Below, piece after piece: positions 1 to 46,030 of a stretch of 46,030 nt of DNA. The position numbers and the translations under genes are program-made. The DNA comes from Oscillospiraceae bacterium (GTDB taxonomy: Bacteria; Bacillota; Clostridia; Oscillospirales; Oscillospiraceae): NCBI GenBank assembly GCA_017458085.1, contig JAFTGE010000055.1, positions 1 through 46,030 on the forward strand, given 5' to 3'. Below the pieces are notes generated by a model. That model was not told the origin of the DNA and did not search any database. It worked only from the letters and a program-made list of their open reading frames with translations. Each line of letters begins with the position of its first letter. Positions within the stretch are counted from its first letter, which is position 1.

Positions 1-250
1 CCATGTCCGCCCGGTCGGCCACCGCGACATGCTCCACCTTGTGCTCAAAGTTTCGGTCAAAGGTGTCCACCAGCGCCCGGTTCCCCGTCAGCTGCTCAAA
101 GGTCAGCGGGGCGATAAATTGGGTGGCGTTTGCGGTCATGATCACCTGCACATCGGCATGCAGCTTGACCAGCGCTGAGGCCAGCGCAGCCGCCTTGTAG
201 CAGGCGATGCCCCCCGTTACGCCGAGGACAATCGTCTTTCCTCTGAGCAT
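1..250 (-). CDS. coaBC: Phosphopantothenoylcysteine decarboxylase / phosphopantothenate-cysteine ligase, 5' end only
   Basis: The reverse strand opens MLRGKTIVLGVTGGIACYKA, followed by a conserved-looking flavoprotein N-terminus (ALASALVKLHADVQVIMTAN, then ATQFIAPLTFEQLTG). This is the N-terminal region of the Dfp/CoaBC flavoprotein, which couples cysteine to phosphopantothenate and decarboxylates the product during coenzyme A synthesis. Only about 83 codons are in the window and the rest lies beyond position 1, so whether the CoaB half is present cannot be seen. The ATG at 250 is preferred over the in-frame ATG at 256 because the GGGAGGA site sits about 6 bases before it, whereas it abuts the other. 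A sigma-A promoter lies at 286-314. It is divergent from the ABC importer and functionally unrelated to it. Confidence 0.9.
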   Translation of the reverse strand, partial: MLRGKTIVLGVTGGIACYKAAALASALVKLHADVQVIMTANATQFIAPLTFEQLTGNRALVDTFDRNFEHKVEHVAVADRADM

Positions 251-285
251 ATGCATTCCTCCCGAAGTCTTGTTTTCTGTCCGTC

Positions 286-314
286 ATCATAGCATATGAC
301 CCGGGAAATTGCAA
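286..314 (-). promoter_or_regulatory. Sigma-A-type promoter of coaBC
   Basis: On the minus strand TTGCAA (309-314) is followed by a 17-base spacer and TATGAT (286-291). The predicted start falls about 30 bases before the coaBC ATG, and the coaBC Shine-Dalgarno lies downstream of it. Seen by eye only. Confidence 0.65.
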
Positions 315-346
315 TCAATCGGGCGGAAACATTCATCAAATATTCA

Positions 347-375
347 TTGACCTGCCTTCCTTTTTATGTTATCCT
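347..375 (+). promoter_or_regulatory. Sigma-A-type promoter of the ABC importer operon (extended -10)
   Basis: TTGACC (347-352), a 17-base spacer, then TATCCT (370-375), which is preceded by a TGn extension at 367-369. It faces the substrate-binding-protein gene, with the inferred start near 382. Confidence 0.6.
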
Positions 376-386
376 TCTTTTGGCTG

Positions 387-412
387 GTCAGCTGGGGGTA
401 ACCGCAGCTGAC
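387..412 (+). promoter_or_regulatory. Inverted repeat at the start of the importer leader
   Basis: GTCAGCTG (387-394) and CAGCTGAC (405-412) are perfect inverted arms separated by 10 bases. The site begins almost at the predicted transcription start, so it could be a repressor operator or a 5' hairpin protecting the mRNA. There is no T-run, so it is not a terminator. Confidence 0.45.
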
Positions 413-450
413 AAAAACTGAATATTGGAGCCATTAGGAGGAATACCATT

Positions 451-1983
451 ATGCGGAAACGGTTTCTCTCTCTCGTCCTGGTCGTGCTCATGACTGCGGC
501 ACTTTGCGCATGCAGAGGCGGTAAGTCCGGCACGGAAGCTTCTCCCGGCTCCACCGGCGAAAAGATCAACGGCGGTGAAATCACCGTTGGCATCGCCGCA
601 GATTTGGACACCAGTCTTGACCCACACGTATCTTCGTCGTCGGCAGGAACCAGAGAGGTCCTCTTCAACATCTATGAAGGGCTTGTCAAGCCCGATTCGG
701 ACGGAAATCTCATCCCCGCTGTTGCCGAAGCATACACCGTCAATGAGACCGCGGACACATACACCTACACACTGCGTGAGGGTGTCCGCTTTCATAACGG
801 GAACGTGGTGACAGTCGGGGATGTTGTCTATTCTCTGTCGCGCGCTGCGGGTCTGGATACCGGTGCGGCCCTGGTCTCCGACGTCAGCGGTATCGCCGCC
901 GTCGAAGCAAGCGATGACAAAACCGTCGTCGTCACCCTCTCCGCGCCCGATACGGAGTTTAATTCTCACATGACCGTTGCCATCATCCCTGCCGGCAGCG
1001 ATCCCGACGCCGATGTCGTCGGCACCGGGCCCTTCCGTTTTGTCTCCCGCACACCGCAGGACAGCGTTGTTCTGGAGAAATTCAGCGACTACTGGGGTGT
1101 CCCCGCCATTCTGGACAAGGTCACGCTCAAGGTCATCCCCGACGGCCAGACCATGGTCATGAGCCTGCGTTCCGGCGCGGTAGACATGGCCGAGCGCCTG
1201 ACCACCAGCCAGATCGCGGAGCTTTCCGGCCTGAACCTTCTCGAGGGCAGCAGCAATGTCGTCCAGGCCCTCTATCTCAACAACGACTTTGCCCCCTTCT
1301 CCGATCTCCGCGTACGCCAGGCCCTGTGCTACGCCATCGACAAGCAGGCCGTTTTGGACCTCGCTTCTGACGGCCACGGTACTCCCGTCGGCAGCAGTAT
1401 GTTCCCCGCCTTTGGCAAGTACTTCATGCCCGAGCTGACGGACTACTATCAGCCCGATGTGGAAAAGGCCAAGGCCTTGCTTGCCGAGGCCGGCTACCCC
1501 AACGGCTTTACCTTTACCATTACCGTCCCCTCCAACATGCCCGCCCATGTGGATGTGGCCCAGGTTCTGGTCGAGCTGCTGCGTCCCATCGGCGTCACGG
1601 CAAAGATCAATCAGGTCGAATGGGCTACCTGGCTGGAGGAGGCCTACCGCAACCGCAAGTTTGAGGCCACCGTCGTCGGCATGGATGCCCACGGCCTGGC
1701 CGCTTCGGACATGCTCGCCCGCTTCCAGAGCGACAGCGGTAAGAATTTCATCAACTTCTCCAACGCAGATTATGACGCGGTCTATGCCCAGGCTATGGCC
1801 ACCGTTGACGAGGACGCGCAGACCGCGCTTTTCAAGCAGTGCCAAACCATTTTGACCGAGCAGGCCGCCAGCGTCTATATTCAGGACGTCGCCTCCTTTG
1901 TCGCGCTGCAAAACGATGTCGCCGGGTATCGGTATTACCCGCTGTATGTCATGGATCTCGCCACCCTCTATCGTCACGAATAA
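451..1983 (+). CDS. ABC transporter substrate-binding lipoprotein, SBP_bac_5 family (peptide or nickel type)
   Basis: This 510-residue extracellular solute-binding protein is of the DppA/OppA/NikA fold. It starts with a lipoprotein signal peptide whose lipobox is LCAC, giving a lipidated Cys at about residue 20. The mature protein shows the family pattern: a DTSLDPHV stretch, an NIYEGLVKPDSDG stretch, LREGVRFHNG, and later VRQALCYAIDKQAVL. It should capture a small peptide or a metal complex outside the membrane and pass it to the two permeases that follow. The start is supported by TTAGGAGG about 8 bases upstream. It is the first gene of a five-gene operon. The substrate cannot be read from sequence: peptide, opine or nickel chelate all remain possible. 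Confidence 0.9.
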   Translation: MRKRFLSLVLVVLMTAALCACRGGKSGTEASPGSTGEKINGGEITVGIAADLDTSLDPHVSSSSAGTREVLFNIYEGLVKPDSDGNLIPAVAEAYTVNETADTYTYTLREGVRFHNGNVVTVGDVVYSLSRAAGLDTGAALVSDVSGIAAVEASDDKTVVVTLSAPDTEFNSHMTVAIIPAGSDPDADVVGTGPFRFVSRTPQDSVVLEKFSDYWGVPAILDKVTLKVIPDGQTMVMSLRSGAVDMAERLTTSQIAELSGLNLLEGSSNVVQALYLNNDFAPFSDLRVRQALCYAIDKQAVLDLASDGHGTPVGSSMFPAFGKYFMPELTDYYQPDVEKAKALLAEAGYPNGFTFTITVPSNMPAHVDVAQVLVELLRPIGVTAKINQVEWATWLEEAYRNRKFEATVVGMDAHGLAASDMLARFQSDSGKNFINFSNADYDAVYAQAMATVDEDAQTALFKQCQTILTEQAASVYIQDVASFVALQNDVAGYRYYPLYVMDLATLYRHE

Positions 1984-2006
1984 GAAAAAACGAACGGAAG
2001 CTTGCC

Positions 2007-2948
2007 ATGCAGTATATCATAAAAAAAACCGGCGTCCTTCTGATCACCCTGATTCTGGTTTCCATGCTGGCCTTTCTGGCCTTCCAGATCATCCCCGGCG
2101 ATCCGACCACCAAGCTCCTCGGCACCGAATATACGCCCGAGCGTGCCGCGGCGCTGCGGGAGGAGCTGGGTTTGAACCGCAGCATTCCCGCGCGCTATTG
2201 GGACTGGCTCACGGCCTTTCTCACCGGCGACATGGGCACAAGCTACAGCTATTCCATGGCTGTGCGGGAGGTGCTCCGGGGCAAGGTCGCCGTCACTGCG
2301 GCGCTGTCGATCCTCTCCTGGCTGCTGGTCACCGCTGTCAGCATTCCCCTGGGGATTGCGCTGGCGCGGTATAAGGGCGGCCGCTTTGACCGGATCAGCC
2401 TGTCGATCAACCAGATCCTCATGGCGATACCGCCCTTTTTCCTCGGCATCCTCTTTACGTATTTGTTCGGTCTGTTGCTGCGCTGGTTTGTGCCGGGCCG
2501 TTTCGTCCCCTTCAGTCAGAGCTTCTGGGGCTGCATCGGGTATCTGTTTTTCCCGGCCCTCGCCATATCCATCCCCAAAATCGCCAAGGTGGCAAAGCTC
2601 CTGCGCTCTTCCATCCTGCACGAGATGAATCTGGACTATGTCCGCACCGCCTATAGCCACGGCAACTCCCGCTGGATGGTCATCAAGGACCATGTTCTGC
2701 GCAACGCCCTGCTTCCCGTGGTGACGTATCTGGCCATGTCGCTGGCCGATATTGTGGCAAGCTCCATCATTGTCGAACAGGTTTTTGTTCTGCCGGGACT
2801 GGGCCGCCTGCTGATTGCCAGCATTTCCAACCGGGACTTCCCTGTCGCCCTCTGCATTGTGGTCATCATCGCCTTTGTGGTCGTGTTCATGAACTATCTG
2901 GCCGATGTTGTCACCCAGTATGTTGACCCGCGTGTGCGGCTCTCGTGA
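2007..2948 (+). CDS. ABC transporter permease, DppB/OppB/NikB family
   Basis: A 313-residue inner-membrane permease. The N-terminal membrane helix is followed by the characteristic IIPGDPTTKLLG segment, a periplasmic loop, and the BPD_transp_1 core. The coupling region contains RSSILHEMNLDYVRTAYSHG, the EAA-type loop that contacts the ATPase. The ATG at 2007 is chosen because the product then starts MQYIIKKTGV like other DppB proteins; a longer in-frame extension would run back into the substrate-binding-protein gene. GGAAG lies 7 bases upstream. It forms the transmembrane channel with the next gene. Length is normal for the family. Confidence 0.9.
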   Translation: MQYIIKKTGVLLITLILVSMLAFLAFQIIPGDPTTKLLGTEYTPERAAALREELGLNRSIPARYWDWLTAFLTGDMGTSYSYSMAVREVLRGKVAVTAALSILSWLLVTAVSIPLGIALARYKGGRFDRISLSINQILMAIPPFFLGILFTYLFGLLLRWFVPGRFVPFSQSFWGCIGYLFFPALAISIPKIAKVAKLLRSSILHEMNLDYVRTAYSHGNSRWMVIKDHVLRNALLPVVTYLAMSLADIVASSIIVEQVFVLPGLGRLLIASISNRDFPVALCIVVIIAFVVVFMNYLADVVTQYVDPRVRLS

Positions 2949-2957
2949 GGTGTGGCT

Positions 2958-3761
2958 ATGTTTCAGATCAAAGACAAAAACTTTCGTGCCGGGCTGATCA
3001 TCACCGGTGCCATGCTGCTGATCATTCTGGTCGGCACCTTCTGGACACCCTATGACCCCAACGCCATGAATGCCTCCATCAAAATGAGCGCTCCCAGTCT
3101 GTATCATCTGCTCGGCACTGACAACTTCGGCCGGGATATCTTTTCCCGCGTGGTTGAAGGCGCCGGCGCGACCTTCCTGATCGCCCTGGCCTCCGTTGCC
3201 ATCGGGCTGGTTCTCGGCCTTGTGATCGGGGCGCTCACCGGCTGGTACGGCGGCTGGGTGGACGAGGTGCTCATGCGCCTGAACGACAGCATTACCGCCT
3301 TCCCAAGTATTCTCCTTGCCTTGGTGCTCATCGCCATTTTCGGCGGAGGAAAGTATAACATCATCCTTGCCCTCGGTGTTCTGTTCATCCCCACCTTCGC
3401 GCGTATCGTGCGCATGGAGGTCGCCCGGCAGAAAAATCTGGACTATGTCCGCAATGCGCGGCTCATGGGTGTGAAGGACATGCGCATCCTCTTTGTTCAT
3501 ATCCTGCCGAACACCCTGCCTGTTCTTCTTTCCACAGTTGCCATCGGCTTTAATAATGCGGTGTTGGCCGAGGCTTCGATGAGTTATCTCGGCATCGGCG
3601 TGCAGCCGCCGGACCCCAGTCTTGGCCGTATGCTCAACGAGGCGCAGGCATATCTTGTCTCCGCGCCTTGGTATGCTCTCTCCGCTGGCCTTGCCATTAT
3701 TCTGCTGGTGCTTGGCTTTGGCCTGCTCAGCGATGGACTGGGAGGTGACGGCCTTGCTTGA
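2958..3761 (+). CDS. ABC transporter permease, DppC/OppC/NikC family
   Basis: A 267-residue partner permease. It has an N-terminal helix, then the family-typical LLGTDNFGRDIFSRVVEGA segment, the BPD_transp_1 core, and a coupling loop reading ARQKNLDYVRNARLMGVKD. The ATG at 2958 has GTGAGG 7 bases upstream; the GTG at 2952 is an alternative that adds two residues. The gene lies nine bases after the first permease, and its last codons overlap the start of the first ATPase gene by eight bases, which suggests translational coupling. Confidence 0.9.
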   Translation: MFQIKDKNFRAGLIITGAMLLIILVGTFWTPYDPNAMNASIKMSAPSLYHLLGTDNFGRDIFSRVVEGAGATFLIALASVAIGLVLGLVIGALTGWYGGWVDEVLMRLNDSITAFPSILLALVLIAIFGGGKYNIILALGVLFIPTFARIVRMEVARQKNLDYVRNARLMGVKDMRILFVHILPNTLPVLLSTVAIGFNNAVLAEASMSYLGIGVQPPDPSLGRMLNEAQAYLVSAPWYALSAGLAIILLVLGFGLLSDGLGGDGLA

Positions 3762-4536
3762 CATCCAGGACCTGCACGTCAAATTCCTCACCACCGGCAA
3801 AGAAGCTGTTCGGGGTATCAGCCTTGCCATCCCCTACGGTGGTCGCCTCGGTTTGGTGGGCGAGTCCGGCTCCGGCAAGACCGTCACCGCTATGGCGCTG
3901 ACCGGCCTGATTGAGCGCAGCATTGTCGAAATGCGCGGTCAGGTCCTGTTTGAAGGCCGGGATCTTCTGCAATGCACGCGGCGGGAGCTGCGCACTGTCC
4001 ACGGGCGGGATATCGGCGTGGTATTTCAGGAGCCCATGCGCAGTCTCAATCCCTTGATGCGCGTTGGTCAGCAGATCGAGGAACCGTTGAAAATCCATAC
4101 GGATAAAACGGTCAGTGAACGTTACCGCCTCACCCTCGAAGCCATGGAGCAGGTCGGCCTGCCCGATCCGGAAACCACATATAAAAAATACCCACATCAG
4201 CTTTCCGGCGGCCAACGGCAGCGGGCCATCATCGCCTCCGCCATGATCACCCGCCCTAGGCTTCTGGTCTGTGACGAACCGACGACCGCGCTGGATGTCA
4301 CCGTACAAAAGCAGATTCTGGAGCTTCTTCGCTCCATGAGTCAGGAGTATGGCGTCGGCATTCTGCTCATCAGCCATGACATGACGGTCGTTCGCCGCCT
4401 GTGTGAAAATGTCGCCGTCATGTACAAAGGCCAGATCGTGGAGCAAGGCGACACGGAAGCCATCTTCCACAATCCGCAGGACTCTTATACCCAGCGGCTC
4501 ATCGCCGCCATACCGACGAGGAAACATCATGTCTGA
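3754..4536 (+). CDS. ABC transporter ATP-binding protein, DppD/NikD-like
   Basis: A 260-residue nucleotide-binding subunit. Walker A is GESGSGKT (residues 36-43), the signature is LSGGQRQR, and Walker B continues as [15 protein letters not shown] place the start at the TTG at 3754 because GGAGGTG sits 6 bases before it and the product then begins [11 protein letters not shown]. An in-frame ATG at 3733 has no such site. The protein ends soon after the [10 protein letters not shown] segment and so lacks the C-terminal oligo_HPY extension of typical OppD/DppD, as NikD does. It powers import together with the next gene. Confidence 0.88.
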
Positions 4537-5275
4537 ACAGCAACATGTACTTGAGGTGGAACACCTCAGTGTCGAATATCAGGACACCACACTCTTTGGG
4601 AAAAAGACAAGCTTCCGCGCGCTGGAGGATGTGAGTTTCCACGTCAACCACGGCGAGATCCTCGGTCTCGTGGGTGAGTCCGGCTGCGGAAAATCCACCC
4701 TGTCCAAGGCAATTCTCGGCATGCTGGATTCCGCCGTCGTCACCGGGGAAATCCGCCATTTCACCAAGCGCCCGCAAATGGTTTTTCAAGACCCCTTTGG
4801 CAGTCTGAATCCCGCCAAGACCATTGGCTGGATTTTGGAAGAACCCCTGCGTGTCTTCGGGAAATATGACGCCGCCGAACGCAAACGCCGGGTATTGGAC
4901 ATGATGGAGCGAGTCGGTCTGGACAAGGATTATGTTAACCGGAAACCCTCCGAACTCTCCGGAGGCCAGCGGCAGCGCGTTTCCATTGCCACCGCATTGA
5001 TTCAACGCCCGCGTTTCATTTTGGCGGATGAGCCGGTTTCTGCATTGGATGTTACGATCCAGGCGCAAATATTGGATTTATTGTGGGATTTGAGAAAACA
5101 ATTGGACCTGAGCTATCTGTTTATCTCCCATGATTTAAATGTGATCTACTCCATCTGTGACAGGGTCATGGTTATGGAGCAGGGGCGCATCATTGAACAG
5201 GGTACGGTGGACGAGGTATACGACCACCCGCAGCACGAATACACGCGCAAGCTGCTTAACGCCATAACCTTATGA
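4529..5275 (+). CDS. ABC transporter ATP-binding protein, DppF/NikE-like
   Basis: The second ATPase has 248 residues. Walker A is GESGCGKS (49-56), the signature is LSGGQRQR, the Walker B region is [14 protein letters not shown], and there is a switch His in LFISHDLN. The ATG at 4529 overlaps the end of the preceding ATPase by eight bases and has GAGGAAAC just upstream. As in its partner, the C-terminal oligo_HPY domain of OppF/DppF is missing: the protein stops right after [11 protein letters not shown]. The gene ends the operon at a strong terminator. Two short ATPases make a NikDE-like or small-ligand importer slightly more likely than a classical oligopeptide system, but this is only a hint. 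Confidence 0.88.
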
Positions 5276-5276
5276 A

Positions 5277-5316
5277 AAGAACAAGGAACCTGCATTTTTG
5301 CAGGTTCCTTGTTCTT
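5277..5316. terminator. Bidirectional intrinsic terminator between the importer and the sortase operon
   Basis: An 18-bp perfect stem (5277-5294 with 5299-5316) has a four-base T loop, with A-rich and T-rich flanks. It lies between convergent genes; its right arm overlaps the stop codon of the signal peptidase-sortase gene. It should stop transcription from both sides. Confidence 0.9.
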
Positions 5317-6739
5317 ATTTTATGGGTACGCCCCCGGCGCTGCTGACCGGCTGGAGCAGGCCGTGAATGACCGAACGGGCGTCGTCGAACACATACGCGC
5401 AAGTGGAGAGCATCACATAATGACCGCTTGGGTCAAGTTCAAAATCAGAACTAATTTCAGAAAAAGTCTGCGCATTTTTTAAATATTGATCAAAATCCGG
5501 TCCGTAATCATGGAAGATCAAATATGCGTCGGAATAGGCGGAGGTATTGTAAGCGCTGAAAAGAGTGACCTTATAATCCTGGGTGGGAGTGAGCAGCCAC
5601 ATAACCGGGTGGTCCTCAAAATACTCCTGATGCTGCCATAGATCAAGGGTGGCAAACATGGAATTATCGTTCATGTGGTGGCCATAGATGATGGTAGAGG
5701 GGTCGGTAAAGTGGGGGGTATTGTTGGAATCAGAGAAGATAGAGCCGGCATAATTATAGCTATGATCATAGGCATGGTGGAGGTAGGTGTCGTTGGTTTC
5801 GCCGTGGAGGACGGGGTAATTGATGACAGTATCAGGGCAGTAGATCCACCCTTCAATGTCAGGGTTAAGGGCAAGCAGAGCATCAAAATCCACCTGGATG
5901 GGGGCCTGTTCAGCCAAGATATGGGGTGTATCTTCGATCGGGGCAGGGGCCTGATTCACCGGAGCTGTAAGCTGGGTATAGCGGGAGGAGGTGGCCTCAT
6001 AGAGGGCGTCACTGACCCGGTATTGATGCTTGACGAATGCAACGACGCCGGCGGAAACAGAAAAAACCAGCAGCATGGAAAGCATTAAAACCATGCGAAT
6101 GATTTTTTTTGAGCTTCTTTTTTTGGGGAGTGTGGGCGGGGTTATTTCGGAGACAGACGGCAGGCTCAGGCCGCGAACATACTCGGACTCCGCAAGGAGA
6201 AGCCTCTCCTGGGCGCGGACACGCAGGCGAGCAGCGAGGATATTGAACATGACACCGCAGCTGGCCAGGGCAAGGAGATAGAGCTTGCCGACATTGCCGG
6301 CCAGTATCTCCATGATCGCGCCGACAATGGGGGCGTGATGCTCCACACGGCCGATCAGATCATCATAGGGAACGGGCTCAAAATCCTGCACGGTGTTGGC
6401 GTCGCCCTTGGTGACCAGCTCACCGGCAAACTGGTGGTTTTCCAATACACGATGGGTCACCGGCTCGCCGCCGTGCCAGAAGGCGATGATCTCCCCCGGC
6501 TGAAGACCAGCGGGTTCGGTGGGGCGGACATAGATCACGCTGCCGACGGGTATGGTCGGCTCCATGCTGCCGGAGACGACATGATAGATCTGATACCCGA
6601 CAAGGCGGGGCACAGTCAGCGGAACACAGGCAGCAATAACAAAGAGAATGATCAGCGTTCCGAGAACGTTACAGAGGGCGGGAAAAAATTTCCCGCCCTG
6701 AGAACGTTTTATGGGTTTAGAGCTTTGATCTTTATTCAT
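5315..6739 (-). CDS. Fusion protein: SipW-type signal peptidase I joined to a class B sortase
   Basis: One 474-residue polypeptide carries two enzymes. Residues about 20-165 are an ER/SipW-type signal peptidase: membrane helix 24-46, catalytic Ser58 in VVSGSMEPT, His96 in VTHRV (the Ser/His rather than Ser/Lys type), and the KGDAN box at 111-115. A second hydrophobic segment near 148-170 is followed by a basic linker and a third helix at 212-236. Residues about 283-462 are a class B sortase: DIEGWIYCPDT, catalytic His354 in YGHHMNDNSMF, Cys447 in MLSTC and Arg455. The gene is last in a coupled six-gene block and overlaps the upstream gene by eight bases. No good Shine-Dalgarno is visible, so it probably depends on coupling. 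Two upstream genes encode proteins with SipW-type signal peptides, the expected substrates of the first domain. The reading frame is intact across the junction. Confidence 0.92.
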   Translation of the reverse strand: MNKDQSSKPIKRSQGGKFFPALCNVLGTLIILFVIAACVPLTVPRLVGYQIYHVVSGSMEPTIPVGSVIYVRPTEPAGLQPGEIIAFWHGGEPVTHRVLENHQFAGELVTKGDANTVQDFEPVPYDDLIGRVEHHAPIVGAIMEILAGNVGKLYLLALASCGVMFNILAARLRVRAQERLLLAESEYVRGLSLPSVSEITPPTLPKKRSSKKIIRMVLMLSMLLVFSVSAGVVAFVKHQYRVSDALYEATSSRYTQLTAPVNQAPAPIEDTPHILAEQAPIQVDFDALLALNPDIEGWIYCPDTVINYPVLHGETNDTYLHHAYDHSYNYAGSIFSDSNNTPHFTDPSTIIYGHHMNDNSMFATLDLWQHQEYFEDHPVMWLLTPTQDYKVTLFSAYNTSAYSDAYLIFHDYGPDFDQYLKNAQTFSEISSDFELDPSGHYVMLSTCAYVFDDARSVIHGLLQPVSSAGGVPIK

Positions 6740-7775
6740 TGTCAGAGAACAAACTGTCTAACTCAGCCTGCTTCTCCTCCTCTTCGCGCTGCTTCTTCTT
6801 ACGATAGAAGAGCAGATACCAGTAGAGGAAGATCACCAGAATCAGAAGCAAAACAGCAATCAGAATGAGGACAAATCTGGGGAAGGTCCGAGATGTCTTT
6901 TGGGAAGAGGACGCCGGGTGAGGCGTAGTGGGCGTGCTTATGCTTTCGGTACTGCCGCCGGACTGATCCGGGGCGGCCAGAGGCACATCCAAATCCAAAA
7001 TATCCTCAACAGCGACACCGTTTTGCTGGGCCGCAGCTTCGGCGCCGATCGTGCTGCCGACATTGCCGGTGTTCCCGGCATTGGTCGTGTTGCCGGTGTT
7101 GCCAGTGTTGCCGGTGTTGCCGGCGTTCCCGGTGTTGCCGGTATTACCCGTATTCCCTGTGTTCCCGGTATTGCCGCCGGTGGTGGTCCCGCCAGTGGTT
7201 GTAGTCGTGTTATTCGTGGCGGGGATGGGATAATAATTGGCGGTGACGATCCTGTTGCCGCTGTCAGGCAGGGACACGGTAAAATACTTTTTCACAACGC
7301 CATTGTCGCGGGGCTCCATGCCCTCGATATAATACAGCTTACCGAAGACGGTCTCCCCGGGATTGCCATAATAGGTATTGGACATGAGCAGCGCGCCGGT
7401 ATTCCCGTTACGGCACTCGATGGTCACGGAGACTTCGGAGCCGCGGATACCGTAGGCCACGACATAGTCAGCGTCATGGTTGGCGCGGATGACGTAGTTA
7501 TTAACGGAGGTGTTGTTATCCTTGCCCGCCTCACGGACACCCTTGATATAGTACTTGTCGGTGTCATAACCGGAGACGAGGCTTGTATCAAAGTTCGCGC
7601 TCCAGTCGGGAGACTTATCGGTGTAGACCACGACGTTTGAAGAACCGACGGTCCCCTGCTCACCGGAAAAGACGCGCACCGTATAGGTATAATTGTCCGC
7701 GAAGGCGCTCTGCCCCAGAGAGAAGCAGAAAACCAGCAGAAGCAGCAGAGGCAGAAAGCGTTTGAGCATTTTCAT
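6732..7775 (-). CDS. Surface stalk protein with Asn-Thr-Gly repeats and C-terminal membrane anchor
   Basis: A 347-residue secreted protein. There is a signal peptide (residues about 1-26, ending SAFA), then a globular region with two beta-rich stretches. The second (VSVTIECRNGNTGALL, then GNPGETVFGKLYYIEG) resembles MucBP-like domains, but weakly. A low-complexity stalk of about 13 Asn-Thr-Gly triplets follows, then a Ser/Thr/Pro linker, one membrane helix near 302-323, and a charged tail of about 24 residues. No LPxTG-like motif precedes the helix, so it is probably a stably membrane-anchored base or exposed stalk. It starts three bases after the preceding gene, with GGAAGGG upstream. Function unknown; its place beside the sortase implies a part in assembling the fibre. 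Confidence 0.75.
   Translation of the reverse strand: MKMLKRFLPLLLLLVFCFSLGQSAFADNYTYTVRVFSGEQGTVGSSNVVVYTDKSPDWSANFDTSLVSGYDTDKYYIKGVREAGKDNNTSVNNYVIRANHDADYVVAYGIRGSEVSVTIECRNGNTGALLMSNTYYGNPGETVFGKLYYIEGMEPRDNGVVKKYFTVSLPDSGNRIVTANYYPIPATNNTTTTTGGTTTGGNTGNTGNTGNTGNTGNAGNTGNTGNTGNTTNAGNTGNVGSTIGAEAAAQQNGVAVEDILDLDVPLAAPDQSGGSTESISTPTTPHPASSSQKTSRTFPRFVLILIAVLLLILVIFLYWYLLFYRKKKQREEEEKQAELDSLFSDNE
7056..7172 (-). repeat. Nine-base tandem repeat encoding the Asn-Thr-Gly stalk
   Basis: About 13 imperfect copies of a 9-bp unit (AAY-ACN-GGN on the coding strand) encode NTG triplets, with a few NAG, NTT and NVG variants. Because the unit is a multiple of three, slippage would lengthen or shorten the stalk without breaking the frame. 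Confidence 0.85.
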
Positions 7776-7778
7776 GGT

Positions 7779-8576
7779 TCAGCCCTTCCTTCCGTAGAGA
7801 CGGTCGGTATAGGCGTCCAGGGCCAGATAGAGGAAGACAAGGCCGCTGACAACCATGGCAATATAGAAGGGAGAGAGATTATACTCATCACCGGTCTTGA
7901 CGACGGTAGTGCGGGAATTGGACTGCGGCACCTCAACAGCAAAACGCAGGCTCAGCTCACCGTCGGTGTTCTGATAGTCGTTACCCTGGGATTCGCCGTC
8001 GAGGGCGACGACCAGCTCCACGGTCCCGTGACGCGTGGCGGAGGGGGAAAGCGTATCAAGGAAGAAATAATCCTCCAGAGAGGCGGTGGCGATCTCAAGG
8101 CCTTCCCTGCCGCCAAGGACAACGTCGCTGTTATTGGAGGCGTTCTGGCCGCCGACGCGCTCACTGTTATAAATCGTCTGGGGCGTGCCGGAGGGATTCG
8201 TATAGGTCAGCGTATAGGTATAGCCGCCGCCATGGGCCACCTGAGCGGACTCCATGATCGCGTTGATAATATTCCACATGTAGAAGTCAACGCTTTTGGA
8301 ATAGCGGTTATAGACATTGGCAGTCATCTTGATGCGGTCACCGGGCTGCATGCTGCCTAGGGCAAAGATAATCGCATCCTTTCCGATTTTATAATCATTT
8401 ATAACCTGTCCGTCCTTGATCACGACCACATTCGCGGTATCGAGCGCTTGACCGTTGGCCGTAAAGACGACATCCCAGGTATACTCGGCGTCATAGCTTT
8501 CGGCGGCGAAGGCGGGCACCGAGAGGGAGGAGACGAGCAGGAGCATCAGGAACAGCGCGAATATTCTCTTTTTCAT
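7779..8576 (-). CDS. Sortase-anchored surface protein with C-terminal VKTGD signal, TasA/TapA-like
   Basis: A 265-residue secreted protein with a conventional signal peptide (cleaved near SVPAFA). The middle has features reminiscent of TasA/TapA-type fibre proteins: SMQPGDRIKMTANVYN, and later VELVVALDGESQGNDYQN leading into LSLRFAVEV. The end reads VVKTGDEYNLSPFY, then a membrane helix (IAMVVSGLVFLYLALDAY) and a short basic tail (RLYGRKG). That tripartite layout is a cell-wall sorting signal; the TGD core suggests a class B sortase substrate rather than LPxTG. GGAGGGG lies before the ATG. It is the only protein of this block with a clear sorting signal, so it is a good candidate for the anchor of the structure. 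Family assignment is tentative. Confidence 0.72.
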   Translation of the reverse strand: MKKRIFALFLMLLLVSSLSVPAFAAESYDAEYTWDVVFTANGQALDTANVVVIKDGQVINDYKIGKDAIIFALGSMQPGDRIKMTANVYNRYSKSVDFYMWNIINAIMESAQVAHGGGYTYTLTYTNPSGTPQTIYNSERVGGQNASNNSDVVLGGREGLEIATASLEDYFFLDTLSPSATRHGTVELVVALDGESQGNDYQNTDGELSLRFAVEVPQSNSRTTVVKTGDEYNLSPFYIAMVVSGLVFLYLALDAYTDRLYGRKG

Positions 8577-8588
8577 TCTGTCCCCTCC

Positions 8589-9389
8589 TTAACGATACTC
8601 ACCCCAGGCGCTGGTGCGGGCCGCGTCGGCATGTTTGTTCTGGACGGCGTCGACCTGAACATCGACGACGAAACCAATGTCGTCATACGAATACGTGATG
8701 ACCGTCTGATTTCCGTTCTGGGTCTGAACCACCTTGGGACTGAGGAACTTAAACACGTCGTTCTTGATGGTAAGGCTGTCGGCAAACTGGGCGGTGCCGC
8801 CGCTGGGCAACAAGCCCTTGGTGTAATAAAGGACGATGCGCTCACCGCTTTCGGAGGGAGCGTCATCCAGCGTCCAGCCCTCACCCAGCGTCAGGCCGAT
8901 GTCAATGAGCTTGGGATCGAGATTCAGCTTCTTCGTGCCGGTGCCGTGGAACCAGCCGTAGTCATCCGGGGTCTCGCTGGTATCGACCCAGTAGCGATAG
9001 ATGGTGACGCGGACATATTCGTCAATGGTGCCGGTGTTCTGCACACCGAGGTCGATCGGATATTTCTTGCCGACGACCAGGGACTTGTCCCCGGCGTCCT
9101 TGACCATGTTCGGAATGAGATCGGCAAAATAATCCTGGTAGACCGTGCCGGTCGCCTGATTGCTCCAGACACCGTTGGCAGCGGTGGTGGAATAGTCACG
9201 GCTGACGATGACCTTTCTGTTCTCCGTCAGGGCGACGCCGATATTGGTCAGCGCCATGTCGGAATAAAAGGTATCAGACTGAATATTCAAGGCGGCGCGG
9301 GTGGTGCCGATGGAGCCTGTCAGGAGCAGAGCCAGGGCAAGCAGGAACAGCACACCCGTAAAGATGGGAGAGCGAAGCGCTTTTTTCAT
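8589..9389 (-). CDS. TasA/camelysin-like protein with SipW-type signal peptide
   Basis: A 266-residue secreted protein. The N-terminus has a basic start, a hydrophobic core, and then GSIGTTRAALNIQSDTFYSD, the pattern of SipW-dependent signal peptides. The mature part contains VGKKYPIDLGVQNTGTIDEY followed by VRVTIYRYW, which matches the TasA/camelysin beta-sandwich fibre proteins. There is no C-terminal membrane helix or sorting signal. The start overlaps the end of the previous gene by four bases (ATGA), with a G-rich site upstream. By family knowledge such proteins are trimmed by SipW and polymerise into surface fibres; the signal peptidase half of the fusion enzyme is the likely processor. 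Confidence 0.78.
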   Translation of the reverse strand: MKKALRSPIFTGVLFLLALALLLTGSIGTTRAALNIQSDTFYSDMALTNIGVALTENRKVIVSRDYSTTAANGVWSNQATGTVYQDYFADLIPNMVKDAGDKSLVVGKKYPIDLGVQNTGTIDEYVRVTIYRYWVDTSETPDDYGWFHGTGTKKLNLDPKLIDIGLTLGEGWTLDDAPSESGERIVLYYTKGLLPSGGTAQFADSLTIKNDVFKFLSPKVVQTQNGNQTVITYSYDDIGFVVDVQVDAVQNKHADAARTSAWGEYR

Positions 9390-9910
9390 GACTGGCTCCC
9401 CCCTTCCTCAATCACAGTGACTTTGCCGAGCGACCAGGAGGCATCGATATCATAGTGATCATCGACATAGAGCGCTGGAACGCTCTCATGCACAACGATC
9501 ACGTTAAAGTGCTCATCGGCCTTGTGGTCAGAGCCGTAGTCAATGGTAATCGTGAGCGGGGTGTCCGTGGACTTACCGGGCAGGACGGGCTTGGTATAGC
9601 GCCAGAAGCCGGGCTTGCCCGTATCCTCCACCCAGCCGTCGCCGGGGGTGAAGGTCAGCGGATACGCAGAACCGGCATACGCGCTGACGCGGACAAAGAC
9701 CGGGTTATCGGAATCGTCGTTATTCTTGATGGTAATGATCTTTTTCCCGGAGTCCACGCGTTCCTCGATCTCGGTACGTTCACCGAGACGGATGACATAG
9801 CCGCCGCGGGCAGTGGCATAGGTGGTAAAGTATGCCGAGGCCGCGCCGATGCCGGAGGTCAGCACCAGAACGACAGCGAGAAGAAAGAGCAGCCATTTGC
9901 TTTTTTTCAT
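9386..9910 (-). CDS. Small TasA-like protein with SipW-type signal peptide
   Basis: A 174-residue secreted protein. Its N-terminus reads MKKSKWLLFL, a hydrophobic core, and SGIGAASAYFTTYATARGGY, very close to the SipW-type pattern in which an AYFT-like motif follows the core. The mature part has a short beta-rich region with KIITIKNNDDSDNPVFVRVS, comparable to TasA-family strands. It has no anchor helix. It is joined by four-base ATGA overlaps at both ends, so its synthesis is coupled to both neighbours; GAGGAGG lies before the ATG. It is probably a subunit or accessory tip/base protein of the same fibre as the next gene. Confidence 0.75.
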   Translation of the reverse strand: MKKSKWLLFLLAVVLVLTSGIGAASAYFTTYATARGGYVIRLGERTEIEERVDSGKKIITIKNNDDSDNPVFVRVSAYAGSAYPLTFTPGDGWVEDTGKPGFWRYTKPVLPGKSTDTPLTITIDYGSDHKADEHFNVIVVHESVPALYVDDHYDIDASWSLGKVTVIEEGGSQS

Positions 9911-11076
9911 GATGTCGCCTCCTCGGGCAGGCCGTCTATAATCTCAACAGTCTCGTCAGCATGCACAGGATCAAGCGGCGTGCCGCTGTCATTATAAACG
10001 AAGTGGTTGATCAGGCCATTGCCGCCGGTGTTGGTGGTATCGTCGGTATTGGTGAAGGTCGCGCGGGCCACCTCATCGACAGCGATCGTCAGGCCGTCGA
10101 CCGTGGCCTGCCCCACGGTGTAGTGGGAACCGGAATAAACCTCGGTGACGGTAACGGTAGCACCGATGGGAATGGCGCCCTTCAGGGTCAGGGTCTTCGT
10201 GCCGTCGGCGGTGAAATCGAGAGAGACCACGTCGCTGTATACCGTTTTGTTGTTGAGCGTGGCCTCGATCCGGAAGACAAAGGTCGCATTATAGGGGCCG
10301 CGGTAGCCGGTGAGCGTCTTGACGATTTCCAGATCGCCCTTGCCCTCTTCACGGCCGGGCTTGAGATTGACGGTGACCTTATCGAGCCAGTCGCTGTTGT
10401 CGGAAGTATTGAAGTAGCTGCCGATGACATTATCCTCGGCGTCCTTCACCTCGGTGACGGCCTTGCCGGGCAGGGCCACCAGCTCGGGGGCATAGGTATA
10501 GTGGTAGCGCTCGGTATCGACAAAGGTATAGAGCGTCTTGGCCGGGGTCTGGGTCGAATCCTCGGTCTCGTCTTCCTTCTCGATCCAGTAGCCATCGGCA
10601 GGAGGCGTCTGGTTATGGGCAAGAATCAGGTAGAGTCCGGGGGCCAGGCTGTTCTTATCCGTAACAGGGCTGACACCGCCCGCCTTCACGATCGCGGCCG
10701 CCTTCTGCGCATAGTCACGCCAGGCGTCCCAAGCGCTGCGGGTATCCTTCTCAAGATCGGCAGAGGCCGGGTCAACCTGGCCCATGGTGTCGATGGAGTC
10801 AAGGGTATTAAACGGCGCCGTCAACGTGAACTTGTACGCATCACTGTAGGTATCGGGCACGGCGGAGGCCACAAGGTACAGGTCGTAGGTAAACACGCCC
10901 TCCTTGTTTAAATCCTCATTAAACTCCGCAGAGGCAGAAGGATTAACCGTGAGCTCACAGTGGTCAAAGGTCGTGGCAGCATAGGCGTGCAGCGTCGGCG
11001 CGAGGCATAGCAGCGCCAACAGCACGGCCAGAATCCGCACGGGCTGTCTGTATTTGATTGTACGGAGCTTGGTCAT
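9907..11076 (-). CDS. Secreted pilin-like protein with Cna-type domain, no anchor
   Basis: A 389-residue protein with a signal peptide (about 1-33, ending HAYA). The first half resembles the N-terminal domain of Gram-positive pilins (FTYDLYLVASAVPDTYSDAY, then a long YAQKAAAIVKAGG helix region and LAPGLYLILAHNQTP). The second half is one Cna_B/DUF5979-like beta-sandwich beginning GDLEIVKTLTGYRGPYNATF, with TVTVTEVYSGSHYTV as the E-box-like strand and ATFTNTDD at its end. Unlike ordinary pilins it has no sorting signal or membrane helix, so it must be held non-covalently or by another domain's chemistry. It is the first gene of the six-gene block; GAGGAAAG precedes the ATG. No promoter is evident in the repeat-filled gap upstream, so it may be read through from srtC. 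Confidence 0.75.
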   Translation of the reverse strand: MTKLRTIKYRQPVRILAVLLALLCLAPTLHAYAATTFDHCELTVNPSASAEFNEDLNKEGVFTYDLYLVASAVPDTYSDAYKFTLTAPFNTLDSIDTMGQVDPASADLEKDTRSAWDAWRDYAQKAAAIVKAGGVSPVTDKNSLAPGLYLILAHNQTPPADGYWIEKEDETEDSTQTPAKTLYTFVDTERYHYTYAPELVALPGKAVTEVKDAEDNVIGSYFNTSDNSDWLDKVTVNLKPGREEGKGDLEIVKTLTGYRGPYNATFVFRIEATLNNKTVYSDVVSLDFTADGTKTLTLKGAIPIGATVTVTEVYSGSHYTVGQATVDGLTIAVDEVARATFTNTDDTTNTGGNGLINHFVYNDSGTPLDPVHADETVEIIDGLPEEATS

Positions 11077-11145
11077 AGTCTTTCCTCACAAGTGATGGAT
11101 TGTGTTTTTATGGGACGGGGTACGGATTGCACCAAAAGGGTATTG

Positions 11146-11241
11146 CGGATTGTCCCTAAAAGGACTAGGCGCGGCTATGGATAGGCTTCGCCCTTTTCAT
11201 GCGCCGTCGCCACACCAGTGTGCGCACTGGTTCGCAATGAC
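11146..11241 (-). repeat. Structured intergenic repeat, copy A
   Basis: About 95 bp, nearly identical over its first 68 bases to copy B at 12205-12297. It can fold into nested hairpins; the tip stem here is CCAGTG/CACTGG, whereas copy B has a different but equally paired stem. It lies between srtC and the downstream block. Orientation is arbitrary. Confidence 0.75.
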
Positions 11242-11257
11242 AGACGTGGTCGGTGAA

Positions 11258-12151
11258 CTATTTCAAGTCGATATCGTCAATGTCCTCCACCTGCCGGTCG
11301 GTCAGGCGGGGGCGACGGCGGCGCGTGATGATCAGCGCCGCAACAAGGAAGATGAACAGCAGCGGGATCACGATGGCCGGAATGGTGATATAGTGCGGGA
11401 TCATGACAGCCTCGGCCTGAACGACCAGCTCGCCGTTTTCATTTGCGACGCGGTGGCCGCGCACCAGCATGCGGTGGGTATTGACGCCGTAGGGTGTGCA
11501 GGTGACGAGCGTGCAGTAATCCTCACCGGGAACGGTGACAAGCTCGGAGACGTCGCCGGGCAGAACAATGCGAATCTGGTCAACCTCATAGGTGATCATC
11601 TGGTTGAGGACGGTGACCGTGAAGCGGTCCCCTTCCGTGATCTTGTCCAGATCGGTAAAGAGCCGGGCACTGGGCAGACCGCGGTGGCCGGAGAGCACAG
11701 CATGGGTGCCGGGGCCGCCGACGGGAAGACTCGTCCAATTCACATGGCCGACGGCGATCTGCAATACCGATTCCTCGGTGGAATGGTAAATGGGAATGTT
11801 GACATTGATGGTGGGGATATTGATATAGCCCATCAGCCCGGTGCCGGAGAGGTCGAGCAGCAAATTATACTCGGCCAGGTTCTCCTCGGTCATGGCGTAG
11901 GGGTTCTCCTTTTGCAGCAGGCCCGCGTTATAGTCGTGGGCGGCCTGGATCATGGCGGCCAACTCAGCGGCGTCCGTCTCGTCCACCTGACGGGAGTAAG
12001 AGACGATGGCGCGGGTGGCGTGGAAGGAGTTCCACCAGTCGCTGACCGTGGGATAAGCCATGATCGCGATGCCGAGCAGCATGACGAGAATCAACAGCCA
12101 GGTGGTCAGATTCGATTTTTTCTTCTTTTTCGGGGCTTCCTGTTCGTTCAT
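11258..12151 (-). CDS. srtC: Class C (pilin-polymerising) sortase
   Basis: A 297-residue membrane transpeptidase with an N-terminal helix (about 17-33), a lid-like ENPYAM segment, and the catalytic triad His156 (LSGHRGLP), Cys218 (LVTCTPYGVNTHR) and Arg227. A C-terminal membrane helix (about 255-275) and a basic tail follow, as is usual for class C enzymes. It should link LPSTGG pilin subunits through a pilin lysine and may add the giant LPSAGG adhesin. The Shine-Dalgarno is poor (AGGACGG at best), suggesting low expression relative to the pilin. It is bracketed by two copies of a structured repeat, so it looks like a separable cassette. Confidence 0.93.
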   Translation of the reverse strand: MNEQEAPKKKKKSNLTTWLLILVMLLGIAIMAYPTVSDWWNSFHATRAIVSYSRQVDETDAAELAAMIQAAHDYNAGLLQKENPYAMTEENLAEYNLLLDLSGTGLMGYINIPTINVNIPIYHSTEESVLQIAVGHVNWTSLPVGGPGTHAVLSGHRGLPSARLFTDLDKITEGDRFTVTVLNQMITYEVDQIRIVLPGDVSELVTVPGEDYCTLVTCTPYGVNTHRMLVRGHRVANENGELVVQAEAVMIPHYITIPAIVIPLLFIFLVAALIITRRRRPRLTDRQVEDIDDIDLK

Positions 12152-12204
12152 GGGACCGTCCTGGGAGGTGAAGGTTTGGGGGTACGGATCGTCACGCAGG
12201 GGTA

Positions 12205-12297
12205 CGGATTGTCCCTAAAGGGACTAGGCGCGGCTATGGATGGGCTTCGCCTTTTTCATGCGCCGTCGCCACGGGCCCTTCGGGCCCTCGCAATGAC
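12205..12297 (-). repeat. Structured intergenic repeat, copy B
   Basis: The partner of copy A. It contains a GTCCC-TAAA-GGGAC hairpin, a longer GGCGC/GCGCC pairing, and a tip hairpin GGGCCC-TTC-GGGCCC. The tip stem differs in sequence from copy A yet stays paired, as expected for selection on structure. Orientation is arbitrary. Confidence 0.75.
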
Positions 12298-12399
12298 GTG
12301 CGAAGGGGTTAGACAGTATGTTCATATTGCTGCGCTTGGCCGGGGATGACCCCGTTGCTCGCCGCACGCCGCGGGAAGGCGGCAGCATGTGTGCGGCAA

Positions 12400-12431
12400 T
12401 GTCCGGGGACGGGAAAGCCCGTCCCTGGACA
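12400..12431 (-). promoter_or_regulatory. Strong hairpin just after the pilin stop codon
   Basis: Arms at 12400-12413 and 12418-12431 form 13 pairs with one mismatch around a four-base loop, in the pilin-srtC gap. No T-run follows on the minus strand, so it is more likely an mRNA 3'-end stabiliser or processing site than a full terminator. A second inverted pair, GCCGCAC (12361-12367) with GTGCGGC (12391-12397), lies beside it. Confidence 0.6.
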
Positions 12432-12441
12432 CGAAATGTTA

Positions 12442-14028
12442 TTACTCTTCGCCAACGCGCTTCTTGGTGACCAGCACCACGCCAGCGCCGACAACCATCA
12501 GACCGCCGATGACGTAGAAGATGGTCGTACCAATGCCGCCGGTGGAGGGCAGCTGAGTGCCAGCATTATTGGCTACTTCTTCTGTAAGGTAACTTACAGA
12601 AGTAGTAGTGACAGCCTCTTCTTCTTCGCCAGTTGTCGTCTCGGTAGTAGTCTTGGTAGGTTGGAAAGAAATCTTGCTTGTGAGCTTGTTGTAGCCATCA
12701 GGAGCCGTGATTTCTTCAAGGAGATATGTCTTATCATTATCAAGACCATCAATCACGATATTTCCAGAGTCAACAGTCGTAAAGGTCTCGGAAGCTCCGG
12801 CTTCATCACTAGAAGTTGCTTTGCGATAGTTTGTACCAGAACCTACGACTTTGATAACATTACCATTGGAATCCTGCAGCTGGAAAACTGCACCGGCGAG
12901 GTTCTTCTTTGCGCTATCAGAACCATCATACTTGAGAATTTCAACCTTGTAGGTTTCAACTTCAACTTCTACATCCTGAGTGCTCTGCTCAGAGTAGTCG
13001 ATGTGTGTCTTGTTTGTCTCTTTCTCTGCATAAGAAGCATTTTCATTAACAGTTGCAGTATAGGTGATTACATAAGTGCCATTCTCATCAAGCGCCTTAA
13101 CCTTAGCCGCAGAAATGATAACTTCAAATGTGCAAGTGGAATCAATTGTATATTCTTTTTCTTCAAGGGTTGCGGTCTTAGAAGACTGTGTCAGAACGAT
13201 GTAGTCGGTTTCCTTGGTCAAACCGTTAATTGCGATAGAATCTGCGTTCAGGGTCAAACCATCGCTCATAACGTCGTGAACTTTGATCGGCTTGTCAGTA
13301 CCCTTACCATCGGTAACAGTAATCTGGAAATTGACCGTATCGCCAATAGCCACGTCAGAATGTTCGCCATAATCATGGGAATCATCTTCGTCCTTAACTT
13401 TCTTGTCATCGGACGGGATAGTATTCTTCTCACGAATGGTAGCAGACGGCTCAGTGGTATCCAAAGAGCAGAGTGAACCGGTAGAAGTGTCCACAAAGTA
13501 GTAGCCAGGGCCAGCTGTTGTAACTGTCAGAGTGATGGTAGTTCCACTAGCTTCACCAGTTGCAGCAGAGTCCTTTTCAGACTTCGCACCATCGAGAAGT
13601 GTCGCAAATGTTGCTGGATCGAAAGAAGCGGTAGCAGCAACGTTATATACAGTCTTTCCACCGACCTTGGCTGTGGTAGGCGTAAAAGTAAGACCGTTTG
13701 CGGTAATAACGCCAGTTTCAGAATCCGTCGTCCCACTAGATGTTACAGTGCTCCACCATGCTGAATCCTCGACAATAGAATAGGAATAAGCAGCGGCAAG
13801 AGAACGACCATCAGGAGCAGGAGCTTCGGGCAGTTCCACTGCTTCATCATTAGTTCCACTGTATGTTACATCAAAAATCTTGTACGCAGTGTAGGTTTCT
13901 CCTTTAACTGCGTTGTCAATTGTGATGGTATAAGCAGGCTCATCCTCCGCAAAAGCACTCAGGCTCATGACGGAGAACGCCAGGACAAGAACCAGCGCGA
14001 AGGCCAGAATCTTTTTAAACTGTTTCAT
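12442..14028 (-). CDS. Major pilin, LPSTGG-anchored, SpaA/Cna_B type
   Basis: A 528-residue covalent pilin backbone. The signal peptide (about 1-27, ending SAFA) is followed by an N-terminal domain, then a pilin-motif-like KNTIPSDDKKVKDEDD stretch whose Lys residues are candidates for intersubunit bonds. A middle fimbrial isopeptide domain comes next (VNFQITVTDGKGTDKPIKVHD, DGLTLNADSI). A C-terminal SpaA/Cna_B domain has LAGAVFQLQDSNGN and the E-box strand YLLEEITAPDGYN. The sorting signal is LPSTGG (bases 12535-12552), then a membrane helix and KKRVGEE. It has its own promoter with an extended -10. The central part is visibly more AT-rich than both ends. Polymerisation by the adjacent class C sortase is inferred from family knowledge. 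Confidence 0.95.
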   Translation of the reverse strand: MKQFKKILAFALVLVLAFSVMSLSAFAEDEPAYTITIDNAVKGETYTAYKIFDVTYSGTNDEAVELPEAPAPDGRSLAAAYSYSIVEDSAWWSTVTSSGTTDSETGVITANGLTFTPTTAKVGGKTVYNVAATASFDPATFATLLDGAKSEKDSAATGEASGTTITLTVTTAGPGYYFVDTSTGSLCSLDTTEPSATIREKNTIPSDDKKVKDEDDSHDYGEHSDVAIGDTVNFQITVTDGKGTDKPIKVHDVMSDGLTLNADSIAINGLTKETDYIVLTQSSKTATLEEKEYTIDSTCTFEVIISAAKVKALDENGTYVITYTATVNENASYAEKETNKTHIDYSEQSTQDVEVEVETYKVEILKYDGSDSAKKNLAGAVFQLQDSNGNVIKVVGSGTNYRKATSSDEAGASETFTTVDSGNIVIDGLDNDKTYLLEEITAPDGYNKLTSKISFQPTKTTTETTTGEEEEAVTTTSVSYLTEEVANNAGTQLPSTGGIGTTIFYVIGGLMVVGAGVVLVTKKRVGEE

Positions 14029-14070
14029 CGTTCATTTTCCTTTACATATGTATTTTGTTTTGCTGGGGGT

Positions 14071-14100
14071 AGTATACCATAGATCCAGTCAAGAAAACAA
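14071..14100 (-). promoter_or_regulatory. Promoter of the major pilin gene (extended -10)
   Basis: On the minus strand TATACT (14071-14076) is preceded by TGG, giving an extended -10. A TTGTTT -35 lies at 14095-14100 with an 18-base spacer. The start falls about 35 bases before the pilin ATG at 14028. The -35 overlaps one arm of the 15-bp inverted repeat. Confidence 0.6.
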
Positions 14101-14161
14101 TCAACAGATATGCTTTTTTTGGTTTTTGTTGCCTATTTCTGCCGACTGTTTTCTTGACTGG
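14085..14161 (-). repeat. Perfect 15-bp inverted repeat upstream of the pilin promoter
   Basis: Arms 14085-14099 and 14147-14161 are exact reverse complements (CCAGTCAAGAAAACA and TGTTTTCTTGACTGG) around a 47-base A/T-rich centre. One arm overlaps the -35. It could be a paired operator, a DNA inversion site, or a long stem that ends adhesin transcripts. Confidence 0.8.
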
Positions 14162-14210
14162 TGCAAGGGGTCGGGTGTGCAGGGGTCGGCGGGAGGGTTA
14201 CGGATTGCCC

Positions 14211-14307
14211 GTAGGGGCCGACGCCTCGGCGGCCCGATGCGGATTCGCCGAAATCGGGCAATATCCCGGTGGGTTACCGCCGGGACGCCGAGGGCGGCGT
14301 CCCCTAC
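14211..14307. repeat. 97-bp element with inverted termini, copy 1
   Basis: It begins GTAGGGGCCGACGCCTCGGC and ends GAGGGCGGCGTCCCCTAC; the ends are imperfect inverted repeats of about 26 bases. With copy 2 it forms a direct tandem repeat of period 138 bp. It has no coding capacity and resembles a MITE or REP-like unit. Confidence 0.75.
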
Positions 14308-14348
14308 AATTCTCTTGCAGGGGTCGGGGGTGGGGTTACGGTTTGCCC

Positions 14349-14445
14349 GTAGGGGCCGGCGCCTCGTCGGCCCGATGCGGATTCGCCGGAATCAGACGAT
14401 GTTCCGATTGGTTACCGCCGGGACGCCGAGGGCGGCGTCCCCTAC
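14349..14445. repeat. 97-bp element with inverted termini, copy 2
   Basis: Same length and ends as copy 1, with the right terminus identical and scattered differences in the centre. The flanking AATTCTCTTGCAGGG sequence is duplicated as well, so the whole 138-bp unit has been duplicated. Confidence 0.75.
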
Positions 14446-14508
14446 AATTCTCTTGCAGGGTTCGGGGAACGGCCCCGGATGGGAGGGAAGCTTTGCGCTA
14501 CAAGCAAA

Positions 14509-17500
14509 TTACGCTTCACCTCCCCTTCTGCGGCGCCGGAGCAGAAGCAGAAGCGCCGCACCCAGGAACAGCCCCAGTCCGCCGGGCAGGTACGCCAGCG
14601 TACCCGCGCCGCCTGCGGAAGGAAGGGCAACGCCAGGGGTGTTCTTAACCAGAATTGCCTTGTCTGTTTCGGAATAGCTAAGAACTGATTCAGAGCCGTC
14701 TACAACCTCAACAGACAATGTGCCATCCGTTTCCCTCTTCACATGGAACCAAGGATCAGATGTGGTCTTGACATAACCGTCCGGGGTCTTGGTCTCGACA
14801 AGCTTGTAGTAGCCTTCCGTCAATCCTTCAAACGTCAGCTCGCCGTCGGTATTGACCTCGGCTTCATCCCGCTTGTCCGTGTAAGCCGGATCGCCCACAG
14901 CATCGTACCGATACAATTCAAACTTCGCACCGGTCAGATGCCTGGTTGTCGTATTCGCGTCGACCTTAATGATTTTAACGTCCAGTGTGGCTGCCTGCTC
15001 ATAGGTATTCACAAAGGCTGCTTCACCCGGTGTTTTCGCTGCCGTGGCTTCGGCCTTTACGTCACCATTGCTATCCTTGTCAGGCGATGTCGTAACGGTA
15101 TACCCCGTCTCTTCATAACCAGACTCTTTGAAGGTCACCACAGTCCCCTTCGGGAGATCACTGATCGTCCAGGTGTACACATACGGATCCGCTTCTGTCC
15201 CAGTGCCCGTTTTCTCAACATCAGTGTCAGAGGGCTTGAGCTCCGTCGGACGATCTGCCGTCACATTATCGCTATACGAAACTGTGATCTTGAATGTGCT
15301 CGGAAGCTCGGCAATACCGCTGAACGTCTTTGTTACCTTCACGCTGCCGAGGGATTCTGTAGCGTTGTTGATCGTCACTTCGCCCTTACCGGCTGTGAAG
15401 ACAATATTGCTCTCTTTCTCGCCCGTTTCGGAATTTGTCGTTGTAACTGTAGTTACTGCACCGACAGGTGTGGCTGCGCTTGCGGAGCCAGTGCTTTCCG
15501 TCACCGACTTCTCGACGAATTCATAGTTCGGCTCATCCTCAGTGGTACCGGTGTTCTCTCGCTGTGAGTATTTCGTCGTGTAGTTCTCGAACACATCGCT
15601 AACATCCCAGACGTCATTCTCATAATCTGCTGTATTGCCTGAACCGTAACCACGTTCCTGAACAACATACTGGTAAGCCTTAGCATTCTGCTCATTAGCC
15701 GCGATCGGAAGGCCTTGCAATGTCTTCGCGCCATTAACCGGGACTTTCAGATAGTAGTGACCGGCACTCGGATAGAAGTCACCATCTTTGAGACCATACT
15801 TTGCCGCATCTGCCGCCAGTTCATCCGTGATGTCGATATTGTCACGATAGACCTTGGCGTAGATGACAGACGCAGGGACTTTTTCACCTTCTTCGACAGT
15901 CCAGTTCTTCGATACTTCCAGAGAGCCGACGGTTGTCTGGTTCTGGATGACTACAGCCTGCGTTTGACTGAATACACCGTGCTCTTCATTTCCATAAAGG
16001 GTTGTAAATCCAGGCACAGGCTGCTCGAAGAAGAAATACAGATACCCAGCTTCGGCCGTAAACGATGTTGCCCAATTATCGACCTCAGAGATCGGAATTG
16101 TTACATCTTTCCCGTTTACCTGATAACGAACAAGCTTGCTGTCCTCTTCAGACCAGGTCATGTTGTACTTCTGCAACTGCTCATTGATTTTTGTGCGGAG
16201 CGCAGGAATATAAGTACTCTCTATTGACTCCTTTGAAATCAGCAATTCATTGTCCGGAGGAGTGATGTTAAGGTTAGCAATAACCTTACCTGCTGCAACC
16301 TCTTCCCAGCCTCCTTCTCTGCCCGGGCCTCCGTTGGATTTCTCTATTCCACCATAAGAATCTCCTGTATCCAAGAAAACATAATACTTGCCATTATAGA
16401 GACACAGAGAGCCTCTCTGTATGTACAGTCCTTGTCCGTCATTAAACAAATCTTCGGGAGTATAAACCGGAGACGGCCTGATACTAGTAACCCAGTCTCC
16501 TCTTACTTTCTCTCCTCTCTGCACCTGACCCACATATTCCTCAAGATCATTGTAGCTCAGATTGGTCTGCGCATTGGAACGAACATAGTAATACTGCCCA
16601 TTGGCCTCGAAGATAACTTTGTTCTTAACAGTGTTGTTGTTATCTTTCCATGTATCTCTGCTTCCAACAACTCCGTAGATGTCACCTTCCGTCACAAAGC
16701 TAACACCGCCCGCAGCACCAACACCCGAAGGCAGTTTAACACGATAAACATCCACAAGTACTTCATCCGGATGATTTGTCATCGGATTTCCATCCTGATC
16801 GAGCCACTGCTTATGCATCGTGATGAACTTCTCGTCTGGCTTCGGAACAGAGTTTGTGGCTGATACTGTTACTGTCGTATTCTTCTCGCTGGCACTGATC
16901 GGATTGGATTCACTGCCCATACCGTCAAAGCTGAGGCTGGTATAAGCCGATGCCAAACCTGTACGACCGGTTTCGACCAGATAGTACTTATAGGTCGTGG
17001 TCTTCGTTGTGTTTCCATCGGTACTCACCGTCTTCGACAGCAAATCTTTTTCAAGGTGCTTCCACACGTCTCCGTCTTCAGCTGCCGTCAGAGTGATGGT
17101 CTTCGGGAAACCGCTACCGTCGGGATCGGTGACAGACGGCAGTGTGGTTGTGTTTCCGGAACTACCAGAGCCAATATCTCCTTTACCTAACAGATCTTCA
17201 TATCCAGGTAGTGTGGCACTGTTTAAATCACTTCCACCCCAATCGTCTGATAGAATAAGTTCAGCAATACCGCTATTAGGTATAGGAACACTAATTATAC
17301 CTGAGCCGGAATTTAATGGCTGGCTTGCACCTCCATTAATTGTATATGCTTTGTTTCCTCCATTATTTGAGTAATTATCGCTGTATGAGTAAGAAACGTT
17401 GACCGTTGTTCCTCGTTCAACCGCATACTCATGAAGGATCGTGGCACTACCCCAAGATGGCTTCTTACCTACTCGTAGGGTTATTTCTTTGGATTCATTA

Positions 17501-20500
17501 TCACCATCACCATCATCACCTGTTTCGGTAATAGTCGTCGTCGCAACCTGATGCAGTTCAAATGTGACAGAGCCACTCTCGGGCGGTGTTGCATCTCCTC
17601 CTCTATCCCATGCCTTGTTCAGCTGGATATTCAGCGTCTCAACTTCAACATTTTCATCCGTCGATTCGTAGATGTTGTTAACCACAAAGTCCAGTCGGCC
17701 GTTGTACAGGTCCTCACCATAAGAACCGGCGATTTCCGGGATGGCGGTGTAGTCGCCGCTCTCCTTCGTGAACTTGTCGCTGTAGTGATATCCGCTGCCA
17801 TCCTCGTTGCTGCGCCAAGCATACTCGGTCAAAATCTGGGTCTCTTTGTACGTCCAGACCTTGCCGTACTTATCAATAATCTGATCCGGGATGCTGGCCT
17901 TATCCTCCGTGATGGTGTACATACCCGGCGTACGATTGCTGATCAGAATCTCGCCAGCTTCAGCGCCACTGACTGTGATATCAAAGGTGCTCGGCTTTTC
18001 CGTGGTTTCGGTATAGCCAGCAGCATAATTCTTCGTATCCGCCGCATCATGCTCGCCCTTGTGTGCACCAACCACACTCGCAGGCGAATCATCCGATTTC
18101 GTCTTGATCGTGAAGCGATTGGTCACGTCATTGAAGAGATCGATCTTCTCGTCATTGGAGCCTTTGATGTTCTTGGTGACCTGAATAGCAACTTTACCAT
18201 TGTCATTTTCCTTATTGGTAAAGGATGCTTCACCTTCAACCACAGCCGCTGTATCAGAGGCAACGGAGCTGCCATCAGCCTGAATTGCATATGTGGTATA
18301 TCCAACCAAAACTTCCTCTTTGACAACATATTTGAAAGAAGTCTCGTCAAGTTCAGGCAGGTTTTCCCACTTATATTGAGGCTGCGTGGCTGAAAGGGTA
18401 ACCGGATTCGTTATCCCAGATCCCGTGACAATCTCGCCGGCAGATGTACCGTCCTCGCCATCATCAGAAGAATCTGTGACCGGCACCTTGTACAGAGTCA
18501 TTTCAACTTCCAAGCCCGCGGGCCAGCGATCTGATCCATCCTTATTCGACCAAGCCTTTTTGACAGTGACATCAGTTGTAGGAACTTCGGCTTCTACAAA
18601 GGTATTCGTAATCGTCTTGCCGTCAGCCGAGGTCGTCTGTCTGAAGATGCCGGTATCGAGCAGGTTATCACCTGTCTTCTTTCCGTCAGTCCCCTTCAGA
18701 TATACGCCGGTCTCAACGACTTTGTAGGTATAGTCCTCACGATTACCGCTTGTATCCATACCGATTGCGGGCAGACCCTTCCACACAAAATGCCAAGGCT
18801 CATTCTCATAATACTTGCCAGTCGGATTACTATCCGCCGCACCATCAAGCGTCATGGTCTGTGACGCATTATACTGATCAGATGCCTTCATCGGATCTGC
18901 CGCGGTCGAGCTGCCGTTGATGTACTGCTTCAGCTGCACTTCGATGACGAAATCATCTTGTGTATACGCCACGCCATCGATGGTAAATTTGCCCTCGACA
19001 GCACCAGCCCACTTCTTTTCAAAGTTGACCTGCGTATTGGAATTCGTGATCGTGGCATGATGGTAACCGCTTACAGCACCAGTCTGTACCGGATAATACC
19101 TGTTATTATCACCTTCATAAGTTTCCGGTGTGATTGCATTGCCGCTTGCATCTGTATAATTGATGAAGTAGTTTGCATTCGAGTACCACTCACCATTAAC
19201 ATTTGTCTCGGCGATAAAGTAATCATAGTCCGGACTCAGGGCATACCAACCGGCAGACCAGGTTTCGTGAAGGTCCTGATTCCACTTCGTGGCATCAACC
19301 GCTTCCTTCAGACCTTCCGGCACAATCTTGATCTGATCGTACCAGTGTGGCTTACCAGTTTCAGTCTTTAACCTTCTGTACAGAACGACATCAACACTAT
19401 CCGGCGTGGTTTCTACATTCTCCCAAACCTTATGCACCTGCAGCCAGGTATATTCCGGTCGGATCGTGTTTGTGATCGTAACTGTCCGGTCATCGCTTGT
19501 TGCGTCCACATACTGGTGGGAATAACTGGTATCGAATCTGGTCAGATCCGTTGTGTCATCCATATCCAGATCGGTTTCGTAGATGAAATAGTAGTAGGGA
19601 TGGCCGTCTTCATCCGTCTTATCCAGGTCTGTAATCGTAGTTGTCCAGTTATTTCCGCCACCGCTGATGGTCCCCGTTTTATATGGCTCACCAAGTGTGT
19701 GCTGCGGGCGCTCTTCCAGAACCGGCTCCATGAACTCTTCTGCGTTCAGATTCTTATAATCCAGTTCGATCGTCGTATCGGCTGTGATGTTGTCAATCGT
19801 GAAGATATGCTCTTCATACTTGACCCAGCTGTACAACGTTATCTCTCTGGAAGAAGAATGCTGCGCGTCAAAGTGCTTAACTTCACCGTTGACCTTAACA
19901 TCATAGAGCTCACTCGGATACGGATCCCACCACGCGTGAGTGACGAACAGCTCAACATCCGATCCATCCAGAACCTGGTAGGTCTTCGTCTTGGTCGTTG
20001 AAATGTCCGTATGCCCAGTGTCATTATCAACTTCTTCCGGATATGTCAGCGTAACCGTATGATAGGTCGGCTGAGTGGTTGTACGATAAATCTCGTAGCT
20101 GACCTCGGTATTGCCACCGTGGTTATTTCCGCTCCAGTTCTTGTTGAGGGTGATGGTGGTTTTATTCGGCTCTTCCTTGCTGTTCGTAACCTTAATCGTA
20201 CCCTTGGTGATGCCGTCATTGTTATCGTATGTAACAGTATAGCCAGCTTCCTCCGGAGTCCGATCATTATCGTTAACGCCTGTCTCTGTTACGAAATAGG
20301 TATAACTACCATCCTCGTCACTGAGCGCGAGGTTATCAATATCTGCCTGCCAATTGTTATCGGCATTCAGAGTGACAGTGTGGTTTTCGAGGGTGTAGAC
20401 GGAGTCCTCGATGGCTGTTGCGCCTTCCCCTTTTGAGGAGAGTGCTACCGTAGGTTTCTTCTCGCCAAAGGCCCAGTTTGCATTCCAGCTGTTGATATCG

Positions 20501-23500
20501 CCATCAACATCGTCGATTACAATGATGATTCCATCACTTGGGACTGTGAAGTCCTGACTCTGATGCAGTACATATTTATCTTCAGCATTCTCGGTTTTTT
20601 TGTTTTCAACAAGAACCTCGTTTGATCTTGCGTTATAAATCTTATATCCTGAGATAAAGCCATTTTCAGAAGCATTGAACTCAAGATGAACTTTGTCTCC
20701 TACGGCAAAGTTGTCAGCCGAGACGAACACTCTCTTGTTCTGTCCATAAATGCTGATGGTTGCATTCGGCACAACGTTCCTCTTCAGTTGCAGCGTTACA
20801 TCAGCAGTCGGTGTTCCGTTCCACTCCTTCTCGACATGGATCGCGGTCTTATTCTGACGTTTGGCATTGGTCACAGTGATCGTGCCATCATTCACCAGAC
20901 CATAAGTCGGCGAATAGGAAGTCACATAACCCGGCACAGCATCTTCCTTCACGGTGTAAGTCGGTCCGCCCGGCAGATTTGACCATGTATAAGACCAATT
21001 ATTATCGTCCGACAGGGTTACGTCCGTATCCGTCCTGCTTGCAAGCGGCCGCTTATCGCTGTCCTTATAATCCGCATACGGAACGCCATCGGCATACAGA
21101 TGCAGCGTAACAGGCTTGCGCAGAGAGGTATCATCACTATCCCCTGTCCAAACCTTTGTCGCTGTGATATTAGCTTTGGTCGGCGGGGTCTGGCTGTTTC
21201 TGATGGCCAGAGTATCTCCATTTACATAGGTGTAATTGCTGTAGTCAGCCTGACCATCTTTCGCAATCTTAAATATCGGGTTATAGCTTGCTTTATCATA
21301 TCCCTCCGGAGATTCTGTCTCCACAAGCATATACCATGTATCACGGCGAAGATGACCACCCTCGCCCTCTGTTTCATGATCGAGTCCCGCAATACCATTG
21401 CTTTCAGTCACAAGATCGGATCGGATTATATCCCACAAATGACCGTACTTTGTGAGATCTGAATAGGCAAGCATATCCTGACCAGTATATTCCTGGCTGC
21501 CAGTCCATCTATACAATGTAAACTTAGCACCTGGAAGCGTTTTTGTCAGATCATCCTTGTCGTGCTTTAAGATATCAATCTTATAACTATACCCGGAGCC
21601 ATTGCCTGCCGCAGACATATCCTGCGTTCCTGTCTTTGTGATCTCCTGGCCATTCAGTTCAGCAGAGTTTTCCCACTTTACCTCACCAGATCCAGTCACA
21701 ATAACGTCATAGCGAATCTTTAAGTGACGGCTATTGGGCAGGGTATAGACAATACTATAACCGCTACGATTCCACTCTGCATCTGAGCACACCGTCGTAC
21801 CGTCCGCTTCATAAACACGGATCGTATCATACACAATACTCAGATTCTTTGTAGTATCCTTTAGCGTTAATGTAGCTTCATCGCCGATCGTCTTCGCATC
21901 CGGGTTTACATCAATCTCAAATGTACCCTTATACATACCTGTCGTCGCATCAAGTTCAATCTTGGTGTTCTTCAACAGATCTTTTGTGAGCATCGGAACC
22001 TGATAATCGACGGTATCCGTGGCAGTGCCAAAATCATCACTTGTCACACGGTTGACAAACGTAACCGTTCCATTGGGCTGCTGCACCGCATCATTATTCA
22101 GGCGAATCAGCGTTGCAGCATCCTTGACTTTCAGATAATACTGAACGACATACAACGGATAGTAGTCTGAACCATTCTTCGGAAGGTCATCTTTGTTTAA
22201 TGTAATGGTCAGCGTGCCCGGCGTGGTCTCCTCAACAACACGGCTGCTGCCTTTTGTACCGCCTTTAGGTGTATTGATATCCGTACCGTAAAGATAGCCG
22301 TTGCTACTGTTAAAATTAGTGTCATTCAGATCCTGAAAAGAGAAGTACTTACTATTAAATGTATCTGTTAGTACAATCGGGAATTTCGTACTGTCGTTAA
22401 CACCCGTCAAAGTCACATAATACTTGACCATGACGGTTTCAGGTCCACCGTCACTCTTCTCAATGTCAGCATGGCTCTTGGAAATTGACGGGCTGCTCTC
22501 GTCAATCTGAACAGAAGCCTGATCAGAAAACACCTCACTGTTTGCCCACATCTCAACATTGTTGGTATGTATTCTTGCATTATAATCATCGGGATGCTCT
22601 TCGGCATATTTCAGGAAGTCATTATCAAGTTTTGTAACAACATGTATCCGAACTTTTCTCGTCGCACTTGAGGAAGACAAGCCATCAGAAGTTGTACCAT
22701 CAGAATTCGTCTTATGGAATGTCAATTCCACATAGCTGCGGCCATCCTCAAAGGTCCCGGTCTCCTGAGTAAAGCTCTCTCCTTCTTCCAAACCACTGGT
22801 AACGCTGACACTGACCAGCGAGTCTTTTCCTGCGAACACATAAGGCGTGGTAGAATTATCAATAATATACGCAGGCAGTATGTCCCTGACGACGCACGAA
22901 TCCAAGCCCTCCTTGGGAACATTAACGGTAATCTCCCAGGTGACTTCCTTATTTGCAAGATCAGTTTTTACGGCCTGTTTCTTCAGGCCAATGCCACCGC
23001 CAAGAGGGCCAACCGTTGTCTGGCCGCCGCTGTGACTTCCATAACCTCCGTCAACATCGTTGTTAAGGTTTTTGTTACTGATCAGACCGCTGCTGTCAGC
23101 CACAGTTTCATAATCGATCTGATACCAGTACGGTGTTGTGTCAGTCGGTGAATAGGTCCAGGTAAATGCGGATGAAGGATCTGTAATGCCCAGCTCTGCC
23201 CATGTGACCAGCTGTCTTTCTGTTCCAACAACATTTCCAGCCTTATCACGCTTTGTTACATAGATACCGGCTCCACTGTAGTGCAGCCTGTCGCGGGAAT
23301 CGGCCCTGATTGTGTCGGTAATGCTCTGCCCATTCATGGAGATGTTAGCGTTACGGTTTGCATTGATCTCCCAAGAAATCGTCTGCTTTCCATCACTGCC
23401 AACTTCGCCCTTCTCTACAGCCTGCTTGCTAACATCTGAAATTCCGATATTATACTGAAGATTAGACTCAGCTGTCTTAGGATCAGTCTGATGATCGCTT

Positions 23501-26355
23501 GTTGTCTGAACAGTATTCTTTGTAAATGTCAGCTTTTGCTCATCTGTGGCACCTGCCAACTTGGAAAGGTCCACATCAGCTGTGTATTTGATCGCTATTG
23601 TCTCCCCGTTAGCCACATTACCGAAGGTCATGCTAAAGCCTTTGCTATTTATAGACTGGGAGCTCGGGGTAACCGTGCCTTTCTTGTTTGATGTTATTTC
23701 TGTAATGCTGTTAAAGGTCAGGGCGTCCCCAGAAATAGTATCCTGAACCACAACATTGTTATTCACGCCAGTTCCTGTGACCGTAACCGTGTATTCGACC
23801 TGATTGGTTTCAGCGTTATAAGAGCCGCTCTTGCTGATATCCAGATGTCCACCGGTCTCGACATTGACAGTACCAGTAGTCGTACTAGTAAATGACAGTT
23901 CCGCACTTGAACCATCGAACTGTCCGGTCAAATCAAAATCGAAGGTCATATATCCGGATGCTTTCAATGCATCATAGTCAGGATCGGAAGTATCCCATGT
24001 GAAGGTAATCAGACCATTATCACTAACTGTATAGGTTGCCTCCGCATAATGGCCAGCGGAAACTTCGAGTTCAATTTTGCCTGACTTGCTGCCTGTGAAG
24101 TTGAACCCGTCAGGCAACTGATAAGTTACAGAGCCGTCCATGTTTGCCTGGATCGAATCTGTTTCCTCGAAATGCATCTTGATGGTATATGTCTCACCTG
24201 CCACAACGGTATATGTCCCATCACCGTTGTCCACAGCTCCGTCGATGGATTTTATAGAGGCAATCGGCTTCAAATCAGAGGTAATGGTCACCTGATCGTC
24301 AGTCACACGAATACTTATTACATCACCATTATCCATAGCGAGCGTGAGATATTCGACTGTGTCGAACGGGTTAATGCTCTCCAGCACCCAGTCCTCTTTA
24401 CCAAATATACCAAGCGTCGGGGTCTTATGTGTAACTTTAACAAGGTTCTCGTCGCTGAATTTTACGTCACTTACATGTGCAATAAACGCCTCAACGCTCT
24501 CATAGTTCGTACCCCGAATGATACCCAGCAGTTCGATCAGGTCGGATAATGCGACTTTTTCGCCTCCGGAAAGCGAAAATTGATAAATTTCGTCGTCCAC
24601 GGAGTAAGAGAAATCCACGGTATAAACCAGGGCATAGACCGAAAAACTGGGCGCGTCAAAGCTCAGCCCGCCGTCGACGCTCTCCGCATCGGAAAGCACC
24701 TGGACGTCGCCGCTGTCGCTCAGATGGAGCAGGTGGCTCTCCTCCTGCTGCGCCAGCTGCCGGGAGCTCAGGCTGACACGGATGGGAAGCGCGGGCTGGA
24801 TCTCTTCATTATTATAATAGAAGGAAATGTCGACCGCCTCGACACCGACGATCTGGCCGTCGATCACTTCGGACGCCGCGGGAACCACCTTGCCGGCGCT
24901 GACGGCGGAAACCTTCATCTCCGTCCCCGCGGGGAAGGCACCCTCCGGCGCATCGACAACAACAGTCACCGTTGCCGCCGTATCTTCAAAATGCACGGCA
25001 GGCATGGCGACGGTTTCGGGCGTCTCGGTCGTGTTATCCTCAATCGCCGTATCGGACTCGGTCTCAGGCTCGGCCACCGTCTCAGGCTCGGCCGGAGTTT
25101 CCTCAACCGGTTCTTCAGCGACAGCCTGATCCTCCCCGTACACATAGGGCACAGGGTTGGGGTTGACCGGCAGCGCACCGTAGCCCATGATGGAGGCATC
25201 GTTACGGTCAAGGACAAAGCGCTCGACCACATCGGTGCGGTTGCCCTCGATGGTGGTCAGCGTGTTGGCTTCAAAATCAATGGCAGAAACCAGGCCCACG
25301 TGATCGGCAAAGTCATCCTGATCGAAGTCAAAGAAGACAATGTCACCGGCCTTCGGCGTGTACCAGGCGGCAGCGCCGTACATGTCGCGCTCGACGAGGG
25401 ACTTGATCCAATTCTGGCAGCTGCAGTCAATGGGCATGTCGGGCACACCGGCATAGCTCAGGCAGAAGGAGACAAACATGGCGCACCAATCGCCGTAAGG
25501 GATGCCATACCACTGGCCAAAGCGGGTGATGCCCTTGCGCTCGCCCTGCGCGTTGACGGCATAATTGGCCTTGCTCTCGCCCACGCCGAGCTGACTTTCA
25601 GCAACAGCCAGAACATCGGTCGCCCAGTTGCCGCTCATCTCAAAGCCCCTGAACAGTTCTTCCCAGAACGCAGCGTCTTCCAGGTCAGCCTCACCGTCAG
25701 CCTCGGCCGGGATACGCAGAATAGAACGGTCAATATCCACCTGCTCCTCAAGCTCTTCGTCGCTTTCCTCGGGTTCGGCACTGGGTGCCGGGCTTTCGGT
25801 GGGCGCCGCACTCTCCTCGGGAGCGGTGGTTTCTTCGGCCGTCTGTTCAATTTCAGTGAAGCAGCCCTCGCCATGGACATGGACAGGCAACTCAAGCCGG
25901 TCACAGGTCAACTCGACCGTCTCAGTATAGCAGGCGTCGGTGTGGGTATGGGAACCCTCGCCCTCGGTCATGCCGCAGATCAGCTCCGACGTCTCGTCAT
26001 AGCAGTCCTCGGTATGTTCATGGCTGGGGTTTTCTTCCAGCCCACAGGCAAGCAAAGACACCGCGGTGTAGCAGCTGTCATCGTGGACATGGGCCGGCAG
26101 CTCCTCCAACGGGCAGACCAGCACGCCATCGGCGTCGTAGCAGTCGGCGTTATGGGTATGCGCCACTGTCCCGCTCTCCACCGGGCAGGTTAAAGCACGG
26201 TCTTTATATATCATCGCCTGACCCGTGACAGACAGCGCCGCTGTCGTGCCAAGGCCAAACAGCAGCGCAAGGCACAGAAACAGCGCAAGCCAACGCTGAT
26301 GCTGCTTGCGATCCCGAATCAGTTGTTCCAGTTGTTTCCGCAGAGACTCACCCAT
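14509..26355 (-). CDS. Giant LPSAGG-anchored adhesin with His/Cys repeats, CHAP domain and Cna_B array
   Basis: An intact 3948-residue surface protein. In order: a basic start and membrane helix (about 22-46); five H-x-H-x3-C units (57-165); an acidic Pro/Glu linker; a CHAP amidase-like domain (about 239-400) with Cys291 in GDWCAMFVSF and His352 in ADHVGLVS; another acidic linker; a large region of beta-sandwich adhesin domains (bases about 24580-21600); about a dozen Cna_B/SpaA-like repeats starting near 21590, most opening with a strand such as TKVWTGDSD, EKEWNG or KKAWSNKDGSD; then LPSAGG (bases 14608-14625), a membrane helix and RRRRRGGEA. At least four Cna_B repeats carry large insertions. 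I take the ATG at 26355 because GGGAG precedes it; an in-frame ATG lies at 26373. It is probably the pilus tip or a stand-alone adhesin; the ligand is unknown. The central part is more AT-rich than either end. Confidence 0.93.
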   Translation of the reverse strand: MGESLRKQLEQLIRDRKQHQRWLALFLCLALLFGLGTTAALSVTGQAMIYKDRALTCPVESGTVAHTHNADCYDADGVLVCPLEELPAHVHDDSCYTAVSLLACGLEENPSHEHTEDCYDETSELICGMTEGEGSHTHTDACYTETVELTCDRLELPVHVHGEGCFTEIEQTAEETTAPEESAAPTESPAPSAEPEESDEELEEQVDIDRSILRIPAEADGEADLEDAAFWEELFRGFEMSGNWATDVLAVAESQLGVGESKANYAVNAQGERKGITRFGQWYGIPYGDWCAMFVSFCLSYAGVPDMPIDCSCQNWIKSLVERDMYGAAAWYTPKAGDIVFFDFDQDDFADHVGLVSAIDFEANTLTTIEGNRTDVVERFVLDRNDASIMGYGALPVNPNPVPYVYGEDQAVAEEPVEETPAEPETVAEPETESDTAIEDNTTETPETVAMPAVHFEDTAATVTVVVDAPEGAFPAGTEMKVSAVSAGKVVPAASEVIDGQIVGVEAVDISFYYNNEEIQPALPIRVSLSSRQLAQQEESHLLHLSDSGDVQVLSDAESVDGGLSFDAPSFSVYALVYTVDFSYSVDDEIYQFSLSGGEKVALSDLIELLGIIRGTNYESVEAFIAHVSDVKFSDENLVKVTHKTPTLGIFGKEDWVLESINPFDTVEYLTLAMDNGDVISIRVTDDQVTITSDLKPIASIKSIDGAVDNGDGTYTVVAGETYTIKMHFEETDSIQANMDGSVTYQLPDGFNFTGSKSGKIELEVSAGHYAEATYTVSDNGLITFTWDTSDPDYDALKASGYMTFDFDLTGQFDGSSAELSFTSTTTGTVNVETGGHLDISKSGSYNAETNQVEYTVTVTGTGVNNNVVVQDTISGDALTFNSITEITSNKKGTVTPSSQSINSKGFSMTFGNVANGETIAIKYTADVDLSKLAGATDEQKLTFTKNTVQTTSDHQTDPKTAESNLQYNIGISDVSKQAVEKGEVGSDGKQTISWEINANRNANISMNGQSITDTIRADSRDRLHYSGAGIYVTKRDKAGNVVGTERQLVTWAELGITDPSSAFTWTYSPTDTTPYWYQIDYETVADSSGLISNKNLNNDVDGGYGSHSGGQTTVGPLGGGIGLKKQAVKTDLANKEVTWEITVNVPKEGLDSCVVRDILPAYIIDNSTTPYVFAGKDSLVSVSVTSGLEEGESFTQETGTFEDGRSYVELTFHKTNSDGTTSDGLSSSSATRKVRIHVVTKLDNDFLKYAEEHPDDYNARIHTNNVEMWANSEVFSDQASVQIDESSPSISKSHADIEKSDGGPETVMVKYYVTLTGVNDSTKFPIVLTDTFNSKYFSFQDLNDTNFNSSNGYLYGTDINTPKGGTKGSSRVVEETTPGTLTITLNKDDLPKNGSDYYPLYVVQYYLKVKDAATLIRLNNDAVQQPNGTVTFVNRVTSDDFGTATDTVDYQVPMLTKDLLKNTKIELDATTGMYKGTFEIDVNPDAKTIGDEATLTLKDTTKNLSIVYDTIRVYEADGTTVCSDAEWNRSGYSIVYTLPNSRHLKIRYDVIVTGSGEVKWENSAELNGQEITKTGTQDMSAAGNGSGYSYKIDILKHDKDDLTKTLPGAKFTLYRWTGSQEYTGQDMLAYSDLTKYGHLWDIIRSDLVTESNGIAGLDHETEGEGGHLRRDTWYMLVETESPEGYDKASYNPIFKIAKDGQADYSNYTYVNGDTLAIRNSQTPPTKANITATKVWTGDSDDTSLRKPVTLHLYADGVPYADYKDSDKRPLASRTDTDVTLSDDNNWSYTWSNLPGGPTYTVKEDAVPGYVTSYSPTYGLVNDGTITVTNAKRQNKTAIHVEKEWNGTPTADVTLQLKRNVVPNATISIYGQNKRVFVSADNFAVGDKVHLEFNASENGFISGYKIYNARSNEVLVENKKTENAEDKYVLHQSQDFTVPSDGIIIVIDDVDGDINSWNANWAFGEKKPTVALSSKGEGATAIEDSVYTLENHTVTLNADNNWQADIDNLALSDEDGSYTYFVTETGVNDNDRTPEEAGYTVTYDNNDGITKGTIKVTNSKEEPNKTTITLNKNWSGNNHGGNTEVSYEIYRTTTQPTYHTVTLTYPEEVDNDTGHTDISTTKTKTYQVLDGSDVELFVTHAWWDPYPSELYDVKVNGEVKHFDAQHSSSREITLYSWVKYEEHIFTIDNITADTTIELDYKNLNAEEFMEPVLEERPQHTLGEPYKTGTISGGGNNWTTTITDLDKTDEDGHPYYYFIYETDLDMDDTTDLTRFDTSYSHQYVDATSDDRTVTITNTIRPEYTWLQVHKVWENVETTPDSVDVVLYRRLKTETGKPHWYDQIKIVPEGLKEAVDATKWNQDLHETWSAGWYALSPDYDYFIAETNVNGEWYSNANYFINYTDASGNAITPETYEGDNNRYYPVQTGAVSGYHHATITNSNTQVNFEKKWAGAVEGKFTIDGVAYTQDDFVIEVQLKQYINGSSTAADPMKASDQYNASQTMTLDGAADSNPTGKYYENEPWHFVWKGLPAIGMDTSGNREDYTYKVVETGVYLKGTDGKKTGDNLLDTGIFRQTTSADGKTITNTFVEAEVPTTDVTVKKAWSNKDGSDRWPAGLEVEMTLYKVPVTDSSDDGEDGTSAGEIVTGSGITNPVTLSATQPQYKWENLPELDETSFKYVVKEEVLVGYTTYAIQADGSSVASDTAAVVEGEASFTNKENDNGKVAIQVTKNIKGSNDEKIDLFNDVTNRFTIKTKSDDSPASVVGAHKGEHDAADTKNYAAGYTETTEKPSTFDITVSGAEAGEILISNRTPGMYTITEDKASIPDQIIDKYGKVWTYKETQILTEYAWRSNEDGSGYHYSDKFTKESGDYTAIPEIAGSYGEDLYNGRLDFVVNNIYESTDENVEVETLNIQLNKAWDRGGDATPPESGSVTFELHQVATTTITETGDDGDGDNESKEITLRVGKKPSWGSATILHEYAVERGTTVNVSYSYSDNYSNNGGNKAYTINGGASQPLNSGSGIISVPIPNSGIAELILSDDWGGSDLNSATLPGYEDLLGKGDIGSGSSGNTTTLPSVTDPDGSGFPKTITLTAAEDGDVWKHLEKDLLSKTVSTDGNTTKTTTYKYYLVETGRTGLASAYTSLSFDGMGSESNPISASEKNTTVTVSATNSVPKPDEKFITMHKQWLDQDGNPMTNHPDEVLVDVYRVKLPSGVGAAGGVSFVTEGDIYGVVGSRDTWKDNNNTVKNKVIFEANGQYYYVRSNAQTNLSYNDLEEYVGQVQRGEKVRGDWVTSIRPSPVYTPEDLFNDGQGLYIQRGSLCLYNGKYYVFLDTGDSYGGIEKSNGGPGREGGWEEVAAGKVIANLNITPPDNELLISKESIESTYIPALRTKINEQLQKYNMTWSEEDSKLVRYQVNGKDVTIPISEVDNWATSFTAEAGYLYFFFEQPVPGFTTLYGNEEHGVFSQTQAVVIQNQTTVGSLEVSKNWTVEEGEKVPASVIYAKVYRDNIDITDELAADAAKYGLKDGDFYPSAGHYYLKVPVNGAKTLQGLPIAANEQNAKAYQYVVQERGYGSGNTADYENDVWDVSDVFENYTTKYSQRENTGTTEDEPNYEFVEKSVTESTGSASAATPVGAVTTVTTTNSETGEKESNIVFTAGKGEVTINNATESLGSVKVTKTFSGIAELPSTFKITVSYSDNVTADRPTELKPSDTDVEKTGTGTEADPYVYTWTISDLPKGTVVTFKESGYEETGYTVTTSPDKDSNGDVKAEATAAKTPGEAAFVNTYEQAATLDVKIIKVDANTTTRHLTGAKFELYRYDAVGDPAYTDKRDEAEVNTDGELTFEGLTEGYYKLVETKTPDGYVKTTSDPWFHVKRETDGTLSVEVVDGSESVLSYSETDKAILVKNTPGVALPSAGGAGTLAYLPGGLGLFLGAALLLLLRRRRRGGEA
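25861..26187 (-). repeat. Five His-x-His-x3-Cys repeats in the adhesin N-terminus
   Basis: Five consecutive units (HTHNADCY, HVHDDSCY, HEHTEDCY, HTHTDACY, HVHGEGCF) are separated by segments that each contain another Cys, such as LVCPLEE and LACGLEE. The spacing repeats about every 20-25 residues. Metal binding or a disulfide ladder is plausible; neither can be shown from sequence. Confidence 0.85.
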
Positions 26356-26407
26356 AGGTGTTCTCCCTTCCATCTATAATATATTAATAGATATTTTAAA
26401 ATTGTAA

Positions 26408-26989
26408 TTATTTTACAGGTCCAATCGATTGAAACGGCCAGACCCGGAAAAGCAGGCGGCCAACCACCGCGTCATTGCTGACGCAGCCAACCGCGGTGTT
26501 GCGGCTGTCCACACTCGTCTCGCGGTGGTCGCCCATGACGAAGCACTTTCCATCCGGCACCTGATAGGGCAGGCTGATGTTGCACTCGCCCAGAGATTTT
26601 TCTGTAACATAGGGTTCATCGATCAGCATGCCGTCGACATAGACATTCCCATCGGCATCAATGTCCACGAACTCGCCGGAGGTGGCGATCACACGCTTGA
26701 TCAAAATGCTGTTGTTGAAATAAAAGCCGATCACATCGCCGCGGGAAAACTTGGCGTTATTCACCGCAACCACGATGTCCTTGTCAAACAGCGTATCGGT
26801 CATCGATTCGCCGCTGATCTGCATCACGGGCAGAAGCAGCATCGAAATGATCACCGCCGCCGCAACCACGACAAGCAAAGAATACAACGTGCTGCGCAGC
26901 GCACGGGTATAGCTGCGTTTATGACGCTCCTTTTTCAGCTCGGCCTCGAGCTCCTCAACAGAAGGAAGCTGCATTTCTTTCTCTTCCAT
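26408..26989 (-). CDS. lepB: Signal peptidase I, Ser/Lys type
   Basis: A 193-residue type I signal peptidase. A charged, partly helical N-terminus of about 30 residues precedes one membrane helix (about 33-54). The catalytic Ser62 lies in ISGESM and Lys98 in LIKRVIAT; the later MGDHRETSVDSR box completes the S26 family signature. It is the classical bacterial Ser/Lys dyad, unlike the Ser/His domain in the fusion protein of the same locus. It sits 52 bases upstream of the giant adhesin and presumably cleaves the long signal peptides of adhesin and pilin, as dedicated peptidases do in other sortase pilus islands. The short gap to the adhesin gene is extremely AT-rich. Confidence 0.93.
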   Translation of the reverse strand: MEEKEMQLPSVEELEAELKKERHKRSYTRALRSTLYSLLVVVAAAVIISMLLLPVMQISGESMTDTLFDKDIVVAVNNAKFSRGDVIGFYFNNSILIKRVIATSGEFVDIDADGNVYVDGMLIDEPYVTEKSLGECNISLPYQVPDGKCFVMGDHRETSVDSRNTAVGCVSNDAVVGRLLFRVWPFQSIGPVK

Positions 26990-27039
26990 GCTCTATCCTC
27001 GACCGCCGCAAATGCAAGCGGATCAGTATCCAAAATCTG

Positions 27040-27831
27040 TCAGCCGCGTTCCCACAGACGCGGGCGGCGGCCAGACTCTCCGGTTTCCGAAGGTCCCGAC
27101 CGGGCGACAAGCGCACGAATCAGCGCGTCCTTCTCCGCCACGGTATTCTTCAGGCGCTCATTCTCCTCGCGCAAAAGCGCGGTGCCGTTTGCGTCGCCCT
27201 GATCAAAAGCCGCATGCAACGAGCGGAGCTCATCGCGGATCTCTGTCATAAAGCCCTCGGAGTTTTCCAGCTGGCTGTGCAGCGCGGCAATCTGCGCATC
27301 CTTCGTGTCCAGCAGGTCACGCAGCGCCCGGTTCTTCTCATTAAACTCCTCGATCACCAAATCGAGATCGAGCCAATCTTCCGGCTCCGCAGCATTTTGC
27401 GTATCCCGCAGCTTAGTCAGTTCTTCCTCATGCCCGGAAAGCTCCCGGTGCAGACGCTCCAGCTCGTCCGTCTGGGCCGTGAGCAGCAGCTGCAGCCGGT
27501 CGTTCTCCTTTTCCATGGTCACGGCACGGTCATCGCATATAACGGAGGGGGTACTTTCCCGCTGGTTCAGCAGCGCGTCCTTTTCATCCAGACGCCCCTT
27601 CAGCTTCTCCAGCAGCGCGTCCTTCTCATTGAGCTTATCCTTCAGACGTTCAATGGTTTCGTCCTTCTCATCCAGCTTGGCCTTGAGGCGCTCATAGCCG
27701 GATTCCAGCTCGGACTTCGCGTCAAGAAGGCTGCTGTATTCTTCCTTCCGACGGGACACCTCACGGCTCTGTGAAAGCAGAAGCTGCAGCAGGTTTTCAC
27801 GCGAAAGCTTATGTAGTTCTTTCTCTGTCAT
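27040..27831 (-). CDS. Coiled-coil protein at the head of the pilus operon
   Basis: About 263 residues, with no signal peptide or membrane helix, so probably cytoplasmic. It starts MTEKELHKLSRENLLQLLLS, followed by a long predicted coiled coil. The core is a repeated 14-residue unit of the type LKDKLNEKDALLEK (three near copies). A second coil lies near the C-terminus, with REENERLKNTVAEKDALI. The ATG at 27831 is preferred; a GTG at 27852 would add seven residues. I do not recognise a catalytic domain. Proteins with a similar opening motif occur, as far as I recall, beside sortase loci of gut Clostridia, so a scaffolding or regulatory role is possible, but this is inference. It lies 50 bases upstream of the signal peptidase gene. 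Confidence 0.75.
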   Translation of the reverse strand: MTEKELHKLSRENLLQLLLSQSREVSRRKEEYSSLLDAKSELESGYERLKAKLDEKDETIERLKDKLNEKDALLEKLKGRLDEKDALLNQRESTPSVICDDRAVTMEKENDRLQLLLTAQTDELERLHRELSGHEEELTKLRDTQNAAEPEDWLDLDLVIEEFNEKNRALRDLLDTKDAQIAALHSQLENSEGFMTEIRDELRSLHAAFDQGDANGTALLREENERLKNTVAEKDALIRALVARSGPSETGESGRRPRLWERG

Positions 27832-27910
27832 ATCACATACGCCCCCGCGCACAAACGCATATCCGCCTCAAAAGGGCAGAGAACGCTGCATAATAAGAAT
27901 GGCTTACATA

Positions 27911-27939
27911 ATACTACCACACAAGCCAAAAAATTACAA
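27911..27939 (-). promoter_or_regulatory. Candidate promoter of the pilus operon
   Basis: On the minus strand TTGTAA (27934-27939), a 17-base spacer, then TAGTAT (27911-27916) preceded by TGG. The predicted leader to the coiled-coil gene is about 70 bases. Confidence 0.5.
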
Positions 27940-28134
27940 TATAGTTTCAAAGAATTTCTGCGTATTTTTAAAATATTTTTCAGTTTTATTTTAGTAGGAG
28001 GAAATCAACAGAAGCGTCAATAACTTCCACCTTTTTGCGTAACTTGTATTTTAGCACGGGAAGTGGAAAATGTTAATAGTCTTTTCCTTTATTTTGTAAA
28101 AATTGTGTGTATACTTCTGATTTTTGAAGCATTT

Positions 28135-28179
28135 GGGACGAGCAATCTATCGTTGATCGCTTCCCGGCATACGCTGCCG
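28135..28179 (+). other. Candidate structured leader of moaA
   Basis: Two adjacent hairpins: GGGA (28135-28138) with TCCC (28162-28165) around interrupted inner pairs, then CGGCA (28165-28169) with TGCCG (28175-28179). I could not fit them to the molybdenum-cofactor riboswitch consensus as I remember it. Confidence 0.3.
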
Positions 28180-28274
28180 TCGGACGAAAAAGAGGACTTG
28201 TAAGCATAGAGGAAAACCGCTATAATGTCAGTAATCGGTATTTTGGCTCTTGATACAAGCGAGGAGGATGCGGC

Positions 28275-29228
28275 ATGATCGATCAGTGCGGACGTGAAAT
28301 CAACTATATGCGCATGTCTGTGACAGAGCTATGTAACCTCCGGTGCCGTTATTGCATGCCTGCGGAAGGGATCGTGAAGAAATCCCACGATGAGATGCTC
28401 ACCGAGGATGAGATGATCCGTGCAGTGCAGGCCGCCGCCTCCCTCGGGATCCGAAAGCTGCGCATCACCGGGGGCGAACCGCTGATCAAAAAGAACATCG
28501 TATCCATCTGTCGGCGCGCCGCTTCCGTACCGGGGATCGAAGAACTGTGCATCACTACCAACGGTATTCTCCTTCCCTCGCTTGCCGGTCCGCTGCGCGA
28601 GGTCGGAGTCAAACGGCTGAACATCAGCCTGGATACGCTGGACCCGGAAAAGTATCGCTATATTTCCCGCTGCGGCGAGTTAAGCCAGGCAATCGACGGA
28701 ATCCACGCCGCACTGGCTGAAGGCTTTGAAAAGATCAAGCTGAATGCGGTGCTGATCGGGGGCTTCAACGACGATGAAATTCCCGCCCTGGCTGAGCTGA
28801 CCCGGCGCTATCCCCTCGACATGCGCTTCATCGAGCTGATGCCCATGGACGGCAACCGCGATTTCGGGCCGGATGCCTATATTCCCTGCACCACAGTGCT
28901 CGACAAGCTGCCCGAAGCAGTTTCGGAGGCGGCCGACGGCGGTGTGGCCAGGCTCTACCGGCTGCCCGGCGCTTTGGGCAGAATCGGTCTGATCAGTCCT
29001 GTCAGCGCGCACTTTTGTGCCGCCTGCAATCGCATCCGCCTGACCGCCGACGGAAAGCTCAAGCCCTGCCTCCACTCGGGCGACGAATACTCGCTCAAGG
29101 GACTGGACGACGCAGGCATGGTACGTGAAATTGAGCGCGCGATCTGGCGCAAGCCATCATGGCACGGCGAGCTGGATGCCGCCAATCGAAGTCGTTCGGG
29201 CCGCAATATGAATCAGATCGGAGGCTAA
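28275..29228 (+). CDS. moaA: GTP 3',8-cyclase (molybdopterin precursor synthesis)
   Basis: A 317-residue radical SAM enzyme. The N-terminal cluster is Cys20-x3-Cys24-x2-Cys27 (ELCNLRCRYC), with the SAM-binding GGEP motif at 66-69. A second C-terminal cluster is made by Cys248, Cys251 and Cys265. The C-terminus ends in Gly-Gly (MNQIGG), required for the reaction in this family. It converts GTP to 3',8-cyclo-GTP, the substrate of the next gene's product. AGGAGG lies 7 bases before the ATG. No other molybdenum cofactor gene (moaE, moeA, mog) is in the window. Confidence 0.96.
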   Translation: MIDQCGREINYMRMSVTELCNLRCRYCMPAEGIVKKSHDEMLTEDEMIRAVQAAASLGIRKLRITGGEPLIKKNIVSICRRAASVPGIEELCITTNGILLPSLAGPLREVGVKRLNISLDTLDPEKYRYISRCGELSQAIDGIHAALAEGFEKIKLNAVLIGGFNDDEIPALAELTRRYPLDMRFIELMPMDGNRDFGPDAYIPCTTVLDKLPEAVSEAADGGVARLYRLPGALGRIGLISPVSAHFCAACNRIRLTADGKLKPCLHSGDEYSLKGLDDAGMVREIERAIWRKPSWHGELDAANRSRSGRNMNQIGG

Positions 29229-29231
29229 AGC

Positions 29232-29720
29232 ATGGCGGACTTCACACACTTCAACGAACAAGGCCGGGCGAAGATGGTAGACGTCGGCGCAAAGCCTGTC
29301 TCCGGGCGCACGGCAGTCGCCGCGTCGCGGGTTTTGGTCAACGAAAACACCTTCCGCCTGATTCAGACGGGAGGCGTAAAAAAGGGAGATGTCCTCACGG
29401 TGGCACAGGTTGCGGGCGTCATGGGCGCCAAGCGTACGCCCGATCTGATTCCCATGTGTCACCCGATCCTGATCGACGGGATCGATCTGGAGCTGCATTT
29501 GGACGAGGAACGGCTTTCGGTGGAGATTCAAGCCACCGTCCGCTGTGACGGACGCACCGGCGTTGAGATGGAGGCCCTGACCGCGGTAAGCACGGCAGCG
29601 CTCACCGTCTACGACATGTGCAAAGCGGTCCAGCGGGATATGGAAATCACCGATATCCGGCTGCTCTCCAAATCCGGCGGTGTCCACGGCGACTATGAAA
29701 GAGACGAGAAACACGCATAA
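29232..29720 (+). CDS. moaC: Cyclic pyranopterin monophosphate synthase
   Basis: A 162-residue MoaC. It begins with FTHFNEQGRAKMVDVGAKPV, and contains GVMGAKRTPDLIPMCHP (with the conserved CHP) and GVEMEALTAVS, followed by TVYDMCKAVQRDM. It rearranges 3',8-cyclo-GTP into cyclic pyranopterin monophosphate. It follows moaA after three bases with GGAGG upstream, so the two make one transcription unit closed by the terminator at 29723-29757. Confidence 0.96.
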   Translation: MADFTHFNEQGRAKMVDVGAKPVSGRTAVAASRVLVNENTFRLIQTGGVKKGDVLTVAQVAGVMGAKRTPDLIPMCHPILIDGIDLELHLDEERLSVEIQATVRCDGRTGVEMEALTAVSTAALTVYDMCKAVQRDMEITDIRLLSKSGGVHGDYERDEKHA

Positions 29721-29722
29721 GC

Positions 29723-29757
29723 AAGAAAAGAGAAGGCAATCAGCCTTCTCTTTTCTT
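29723..29757. terminator. Bidirectional intrinsic terminator after moaC
   Basis: A 15-bp perfect stem (29723-29737 with 29743-29757) around AATCA; the arms are A-rich and T-rich, so it works both ways. It overlaps the stop of the convergent membrane-protein gene. Confidence 0.88.
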
Positions 29758-31600
29758 ATGCTGCTTCGTCAGCAGGAAATGTCTTTTGCTTTGGAAGGAT
29801 GGTCAGCAGCTGTATCAGTGCGAAGATTGCGGTGACCAGAGCCGTATACATCTGTCCCAGGCCGAGGTTCATGTTGATGCCGTCCGCGCCCACGGCGCAG
29901 CCCAGGCAAAGCAGCACGGGAACAATCAGCAGGAAACGGCTGCGCGTCTTCTCAAAGGCGGCGGGGATCCCCGCGACACCTGCCAGACCGCCAATGATCG
30001 CAAGGATATTCAGCAGCTGTTTTCCGTGGTAGAGCTGCTGCGTTCGTTCGCCGTAATCGGTCAAATAGCTTGCGGCGCTTGCAGCCAGATCGTCCGTCTC
30101 CAGATACAGGGCTTTGATCTCCGGCACATTGACAAGCAGCTGCCTTGCCGTGGCGTGCCGGTTTTTCAGATCGCGCAGCTCATCCGTCTCGAGAAGCTTC
30201 TTAGAGAGGAGCTCAGCCTCGTCAGCCAGCACGAGCTTCTCTTCGGCCAGCCGTTCGGCGTCCTTTTCCAGCTCACCGAGGTTTAACCAGATCATGGCCA
30301 GCTGGTAATTAACCTGACCCTCCGCCTGCTTGAGGGCACGGTCTGCCGCATCGAGCTGTGCCTTCGCCTTGGCCAGCAGCCCGTCAATGCTTGCAACTCC
30401 GCCGCTGATCTGGGAGAAAGCCCCGGACATGGATTGCAGCGTGGCGGCAATGTCCTTAGCTGCGGCAAGAAGCTGCTCTTCCGTCATCGTGCTGGGGTCC
30501 ATTTGCGCATAATTGGACAGCTTTCGGACCACGGACGGGTCCACGCCCGGAATGCTCATGCCGCCGAGACCATCCGCATATTGGCTGAAGGTTTGATAGA
30601 GCGCGGAAGCCCTATCCGCCAGGGTCTGCAGATCCTGGCCCAGATTCTCGAGCGCCCCGATGCTCTGGGACAGCGGAAGCTCATTCACCGCTGCCACGAC
30701 CTGTTCCTCCCAGGCCGCATGCGCGGCATCATATTCCGCCTGCTGCTGGACCGCGGCCTCGTAAGCCGCCGCATTCGCAAGATACGTCTCATAGGCAGCC
30801 CGCTCTGCTTCATACGCGTTCATGGCGCCGTTATATTCAGCCAGCTCCGCATCGTATTGGTTCCACGGTGCGATCTCGATTTCGTATGCTTCCAGCTCCG
30901 CCTGATAAGCCGCCAGCGTCTCATCGTCAGCATCCTCCCCAGGTACCACAGGCGGCTCCGGCCGCGCCCCCTCCGGGGCTGTGGGTTCGGTCAGCGTCGG
31001 CGCGGCGGGCTCCTCCACCGGCTCCCCAGGCTCCTCAGGTACGGAAAAACCTTCCGGCAGCTTGGGCTCCGCGCTCAGCAGCGTCGCAAAGCGATTGACG
31101 ATTTCCTGCAGCGCAGCCCCTTCGTTTCCGCTGTTGGCCGCGTCATTGCGCGCCTGAGCCGCAATCTCCTGAATGTCTCCCTTTACCGCGTTGTAGGCCG
31201 AATTCATTCCGTCAAACTGCCGCTTCGCGTTGTCCATCTGGAGGCGCGCGCTCTTTAGCTCGGGCATCGCTTCCCAGATCAGATCGGCGCCCATCAGATT
31301 ACCGCCTTTCTCGGCGGTATAGAGCGCGGTATCCGTCCGGTGCTGAGACGCGTCCTTGTCATGCTGCTCCTGCATTTTCTGGAACGCCTCCAAAGCCTCA
31401 TCATAGCTGATGGAATTGCTCAGTTCCTCATCCAGCGCAAGATAGTTTTCAATTCGTCCCTGGTATTTATCGACATAGGCCAGTCTGTCTTCCCGTTCGC
31501 TCTCCGCCTTGCGCAGGCCGACCGCACCGTTGGCGGCCATCATCAGGCTGAGAATCGTCAATACGACCGAAAATACTCTCGCAAGAGCCGGATGCTTCAC
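29756..31600 (-). CDS. Unrecognised membrane protein with coiled-coil and Tyr/Ala-rich region
   Basis: A 614-residue protein I do not recognise. An N-terminal helix (about 8-28) anchors it. Two charged helical segments follow, then a Pro/Glu-rich linker (about 180-235). A Tyr/Ala/Glu-rich stretch repeats patterns such as YDAELAEY, NAYEAERAAYETY and ANAAAYEAAV; a long coiled coil (about 395-480) comes next. Three membrane helices close the C-terminus (near 530-600). The likely topology is a large extracytoplasmic coiled-coil domain between membrane anchors, loosely like YhgE/Pip-type or EzrA-type architectures, but no homology is claimed. It is monocistronic, set between two terminator-bounded convergent units. 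Confidence 0.75.
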   Translation of the reverse strand: MKHPALARVFSVVLTILSLMMAANGAVGLRKAESEREDRLAYVDKYQGRIENYLALDEELSNSISYDEALEAFQKMQEQHDKDASQHRTDTALYTAEKGGNLMGADLIWEAMPELKSARLQMDNAKRQFDGMNSAYNAVKGDIQEIAAQARNDAANSGNEGAALQEIVNRFATLLSAEPKLPEGFSVPEEPGEPVEEPAAPTLTEPTAPEGARPEPPVVPGEDADDETLAAYQAELEAYEIEIAPWNQYDAELAEYNGAMNAYEAERAAYETYLANAAAYEAAVQQQAEYDAAHAAWEEQVVAAVNELPLSQSIGALENLGQDLQTLADRASALYQTFSQYADGLGGMSIPGVDPSVVRKLSNYAQMDPSTMTEEQLLAAAKDIAATLQSMSGAFSQISGGVASIDGLLAKAKAQLDAADRALKQAEGQVNYQLAMIWLNLGELEKDAERLAEEKLVLADEAELLSKKLLETDELRDLKNRHATARQLLVNVPEIKALYLETDDLAASAASYLTDYGERTQQLYHGKQLLNILAIIGGLAGVAGIPAAFEKTRSRFLLIVPVLLCLGCAVGADGINMNLGLGQMYTALVTAIFALIQLLTILPKQKTFPADEAA

Positions 31601-31744
31601 AAATCATTCCCCCTGGGTTTGCAATTACTAACTAAGTATTATACGCCATGTGTCAAGGGAATTTGTGTATGTTCTAAAAACTTTTCCTTTTCAAAGTCGG
31701 TTTTTTCCTGTATAGTTTCACCATCAAGCGATTTGGAGGGCGCA

Positions 31745-32701
31745 ATGGAACTGAGCTTTGCCCCGATGGAGGGCGTGACCTACAGCATTTTTCGCACAAC
31801 ACACGCACAGCTGTTCCCCGGCGCAGACCGGTATTATGCGCCCTTCATTGCGCCGGACGGCAGCGGCCGGTTCAAGACCGGCAGTCTCCGGGATATCCTG
31901 CCGGAAAACAACCGCGGTCTGCGCCTGGTGCCCCAGATCCTTTGCAATCACGCCGCTCCCTTTCTGGCCGTGGCGCAGGAGCTGGAGCAGCTGGGCTATG
32001 AGGAGGTCAACCTGAACGTCGGCTGTCCTTCGGGCACGGTGGTCGCCAAGCACAAGGGCGCGGGCATGCTGGCCGATTTGGATGCACTGGATCACTGCCT
32101 GGAGGAAATCTTCACCCGCTGCCCGCTGCGGGTGTCGGTCAAGTCGCGCATGGGCTTAAACAGCACGGCGGAGCTGTCGGAAATTCTGAGGGTTTACCGG
32201 CGCTATCCCCTGTCCCTGCTGATTCTGCATGCAAGAGACCGGGCCGGGATGTACAAGAGTACGCCTGACCGGGAAAGCTTTGCTCTGGCGCTGGAGGGCA
32301 GTCCCTTCCCGGTCGCTTATAACGGGGATATCTTTACACCGGCGGATTTGCAGCTTTTAGCAGATCGGTTCCCCACGCTGACACAGGTGATGCTTGGCCG
32401 CGGCGCGGTCGCCAATCCCGCGCTCTTTCGCATGTGCAAGGGCGGCGCTCCCCTGCAAGCGGAGGAGCTGCACGCCTTCCATGACGCGCTGCTTGACGCG
32501 TATCTTGCCGCCGGGCTTGCGCCGCAGCACACGATCGCCCGGATGAAGGAGCTCTGGTTTTACATGCTGTGCATGTTCCCCGACGGCGGCAAGACCGGGA
32601 AGGCCATCCTGAAATCCCGCACGTTATCCGACTACCGCGCGGCAGTGGACATGCTCTTTTCCACCTGCGCGCTGGATAGCGGCGCGGGCTTCGCTCAATA
32701 A
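31745..32701 (+). CDS. dus: tRNA-dihydrouridine synthase
   Basis: A 318-residue FMN-dependent Dus-family enzyme that reduces uridines in the tRNA D-loop. It opens MELSFAPMEGVTYSIFRTTH, with catalytic Cys94 in NVGCPSGTVVAKHKGAGML, the SVKSRMG strand, the HARDRAGMYK segment and the VAYNGDIF and VMLGRGAVANP phosphate-binding loops. The start at 31745 follows GGAGGG closely; longer in-frame extensions would overlap the opposite gene. A TATAGT at 31711-31716 may be its -10. Its exact subfamily is uncertain; the C-terminal helical domain is short. Confidence 0.92.
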   Translation: MELSFAPMEGVTYSIFRTTHAQLFPGADRYYAPFIAPDGSGRFKTGSLRDILPENNRGLRLVPQILCNHAAPFLAVAQELEQLGYEEVNLNVGCPSGTVVAKHKGAGMLADLDALDHCLEEIFTRCPLRVSVKSRMGLNSTAELSEILRVYRRYPLSLLILHARDRAGMYKSTPDRESFALALEGSPFPVAYNGDIFTPADLQLLADRFPTLTQVMLGRGAVANPALFRMCKGGAPLQAEELHAFHDALLDAYLAAGLAPQHTIARMKELWFYMLCMFPDGGKTGKAILKSRTLSDYRAAVDMLFSTCALDSGAGFAQ

Positions 32702-32707
32702 AATTCA

Positions 32708-32734
32708 GCCCTGGATGGTACAACCATCCAGGGC
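32708..32734. terminator. Intrinsic terminator after dus
   Basis: A 12-bp stem (32708-32719 with 32723-32734) with a 3-base loop, then a T-run a few bases downstream. It also faces the convergent UDP-glucose dehydrogenase stop at 32743. Confidence 0.85.
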
Positions 32735-32742
32735 CTTGCTTT

Positions 32743-33948
32743 TTAATCGCGGGAAAACAAATCGCGGGTGTAGACCTTGTCCGCCACGTCCTCTAAATCC
32801 TTGGTGAAACGATTGGCAATGATCACGTCGCAGGTGCGCTTGAACTCGTCCAGGTCGTCGATACGGCGGCTGTTGAAGAAATTGTCCTCCTTGAGCGTCG
32901 GTTCATAGACCACCATCTCCACACCCTTGGCCTTGATGCGCTTCATGACCCCCTGAATGCTGGAGGCACGGAAATTGTCCGATCCGGCCTTCATGGTCAG
33001 GCGGTACACCCCGATGACGCAGTCGCGCTTGCCGTCAAAGAAGCCCGCCTTTTTCAGCACGCTGTTGGCGATCACTTCCTTACGGGTACGGTTGCTCTCC
33101 ACGATGGCAGAGATCAGATTCTCCGGCACGTCCTGATAATTGGCGCGCAGCTGCTTGGTGTCCTTCGGCAGGCAGTAGCCGCCGTATCCAAAGGAGGGGT
33201 TATTGTAATGGGCGCCGATACGCGGGTCCAGGCACACGCCCTCGATGATCTGCCGGGTGTTCAGTCCGCGCGCCTCGGCATAGGTGTCCAGCTCATTGAA
33301 ATAGCTCACACGCAGGGCAAGATAGGTGTTGGCAAAAAGCTTGACCGCCTCGGCCTCGGTAGGATTGGTGAAAAGGACCCTGACCTGCTCGTCCTCGGCC
33401 CCCTCCTCCAAAAGCGCGGCAAAGGCGTGCGCCGCCTCCTGCATGGCAGGATCGTCCATGGGCGCGCCTACAATGATCCGCGAAGGGTGGAGATTATCAT
33501 ACAGCGCGCTCCCCTCCCGCAGGAACTCCGGTGAGAAAATGATCTGCTGACAGCCGTACTGCTTCCGCACGCGCTCGGTATACCCGACGGGAACCGTGGA
33601 TTTGATGACGATGGTGGCCGTGTCGTTCACAGACAGCACCGTCTCAATGACGTCCTCCACGGCGGAGGTATCAAAGTAGTTGAGGTTGGGGTCATAGTTG
33701 GTGGGCGTGGCCACAATGACAAAGGCCGCGTCACGGTAGGCCGCCTGCTTATCCGTGGTAGCTTTCAGGTTCAGCTTGCGGTGGGCCAGAAAGTCCTGAA
33801 TTTCTGCATCGACAATGGGCGACTGGCCATGATTGATTTTCTCCACCTTGGCAGGCGTGGTGCTGACCGCCCAGACCTCGTTCTTTTGCGACAGAAGCAC
33901 CGCCAGCGAAAGGCCGACATATCCGACACCGGCAACCGCGATCTTCAT
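32743..33948 (-). CDS. ugd: UDP-glucose 6-dehydrogenase
   Basis: A 401-residue NAD-dependent dehydrogenase that oxidises UDP-glucose to UDP-glucuronate. The N-terminal Rossmann motif is GVGYVGL, with [10 protein letters not shown] and KSTVPVGYT. The catalytic Cys259 lies in [10 protein letters not shown], and a C-terminal UDP-binding domain follows. The start at 33948 follows AAGGAGAG; the product then begins [12 protein letters not shown]. It lies ten bases after the epimerase gene, and together they supply UDP-galacturonate or a related uronic acid for a surface polysaccharide. No glycosyltransferase is present beside them, so they work in trans. Confidence 0.93.
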
Positions 33949-33958
33949 AATGCTCTCC

Positions 33959-35044
33959 TTATCCTTCGTAGTACGCTTTATACCATCCGGCAAAGCGCCG
34001 CAGCCCCTCCCGCAGCGGGGTCGAGGGCTTGAAACCAAAGTCCCGCTCCAAGGGCGTCGTATCGGCATAGGTGATTTCCACGTCACCCGGCTGCATGGGG
34101 ACCAGACGCTTGTGCGCGTCAAAGTCGTAATCCGCGGGCAGGACCCCGGCGCTTACCAGCTCCTCCGAAAGGATGCGCACAAAGTCCAGCAGATTCTCCG
34201 GGTGGCTGTTGCCGATGTTGTACACCGCATAAGGCGGAACAGGCAGGCCATCCACCCCTTTTTTGCGTTCGGGCGCTTTGGCCATGACCAGCTGAATCCC
34301 CTGCACGATGTCGTCGATATAGGTAAAGTCGCGCTTGCAGTTTCCGTAGTTGAAGATCTCGATGGTCTGTCCGGCGCGAAGCTTGTTGGTAAAGCCGAAG
34401 TAGGCCATGTCGGGCCGACCCGCGGGACCGTATACCGTGAAAAAGCGCAGGCCCGTGCTGGGAATATCATAGAGCTTGGAATAGGCGTGGGCCAAAAGCT
34501 CGTCCGACTTCTTGGTGGCGGCGTAGAGACTGATGGGGTTGTCCACCTTGTCGTCGGTGGAATACGGCACCTTTTTGTTGTTGCCGTAGACGGAGGAGCT
34601 GGAAGCATAAACCAAATGCTCCACACCCTTTTCACCGCCGTCATAGGAGTGGCGGCAGGCCTCCAGAATATTGTAAAACCCGATCAGGTTGGATTCGATG
34701 TACACGTCGGGGTGGTCAATGGAATAGCGCACGCCGGCCTGGGCCGCGAGATTGACAACAACATCGGGTCGGTAATCGGCAAAAAGCTGCTGCACCGTCG
34801 TCCGATCAGCCAGGTTGCCGCGCACGAAGGCAAAGCCGCAGCCGTGCCCCGCGCGCTCCGTCGCAAGCCTTTCAAGCCTTGCCAGGCGGTACTCCTTCAA
34901 CGAGACCTCGTAATAATCGTTCATGCTGTCGATCCCGACCACATGCACCTTTTCGTTATTGCGCAGCAAGGCTTCCGACAAAAACGCGCCGATAAATCCG
35001 GCCGCGCCGGTAACCAGGATGGTTTTATGTTTAAACTCATTCAC
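33959..35044 (-). CDS. NAD-dependent epimerase, probably UDP-glucuronate 4-epimerase
   Basis: A 361-residue extended short-chain dehydrogenase. It has the NAD-binding [12 protein letters not shown] loop, the [18 protein letters not shown] segment characteristic of UDP-glucuronate 4-epimerases, the SSSSVYG serine region, and the YAATKK catalytic Tyr-x3-Lys. Product use fits its place directly before ugd. The start is a GTG at 35044, with GGGAGG twelve bases upstream; the nearby ATG is out of frame. A good extended -10 promoter lies at 35081-35109. UDP-glucose 4-epimerase is the main alternative, but the NDYYEVSLK segment and the ugd partner favour the glucuronate enzyme. Confidence 0.88.
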
Positions 35045-35080
35045 GGGAAAATGCTGCCTCCCACCTTTTCATTGTGACAC

Positions 35081-35109
35081 AGTATAACAGATTCGGCGTA
35101 CTGTTTCAA
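35081..35109 (-). promoter_or_regulatory. Promoter of the epimerase-ugd operon
   Basis: On the minus strand TTGAAA (35104-35109), a 17-base spacer, then TATACT (35081-35086) with a TGT extension. It is back-to-back with the NTPase promoter, only 14 bases apart. Confidence 0.72.
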
Positions 35110-35123
35110 GCCGGGACGGATAA

Positions 35124-35152
35124 TTTACAAATGAGCGATCCCCGTGTATAAT
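35124..35152 (+). promoter_or_regulatory. Promoter of the THEP1-type NTPase gene
   Basis: TTTACA (35124-35129), a 17-base spacer and a consensus TATAAT (35147-35152), 28 bases before the ATG. Confidence 0.75.
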
Positions 35153-35180
35153 AGAGAAAACCTGGAACAAAGGAGCTGCC

Positions 35181-35771
35181 ATGAAAAAGCATTTGTTTAT
35201 CACCGGGCCGTCCGGCTGCGGTAAATCCACGCTGATCCGCGAGGTCCTGGGTTCCCGCCTTGCTTACGCGGGCGGCTTTATTACGGAGCGAGTCTGCGAT
35301 GACAAGGGAAATCTGCTGGGGTATGATCTGCTTCCTGCCGGAGCAGCCGCCGATCAAAGCCTCTATACAGGGATGGGAAAGCGCTTTCTGGACTGCGCTG
35401 ACGGGCTGTACCTTCGGGATAACGAGGTGTTTCGTTTGGACGCGGTTGAAATGCTTCAACAGGTGGAGTACTACCCCTTTGCCCTGGTCGATGCGTTCGG
35501 CGGGTTTGAGGTCATCATCCCCCAGTTTCGCAGCGCGCTGGCGGATTTCCTCAATTTGGATCTGCCCATCATCGGCGTGATCAAGGACGCGGAGAGCGTG
35601 GAGCAGCTGCAAAACCGCTTTGGTCTGGGTGATCGCTTCCCGGAAATGGCGGCGATGATCCGCCGCGTGATCGCGGCCGACAGCGATTGCGAGGTTTTGG
35701 AAATGAAAGCGCCGGGCGATGTGCGCGTCCGCGCCGCTGTAGAAGCCTGGGTAAAAGAGTATCTCACATAA
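35181..35771 (+). CDS. THEP1-family nucleoside-triphosphatase
   Basis: A 196-residue P-loop protein with Walker A GPSGCGKST (residues 9-17), the GGFITERV segment typical of THEP1-like NTPases, and a Walker B-like LVDAFGGFE where related proteins have DEIG. It hydrolyses NTPs in vitro in studied members; the cellular role is unclear, with nucleotide or RNA-linked functions proposed. AAAGGAG precedes the ATG. It is a single-gene unit with its own promoter and terminator, unrelated to either neighbour. Confidence 0.8.
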   Translation: MKKHLFITGPSGCGKSTLIREVLGSRLAYAGGFITERVCDDKGNLLGYDLLPAGAAADQSLYTGMGKRFLDCADGLYLRDNEVFRLDAVEMLQQVEYYPFALVDAFGGFEVIIPQFRSALADFLNLDLPIIGVIKDAESVEQLQNRFGLGDRFPEMAAMIRRVIAADSDCEVLEMKAPGDVRVRAAVEAWVKEYLT

Positions 35772-35788
35772 CAGCGTAAGCATATCAA

Positions 35789-35819
35789 AAAAGCAGCACC
35801 CTGATGGGGTGCTGCTTTT
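35789..35819. terminator. Bidirectional terminator between the NTPase gene and ftsZ
   Basis: A 13-bp perfect stem (35789-35801 with 35807-35819) around TGATG, with A/T-rich ends in both directions. It ends the NTPase unit and the whole cell-wall/division cluster. Confidence 0.88.
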
Positions 35820-35832
35820 GTCGTGTCAGAAT

Positions 35833-37023
35833 TTACTTGGTGTTGAAGATCTTGAAGATGCTGTCGAAGGGGTCCTCCTCCGCGGCAGGAGCCTTGGCCT
35901 CGGTCGCAGGCTGCGCAGCGGGTGCGGCAGGCGCGGCGGGTGCGGGAGCCGCAGCAGCCTTTTCAGCGGCGCCGGAGAACAGTCCCTGGGGTCTCTGCGC
36001 GGCGGGACGCACGGGGGTGTACGCCGGAGCGGCAGGCGCAGCGGGAGCAGCATCCTCGGCACTGATGGAGGCATCCTCAAAACCGGTGGCAATAACGGTC
36101 ACGCGAATCTCATCCTCCAGGCTCTCGTCGAAGGTGGCGCCGAAGATGATGTTGGCCTCGGGATGGGCGGCCTCCTGCACGAGGCTGGCAGCGGTCTCGA
36201 CATCCTCGAGATCCATATCCTCGGAGCCGGTGATGTTAATAAGCACACCGCGGGCACCGTTGATGGAGGTCTCCATGAGCGGACTGGCAACGGCCATGCG
36301 CGCGGCCTCCTCAGCCTTCCCCTTTCCGGCGGCATGGCCCACGCCCATGTGAGCAAAGCCGGCGTTCTTCATGATGCAGGTCACATCGGCAAAATCGAGG
36401 TTAATAAAGCCGGTGTTCTTGATCAGATTGGAAATACTGGTGACGGCCTGGAGCAGAACATCGTCCGCGATTTCAAAGGCATTGGCCAGCGTAACCTTCT
36501 GGTCAGTGGCAAATTTCAGGCGGTCGTTGGGGATGATCAGCAGGGAGTCCACACGGCCAAGCAGTTCCTTGATACCGGCGTTGGCCTGATCCATACGGCG
36601 CTTGCCCTCGAACTTGAAGGGCTTGGTCACAACACCGACGGTCAGCAGACCGGCTTCACGTGCGATCTCAGCCACCACAGGCGCAGCGCCTGTGCCGGTG
36701 CCGCCGCCCATACCGGCGGTAATGAAGGCCATATCCGCGTTCTCAATCACCTTGGCGATGTTGTTGCGGCTCTCCTCAGCGGAGCGCTTGCCGATATCCG
36801 GGTCGGAGCCGGCGCCCTGTCCTCTGGTCATCTTCTCGCCGATCTGTACCTTCTGATCGGCGTTGGAGATGGACAGCGCCTGCTTGTCCGTATTGATTGC
36901 AATAAACTCGACGCCCTGCGTTCCGGCCTTGACCATCCGATTGACCACGTTGTTGCCGGCGCCGCCGATGCCAATTACCTTGATATTGACGACATTCTCC
37001 GGTCCCTCGGCTTTAAAATCCAT
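35833..37023 (-). CDS. ftsZ: Cell division protein FtsZ
   Basis: A 396-residue tubulin-like GTPase that forms the division ring. The GTP-binding signature GGGTGTG lies at residues 106-112, with IGIGGAGNN near the N-terminus and the T7-loop region NLDFADV later. The globular core ends near residue 315. A disordered Ala/Pro/Glu-rich linker follows, ending in the conserved peptide EEDPFDSIFKIFN that binds membrane tethers and regulators. The ATG at 37023 has GGAGG 7 bases upstream; the in-frame ATG at 37038 overlaps that site and is rejected. It has its own promoter. No ftsA lies beside it, so membrane tethering probably uses another protein, SepF being the usual one. Confidence 0.97.
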   Translation of the reverse strand: MDFKAEGPENVVNIKVIGIGGAGNNVVNRMVKAGTQGVEFIAINTDKQALSISNADQKVQIGEKMTRGQGAGSDPDIGKRSAEESRNNIAKVIENADMAFITAGMGGGTGTGAAPVVAEIAREAGLLTVGVVTKPFKFEGKRRMDQANAGIKELLGRVDSLLIIPNDRLKFATDQKVTLANAFEIADDVLLQAVTSISNLIKNTGFINLDFADVTCIMKNAGFAHMGVGHAAGKGKAEEAARMAVASPLMETSINGARGVLINITGSEDMDLEDVETAASLVQEAAHPEANIIFGATFDESLEDEIRVTVIATGFEDASISAEDAAPAAPAAPAYTPVRPAAQRPQGLFSGAAEKAAAAPAPAAPAAPAAQPATEAKAPAAEEDPFDSIFKIFNTK

Positions 37024-37089
37024 GTTTGTGCCTCCCATCTATTGTTAACGCATAAATTACAAAACTATTTCACAGATTCTACAGTCGGT

Positions 37090-37118
37090 ATTTTATTACA
37101 TTTCCACGCCGTAGTCAA
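37090..37118 (-). promoter_or_regulatory. ftsZ promoter
   Basis: On the minus strand TTGACT (37113-37118), a 17-base spacer and TAAAAT (37090-37095), within the 146-base ftsQ-ftsZ gap. It gives ftsZ transcription independent of the upstream mur genes. Confidence 0.7.
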
Positions 37119-37169
37119 TAGCTTTTTTCATTTTCCGGAAAACTTTTGTAAATAATTTGTAACCTATGC

Positions 37170-37952
37170 TTAGTTTGGGCTAAATACTGCGGTAGAACCG
37201 TTGCTAACATTGATTATACCCACATCGCCCTCCATTAATTGCGAAAGCACAGACATCACCATGCCAAACTTATATTCCACGTTTGAGGAATCCCCGATGC
37301 GGATGGTATATTTATCCGCATAGCGGAACTCCACGTTCCTCGGATCAGAGAAATCCACATGCTCCACCTGGTTGTACAGGCCGCGTGCTTCCAGCTGATA
37401 AAGCACCTCCGCAATATAATTGACAATCTCATCATCGCCGTCGGCGGTTTGCAGCGGCTCTCCGATCATAAGGGTGCCGGGGTCGATGCCCTCGATGGGG
37501 ATCAGACCGGCCAGTTCATCGTCGTTGGCCTTGCCCAGCACCTTGCAGCTGTGGTCGATGGTCCACTTTTCCTCGCCCAGTACGATATAGGCCAAAGCCT
37601 GACTTTCGGTGACGGTGATGATGACCTTGTTGGGAAGGCTGCGCTCCACCGAGACCTCATCGATATAGGGCAGCTTGGCGAACACGCGGCTGAGCGCAGC
37701 GAAGCGGTCGAAGAAAAAGAGGTTGTCACCCTCTTCGATATCAATGGCGCGTATGATTTCCTCATCGGTATAGTGGGCGTTTCCGACCACCTGAATGTCC
37801 GACACACGAAAGAACACGCTCATCACAAAGATCACCGCGACAATGACCAGAAAGAACATGATCGGCCCACTCAGACTGCTGAGCGTCTCCCGCAGGCTGA
37901 AATGTGTGTCATCATCGGCATAGACCTTTTTCTTACGTACATGTACTGCCAT
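37170..37952 (-). CDS. ftsQ: Cell division protein FtsQ/DivIB
   Basis: A 260-residue bitopic division protein. A cytoplasmic N-terminus is followed by one membrane helix (about 30-48) and a POTRA domain opening FRVSDIQVVGNAHYTDEEII and running to SLPNKVIITVTE. A beta domain follows, ending near the C-terminus. It scaffolds the septal FtsW/PBP synthase. GGAAG lies just before the ATG. It sits 17 bases after murA, the typical position just before ftsZ in Clostridia. Confidence 0.9.
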   Translation of the reverse strand: MAVHVRKKKVYADDDTHFSLRETLSSLSGPIMFFLVIVAVIFVMSVFFRVSDIQVVGNAHYTDEEIIRAIDIEEGDNLFFFDRFAALSRVFAKLPYIDEVSVERSLPNKVIITVTESQALAYIVLGEEKWTIDHSCKVLGKANDDELAGLIPIEGIDPGTLMIGEPLQTADGDDEIVNYIAEVLYQLEARGLYNQVEHVDFSDPRNVEFRYADKYTIRIGDSSNVEYKFGMVMSVLSQLMEGDVGIINVSNGSTAVFSPN

Positions 37953-37969
37953 GGAAGCTTCCTTTCCTT

Positions 37970-39223
37970 TTAGCCATCCAGATAAATATCCGCGCCGAGG
38001 GAGCGCAGGCGCACATCCAGGCGCTCATAGCCGCGCTTGACATGCCCGTCGTCATAGATTTCGGTGCAGCCGTCGGCACAGAGTCCGGCGACGATCATCG
38101 CAGCGCCCCCGCGCAGGTCGGTGGAGGTGAGCACCGTGCCGTGCAAACTGTCGACCCCCCAGATTTCCGCCCGGTTGCCGGCGACCGTGATATCCGCGCC
38201 CAAACGGCAGAGCTCCGGCACCTGACGGAAGCGGTTTTCAAAGATATTCTCCTTGATCACCGTGCGGCCGACCGCCTTCAGCAGCGCCGCCATCAAAACC
38301 GGCTGCGCATCGGTGGGAAAGCCGGGATAAGGTTCGGTCTCAAAGGCCCCGACCGCACGGAGCTTCCCCGACGAGCGAAGCCAGACGCTGCGTTTTTCGG
38401 TTATTATATCACAGCCCGCCTGTTTTAGGAAGTGCAGAACCGTAGAAAATTGCTCCGGCTCCACACCGCGAAGCTCCACACTGCCCCCTGCGGCAGCCGC
38501 AGCGCAGGCAAAGGTCGCGGCAACAATGCGGTCAGAAAGGATCCGGTAGTCCACAGAGGCTGCCGGGCTGCCGCCCGAAATGACCACCGTATCGGTCCCG
38601 GCGCCGCTGACGGCCCAGCCCAGGCCGCGCATATATTCCTGCAAGGCAGCAATCTCCGGCTCCCGCGCCGCGCCGTGGATCACAGTCTCCCCCGCGGCAG
38701 CGGTGGCCGCCAGCATGATGTTTTCCGTAGCACCCACACTCGGAAAGGGCAGCACAATATCCGTACCTTTAAGCGAAGACGCCCGGCAGAGGATCTCTCC
38801 CCCGCTCTCCTCGATCTCACAACCCATCTGCCTGAGCGCAGACAGGTGCAGGTCAATGGGCCGCTTCCCCAATTGGCAGCCTCCCGGCGGCGACAGGCGC
38901 GCCTCTCCGCAGCGGGCAATGAGCGCCCCCATGAAGATGACCGAGGAACGCATCTCGAGCATCAGGTCATGGGGAATGGTGCTTTTATTCAGGCCGCGGG
39001 AGTTTATGTACACATCGTTATCCCGCTGCTCGGCCGTACAGCCAAGGTGCCGCAGAATCCGAAGCGCGGCGTCGATGTCCCGCAGTTGAGGCACATTCCG
39101 CAGCTGCGATTGGGCGGGACTGATGATTGAGGCCGCGAGAATCGGAAGCGAGGCGTTTTTCGACCCCTGCACAAAACATATGCCGTCCAGTCTGTTTCCG
39201 CCCCGAATATGCCATATATCCAT
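37970..39223 (-). CDS. murA: UDP-N-acetylglucosamine 1-carboxyvinyltransferase
   Basis: A 417-residue EPSP-synthase-fold enzyme that starts peptidoglycan precursor synthesis by adding phosphoenolpyruvate to UDP-GlcNAc. Lys22-Asn23 in QGSKNASLPIL and the catalytic Cys116 in GGCQLGKRPIDLHL are present, so it should be fosfomycin-sensitive in principle. The start at 39223 is set by MDIWHIRGGNRL; a much longer open frame extends upstream into murG with no supporting site. The Shine-Dalgarno (GGGGGGA) lies in one arm of a hairpin. It lies between murG and ftsQ. Confidence 0.95.
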   Translation of the reverse strand: MDIWHIRGGNRLDGICFVQGSKNASLPILAASIISPAQSQLRNVPQLRDIDAALRILRHLGCTAEQRDNDVYINSRGLNKSTIPHDLMLEMRSSVIFMGALIARCGEARLSPPGGCQLGKRPIDLHLSALRQMGCEIEESGGEILCRASSLKGTDIVLPFPSVGATENIMLAATAAAGETVIHGAAREPEIAALQEYMRGLGWAVSGAGTDTVVISGGSPAASVDYRILSDRIVAATFACAAAAAGGSVELRGVEPEQFSTVLHFLKQAGCDIITEKRSVWLRSSGKLRAVGAFETEPYPGFPTDAQPVLMAALLKAVGRTVIKENIFENRFRQVPELCRLGADITVAGNRAEIWGVDSLHGTVLTSTDLRGGAAMIVAGLCADGCTEIYDDGHVKRGYERLDVRLRSLGADIYLDG

Positions 39224-39229
39224 AAAAAT

Positions 39230-39269
39230 CCCCCCGCATGATCGAATCAGTTCATCATATGCCGGGGGG
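39230..39269 (-). promoter_or_regulatory. Hairpin sequestering the murA ribosome-binding site
   Basis: On the minus strand CCCCCC plus GGCAT pairs with ATGC plus GGGGGG, with small bulges, and is followed at once by ATTTTTATG. The G-run is murA's Shine-Dalgarno, and the hairpin plus T-run also resembles a terminator. It could lower murA translation or attenuate the transcript after murG. Confidence 0.6.
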
Positions 39270-39279
39270 AACCTATGTG

Positions 39280-40401
39280 TTATTGTTTGCAGATTTCCAG
39301 AATAATATCCACGATGCGGTCGGTGGCGTTGCCCGCTGAGAGAGAACGCATGGCCGCCGACATCGCTTCCAGCCGGTTTGCGTCCGCCAAGAGCTCCTTC
39401 ATCCGCCGCAGCAGCGACTGCGCGTCGAATTCGCCCTCCAGCAGCACCTCCGCGCCGCCGGCCCTTTCCAGAACGCGGGCGTTTTTCTCGTGATGATTGT
39501 TGGTCACGTTCGGGGAGGGCACCATAATCACGGGCTTTCCCAAATAGCACAGCTCGGAGATGGTCGAGGCCCCCGCACGGCAGAGGATCAGGTCGGCCGC
39601 CGCCATGACCCGCGGCATATCAAAGATAAACTCGCGCACCTCCACGCCAGCCGCGCCCATATTTGGCGCCGTCTCGCGCAGCCCCGCCATCAAATCCTTA
39701 TAATATAAGCTGCCCGCCGCATGGATCATGCGGAAGTTCTGCGTTCCGTCCAGCTGGGGGATCAGCTCTGCCATGACATGGTTCATGTGACTGGCGCCGA
39801 GAGAACCCCAGACAGAGACGACCAGCTTCTCATCCGGTTTCAGTCCCAGCTCCGCCTTGGCCCGCGCCTGATCATAGCGGTCAAATTCTCCGCGCACGGG
39901 GGTGCCCGTGAAGGTCAGGCGGTCGGGGTGCCGATAGTACTGACGGCTCTCCTCCAAGCCGAGCATGACGCGGTCCACGCGGTCGGCCAGCAGCTTGGTG
40001 GTCAGGCCGGGGACGGCGTTGCTCTCATGCACCAGGGTGGGAATGTGCAGCTCGGAGGCCGCGGCCAGCACCGGGTAGCAGATATAGCCGCCCGTACCGA
40101 TGACCGCGTCGGGCTTGAATTCGCGGAGGATGGCCTTGGCCTCACGCGTGGATCGTGCGACATTGTGCAGCGTCTCCAGATTATGCCGGACAGCAGCCAG
40201 GTCATGCCCCCGCTGAATATAGGTCATGTTCAGGCCGCGAATCTCATACCCCTCACGCGGGACAAGATTCATCTCCATCTTCCCCTCAACACCGATGAAG
40301 AGAAATTCCGTATCCGGCATCAGCTCACGCAGACGGCCCGCAACCGCAAGGGCAGGATTGATATGTCCGGCGGTACCGCCGCAGGTAAAAACAAACTTCA
40401 T
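39280..40401 (-). CDS. murG: UDP-GlcNAc--undecaprenyl-pyrophosphoryl-MurNAc-pentapeptide transferase
   Basis: A 373-residue GT28 glycosyltransferase that turns lipid I into lipid II on the cytoplasmic face. The N-terminal loop is CGGTAGHINPALAVA, the second glycine-rich loop is VVSVWGSLGASHMN, and the donor site includes CRAGASTISELCYLGKPVIMVP. It begins MKFVFTCGGTAGH and follows ftsW after 21 bases. Length and motifs are normal. Confidence 0.95.
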   Translation of the reverse strand: MKFVFTCGGTAGHINPALAVAGRLRELMPDTEFLFIGVEGKMEMNLVPREGYEIRGLNMTYIQRGHDLAAVRHNLETLHNVARSTREAKAILREFKPDAVIGTGGYICYPVLAAASELHIPTLVHESNAVPGLTTKLLADRVDRVMLGLEESRQYYRHPDRLTFTGTPVRGEFDRYDQARAKAELGLKPDEKLVVSVWGSLGASHMNHVMAELIPQLDGTQNFRMIHAAGSLYYKDLMAGLRETAPNMGAAGVEVREFIFDMPRVMAAADLILCRAGASTISELCYLGKPVIMVPSPNVTNNHHEKNARVLERAGGAEVLLEGEFDAQSLLRRMKELLADANRLEAMSAAMRSLSAGNATDRIVDIILEICKQ

Positions 40402-40422
40402 ACTCGTATATCCTCTTTGTAT

Positions 40423-41580
40423 CTAATGGTTGGCGATATCCCGTGAGGCGCTGAGCACGATTCCCAGCTCGCCCAGCTGAATGAGCAGCGCGGTGCCGCC
40501 ATAGCTGAACATGGGCAGCGAGATCCCCGTGCATGGCACAAGATTTGTCACCACCGCCACATTTAAGAACACCTGAATGGCCAGCAGCGACGTGATCCCG
40601 CAGCAGACCAGGAAGCTGAAGCGATCCCGGCAGTGGAAGGCAATCCAGAAGCCGCGCAGGATCAGCAGCGCAAACAGACACAGGATCAGCGCCGCGCCGA
40701 TAAAGCCCAGCTCCTCACACACGACGGAGAAAATAAAGTCATTATGCTCCTCCGGCAGATAGAGAAACTTCTGTCGGCTGCCGCCGAGCCCGAGGCCGCT
40801 TAAACCGCCGGAACCGATGGTATAGAGCGACTGAACGATCTGATACCCCTGATCCGAGGTATCGGAAAAGGGATCGCGCCAGGTGTTGATGCGCGTGGAG
40901 GCATAGGGAAAGAAGGTCAGCAGCACCGCAATACCGCCGGCCGCAGCGCTGAACGCGCCCACAAACCAGCCGGTCCTCACCCCGCCCACAAAGAGCATCA
41001 CGGCCCCGATAGCCAGGATGATGACCGAGGCGGAAAAATGCGGCTCCAAAATCAGCAGGCCAACGATGCCGGCGAGAATCCCCGCGAAGGGCAAAATGCC
41101 GTAGCGAAAGCTGCGCATGCGGTCACGGAAGCGGCAGATCAGCACCGAAAAGCTCAATATCACCGCGAGCTTGGCAAGCTCCGACGGCTGCAAGGTCAGG
41201 CCGCCGACGCCGAGCCAGCGGCGCGAGCCGTTGGCCTTGACCCCGATCAGGGGCACCAGCATCAGCAGAACAAGCGTCAGCGCCAGGAAATGGAAAGCGT
41301 AGCGGCGATAAAAGCCCATCGGGAGCCGGGACGCCAACAGCATCACGCCGATTCCCAGCAGCGCAAAAATCAGCTGCCGCACAAAATAATAGACCGCGTT
41401 GCCGCCGGTCACGTGCGAAGGATCATACCAGGCCCGCGGATAGCTGGCCGAAAGGACCATGATCACACCCACGGTCAATAACAGCATGGACACGGTAAAA
41501 AACGGCCCGTCAAACGCCGGGCGGCGATTCACAGTACCGGCAGACGAAAGGCCGGCGAGGCGGGCGCCGTCATAACGCAT
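40423..41580 (-). CDS. ftsW: Peptidoglycan polymerase FtsW (SEDS family)
   Basis: A 385-residue polytopic membrane protein. SEDS hallmarks are ANGSRRWLGVGGLTLQPSEL, the catalytic-loop region LPEEHNDFIFSVVCEELG, and the C-terminal LPMFSYGGTALLIQLGELG. It polymerises lipid II at the septum with the class B penicillin-binding protein encoded upstream. GGAGGTGGG precedes the ATG. RodA is the alternative, but its location between mraY and murG points to FtsW. Confidence 0.93.
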   Translation of the reverse strand: MRYDGARLAGLSSAGTVNRRPAFDGPFFTVSMLLLTVGVIMVLSASYPRAWYDPSHVTGGNAVYYFVRQLIFALLGIGVMLLASRLPMGFYRRYAFHFLALTLVLLMLVPLIGVKANGSRRWLGVGGLTLQPSELAKLAVILSFSVLICRFRDRMRSFRYGILPFAGILAGIVGLLILEPHFSASVIILAIGAVMLFVGGVRTGWFVGAFSAAAGGIAVLLTFFPYASTRINTWRDPFSDTSDQGYQIVQSLYTIGSGGLSGLGLGGSRQKFLYLPEEHNDFIFSVVCEELGFIGAALILCLFALLILRGFWIAFHCRDRFSFLVCCGITSLLAIQVFLNVAVVTNLVPCTGISLPMFSYGGTALLIQLGELGIVLSASRDIANH

Positions 41581-41608
41581 GTTCCCACCTCCCCGGCCGG
41601 ATCAAAAC

Positions 41609-42613
41609 TCAGTAGCGCTGATACACCCCAATAAAGGATATGATCGCCATGAGCAGAGATATACCTGTAAAGAGAACAAACAGTTCTTTTTCACTCCATT
41701 TTTTTCCGGTCCAGCCACCCATCTCCAAATGATGATGGAAGGGGGCCATTTTGAAAACACGCTTGCCATGGGTGAGCTTAAAGTAGCTGACCTGAATGAT
41801 ATCGGAGAGCGTCTCGATAATAAAAACGAAGCCCAGCGTAATCAGGATCAGGGGCATATCGTAGGCAAAGGCCAGCGCCGCAACCGCGCCGCCGAGAAAC
41901 AGGGAGCCGGTGTCGCCCATGAAGCACTTGGCGGGATTAAAATTATAGATCAGAAAGCCCAGCAGACCGCCAAGCAGTCCGGAAGCAAAAAGCCCCAGTT
42001 CCTGGAAACGCTCGCCCCAGGCAAAGGCGATCACCACATAAAACAGGAACACCGGAAGCGAGGTGCCGGTTGCCAGCCCGTCCACCCCGTCGGTGATATT
42101 GACGGCGTTGACCGTACCGACAATCACGAAGGCCGCGAAGACGAGATACAACCACTCCGGCATGTACACGGTTTTCTGCGAAAAGGGCACATACAGATGC
42201 GGCCGGACGAAACCGATCTGGCGCATGATGAGCACGAAGACCAGCGCCGCCGCCAGCTGCAGCAGGAACTTGCTGCGGGAGGACAGGCCCATGTTCTCCT
42301 TTTTCTTGAGCTTTTCCCAGTCGTCCAGAAAACCGATGGCGCCAAAAACCAGCGCAAACAGCAGCACGAAGATATGTTCAAAGCGGCCGTGGAGCATGCC
42401 GTCAAAGCCCACGGTCAGGCACACCAGCGTGACGGCAAGAATGAACATCACGCCGCCCATGGTGGGCGTGCCGCTCTTGAGTTTATGCCACTCCACCTGG
42501 CTTTTGATCTCCTGGCCCGCCTTCTGCCGACGCAGCCAGGGAATATAGTATTTTCCAAAGGCACTGGCAAACAGGAATGCCAGAACAAAGGCCGTTATCA
42601 GCTTGATGGTCAT
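41609..42613 (-). CDS. mraY: Phospho-N-acetylmuramoyl-pentapeptide transferase
   Basis: A 334-residue polytopic enzyme that transfers phospho-MurNAc-pentapeptide to undecaprenyl phosphate, making lipid I. Motifs include SGTPTMGGVMF, GFLDDWEK, NITDGVDGLATG, FMGDTGSLFLGG and the FHHHLEMGGW loop. The start at 42613 (MTIKLITAF) has GGGAGA upstream; a TTG at 42643 would overlap murE and is less likely. In many genomes murF precedes and murD follows mraY; neither is here. Confidence 0.95.
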   Translation of the reverse strand: MTIKLITAFVLAFLFASAFGKYYIPWLRRQKAGQEIKSQVEWHKLKSGTPTMGGVMFILAVTLVCLTVGFDGMLHGRFEHIFVLLFALVFGAIGFLDDWEKLKKKENMGLSSRSKFLLQLAAALVFVLIMRQIGFVRPHLYVPFSQKTVYMPEWLYLVFAAFVIVGTVNAVNITDGVDGLATGTSLPVFLFYVVIAFAWGERFQELGLFASGLLGGLLGFLIYNFNPAKCFMGDTGSLFLGGAVAALAFAYDMPLILITLGFVFIIETLSDIIQVSYFKLTHGKRVFKMAPFHHHLEMGGWTGKKWSEKELFVLFTGISLLMAIISFIGVYQRY

Positions 42614-42639
42614 ACAGTTCTCCCGTATTGCATGGACGC

Positions 42640-44097
42640 TCAACGTCCGTGTTTTCTCTCTGTCAGATGCTCGGCCACGATCACACGCTCGTCCATCGGA
42701 AACTTCTCATGGCCGATGATCTGATAGTCCTCGTGACCTTTGCCGGCAAGCAATATTACATCACCGGGGGCCGCGTTGTCAATAGCCCAGGCAATTGCCT
42801 CCCGACGGTCGGGGATCACCCGGCTTGCCGCGTCCCCCTCTTTCAGCCCCGGCAGGATCTCCTCAATGATCGCCAGCGGCTCCTCTGTGCGGGGATTGTC
42901 CGAGGTGACAATGACAAGATCCGCGTTCTGCGCGGCGATGCGGCCCATGATGGGGCGCTTGCCACGGTCGCGGTCGCCGCCGCAGCCGAAAAGCACCGTG
43001 AGGCGTCCCTTTGTGACCGGGCGCAGGGTTTTCAGCGCCTTTTCCAGGGCGTCGGGCTTGTGGGAATAGTCGATGATGATGGAATAGTCCCCGTCTGTAG
43101 GAACGCTCTCCATGCGTCCCTTAACGCCTGTGGCGCTGCTGACGCCGTCGGCACAGTCTGCAAGGCTCATGCCGAGGCTCATGCCCGCAGCAATGACGCC
43201 CAGAGCGTTATACACCGAGAACATGCCGGGGATGGGCAGCCGCGTCAGCGCAAGCGCTCCCCCGCTGACCGCGGCAAAGCGCACGCCGGCGGCTGTCAGC
43301 CGAATATCCTTCGCCGTCAGGTCCGCGTCGTTGCTTTCAGCGGAATAGGTGAAGACAGGGCAGGTCACGTTTTCCGTCATAAAGGCCGCGCGCTCATCGT
43401 CCAGGTTGATGCAGCCGACCGCGCACTGGGAAAAGATTTTGCGCTTGGCCTTGGCATATTCCTCCATGCTGCCGTGCAGATCCAGATGGTCCTGCGACAG
43501 ATTGGTGAATACCGCCACATCAAAATGAATCCCCGCCACGCGCTCCAAGGTCAGGGAATGGGAGGATACCTCCATCACCACATGGCTGCAGCCGGCGTCC
43601 GCCATCTGACGAAAGAGGGCATTGAGCTCCAGGCTTTCCGGCGTGGTAAATTCCGAATGCAGGTGCTCGTCGCCGATCATGTTGCCGTTTGTGCCGATGA
43701 GCCCGACCTTCGCGCCAAGCTTTGTCTCCAGCATATGCTTCATGATATAAGTCGAGCTGGTCTTGCCGCTGGTGCCCGTAAAGCCGATGACCTTCATCCG
43801 CGCCGCAGGATTGCCGTAGAAGGCCCGGCTTGCCAGGGCAAGCCCCAGGCGGCAATCCTCAATGAGGACATAGGGCGTCCCGTCGGCGGGCAGCTCCTGG
43901 CACAAAACCGCCACCGCACCTTTTTCGAGCGCGGCAGAGATAAAGCGGTGTCCGTCGGAGTTAAAGCCCTTGATCGCCACAAACAGGTCCCCCGGCTGGG
44001 TTTTGCGGGAATCATAGCTGATCCCGCGAATGTCCGTGTCCATGTCGGCGGCAGCGCCCAGGATATCAATATCTTTTATTAAATCTCCAAGCTTCAT
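42640..44097 (-). CDS. murE: UDP-MurNAc-tripeptide synthetase
   Basis: A 485-residue Mur ligase adding the third amino acid to the peptidoglycan stem. ATP loop GTSGKTS (108-114), the central IDYSHKPDALEKAL segment, and DNPR at 400-403, the motif of enzymes that add meso-diaminopimelate. The cell wall is therefore probably DAP-type. The start at 44097 has GGAGG upstream and gives MKLGDLIKDI; an in-frame ATG at 44130 lies inside the pbp gene. It is followed 26 bases later by mraY, with murF missing. Confidence 0.95.
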   Translation of the reverse strand: MKLGDLIKDIDILGAAADMDTDIRGISYDSRKTQPGDLFVAIKGFNSDGHRFISAALEKGAVAVLCQELPADGTPYVLIEDCRLGLALASRAFYGNPAARMKVIGFTGTSGKTSSTYIMKHMLETKLGAKVGLIGTNGNMIGDEHLHSEFTTPESLELNALFRQMADAGCSHVVMEVSSHSLTLERVAGIHFDVAVFTNLSQDHLDLHGSMEEYAKAKRKIFSQCAVGCINLDDERAAFMTENVTCPVFTYSAESNDADLTAKDIRLTAAGVRFAAVSGGALALTRLPIPGMFSVYNALGVIAAGMSLGMSLADCADGVSSATGVKGRMESVPTDGDYSIIIDYSHKPDALEKALKTLRPVTKGRLTVLFGCGGDRDRGKRPIMGRIAAQNADLVIVTSDNPRTEEPLAIIEEILPGLKEGDAASRVIPDRREAIAWAIDNAAPGDVILLAGKGHEDYQIIGHEKFPMDERVIVAEHLTERKHGR

Positions 44098-44126
44098 TTT
44101 TCCTCCGGCGATATGAAATCGCATGT

Positions 44127-46030
44127 TCAATAGATTCCGAGAATGGTTTCATCCTGATCGATCAGGCCAACGTCAATGACCGTGCCGTGGGCCAGCTGGG
44201 TCCCTGCCGGCAGGCTCTGCGTGCCGACGATCTGTGTGGCCGGGTCAATGAGGCGGCTGTTGGTGGACAGATATAATCCATAGTAAGACAGGGTATCCCG
44301 CGCCTGCTCGTAGGTCAGGCCCGTCAGATCCGGCAGGCTTTCCCTGTCAGGGGAGACCTCTGCGTCGAGATAGAGGATAATCTCCGTATCCTCCGCGATC
44401 CGGCTGCCTGCGGCGGGGAGCTGATCGGTGACCGTCTTCCCCGAGCCGATGGTGCGGTAGCGGAGCGAAGCCTCCTTGACCGCCTTGGCCGCGTCGCTGA
44501 GATCCTTCCCCACGAGGCTGGGCATGACTGCCTCCACGCGCTCACCCGAGGCCTCCACGCCGAGATAAGGCAGAATGTCCGCCATCATGCGGCCGACCAC
44601 CGGCGCCGCCATCTGGCCGCCGCTGATATAAATGCCGGAGCGGTTCGAGGGTGTATCCAGGAAGGTCAGAAGCACGATCTGCGGATCATCCGCCGGGGCA
44701 AAACCAATGAAGGAAACGATGTACTCCTTCTTCCCTGTCTGCGCCTCCAGGCTGACCTTCTCGCTGGTGCCGGTCTTGCCGCCGATGCGGTAGCCGGAGA
44801 CGGCGGCGTTGCGCCCGGTCCCCTCGTTCATATCTCCAACGACCTGCTCAAGGATACCGCGCACCTTTTCGCTGGTGCTCTCGCTGATGACCTGGCGCAC
44901 CACCTTTGGCTCGCGCGCATAGGTGACCGTCCCGTCGGCGTCGAGCAGGCGGTCAACCACATAGGGCTCCATGTGATAGCCGCCGTTGACGCAGGCGCTG
45001 ACCGCGCGCACCAGTTGCAGCGGCGTGATGGTAAAGGTCTGTCCAAAGGAAGCGGCCGCAAGCTGCGACAGGTTTTTGGGCGAACAAAAGGTATTCTTGC
45101 TCCACCAGATGCTGCCGCTCTCCCCGGCAAGGTCGATCCCCGTCCGGGCTGTCAGGTTCTCATCCGGGTCATTCGACAAATTCAAAAAGCCGAAGGCTTC
45201 GCAGTAATCATAAAAACGCACGGCCCCCACGCGCTGGCCGATGTTGACAAAGGCGGCGTTGCAGGAATGCTGCACCGCCTGCGTCAGGCTCTGGCTGCCA
45301 TGGCCCTCCGTCTTCCAGCAGCGGATCGGACTGGTACGGCCGGTGACGCTGACGCTGCCGCCGCAATAAAAGGAGTCGGACTCTTTGACCGCACCTTCCT
45401 CCAACGCCATGGAGAGCGTGATGATCTTAAAGGTGGAGCCGGGCTCATAGGTATCTGACAGGGCCTTGTTGCGCCACTGGCGGATTTGTGCCTGGGCAAG
45501 CAGCTCGGAGGCCTCCTCCTTTGTGGCCGCGCCGTCGATGACCGCCTGGGCCTCACTGCTTACGGCGAGGAAGTTATTCGGGTCGTAATCGCCGAGCGAC
45601 GCCATGGCGAGGATCGCCCCCGTCTTGGGATTCATGGCGATGGCGCCCGCGCCGTTGAGCACATCGTAATCCGCGACGGCCTGACGCAGATGCTTTTCTA
45701 CATAGTACTGGATCGTCGCGTCGAGGGTCAGCACAACGTCATGGGCCCCTTCTCCGGGCAGATACTGCTCGTACTCCGTAAAGAGCATCTCCGTCCCGTA
45801 GGCATTGGTAGCACGCTGGGTCTTTCCCGCCGTGCCGGAGAGCGCGTCGTTATACTGCGCCTCCACCCCCTCAAGCCCGTAATTATCAATACCGACAAAG
45901 CCGATGAGGTGGCTTGCCAGATTGGAATTGGGATAATAGCGCTTGGTGTCCGTCTCCAAGCGAACGCCTTTCAGGTTATTCTCTGTTTTGAATCGGCGAA
46001 TCTCATCCGCTGTTTCCTGCTCGACCTTTC
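44127..46030 (-). CDS. Class B penicillin-binding protein with two PASTA domains, 5' end outside the window
   Basis: At least 634 residues of a septal transpeptidase of the FtsI/PBP2x/SpoVD type. The open frame continues past position 46030, so the N-terminal membrane helix is not seen. Visible are the dimerisation domain (LIGFVGIDNYGLEGVEAQYN), the active-site STFK (bases 45426-45437), the SCN triad in QHSCNAAFVNIG, and KTGTS. Two PASTA domains follow (MPSLVGKDLSDAAKAV and LPDLTGLTYEQARDTL). It cross-links peptidoglycan made by FtsW. Two PASTA domains resemble streptococcal PBP2x; SpoVD, the sporulation paralogue, usually has one. The gene is upstream of murE, as in other dcw clusters. Confidence 0.93.
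   Translation of the reverse strand, partial: KVEQETADEIRRFKTENNLKGVRLETDTKRYYPNSNLASHLIGFVGIDNYGLEGVEAQYNDALSGTAGKTQRATNAYGTEMLFTEYEQYLPGEGAHDVVLTLDATIQYYVEKHLRQAVADYDVLNGAGAIAMNPKTGAILAMASLGDYDPNNFLAVSSEAQAVIDGAATKEEASELLAQAQIRQWRNKALSDTYEPGSTFKIITLSMALEEGAVKESDSFYCGGSVSVTGRTSPIRCWKTEGHGSQSLTQAVQHSCNAAFVNIGQRVGAVRFYDYCEAFGFLNLSNDPDENLTARTGIDLAGESGSIWWSKNTFCSPKNLSQLAAASFGQTFTITPLQLVRAVSACVNGGYHMEPYVVDRLLDADGTVTYAREPKVVRQVISESTSEKVRGILEQVVGDMNEGTGRNAAVSGYRIGGKTGTSEKVSLEAQTGKKEYIVSFIGFAPADDPQIVLLTFLDTPSNRSGIYISGGQMAAPVVGRMMADILPYLGVEASGERVEAVMPSLVGKDLSDAAKAVKEASLRYRTIGSGKTVTDQLPAAGSRIAEDTEIILYLDAEVSPDRESLPDLTGLTYEQARDTLSYYGLYLSTNSRLIDPATQIVGTQSLPAGTQLAHGTVIDVGLIDQDETILGIY

What the first reader, a model, noticed from the sequence alone, without database searches (positions are those of the whole stretch)
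5315..11076. Candidate new surface-fibre system: TasA-like subunits with a sortase
Six genes are coupled by overlaps or gaps of 3-12 bases: a Cna-type secreted protein, two proteins with SipW-type signal peptides and TasA-like strands, a VKTGD-anchored protein, a stalk protein with membrane anchor, and the peptidase-sortase fusion. TasA fibres of Bacillus are non-covalent and use a separate SipW; sortase pili are covalent. This operon seems to combine the two: a TasA-like fibre fixed to the wall by sortase through the VKTGD protein.
Basis: partly seen in the sequence, partly recalled or inferred. Interest (0 to 1): 0.82.

Follow-up and report, generated by a model that had tools for sequence, protein, structure and literature searches.

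The report
Sortase pilus operon with TasA-like module
A bacterium carries six linked genes, found in similar order in eleven other genomes, that appear to combine two ways of building surface fibres: a covalent sortase-built pilus and proteins related to the biofilm-fibre protein TasA, one of which carries a wall-anchoring signal.

Summary
The six genes are real and tightly coupled. The block, with variations, recurs in 11 other genomes of the same order. In 11 of 12 loci it directly follows a class C sortase gene; the LPXTG-type pilin gene is visible before that sortase in 9. So it is usually part of a pilus operon. In the twelfth genome the two blocks lie on different contigs.

Profile comparison of mature parts supports a TasA/BsaA-type domain in g2, g3 and also g4, which bears the VKTGD sorting signal. 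AlphaFold models were too weak to decide. g1 looks like a pilin: D1-type domain and invariant pilin-motif lysine, but no sorting signal. The peptidase-sortase fusion was found only here; five other loci have the two genes separate but adjacent, in one frame with a single TAG between them in G390.

Best reading: the class C sortase ends the pilus on g1, and SipW-processed TasA-type proteins plus sortase-anchored g4 root it in the wall. Families and conservation are supported; the linkage is inferred. Main rival: two separate fibres from one operon. New variant of a known kind.

The parts
9907..11076 (-). g1: secreted pilin-like protein; N-terminal pilin D1-type domain (about 10354-10896), C-terminal DUF5979/DUF7601 domain (10045-10332); no sorting signal, no C-terminal membrane segment
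   Evidence: DUF5979 31.9 bits (cut-off 25); D1 profile 96.9%, E 1.5e-10, reversed controls 0.0%; no C-terminal anchor in 12 of 12 homologues. Against: no pilin Pfam family matched in any of the 12
10360..10389 (-). g1 pilin-motif-like stretch W230-x3-V-x-V-x-L-K239: predicted acceptor lysine for the class C sortase
   Evidence: K invariant in 12 of 12; motif Trp in 11 of 12 (absent in L039; spacing differs in L120); aligns with the pilin-motif end of the D1 profile
9386..9910 (-). g2: small secreted protein, SipW-type signal peptide (..ASAYFTT), BsaA/TasA-type mature domain
   Evidence: Tyr27-Phe28 invariant in 12 of 12; mature profile 98.4%, E 5.5e-15 to the TIGR04090-type set
8589..9389 (-). 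g3: secreted protein, SipW-type signal peptide, BsaA/TasA-type mature domain
   Evidence: 96.0% (E 3.8e-9) to the TIGR04090-type set, 92.7% to the PF12389 set; weak direct hit to TIGR04090 (E 0.0096, below its cut-off)
7779..8576 (-). g4: TasA/camelysin-type domain with ordinary AxA-type signal peptide and C-terminal sorting signal
   Evidence: 95.4% (E 1.8e-8) to the PF12389 set; sorting tail in 10 of 10
7887..7901 (-). VKTGD sorting motif of g4 (residues 226-230), before membrane segment and basic tail
   Evidence: T and D invariant in 10 of 10, G in 9 of 10
6732..7775 (-). g5: membrane-anchored stalk protein with MucBP-like region and Gly/Asn/Thr-rich stalk
   Evidence: C-terminal hydrophobic segment 294-326; MucBP matched in 5 of 8 family members scanned (E up to 0.5, best 1.8e-5), not in the window copy
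5315..6739 (-). g6: SipW-type signal peptidase fused to class B sortase
6245..6655 (-). SipW-type peptidase domain of g6 (residues 29-165), the only match over the cut-off in this genome (two weaker ones below it)
5366..6106 (-). class B sortase domain of g6 (residues 212-458)
11258..12151 (-). class C (pilus) sortase
   Evidence: NF033745 264.6 bits, cut-off 160
12442..14028 (-). major pilin, LPSTGG, SpaH/EbpB family
   Evidence: NF033902 99.7 bits, cut-off 95
14509..26373 (-). 3954-aa adhesin with CHAP, CnaB and SpaA domains, LPSAGG tail; probable tip protein (inferred)
26408..26989 (-). type I signal peptidase next to the adhesin
   Evidence: TIGR02227 116.5 bits, cut-off 47; similar-looking genes beside this block or pilus genes in L120, L121, L123, L124, L186
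5277..5316 (+). 18-pair terminator-like hairpin at the operon's end (a perfect inverted repeat; scored on the + strand)

Best explanation
The six genes are the downstream part of a pilus operon. The class C sortase joins LPSTGG pilins under a large LPXTG-type adhesin. g1 is the last subunit of that chain: it offers a pilin-motif lysine (K239) to which the sortase joins the final pilin, but unlike a normal basal pilin it has no sorting signal of its own. g2 and g3, matured by the SipW-type peptidase, are TasA/BsaA-type beta-sandwich proteins that connect by donor strands. They hold g1 and pass the load to g4, a TasA/camelysin-type subunit that the class B sortase (or another sortase where no srtB is adjacent) fixes to peptidoglycan through VKTGD. 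g5 is a membrane-held MucBP-like protein at the assembly site. Here peptidase and sortase are one polypeptide, so maturation of g2/g3 and anchoring of g4 would happen at the same membrane spot. Supported by computation: the genes, their families, their conservation, g1's lysine and missing anchor. Inferred: every contact between subunits, donor-strand joining, the sortase-substrate pairing, and the rooting of the pilus.
For: Gene order srtC-g1-g2-g3 in 11 of 12 loci, with srtC-g1 gaps of about 1-51 nt in the 10 others, depending on the start chosen (181 nt in the window). g1's N-terminal part matches pilin D1 profiles with the pilin-motif lysine aligned (weak hit to SpaD 4hss, E 0.016) and matches the small LPKTG pilin in the basal gene position of G584's separate pilus locus (95.9%), which itself is over the D1 cut-off (PF16555, 35.8 bits, cut-off 23.1). 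g1 lacks a sorting signal in 12 of 12. I saw no LPXTG-type basal pilin between the major pilin and g1 in the 9 loci where both are visible, whereas an ordinary pilus has one that is joined by the class C sortase and then anchored (PMC8244301, passages). g2, g3, g4 have TasA/BsaA-type mature domains; g4 keeps a sorting tail in 10 of 10. TasA filaments join by an N-terminal strand (PMC10151520, passages). The six cassette class B sortases fall in one supported set of 8 rows (99/98) with two others.
Against: In G584 the TasA-type block, g1 included, lies apart from the pilus genes, and that pilus locus has its own LPKTG small pilin: the block can exist without being the root. No pilin Pfam family matched any of the 12 g1 proteins, and g1 does not match the cassette's own major pilins (1.9% full length; 0.9% N-terminal parts), though those pilins match the D1 set only weakly themselves (50.9%). 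srtB is adjacent to sipW in only 6 of 12 loci, the fused one included. L123 and L124 have short LPXTG-type proteins in place of g4 (no match to g4, D1 or g1), which could themselves be anchors, and no g5 was found there. Deleting the C. perfringens srtB beside sipW-bsaA changed nothing measured. Models of g4 (mean pLDDT 59.2) and g2 (52.6) do not prove the fold: TasA (8aur) ranked 12th for g4 with TM 0.34, and no TasA entry is among the 50 rows listed for g2. Profile searches of PDB sequences with g2, g3 and g4 did not list TasA. A D1 match does not show that the lysine is used.
Confidence: 0.38

Rival explanations
1. Two separate fibres are made from one operon: an ordinary sortase pilus, and an independent TasA/BsaA-type fibre (g2, g3) tied to the wall by g4 and the class B sortase.
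For: G584 carries the block apart from a pilus locus with adhesin, pilin, class C sortase and small LPKTG pilin. C. perfringens BsaA forms SDS-stable filamentous polymers and needs SipW for secretion (PMC7395162, passages). g4 offers an anchor.
Against: g1 looks like a pilin with an acceptor lysine and no anchor, yet heads the block in 12 of 12. In 11 of 12 loci the block is directly downstream of srtC.
Confidence: 0.35
2. The class B sortase is a second pilus polymerase, as Spy0129 is in Streptococcus pyogenes, and joins g4 or other subunits into a shaft rather than to the wall.
For: Spy0129 is a class B sortase that polymerises pilin; the signal-peptidase-like SipA of the same operon is needed as well (PMC3019223, passages).
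Against: A class C pilus sortase was found in 10 of 10 cassette genomes searched and in the window and L058 loci. srtB is not beside sipW in 6 of 12 loci.
Confidence: 0.1
3. g2-g5 do not form fibres. They are surface adhesins or assembly chaperones of the pilus that share the TasA-type fold.
For: No polymer evidence here; MucBP-like region in g5 relatives. B. subtilis TapA, an initiator of TasA filaments that cannot sit inside them, has an Ig-type fold like the TasA filament core (PMC10151520, passages).
Against: Two different SipW-type subunits with conserved N-terminal segments, as in fibre proteins.
Confidence: 0.13
4. About the fusion alone: it is a sequence error in a draft assembly, and the two genes are separate in the living cell.
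For: Fusion seen once; in G390 the two genes are in one frame separated by a single TAG.
Against: The window's linker is some 17 residues longer than in G390 and shows no stop; the frame is open over 480 codons. No reads were examined.
Confidence: 0.15

Closest known systems
Clostridium perfringens sipW-bsaABCRSD operon with srtB in its 5' flank (PMC7395162, passages)
   Same: SipW-type peptidase, BsaA-type secreted matrix proteins and a srtB gene side by side; g2 and g3 mature domains match BsaA-family relatives.
   Different: In the passages read: srtB deletion without effect on BsaA, no LPXTG-like motif in BsaA, a two-component system in the operon, no pilus genes named. Here the enzymes are fused, a TasA-type subunit carries a sorting signal, and pilus genes precede.
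Bacillus TasA/TapA/SipW and TasA/CalY/CapP fibres (PMC10151520, PMC13082335, passages)
   Same: Dedicated SipW, two or more TasA-type subunits, N-terminal strand joining known for TasA (inferred here).
   Different: The B. cereus system is described as sortase-independent; here a sortase-type anchor (g4), a class B sortase beside sipW in half of the loci, and linkage to a sortase pilus.
Spa/Ebp-type sortase pili (basal pilin SpaB, PMC8244301, passages)
   Same: Class C sortase, SpaH/EbpB-family LPSTGG major pilin, large LPXTG-type adhesin, pilin-motif-like lysine in the protein at the basal gene position.
   Different: g1 lacks the LPXTG anchor that a basal pilin carries, and is followed by TasA-type genes.
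Streptococcus pyogenes pilus operon (Spy0129 class B sortase with SipA, PMC3019223, passages)
   Same: Class B sortase plus signal-peptidase-like protein in a pilus operon.
   Different: SipA is described there as chaperone-like for pilin polymerisation; here the peptidase is SipW-type with catalytic residues in place, beside TasA-type proteins, and a class C sortase is present for the pilus.

Membership tests
SipW-dependent TasA/CalY/BsaA fibre proteins | mature domain homologous to the family | tested here: met
   g2 98.4%, g3 96.0% to the BsaA-type set (g3 also 92.7% to the PF12389 set), g4 95.4% to the PF12389 set; g1, g5, pilin and reversed controls at most 2.0%. Against: g2 only 5.8% to the PF12389 set, g4 only 1.6% to the BsaA-type set. 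None reaches a curated family cut-off.
SipW-dependent TasA/CalY/BsaA fibre proteins | SipW-type signal peptide with aromatic residue just after the cleavage site (criterion from the abstract start of PMC10269814) | tested here: met
   g2: Tyr-Phe invariant in 12 of 12. g3 has a related type without the aromatic pair, g4 the ordinary AxA type: met by g2 only.
SipW-dependent TasA/CalY/BsaA fibre proteins | TasA-type three-dimensional fold | tested here: inconclusive
   low-confidence models of g4 and g2 from two-row alignments; TasA 8aur rank 12 for g4, none listed for g2; g3 not modelled.
SipW-dependent TasA/CalY/BsaA fibre proteins | forms filaments | not testable with these tools
   needs purified protein
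Sortase-assembled (Spa/Ebp) pilus | class C sortase and LPXTG major pilin | tested here: met
   both over curated cut-offs
Sortase-assembled (Spa/Ebp) pilus | basal pilin with pilin-motif lysine | tested here: met
   g1 by profile and motif; not by Pfam; use of the lysine not testable
Sortase-assembled (Spa/Ebp) pilus | basal pilin with its own wall-sorting signal | tested here: not met
   absent from g1 in 12 of 12; none seen between pilin and g1 in the 9 loci where both are visible. L123 and L124 have short LPXTG-type proteins after g3.
Class B sortase | curated class B model and catalytic His, Cys, Arg | tested here: met
   (182.6 bits, cut-off 153.75)
Class B sortase | substrate is g4 VKTGD | not testable with these tools
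   only adjacency; the own genome has ten sortase matches
C. perfringens sipW-bsa system | bsaRS two-component genes in the operon | tested here: not met
   none among the minus-strand genes from 5315 to 27852, by reading the ORF lists; no kinase family search was run

The most novel reading that the evidence does not exclude
A chimeric surface organelle: a covalent, class C sortase-built pilus that has no wall-anchored basal pilin and is instead rooted by a donor-strand-linked TasA/BsaA-type assembly whose anchoring subunit (TasA domain plus VKTGD) is fixed to peptidoglycan by a class B sortase that in this genome is fused to the SipW peptidase maturing its partners.
Probability: 0.32. Interest if true: 0.85.

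Novelty: new variant of a known kind. Interest (0 to 1): 0.62.

Why it matters
Sortase pili and TasA-type fibres are usually treated as separate inventions, one covalent and one strand-swapped. A conserved operon with both, with an anchorless pilin-like protein between them and a TasA-type subunit that carries a sortase signal, would show how the two can be combined. It gives a direct test of how a pilus is held when the protein in the basal position has no anchor, and of whether TasA-type fibres can be wall-bound. The peptidase-sortase fusion would be a natural physical link between signal-peptide removal and wall anchoring.

Tried and rejected
Stand-alone TasA operon: rejected as the general case, since 11 of 12 loci continue into the pilus sortase; kept as a rival because of G584. 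Fusion as an essential feature: rejected; apart from the window, no match without a stop covers both halves in 250 family genomes (matches to E 1e-30) or 384 order genomes (to E 1e-50). g4 as a plain anchor unrelated to TasA: made unlikely. g3, g1 and g5 were not modelled. PDB sequence-profile searches with g3, g2 and g4 listed no TasA-type or other fibre protein (the best g4 hit, 8qag at E 6.5e-05, is named sc-CC-6-95 and was not followed up; g2 listed mostly antibody chains from E 0.044). Viral contigs: no relative of g3. A genome-contig scan with the single protein g6 gave one relative only; an alignment would have reached further, and the scan could not be repeated. SrtB-g4 pairing by co-occurrence: not shown, because g4 keeps its tail in L041, L056 and L120, where srtB is not beside sipW.

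Literature: nine searches of open PubMed Central papers; in the rows listed I saw no title or abstract start about a SipW-sortase fusion, a sortase-anchored TasA-type subunit or this operon. Subscription papers are mostly not held and the lists were capped, so this is no proof of absence. I read passages only, of PMC7395162, PMC13082335, PMC10151520, PMC3019223, PMC8244301 and PMC9715654 (the last is not used in the argument); of PMC10269814 only the listing's abstract start.

Flaws and selections in my own scripts; one srtC row (L039) was translated out of frame and its stops written as X in the srtC profile, which still scored srtC genes at 372-443 bits in that call. I took 19 of the 20 loci and 24 of the 30; the comparison sets used 12 of those 19 (four too long, three atypical ones, L140, L141 and L143, removed by hand) and 22 of those 24 (two too long). 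hhalign values are for single pairs of small profiles, not calibrated database searches; 9 of the 15 D1 matches listed were used; 6 cassette sortases against 32 others; matches under 150 residues and the duplicate locus L014 left out; of the two others in the cassette set, G081's lies near a contig end, so a sipW beside it cannot be excluded; the L058 row lacks its signal peptide (likely start 5815). Alignment A8: the L058 row runs about 15 residues further at its C-terminal end than the window row. After and a re-reading I lowered the best explanation from 0.40 to 0.38 and the novel case from 0.33 to 0.32, because g1 does not match the cassette's own pilins or any pilin Pfam family.


Full report
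WHAT IS THERE. Six minus-strand genes run from 11076 to 5315 with overlaps of 4, 4 and 8 nt and gaps of 12 and 3 nt. g6 joins two enzymes: a SipW/archaeal-type signal peptidase (TIGR02228, 86.8 bits against a cut-off of 51.85) and a class B sortase (TIGR03064, 182.6 against 153.75), with residues at the expected catalytic positions in both halves (roles recalled). By its hydrophobic segments (16-49, about 150-172, 210-238) both catalytic domains would face outward (inference). It is the only SipW-type peptidase over the cut-off in this 93.5%-complete genome; two weaker matches lie below it. Upstream on the same strand lie a class C sortase, an LPSTGG major pilin of the SpaH/EbpB family, a 3954-aa LPSAGG adhesin and a type I signal peptidase. 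The last gene ends at an 18-pair hairpin (5277-5316).

CONSERVATION. I compared twelve loci: the window, L039 (G249), L056+L040 (G236), L041+L125 (G115), L057 (G224), L058 (Oscillospiraceae MAG RGIG6858, sheep rumen), L119 (G390), L120 (G584), L121 (G425), L122 (G532), L123 (G601), L124 (G599). In G236 and G115 the locus is spread over two contigs, whose joining I infer from the genes at their ends. g1-g2-g3 are present in all twelve. g4 with a sorting tail (VKTGD, VRTGD, PKTAD or IYTGD) is present in ten; L123 and L124 have short ELPESGG/ELPETGA proteins instead, which match neither g4 nor D1. srtC directly precedes g1 in eleven of twelve, with gaps of about 1-51 nt in ten and 181 nt in the window. 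The pilin is visible before srtC in nine; L039 ends at its contig edge, L125 shows only 710 nt before srtC with no pilin, and L120 is the exception. In that last genome (G584) the adhesin, pilin and srtC are on another contig, followed by a small LPKTG pilin and a further sortase-like ORF. Of the 10 G-handle genomes with the block, 10 have an srtC orthologue. The block is uncommon: full-length g3 in 7 of 394 order genomes (own included; 32 with any match at E 0.001), full-length g2 in 5 of 250 family genomes (own included; 21 with any match).

THE FUSION. Separate sipW and srtB genes stand side by side in L039, L058, L119, L121 and L122; the window has them fused; in the other six loci srtB is not next to sipW. 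L041 shows only about 1.2 kb after sipW, filled by a gene on the other strand. No other match covers both halves without a stop in 250 family genomes or 384 order genomes; in G390 the two genes share a frame with a single TAG directly before the ATG. The fusion thus looks like a private step (or, less likely, a sequence error), not the basis of the system. In a tree of 38 class B sortases the six cassette copies and two others form a set supported 99/98; the cassette copies are not one clade (3 changes, 0% of bootstrap trees with one), but are clustered (shuffles average 5.7, none of 500 as low).

WHAT THE PROTEINS ARE. Results: g2 98.4% (E 5.5e-15) and g3 96.0% (E 3.8e-9) to the BsaA-type set; g3 92.7% (E 4.3e-7) and g4 95.4% (E 1.8e-8) to the TasA/camelysin set. 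Against the reading: g2 scores only 5.8% to the TasA/camelysin set, g4 only 1.6% to the BsaA-type set, g2 and g3 match each other at 21-49%, and g4 does not match g2 or g3 (under 1%). Controls (g1, g5, pilin, reversed profiles) were at most 2.0%. None of the three reaches a curated family cut-off, and PDB sequence profiles did not list TasA. Its signal peptide is of the ordinary AxA type, so it probably lacks the N-terminal donor segment that SipW substrates keep; it would suit a terminal acceptor (inference).

g1 LOOKS LIKE A PILIN WITHOUT AN ANCHOR. Its N-terminal part matches Gram-positive pilin D1 domains (96.9%, E 1.5e-10; reversed controls 0.0%) and the small LPKTG pilin of G584 (95.9%), which is itself over the D1 cut-off; a PDB profile search gave SpaD (4hss) at E 0.016. 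The pilin-motif region aligns with W230-x3-V-x-V-x-L-K239; the lysine is invariant in 12 of 12 and the tryptophan is kept in 11 (L039 lacks it; in L120 the spacing differs). No g1 copy has a sorting signal. Against: none of the 12 g1 proteins matched a pilin family in Pfam, and g1 does not match the cassette's own major pilins (1.9%; 0.9% for six N-terminal parts), although those match the D1 set only at 50.9% themselves. In known pili the basal pilin is joined by the class C sortase and then anchored by its own LPXTG (PMC8244301, passages). g1 occupies the gene position after srtC but cannot anchor itself. Something else would have to hold it, and the next genes encode TasA-type proteins, the last of them with a wall signal.

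HOW IT LIKELY WORKS. See Best explanation. Supported by computation: genes, families, conservation, lysine, missing anchor. Inferred: donor-strand contacts (from TasA, PMC10151520, passages), g4 as class B substrate, g1 as chain end, rooting of the pilus. The two-fibre rival is nearly as likely, mainly because G584 keeps the block apart from a pilus that has its own LPKTG small pilin. The class B sortase could also be a polymerase as in S. pyogenes (PMC3019223, passages), but a class C enzyme was present in each cassette genome looked at.

STRUCTURE MODELS. g4 (two-row alignment, mean pLDDT 59.2, pTM 0.61) gave TasA fibre 8aur at rank 12 (E 0.014, TM 0.34) behind unrelated hits; g2 (52.6, pTM 0.54) listed no TasA among the 50 rows shown. 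These neither support nor refute.

KNOWN OR NEW. sipW, BsaA-type genes and a srtB gene are neighbours in C. perfringens, where srtB deletion left BsaA polymers and pellicles unchanged (PMC7395162, passages). That lowers the claim that the sortase polymerises TasA-type subunits, and leaves the anchoring role open. I saw the combination with a class C sortase pilus, an anchorless pilin-like protein, and a TasA-type subunit bearing a sorting signal in none of the rows that my nine searches listed. I rate it a new variant of a known kind.

Noticed in passing
window 27040-27852 and 26408-26989: A probable coiled-coil protein (one search matches only SMC-type coiled coils; XLF coiled coil) containing MTEKELHKLSRENLLQLLL and a type I signal peptidase precede the adhesin; similar pairs lie beside this block or pilus genes in L120, L121, L123 and L186. 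The first protein's role is unknown.
   Followed up: partly
window 14509-26373: 3954-aa adhesin with His/Cys-rich N-terminal repeats, a CHAP domain (residues 291-378), CnaB and SpaA domains and LPSAGG.
   Followed up: no
window 11146-11213, 12205-12272, 14178-14453: Repeats in the gaps of the pilus operon: a 68-nt repeat (96% identical) in the srtC-g1 and pilin-srtC gaps and a 138-nt tandem pair before the pilin. The srtC-g1 gap is 181 nt here and about 1-51 nt in ten relatives.
   Followed up: no
L123 15158-17935, L124 16846-19899: Large adhesins beside sipW whose tails (NTDDNSKLIPYIIAAVISG, TTGDESNLPLLIIAEVISG) resemble the g4 sorting tail, in the two loci that lack g4.
   Followed up: partly
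L057 4357-6399: g4 and g5 form one 681-aa open frame in G224, with a g5 signal-peptide-like stretch inside; the motif reads PKTAD and no srtB follows sipW.
   Followed up: partly
L119 15646-15652: sipW and srtB of G390 are in one frame with a TAG directly followed by ATG, a likely forerunner arrangement of the fused gene.
   Followed up: yes
L208 (own genome C58): A second pilus locus with an adhesin ending in a PETGG-type motif, a D1 backbone pilin ending in LPQTGS, and two ORFs matching the class C sortase profile.
   Followed up: partly
L186 7588-8839: G584's pilus locus has a small LPKTG pilin (over the D1 cut-off) related to the g1 N-terminal domain, followed by a sortase-like ORF just under the general sortase cut-off (36.0 against 39.35 bits).
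   Followed up: yes
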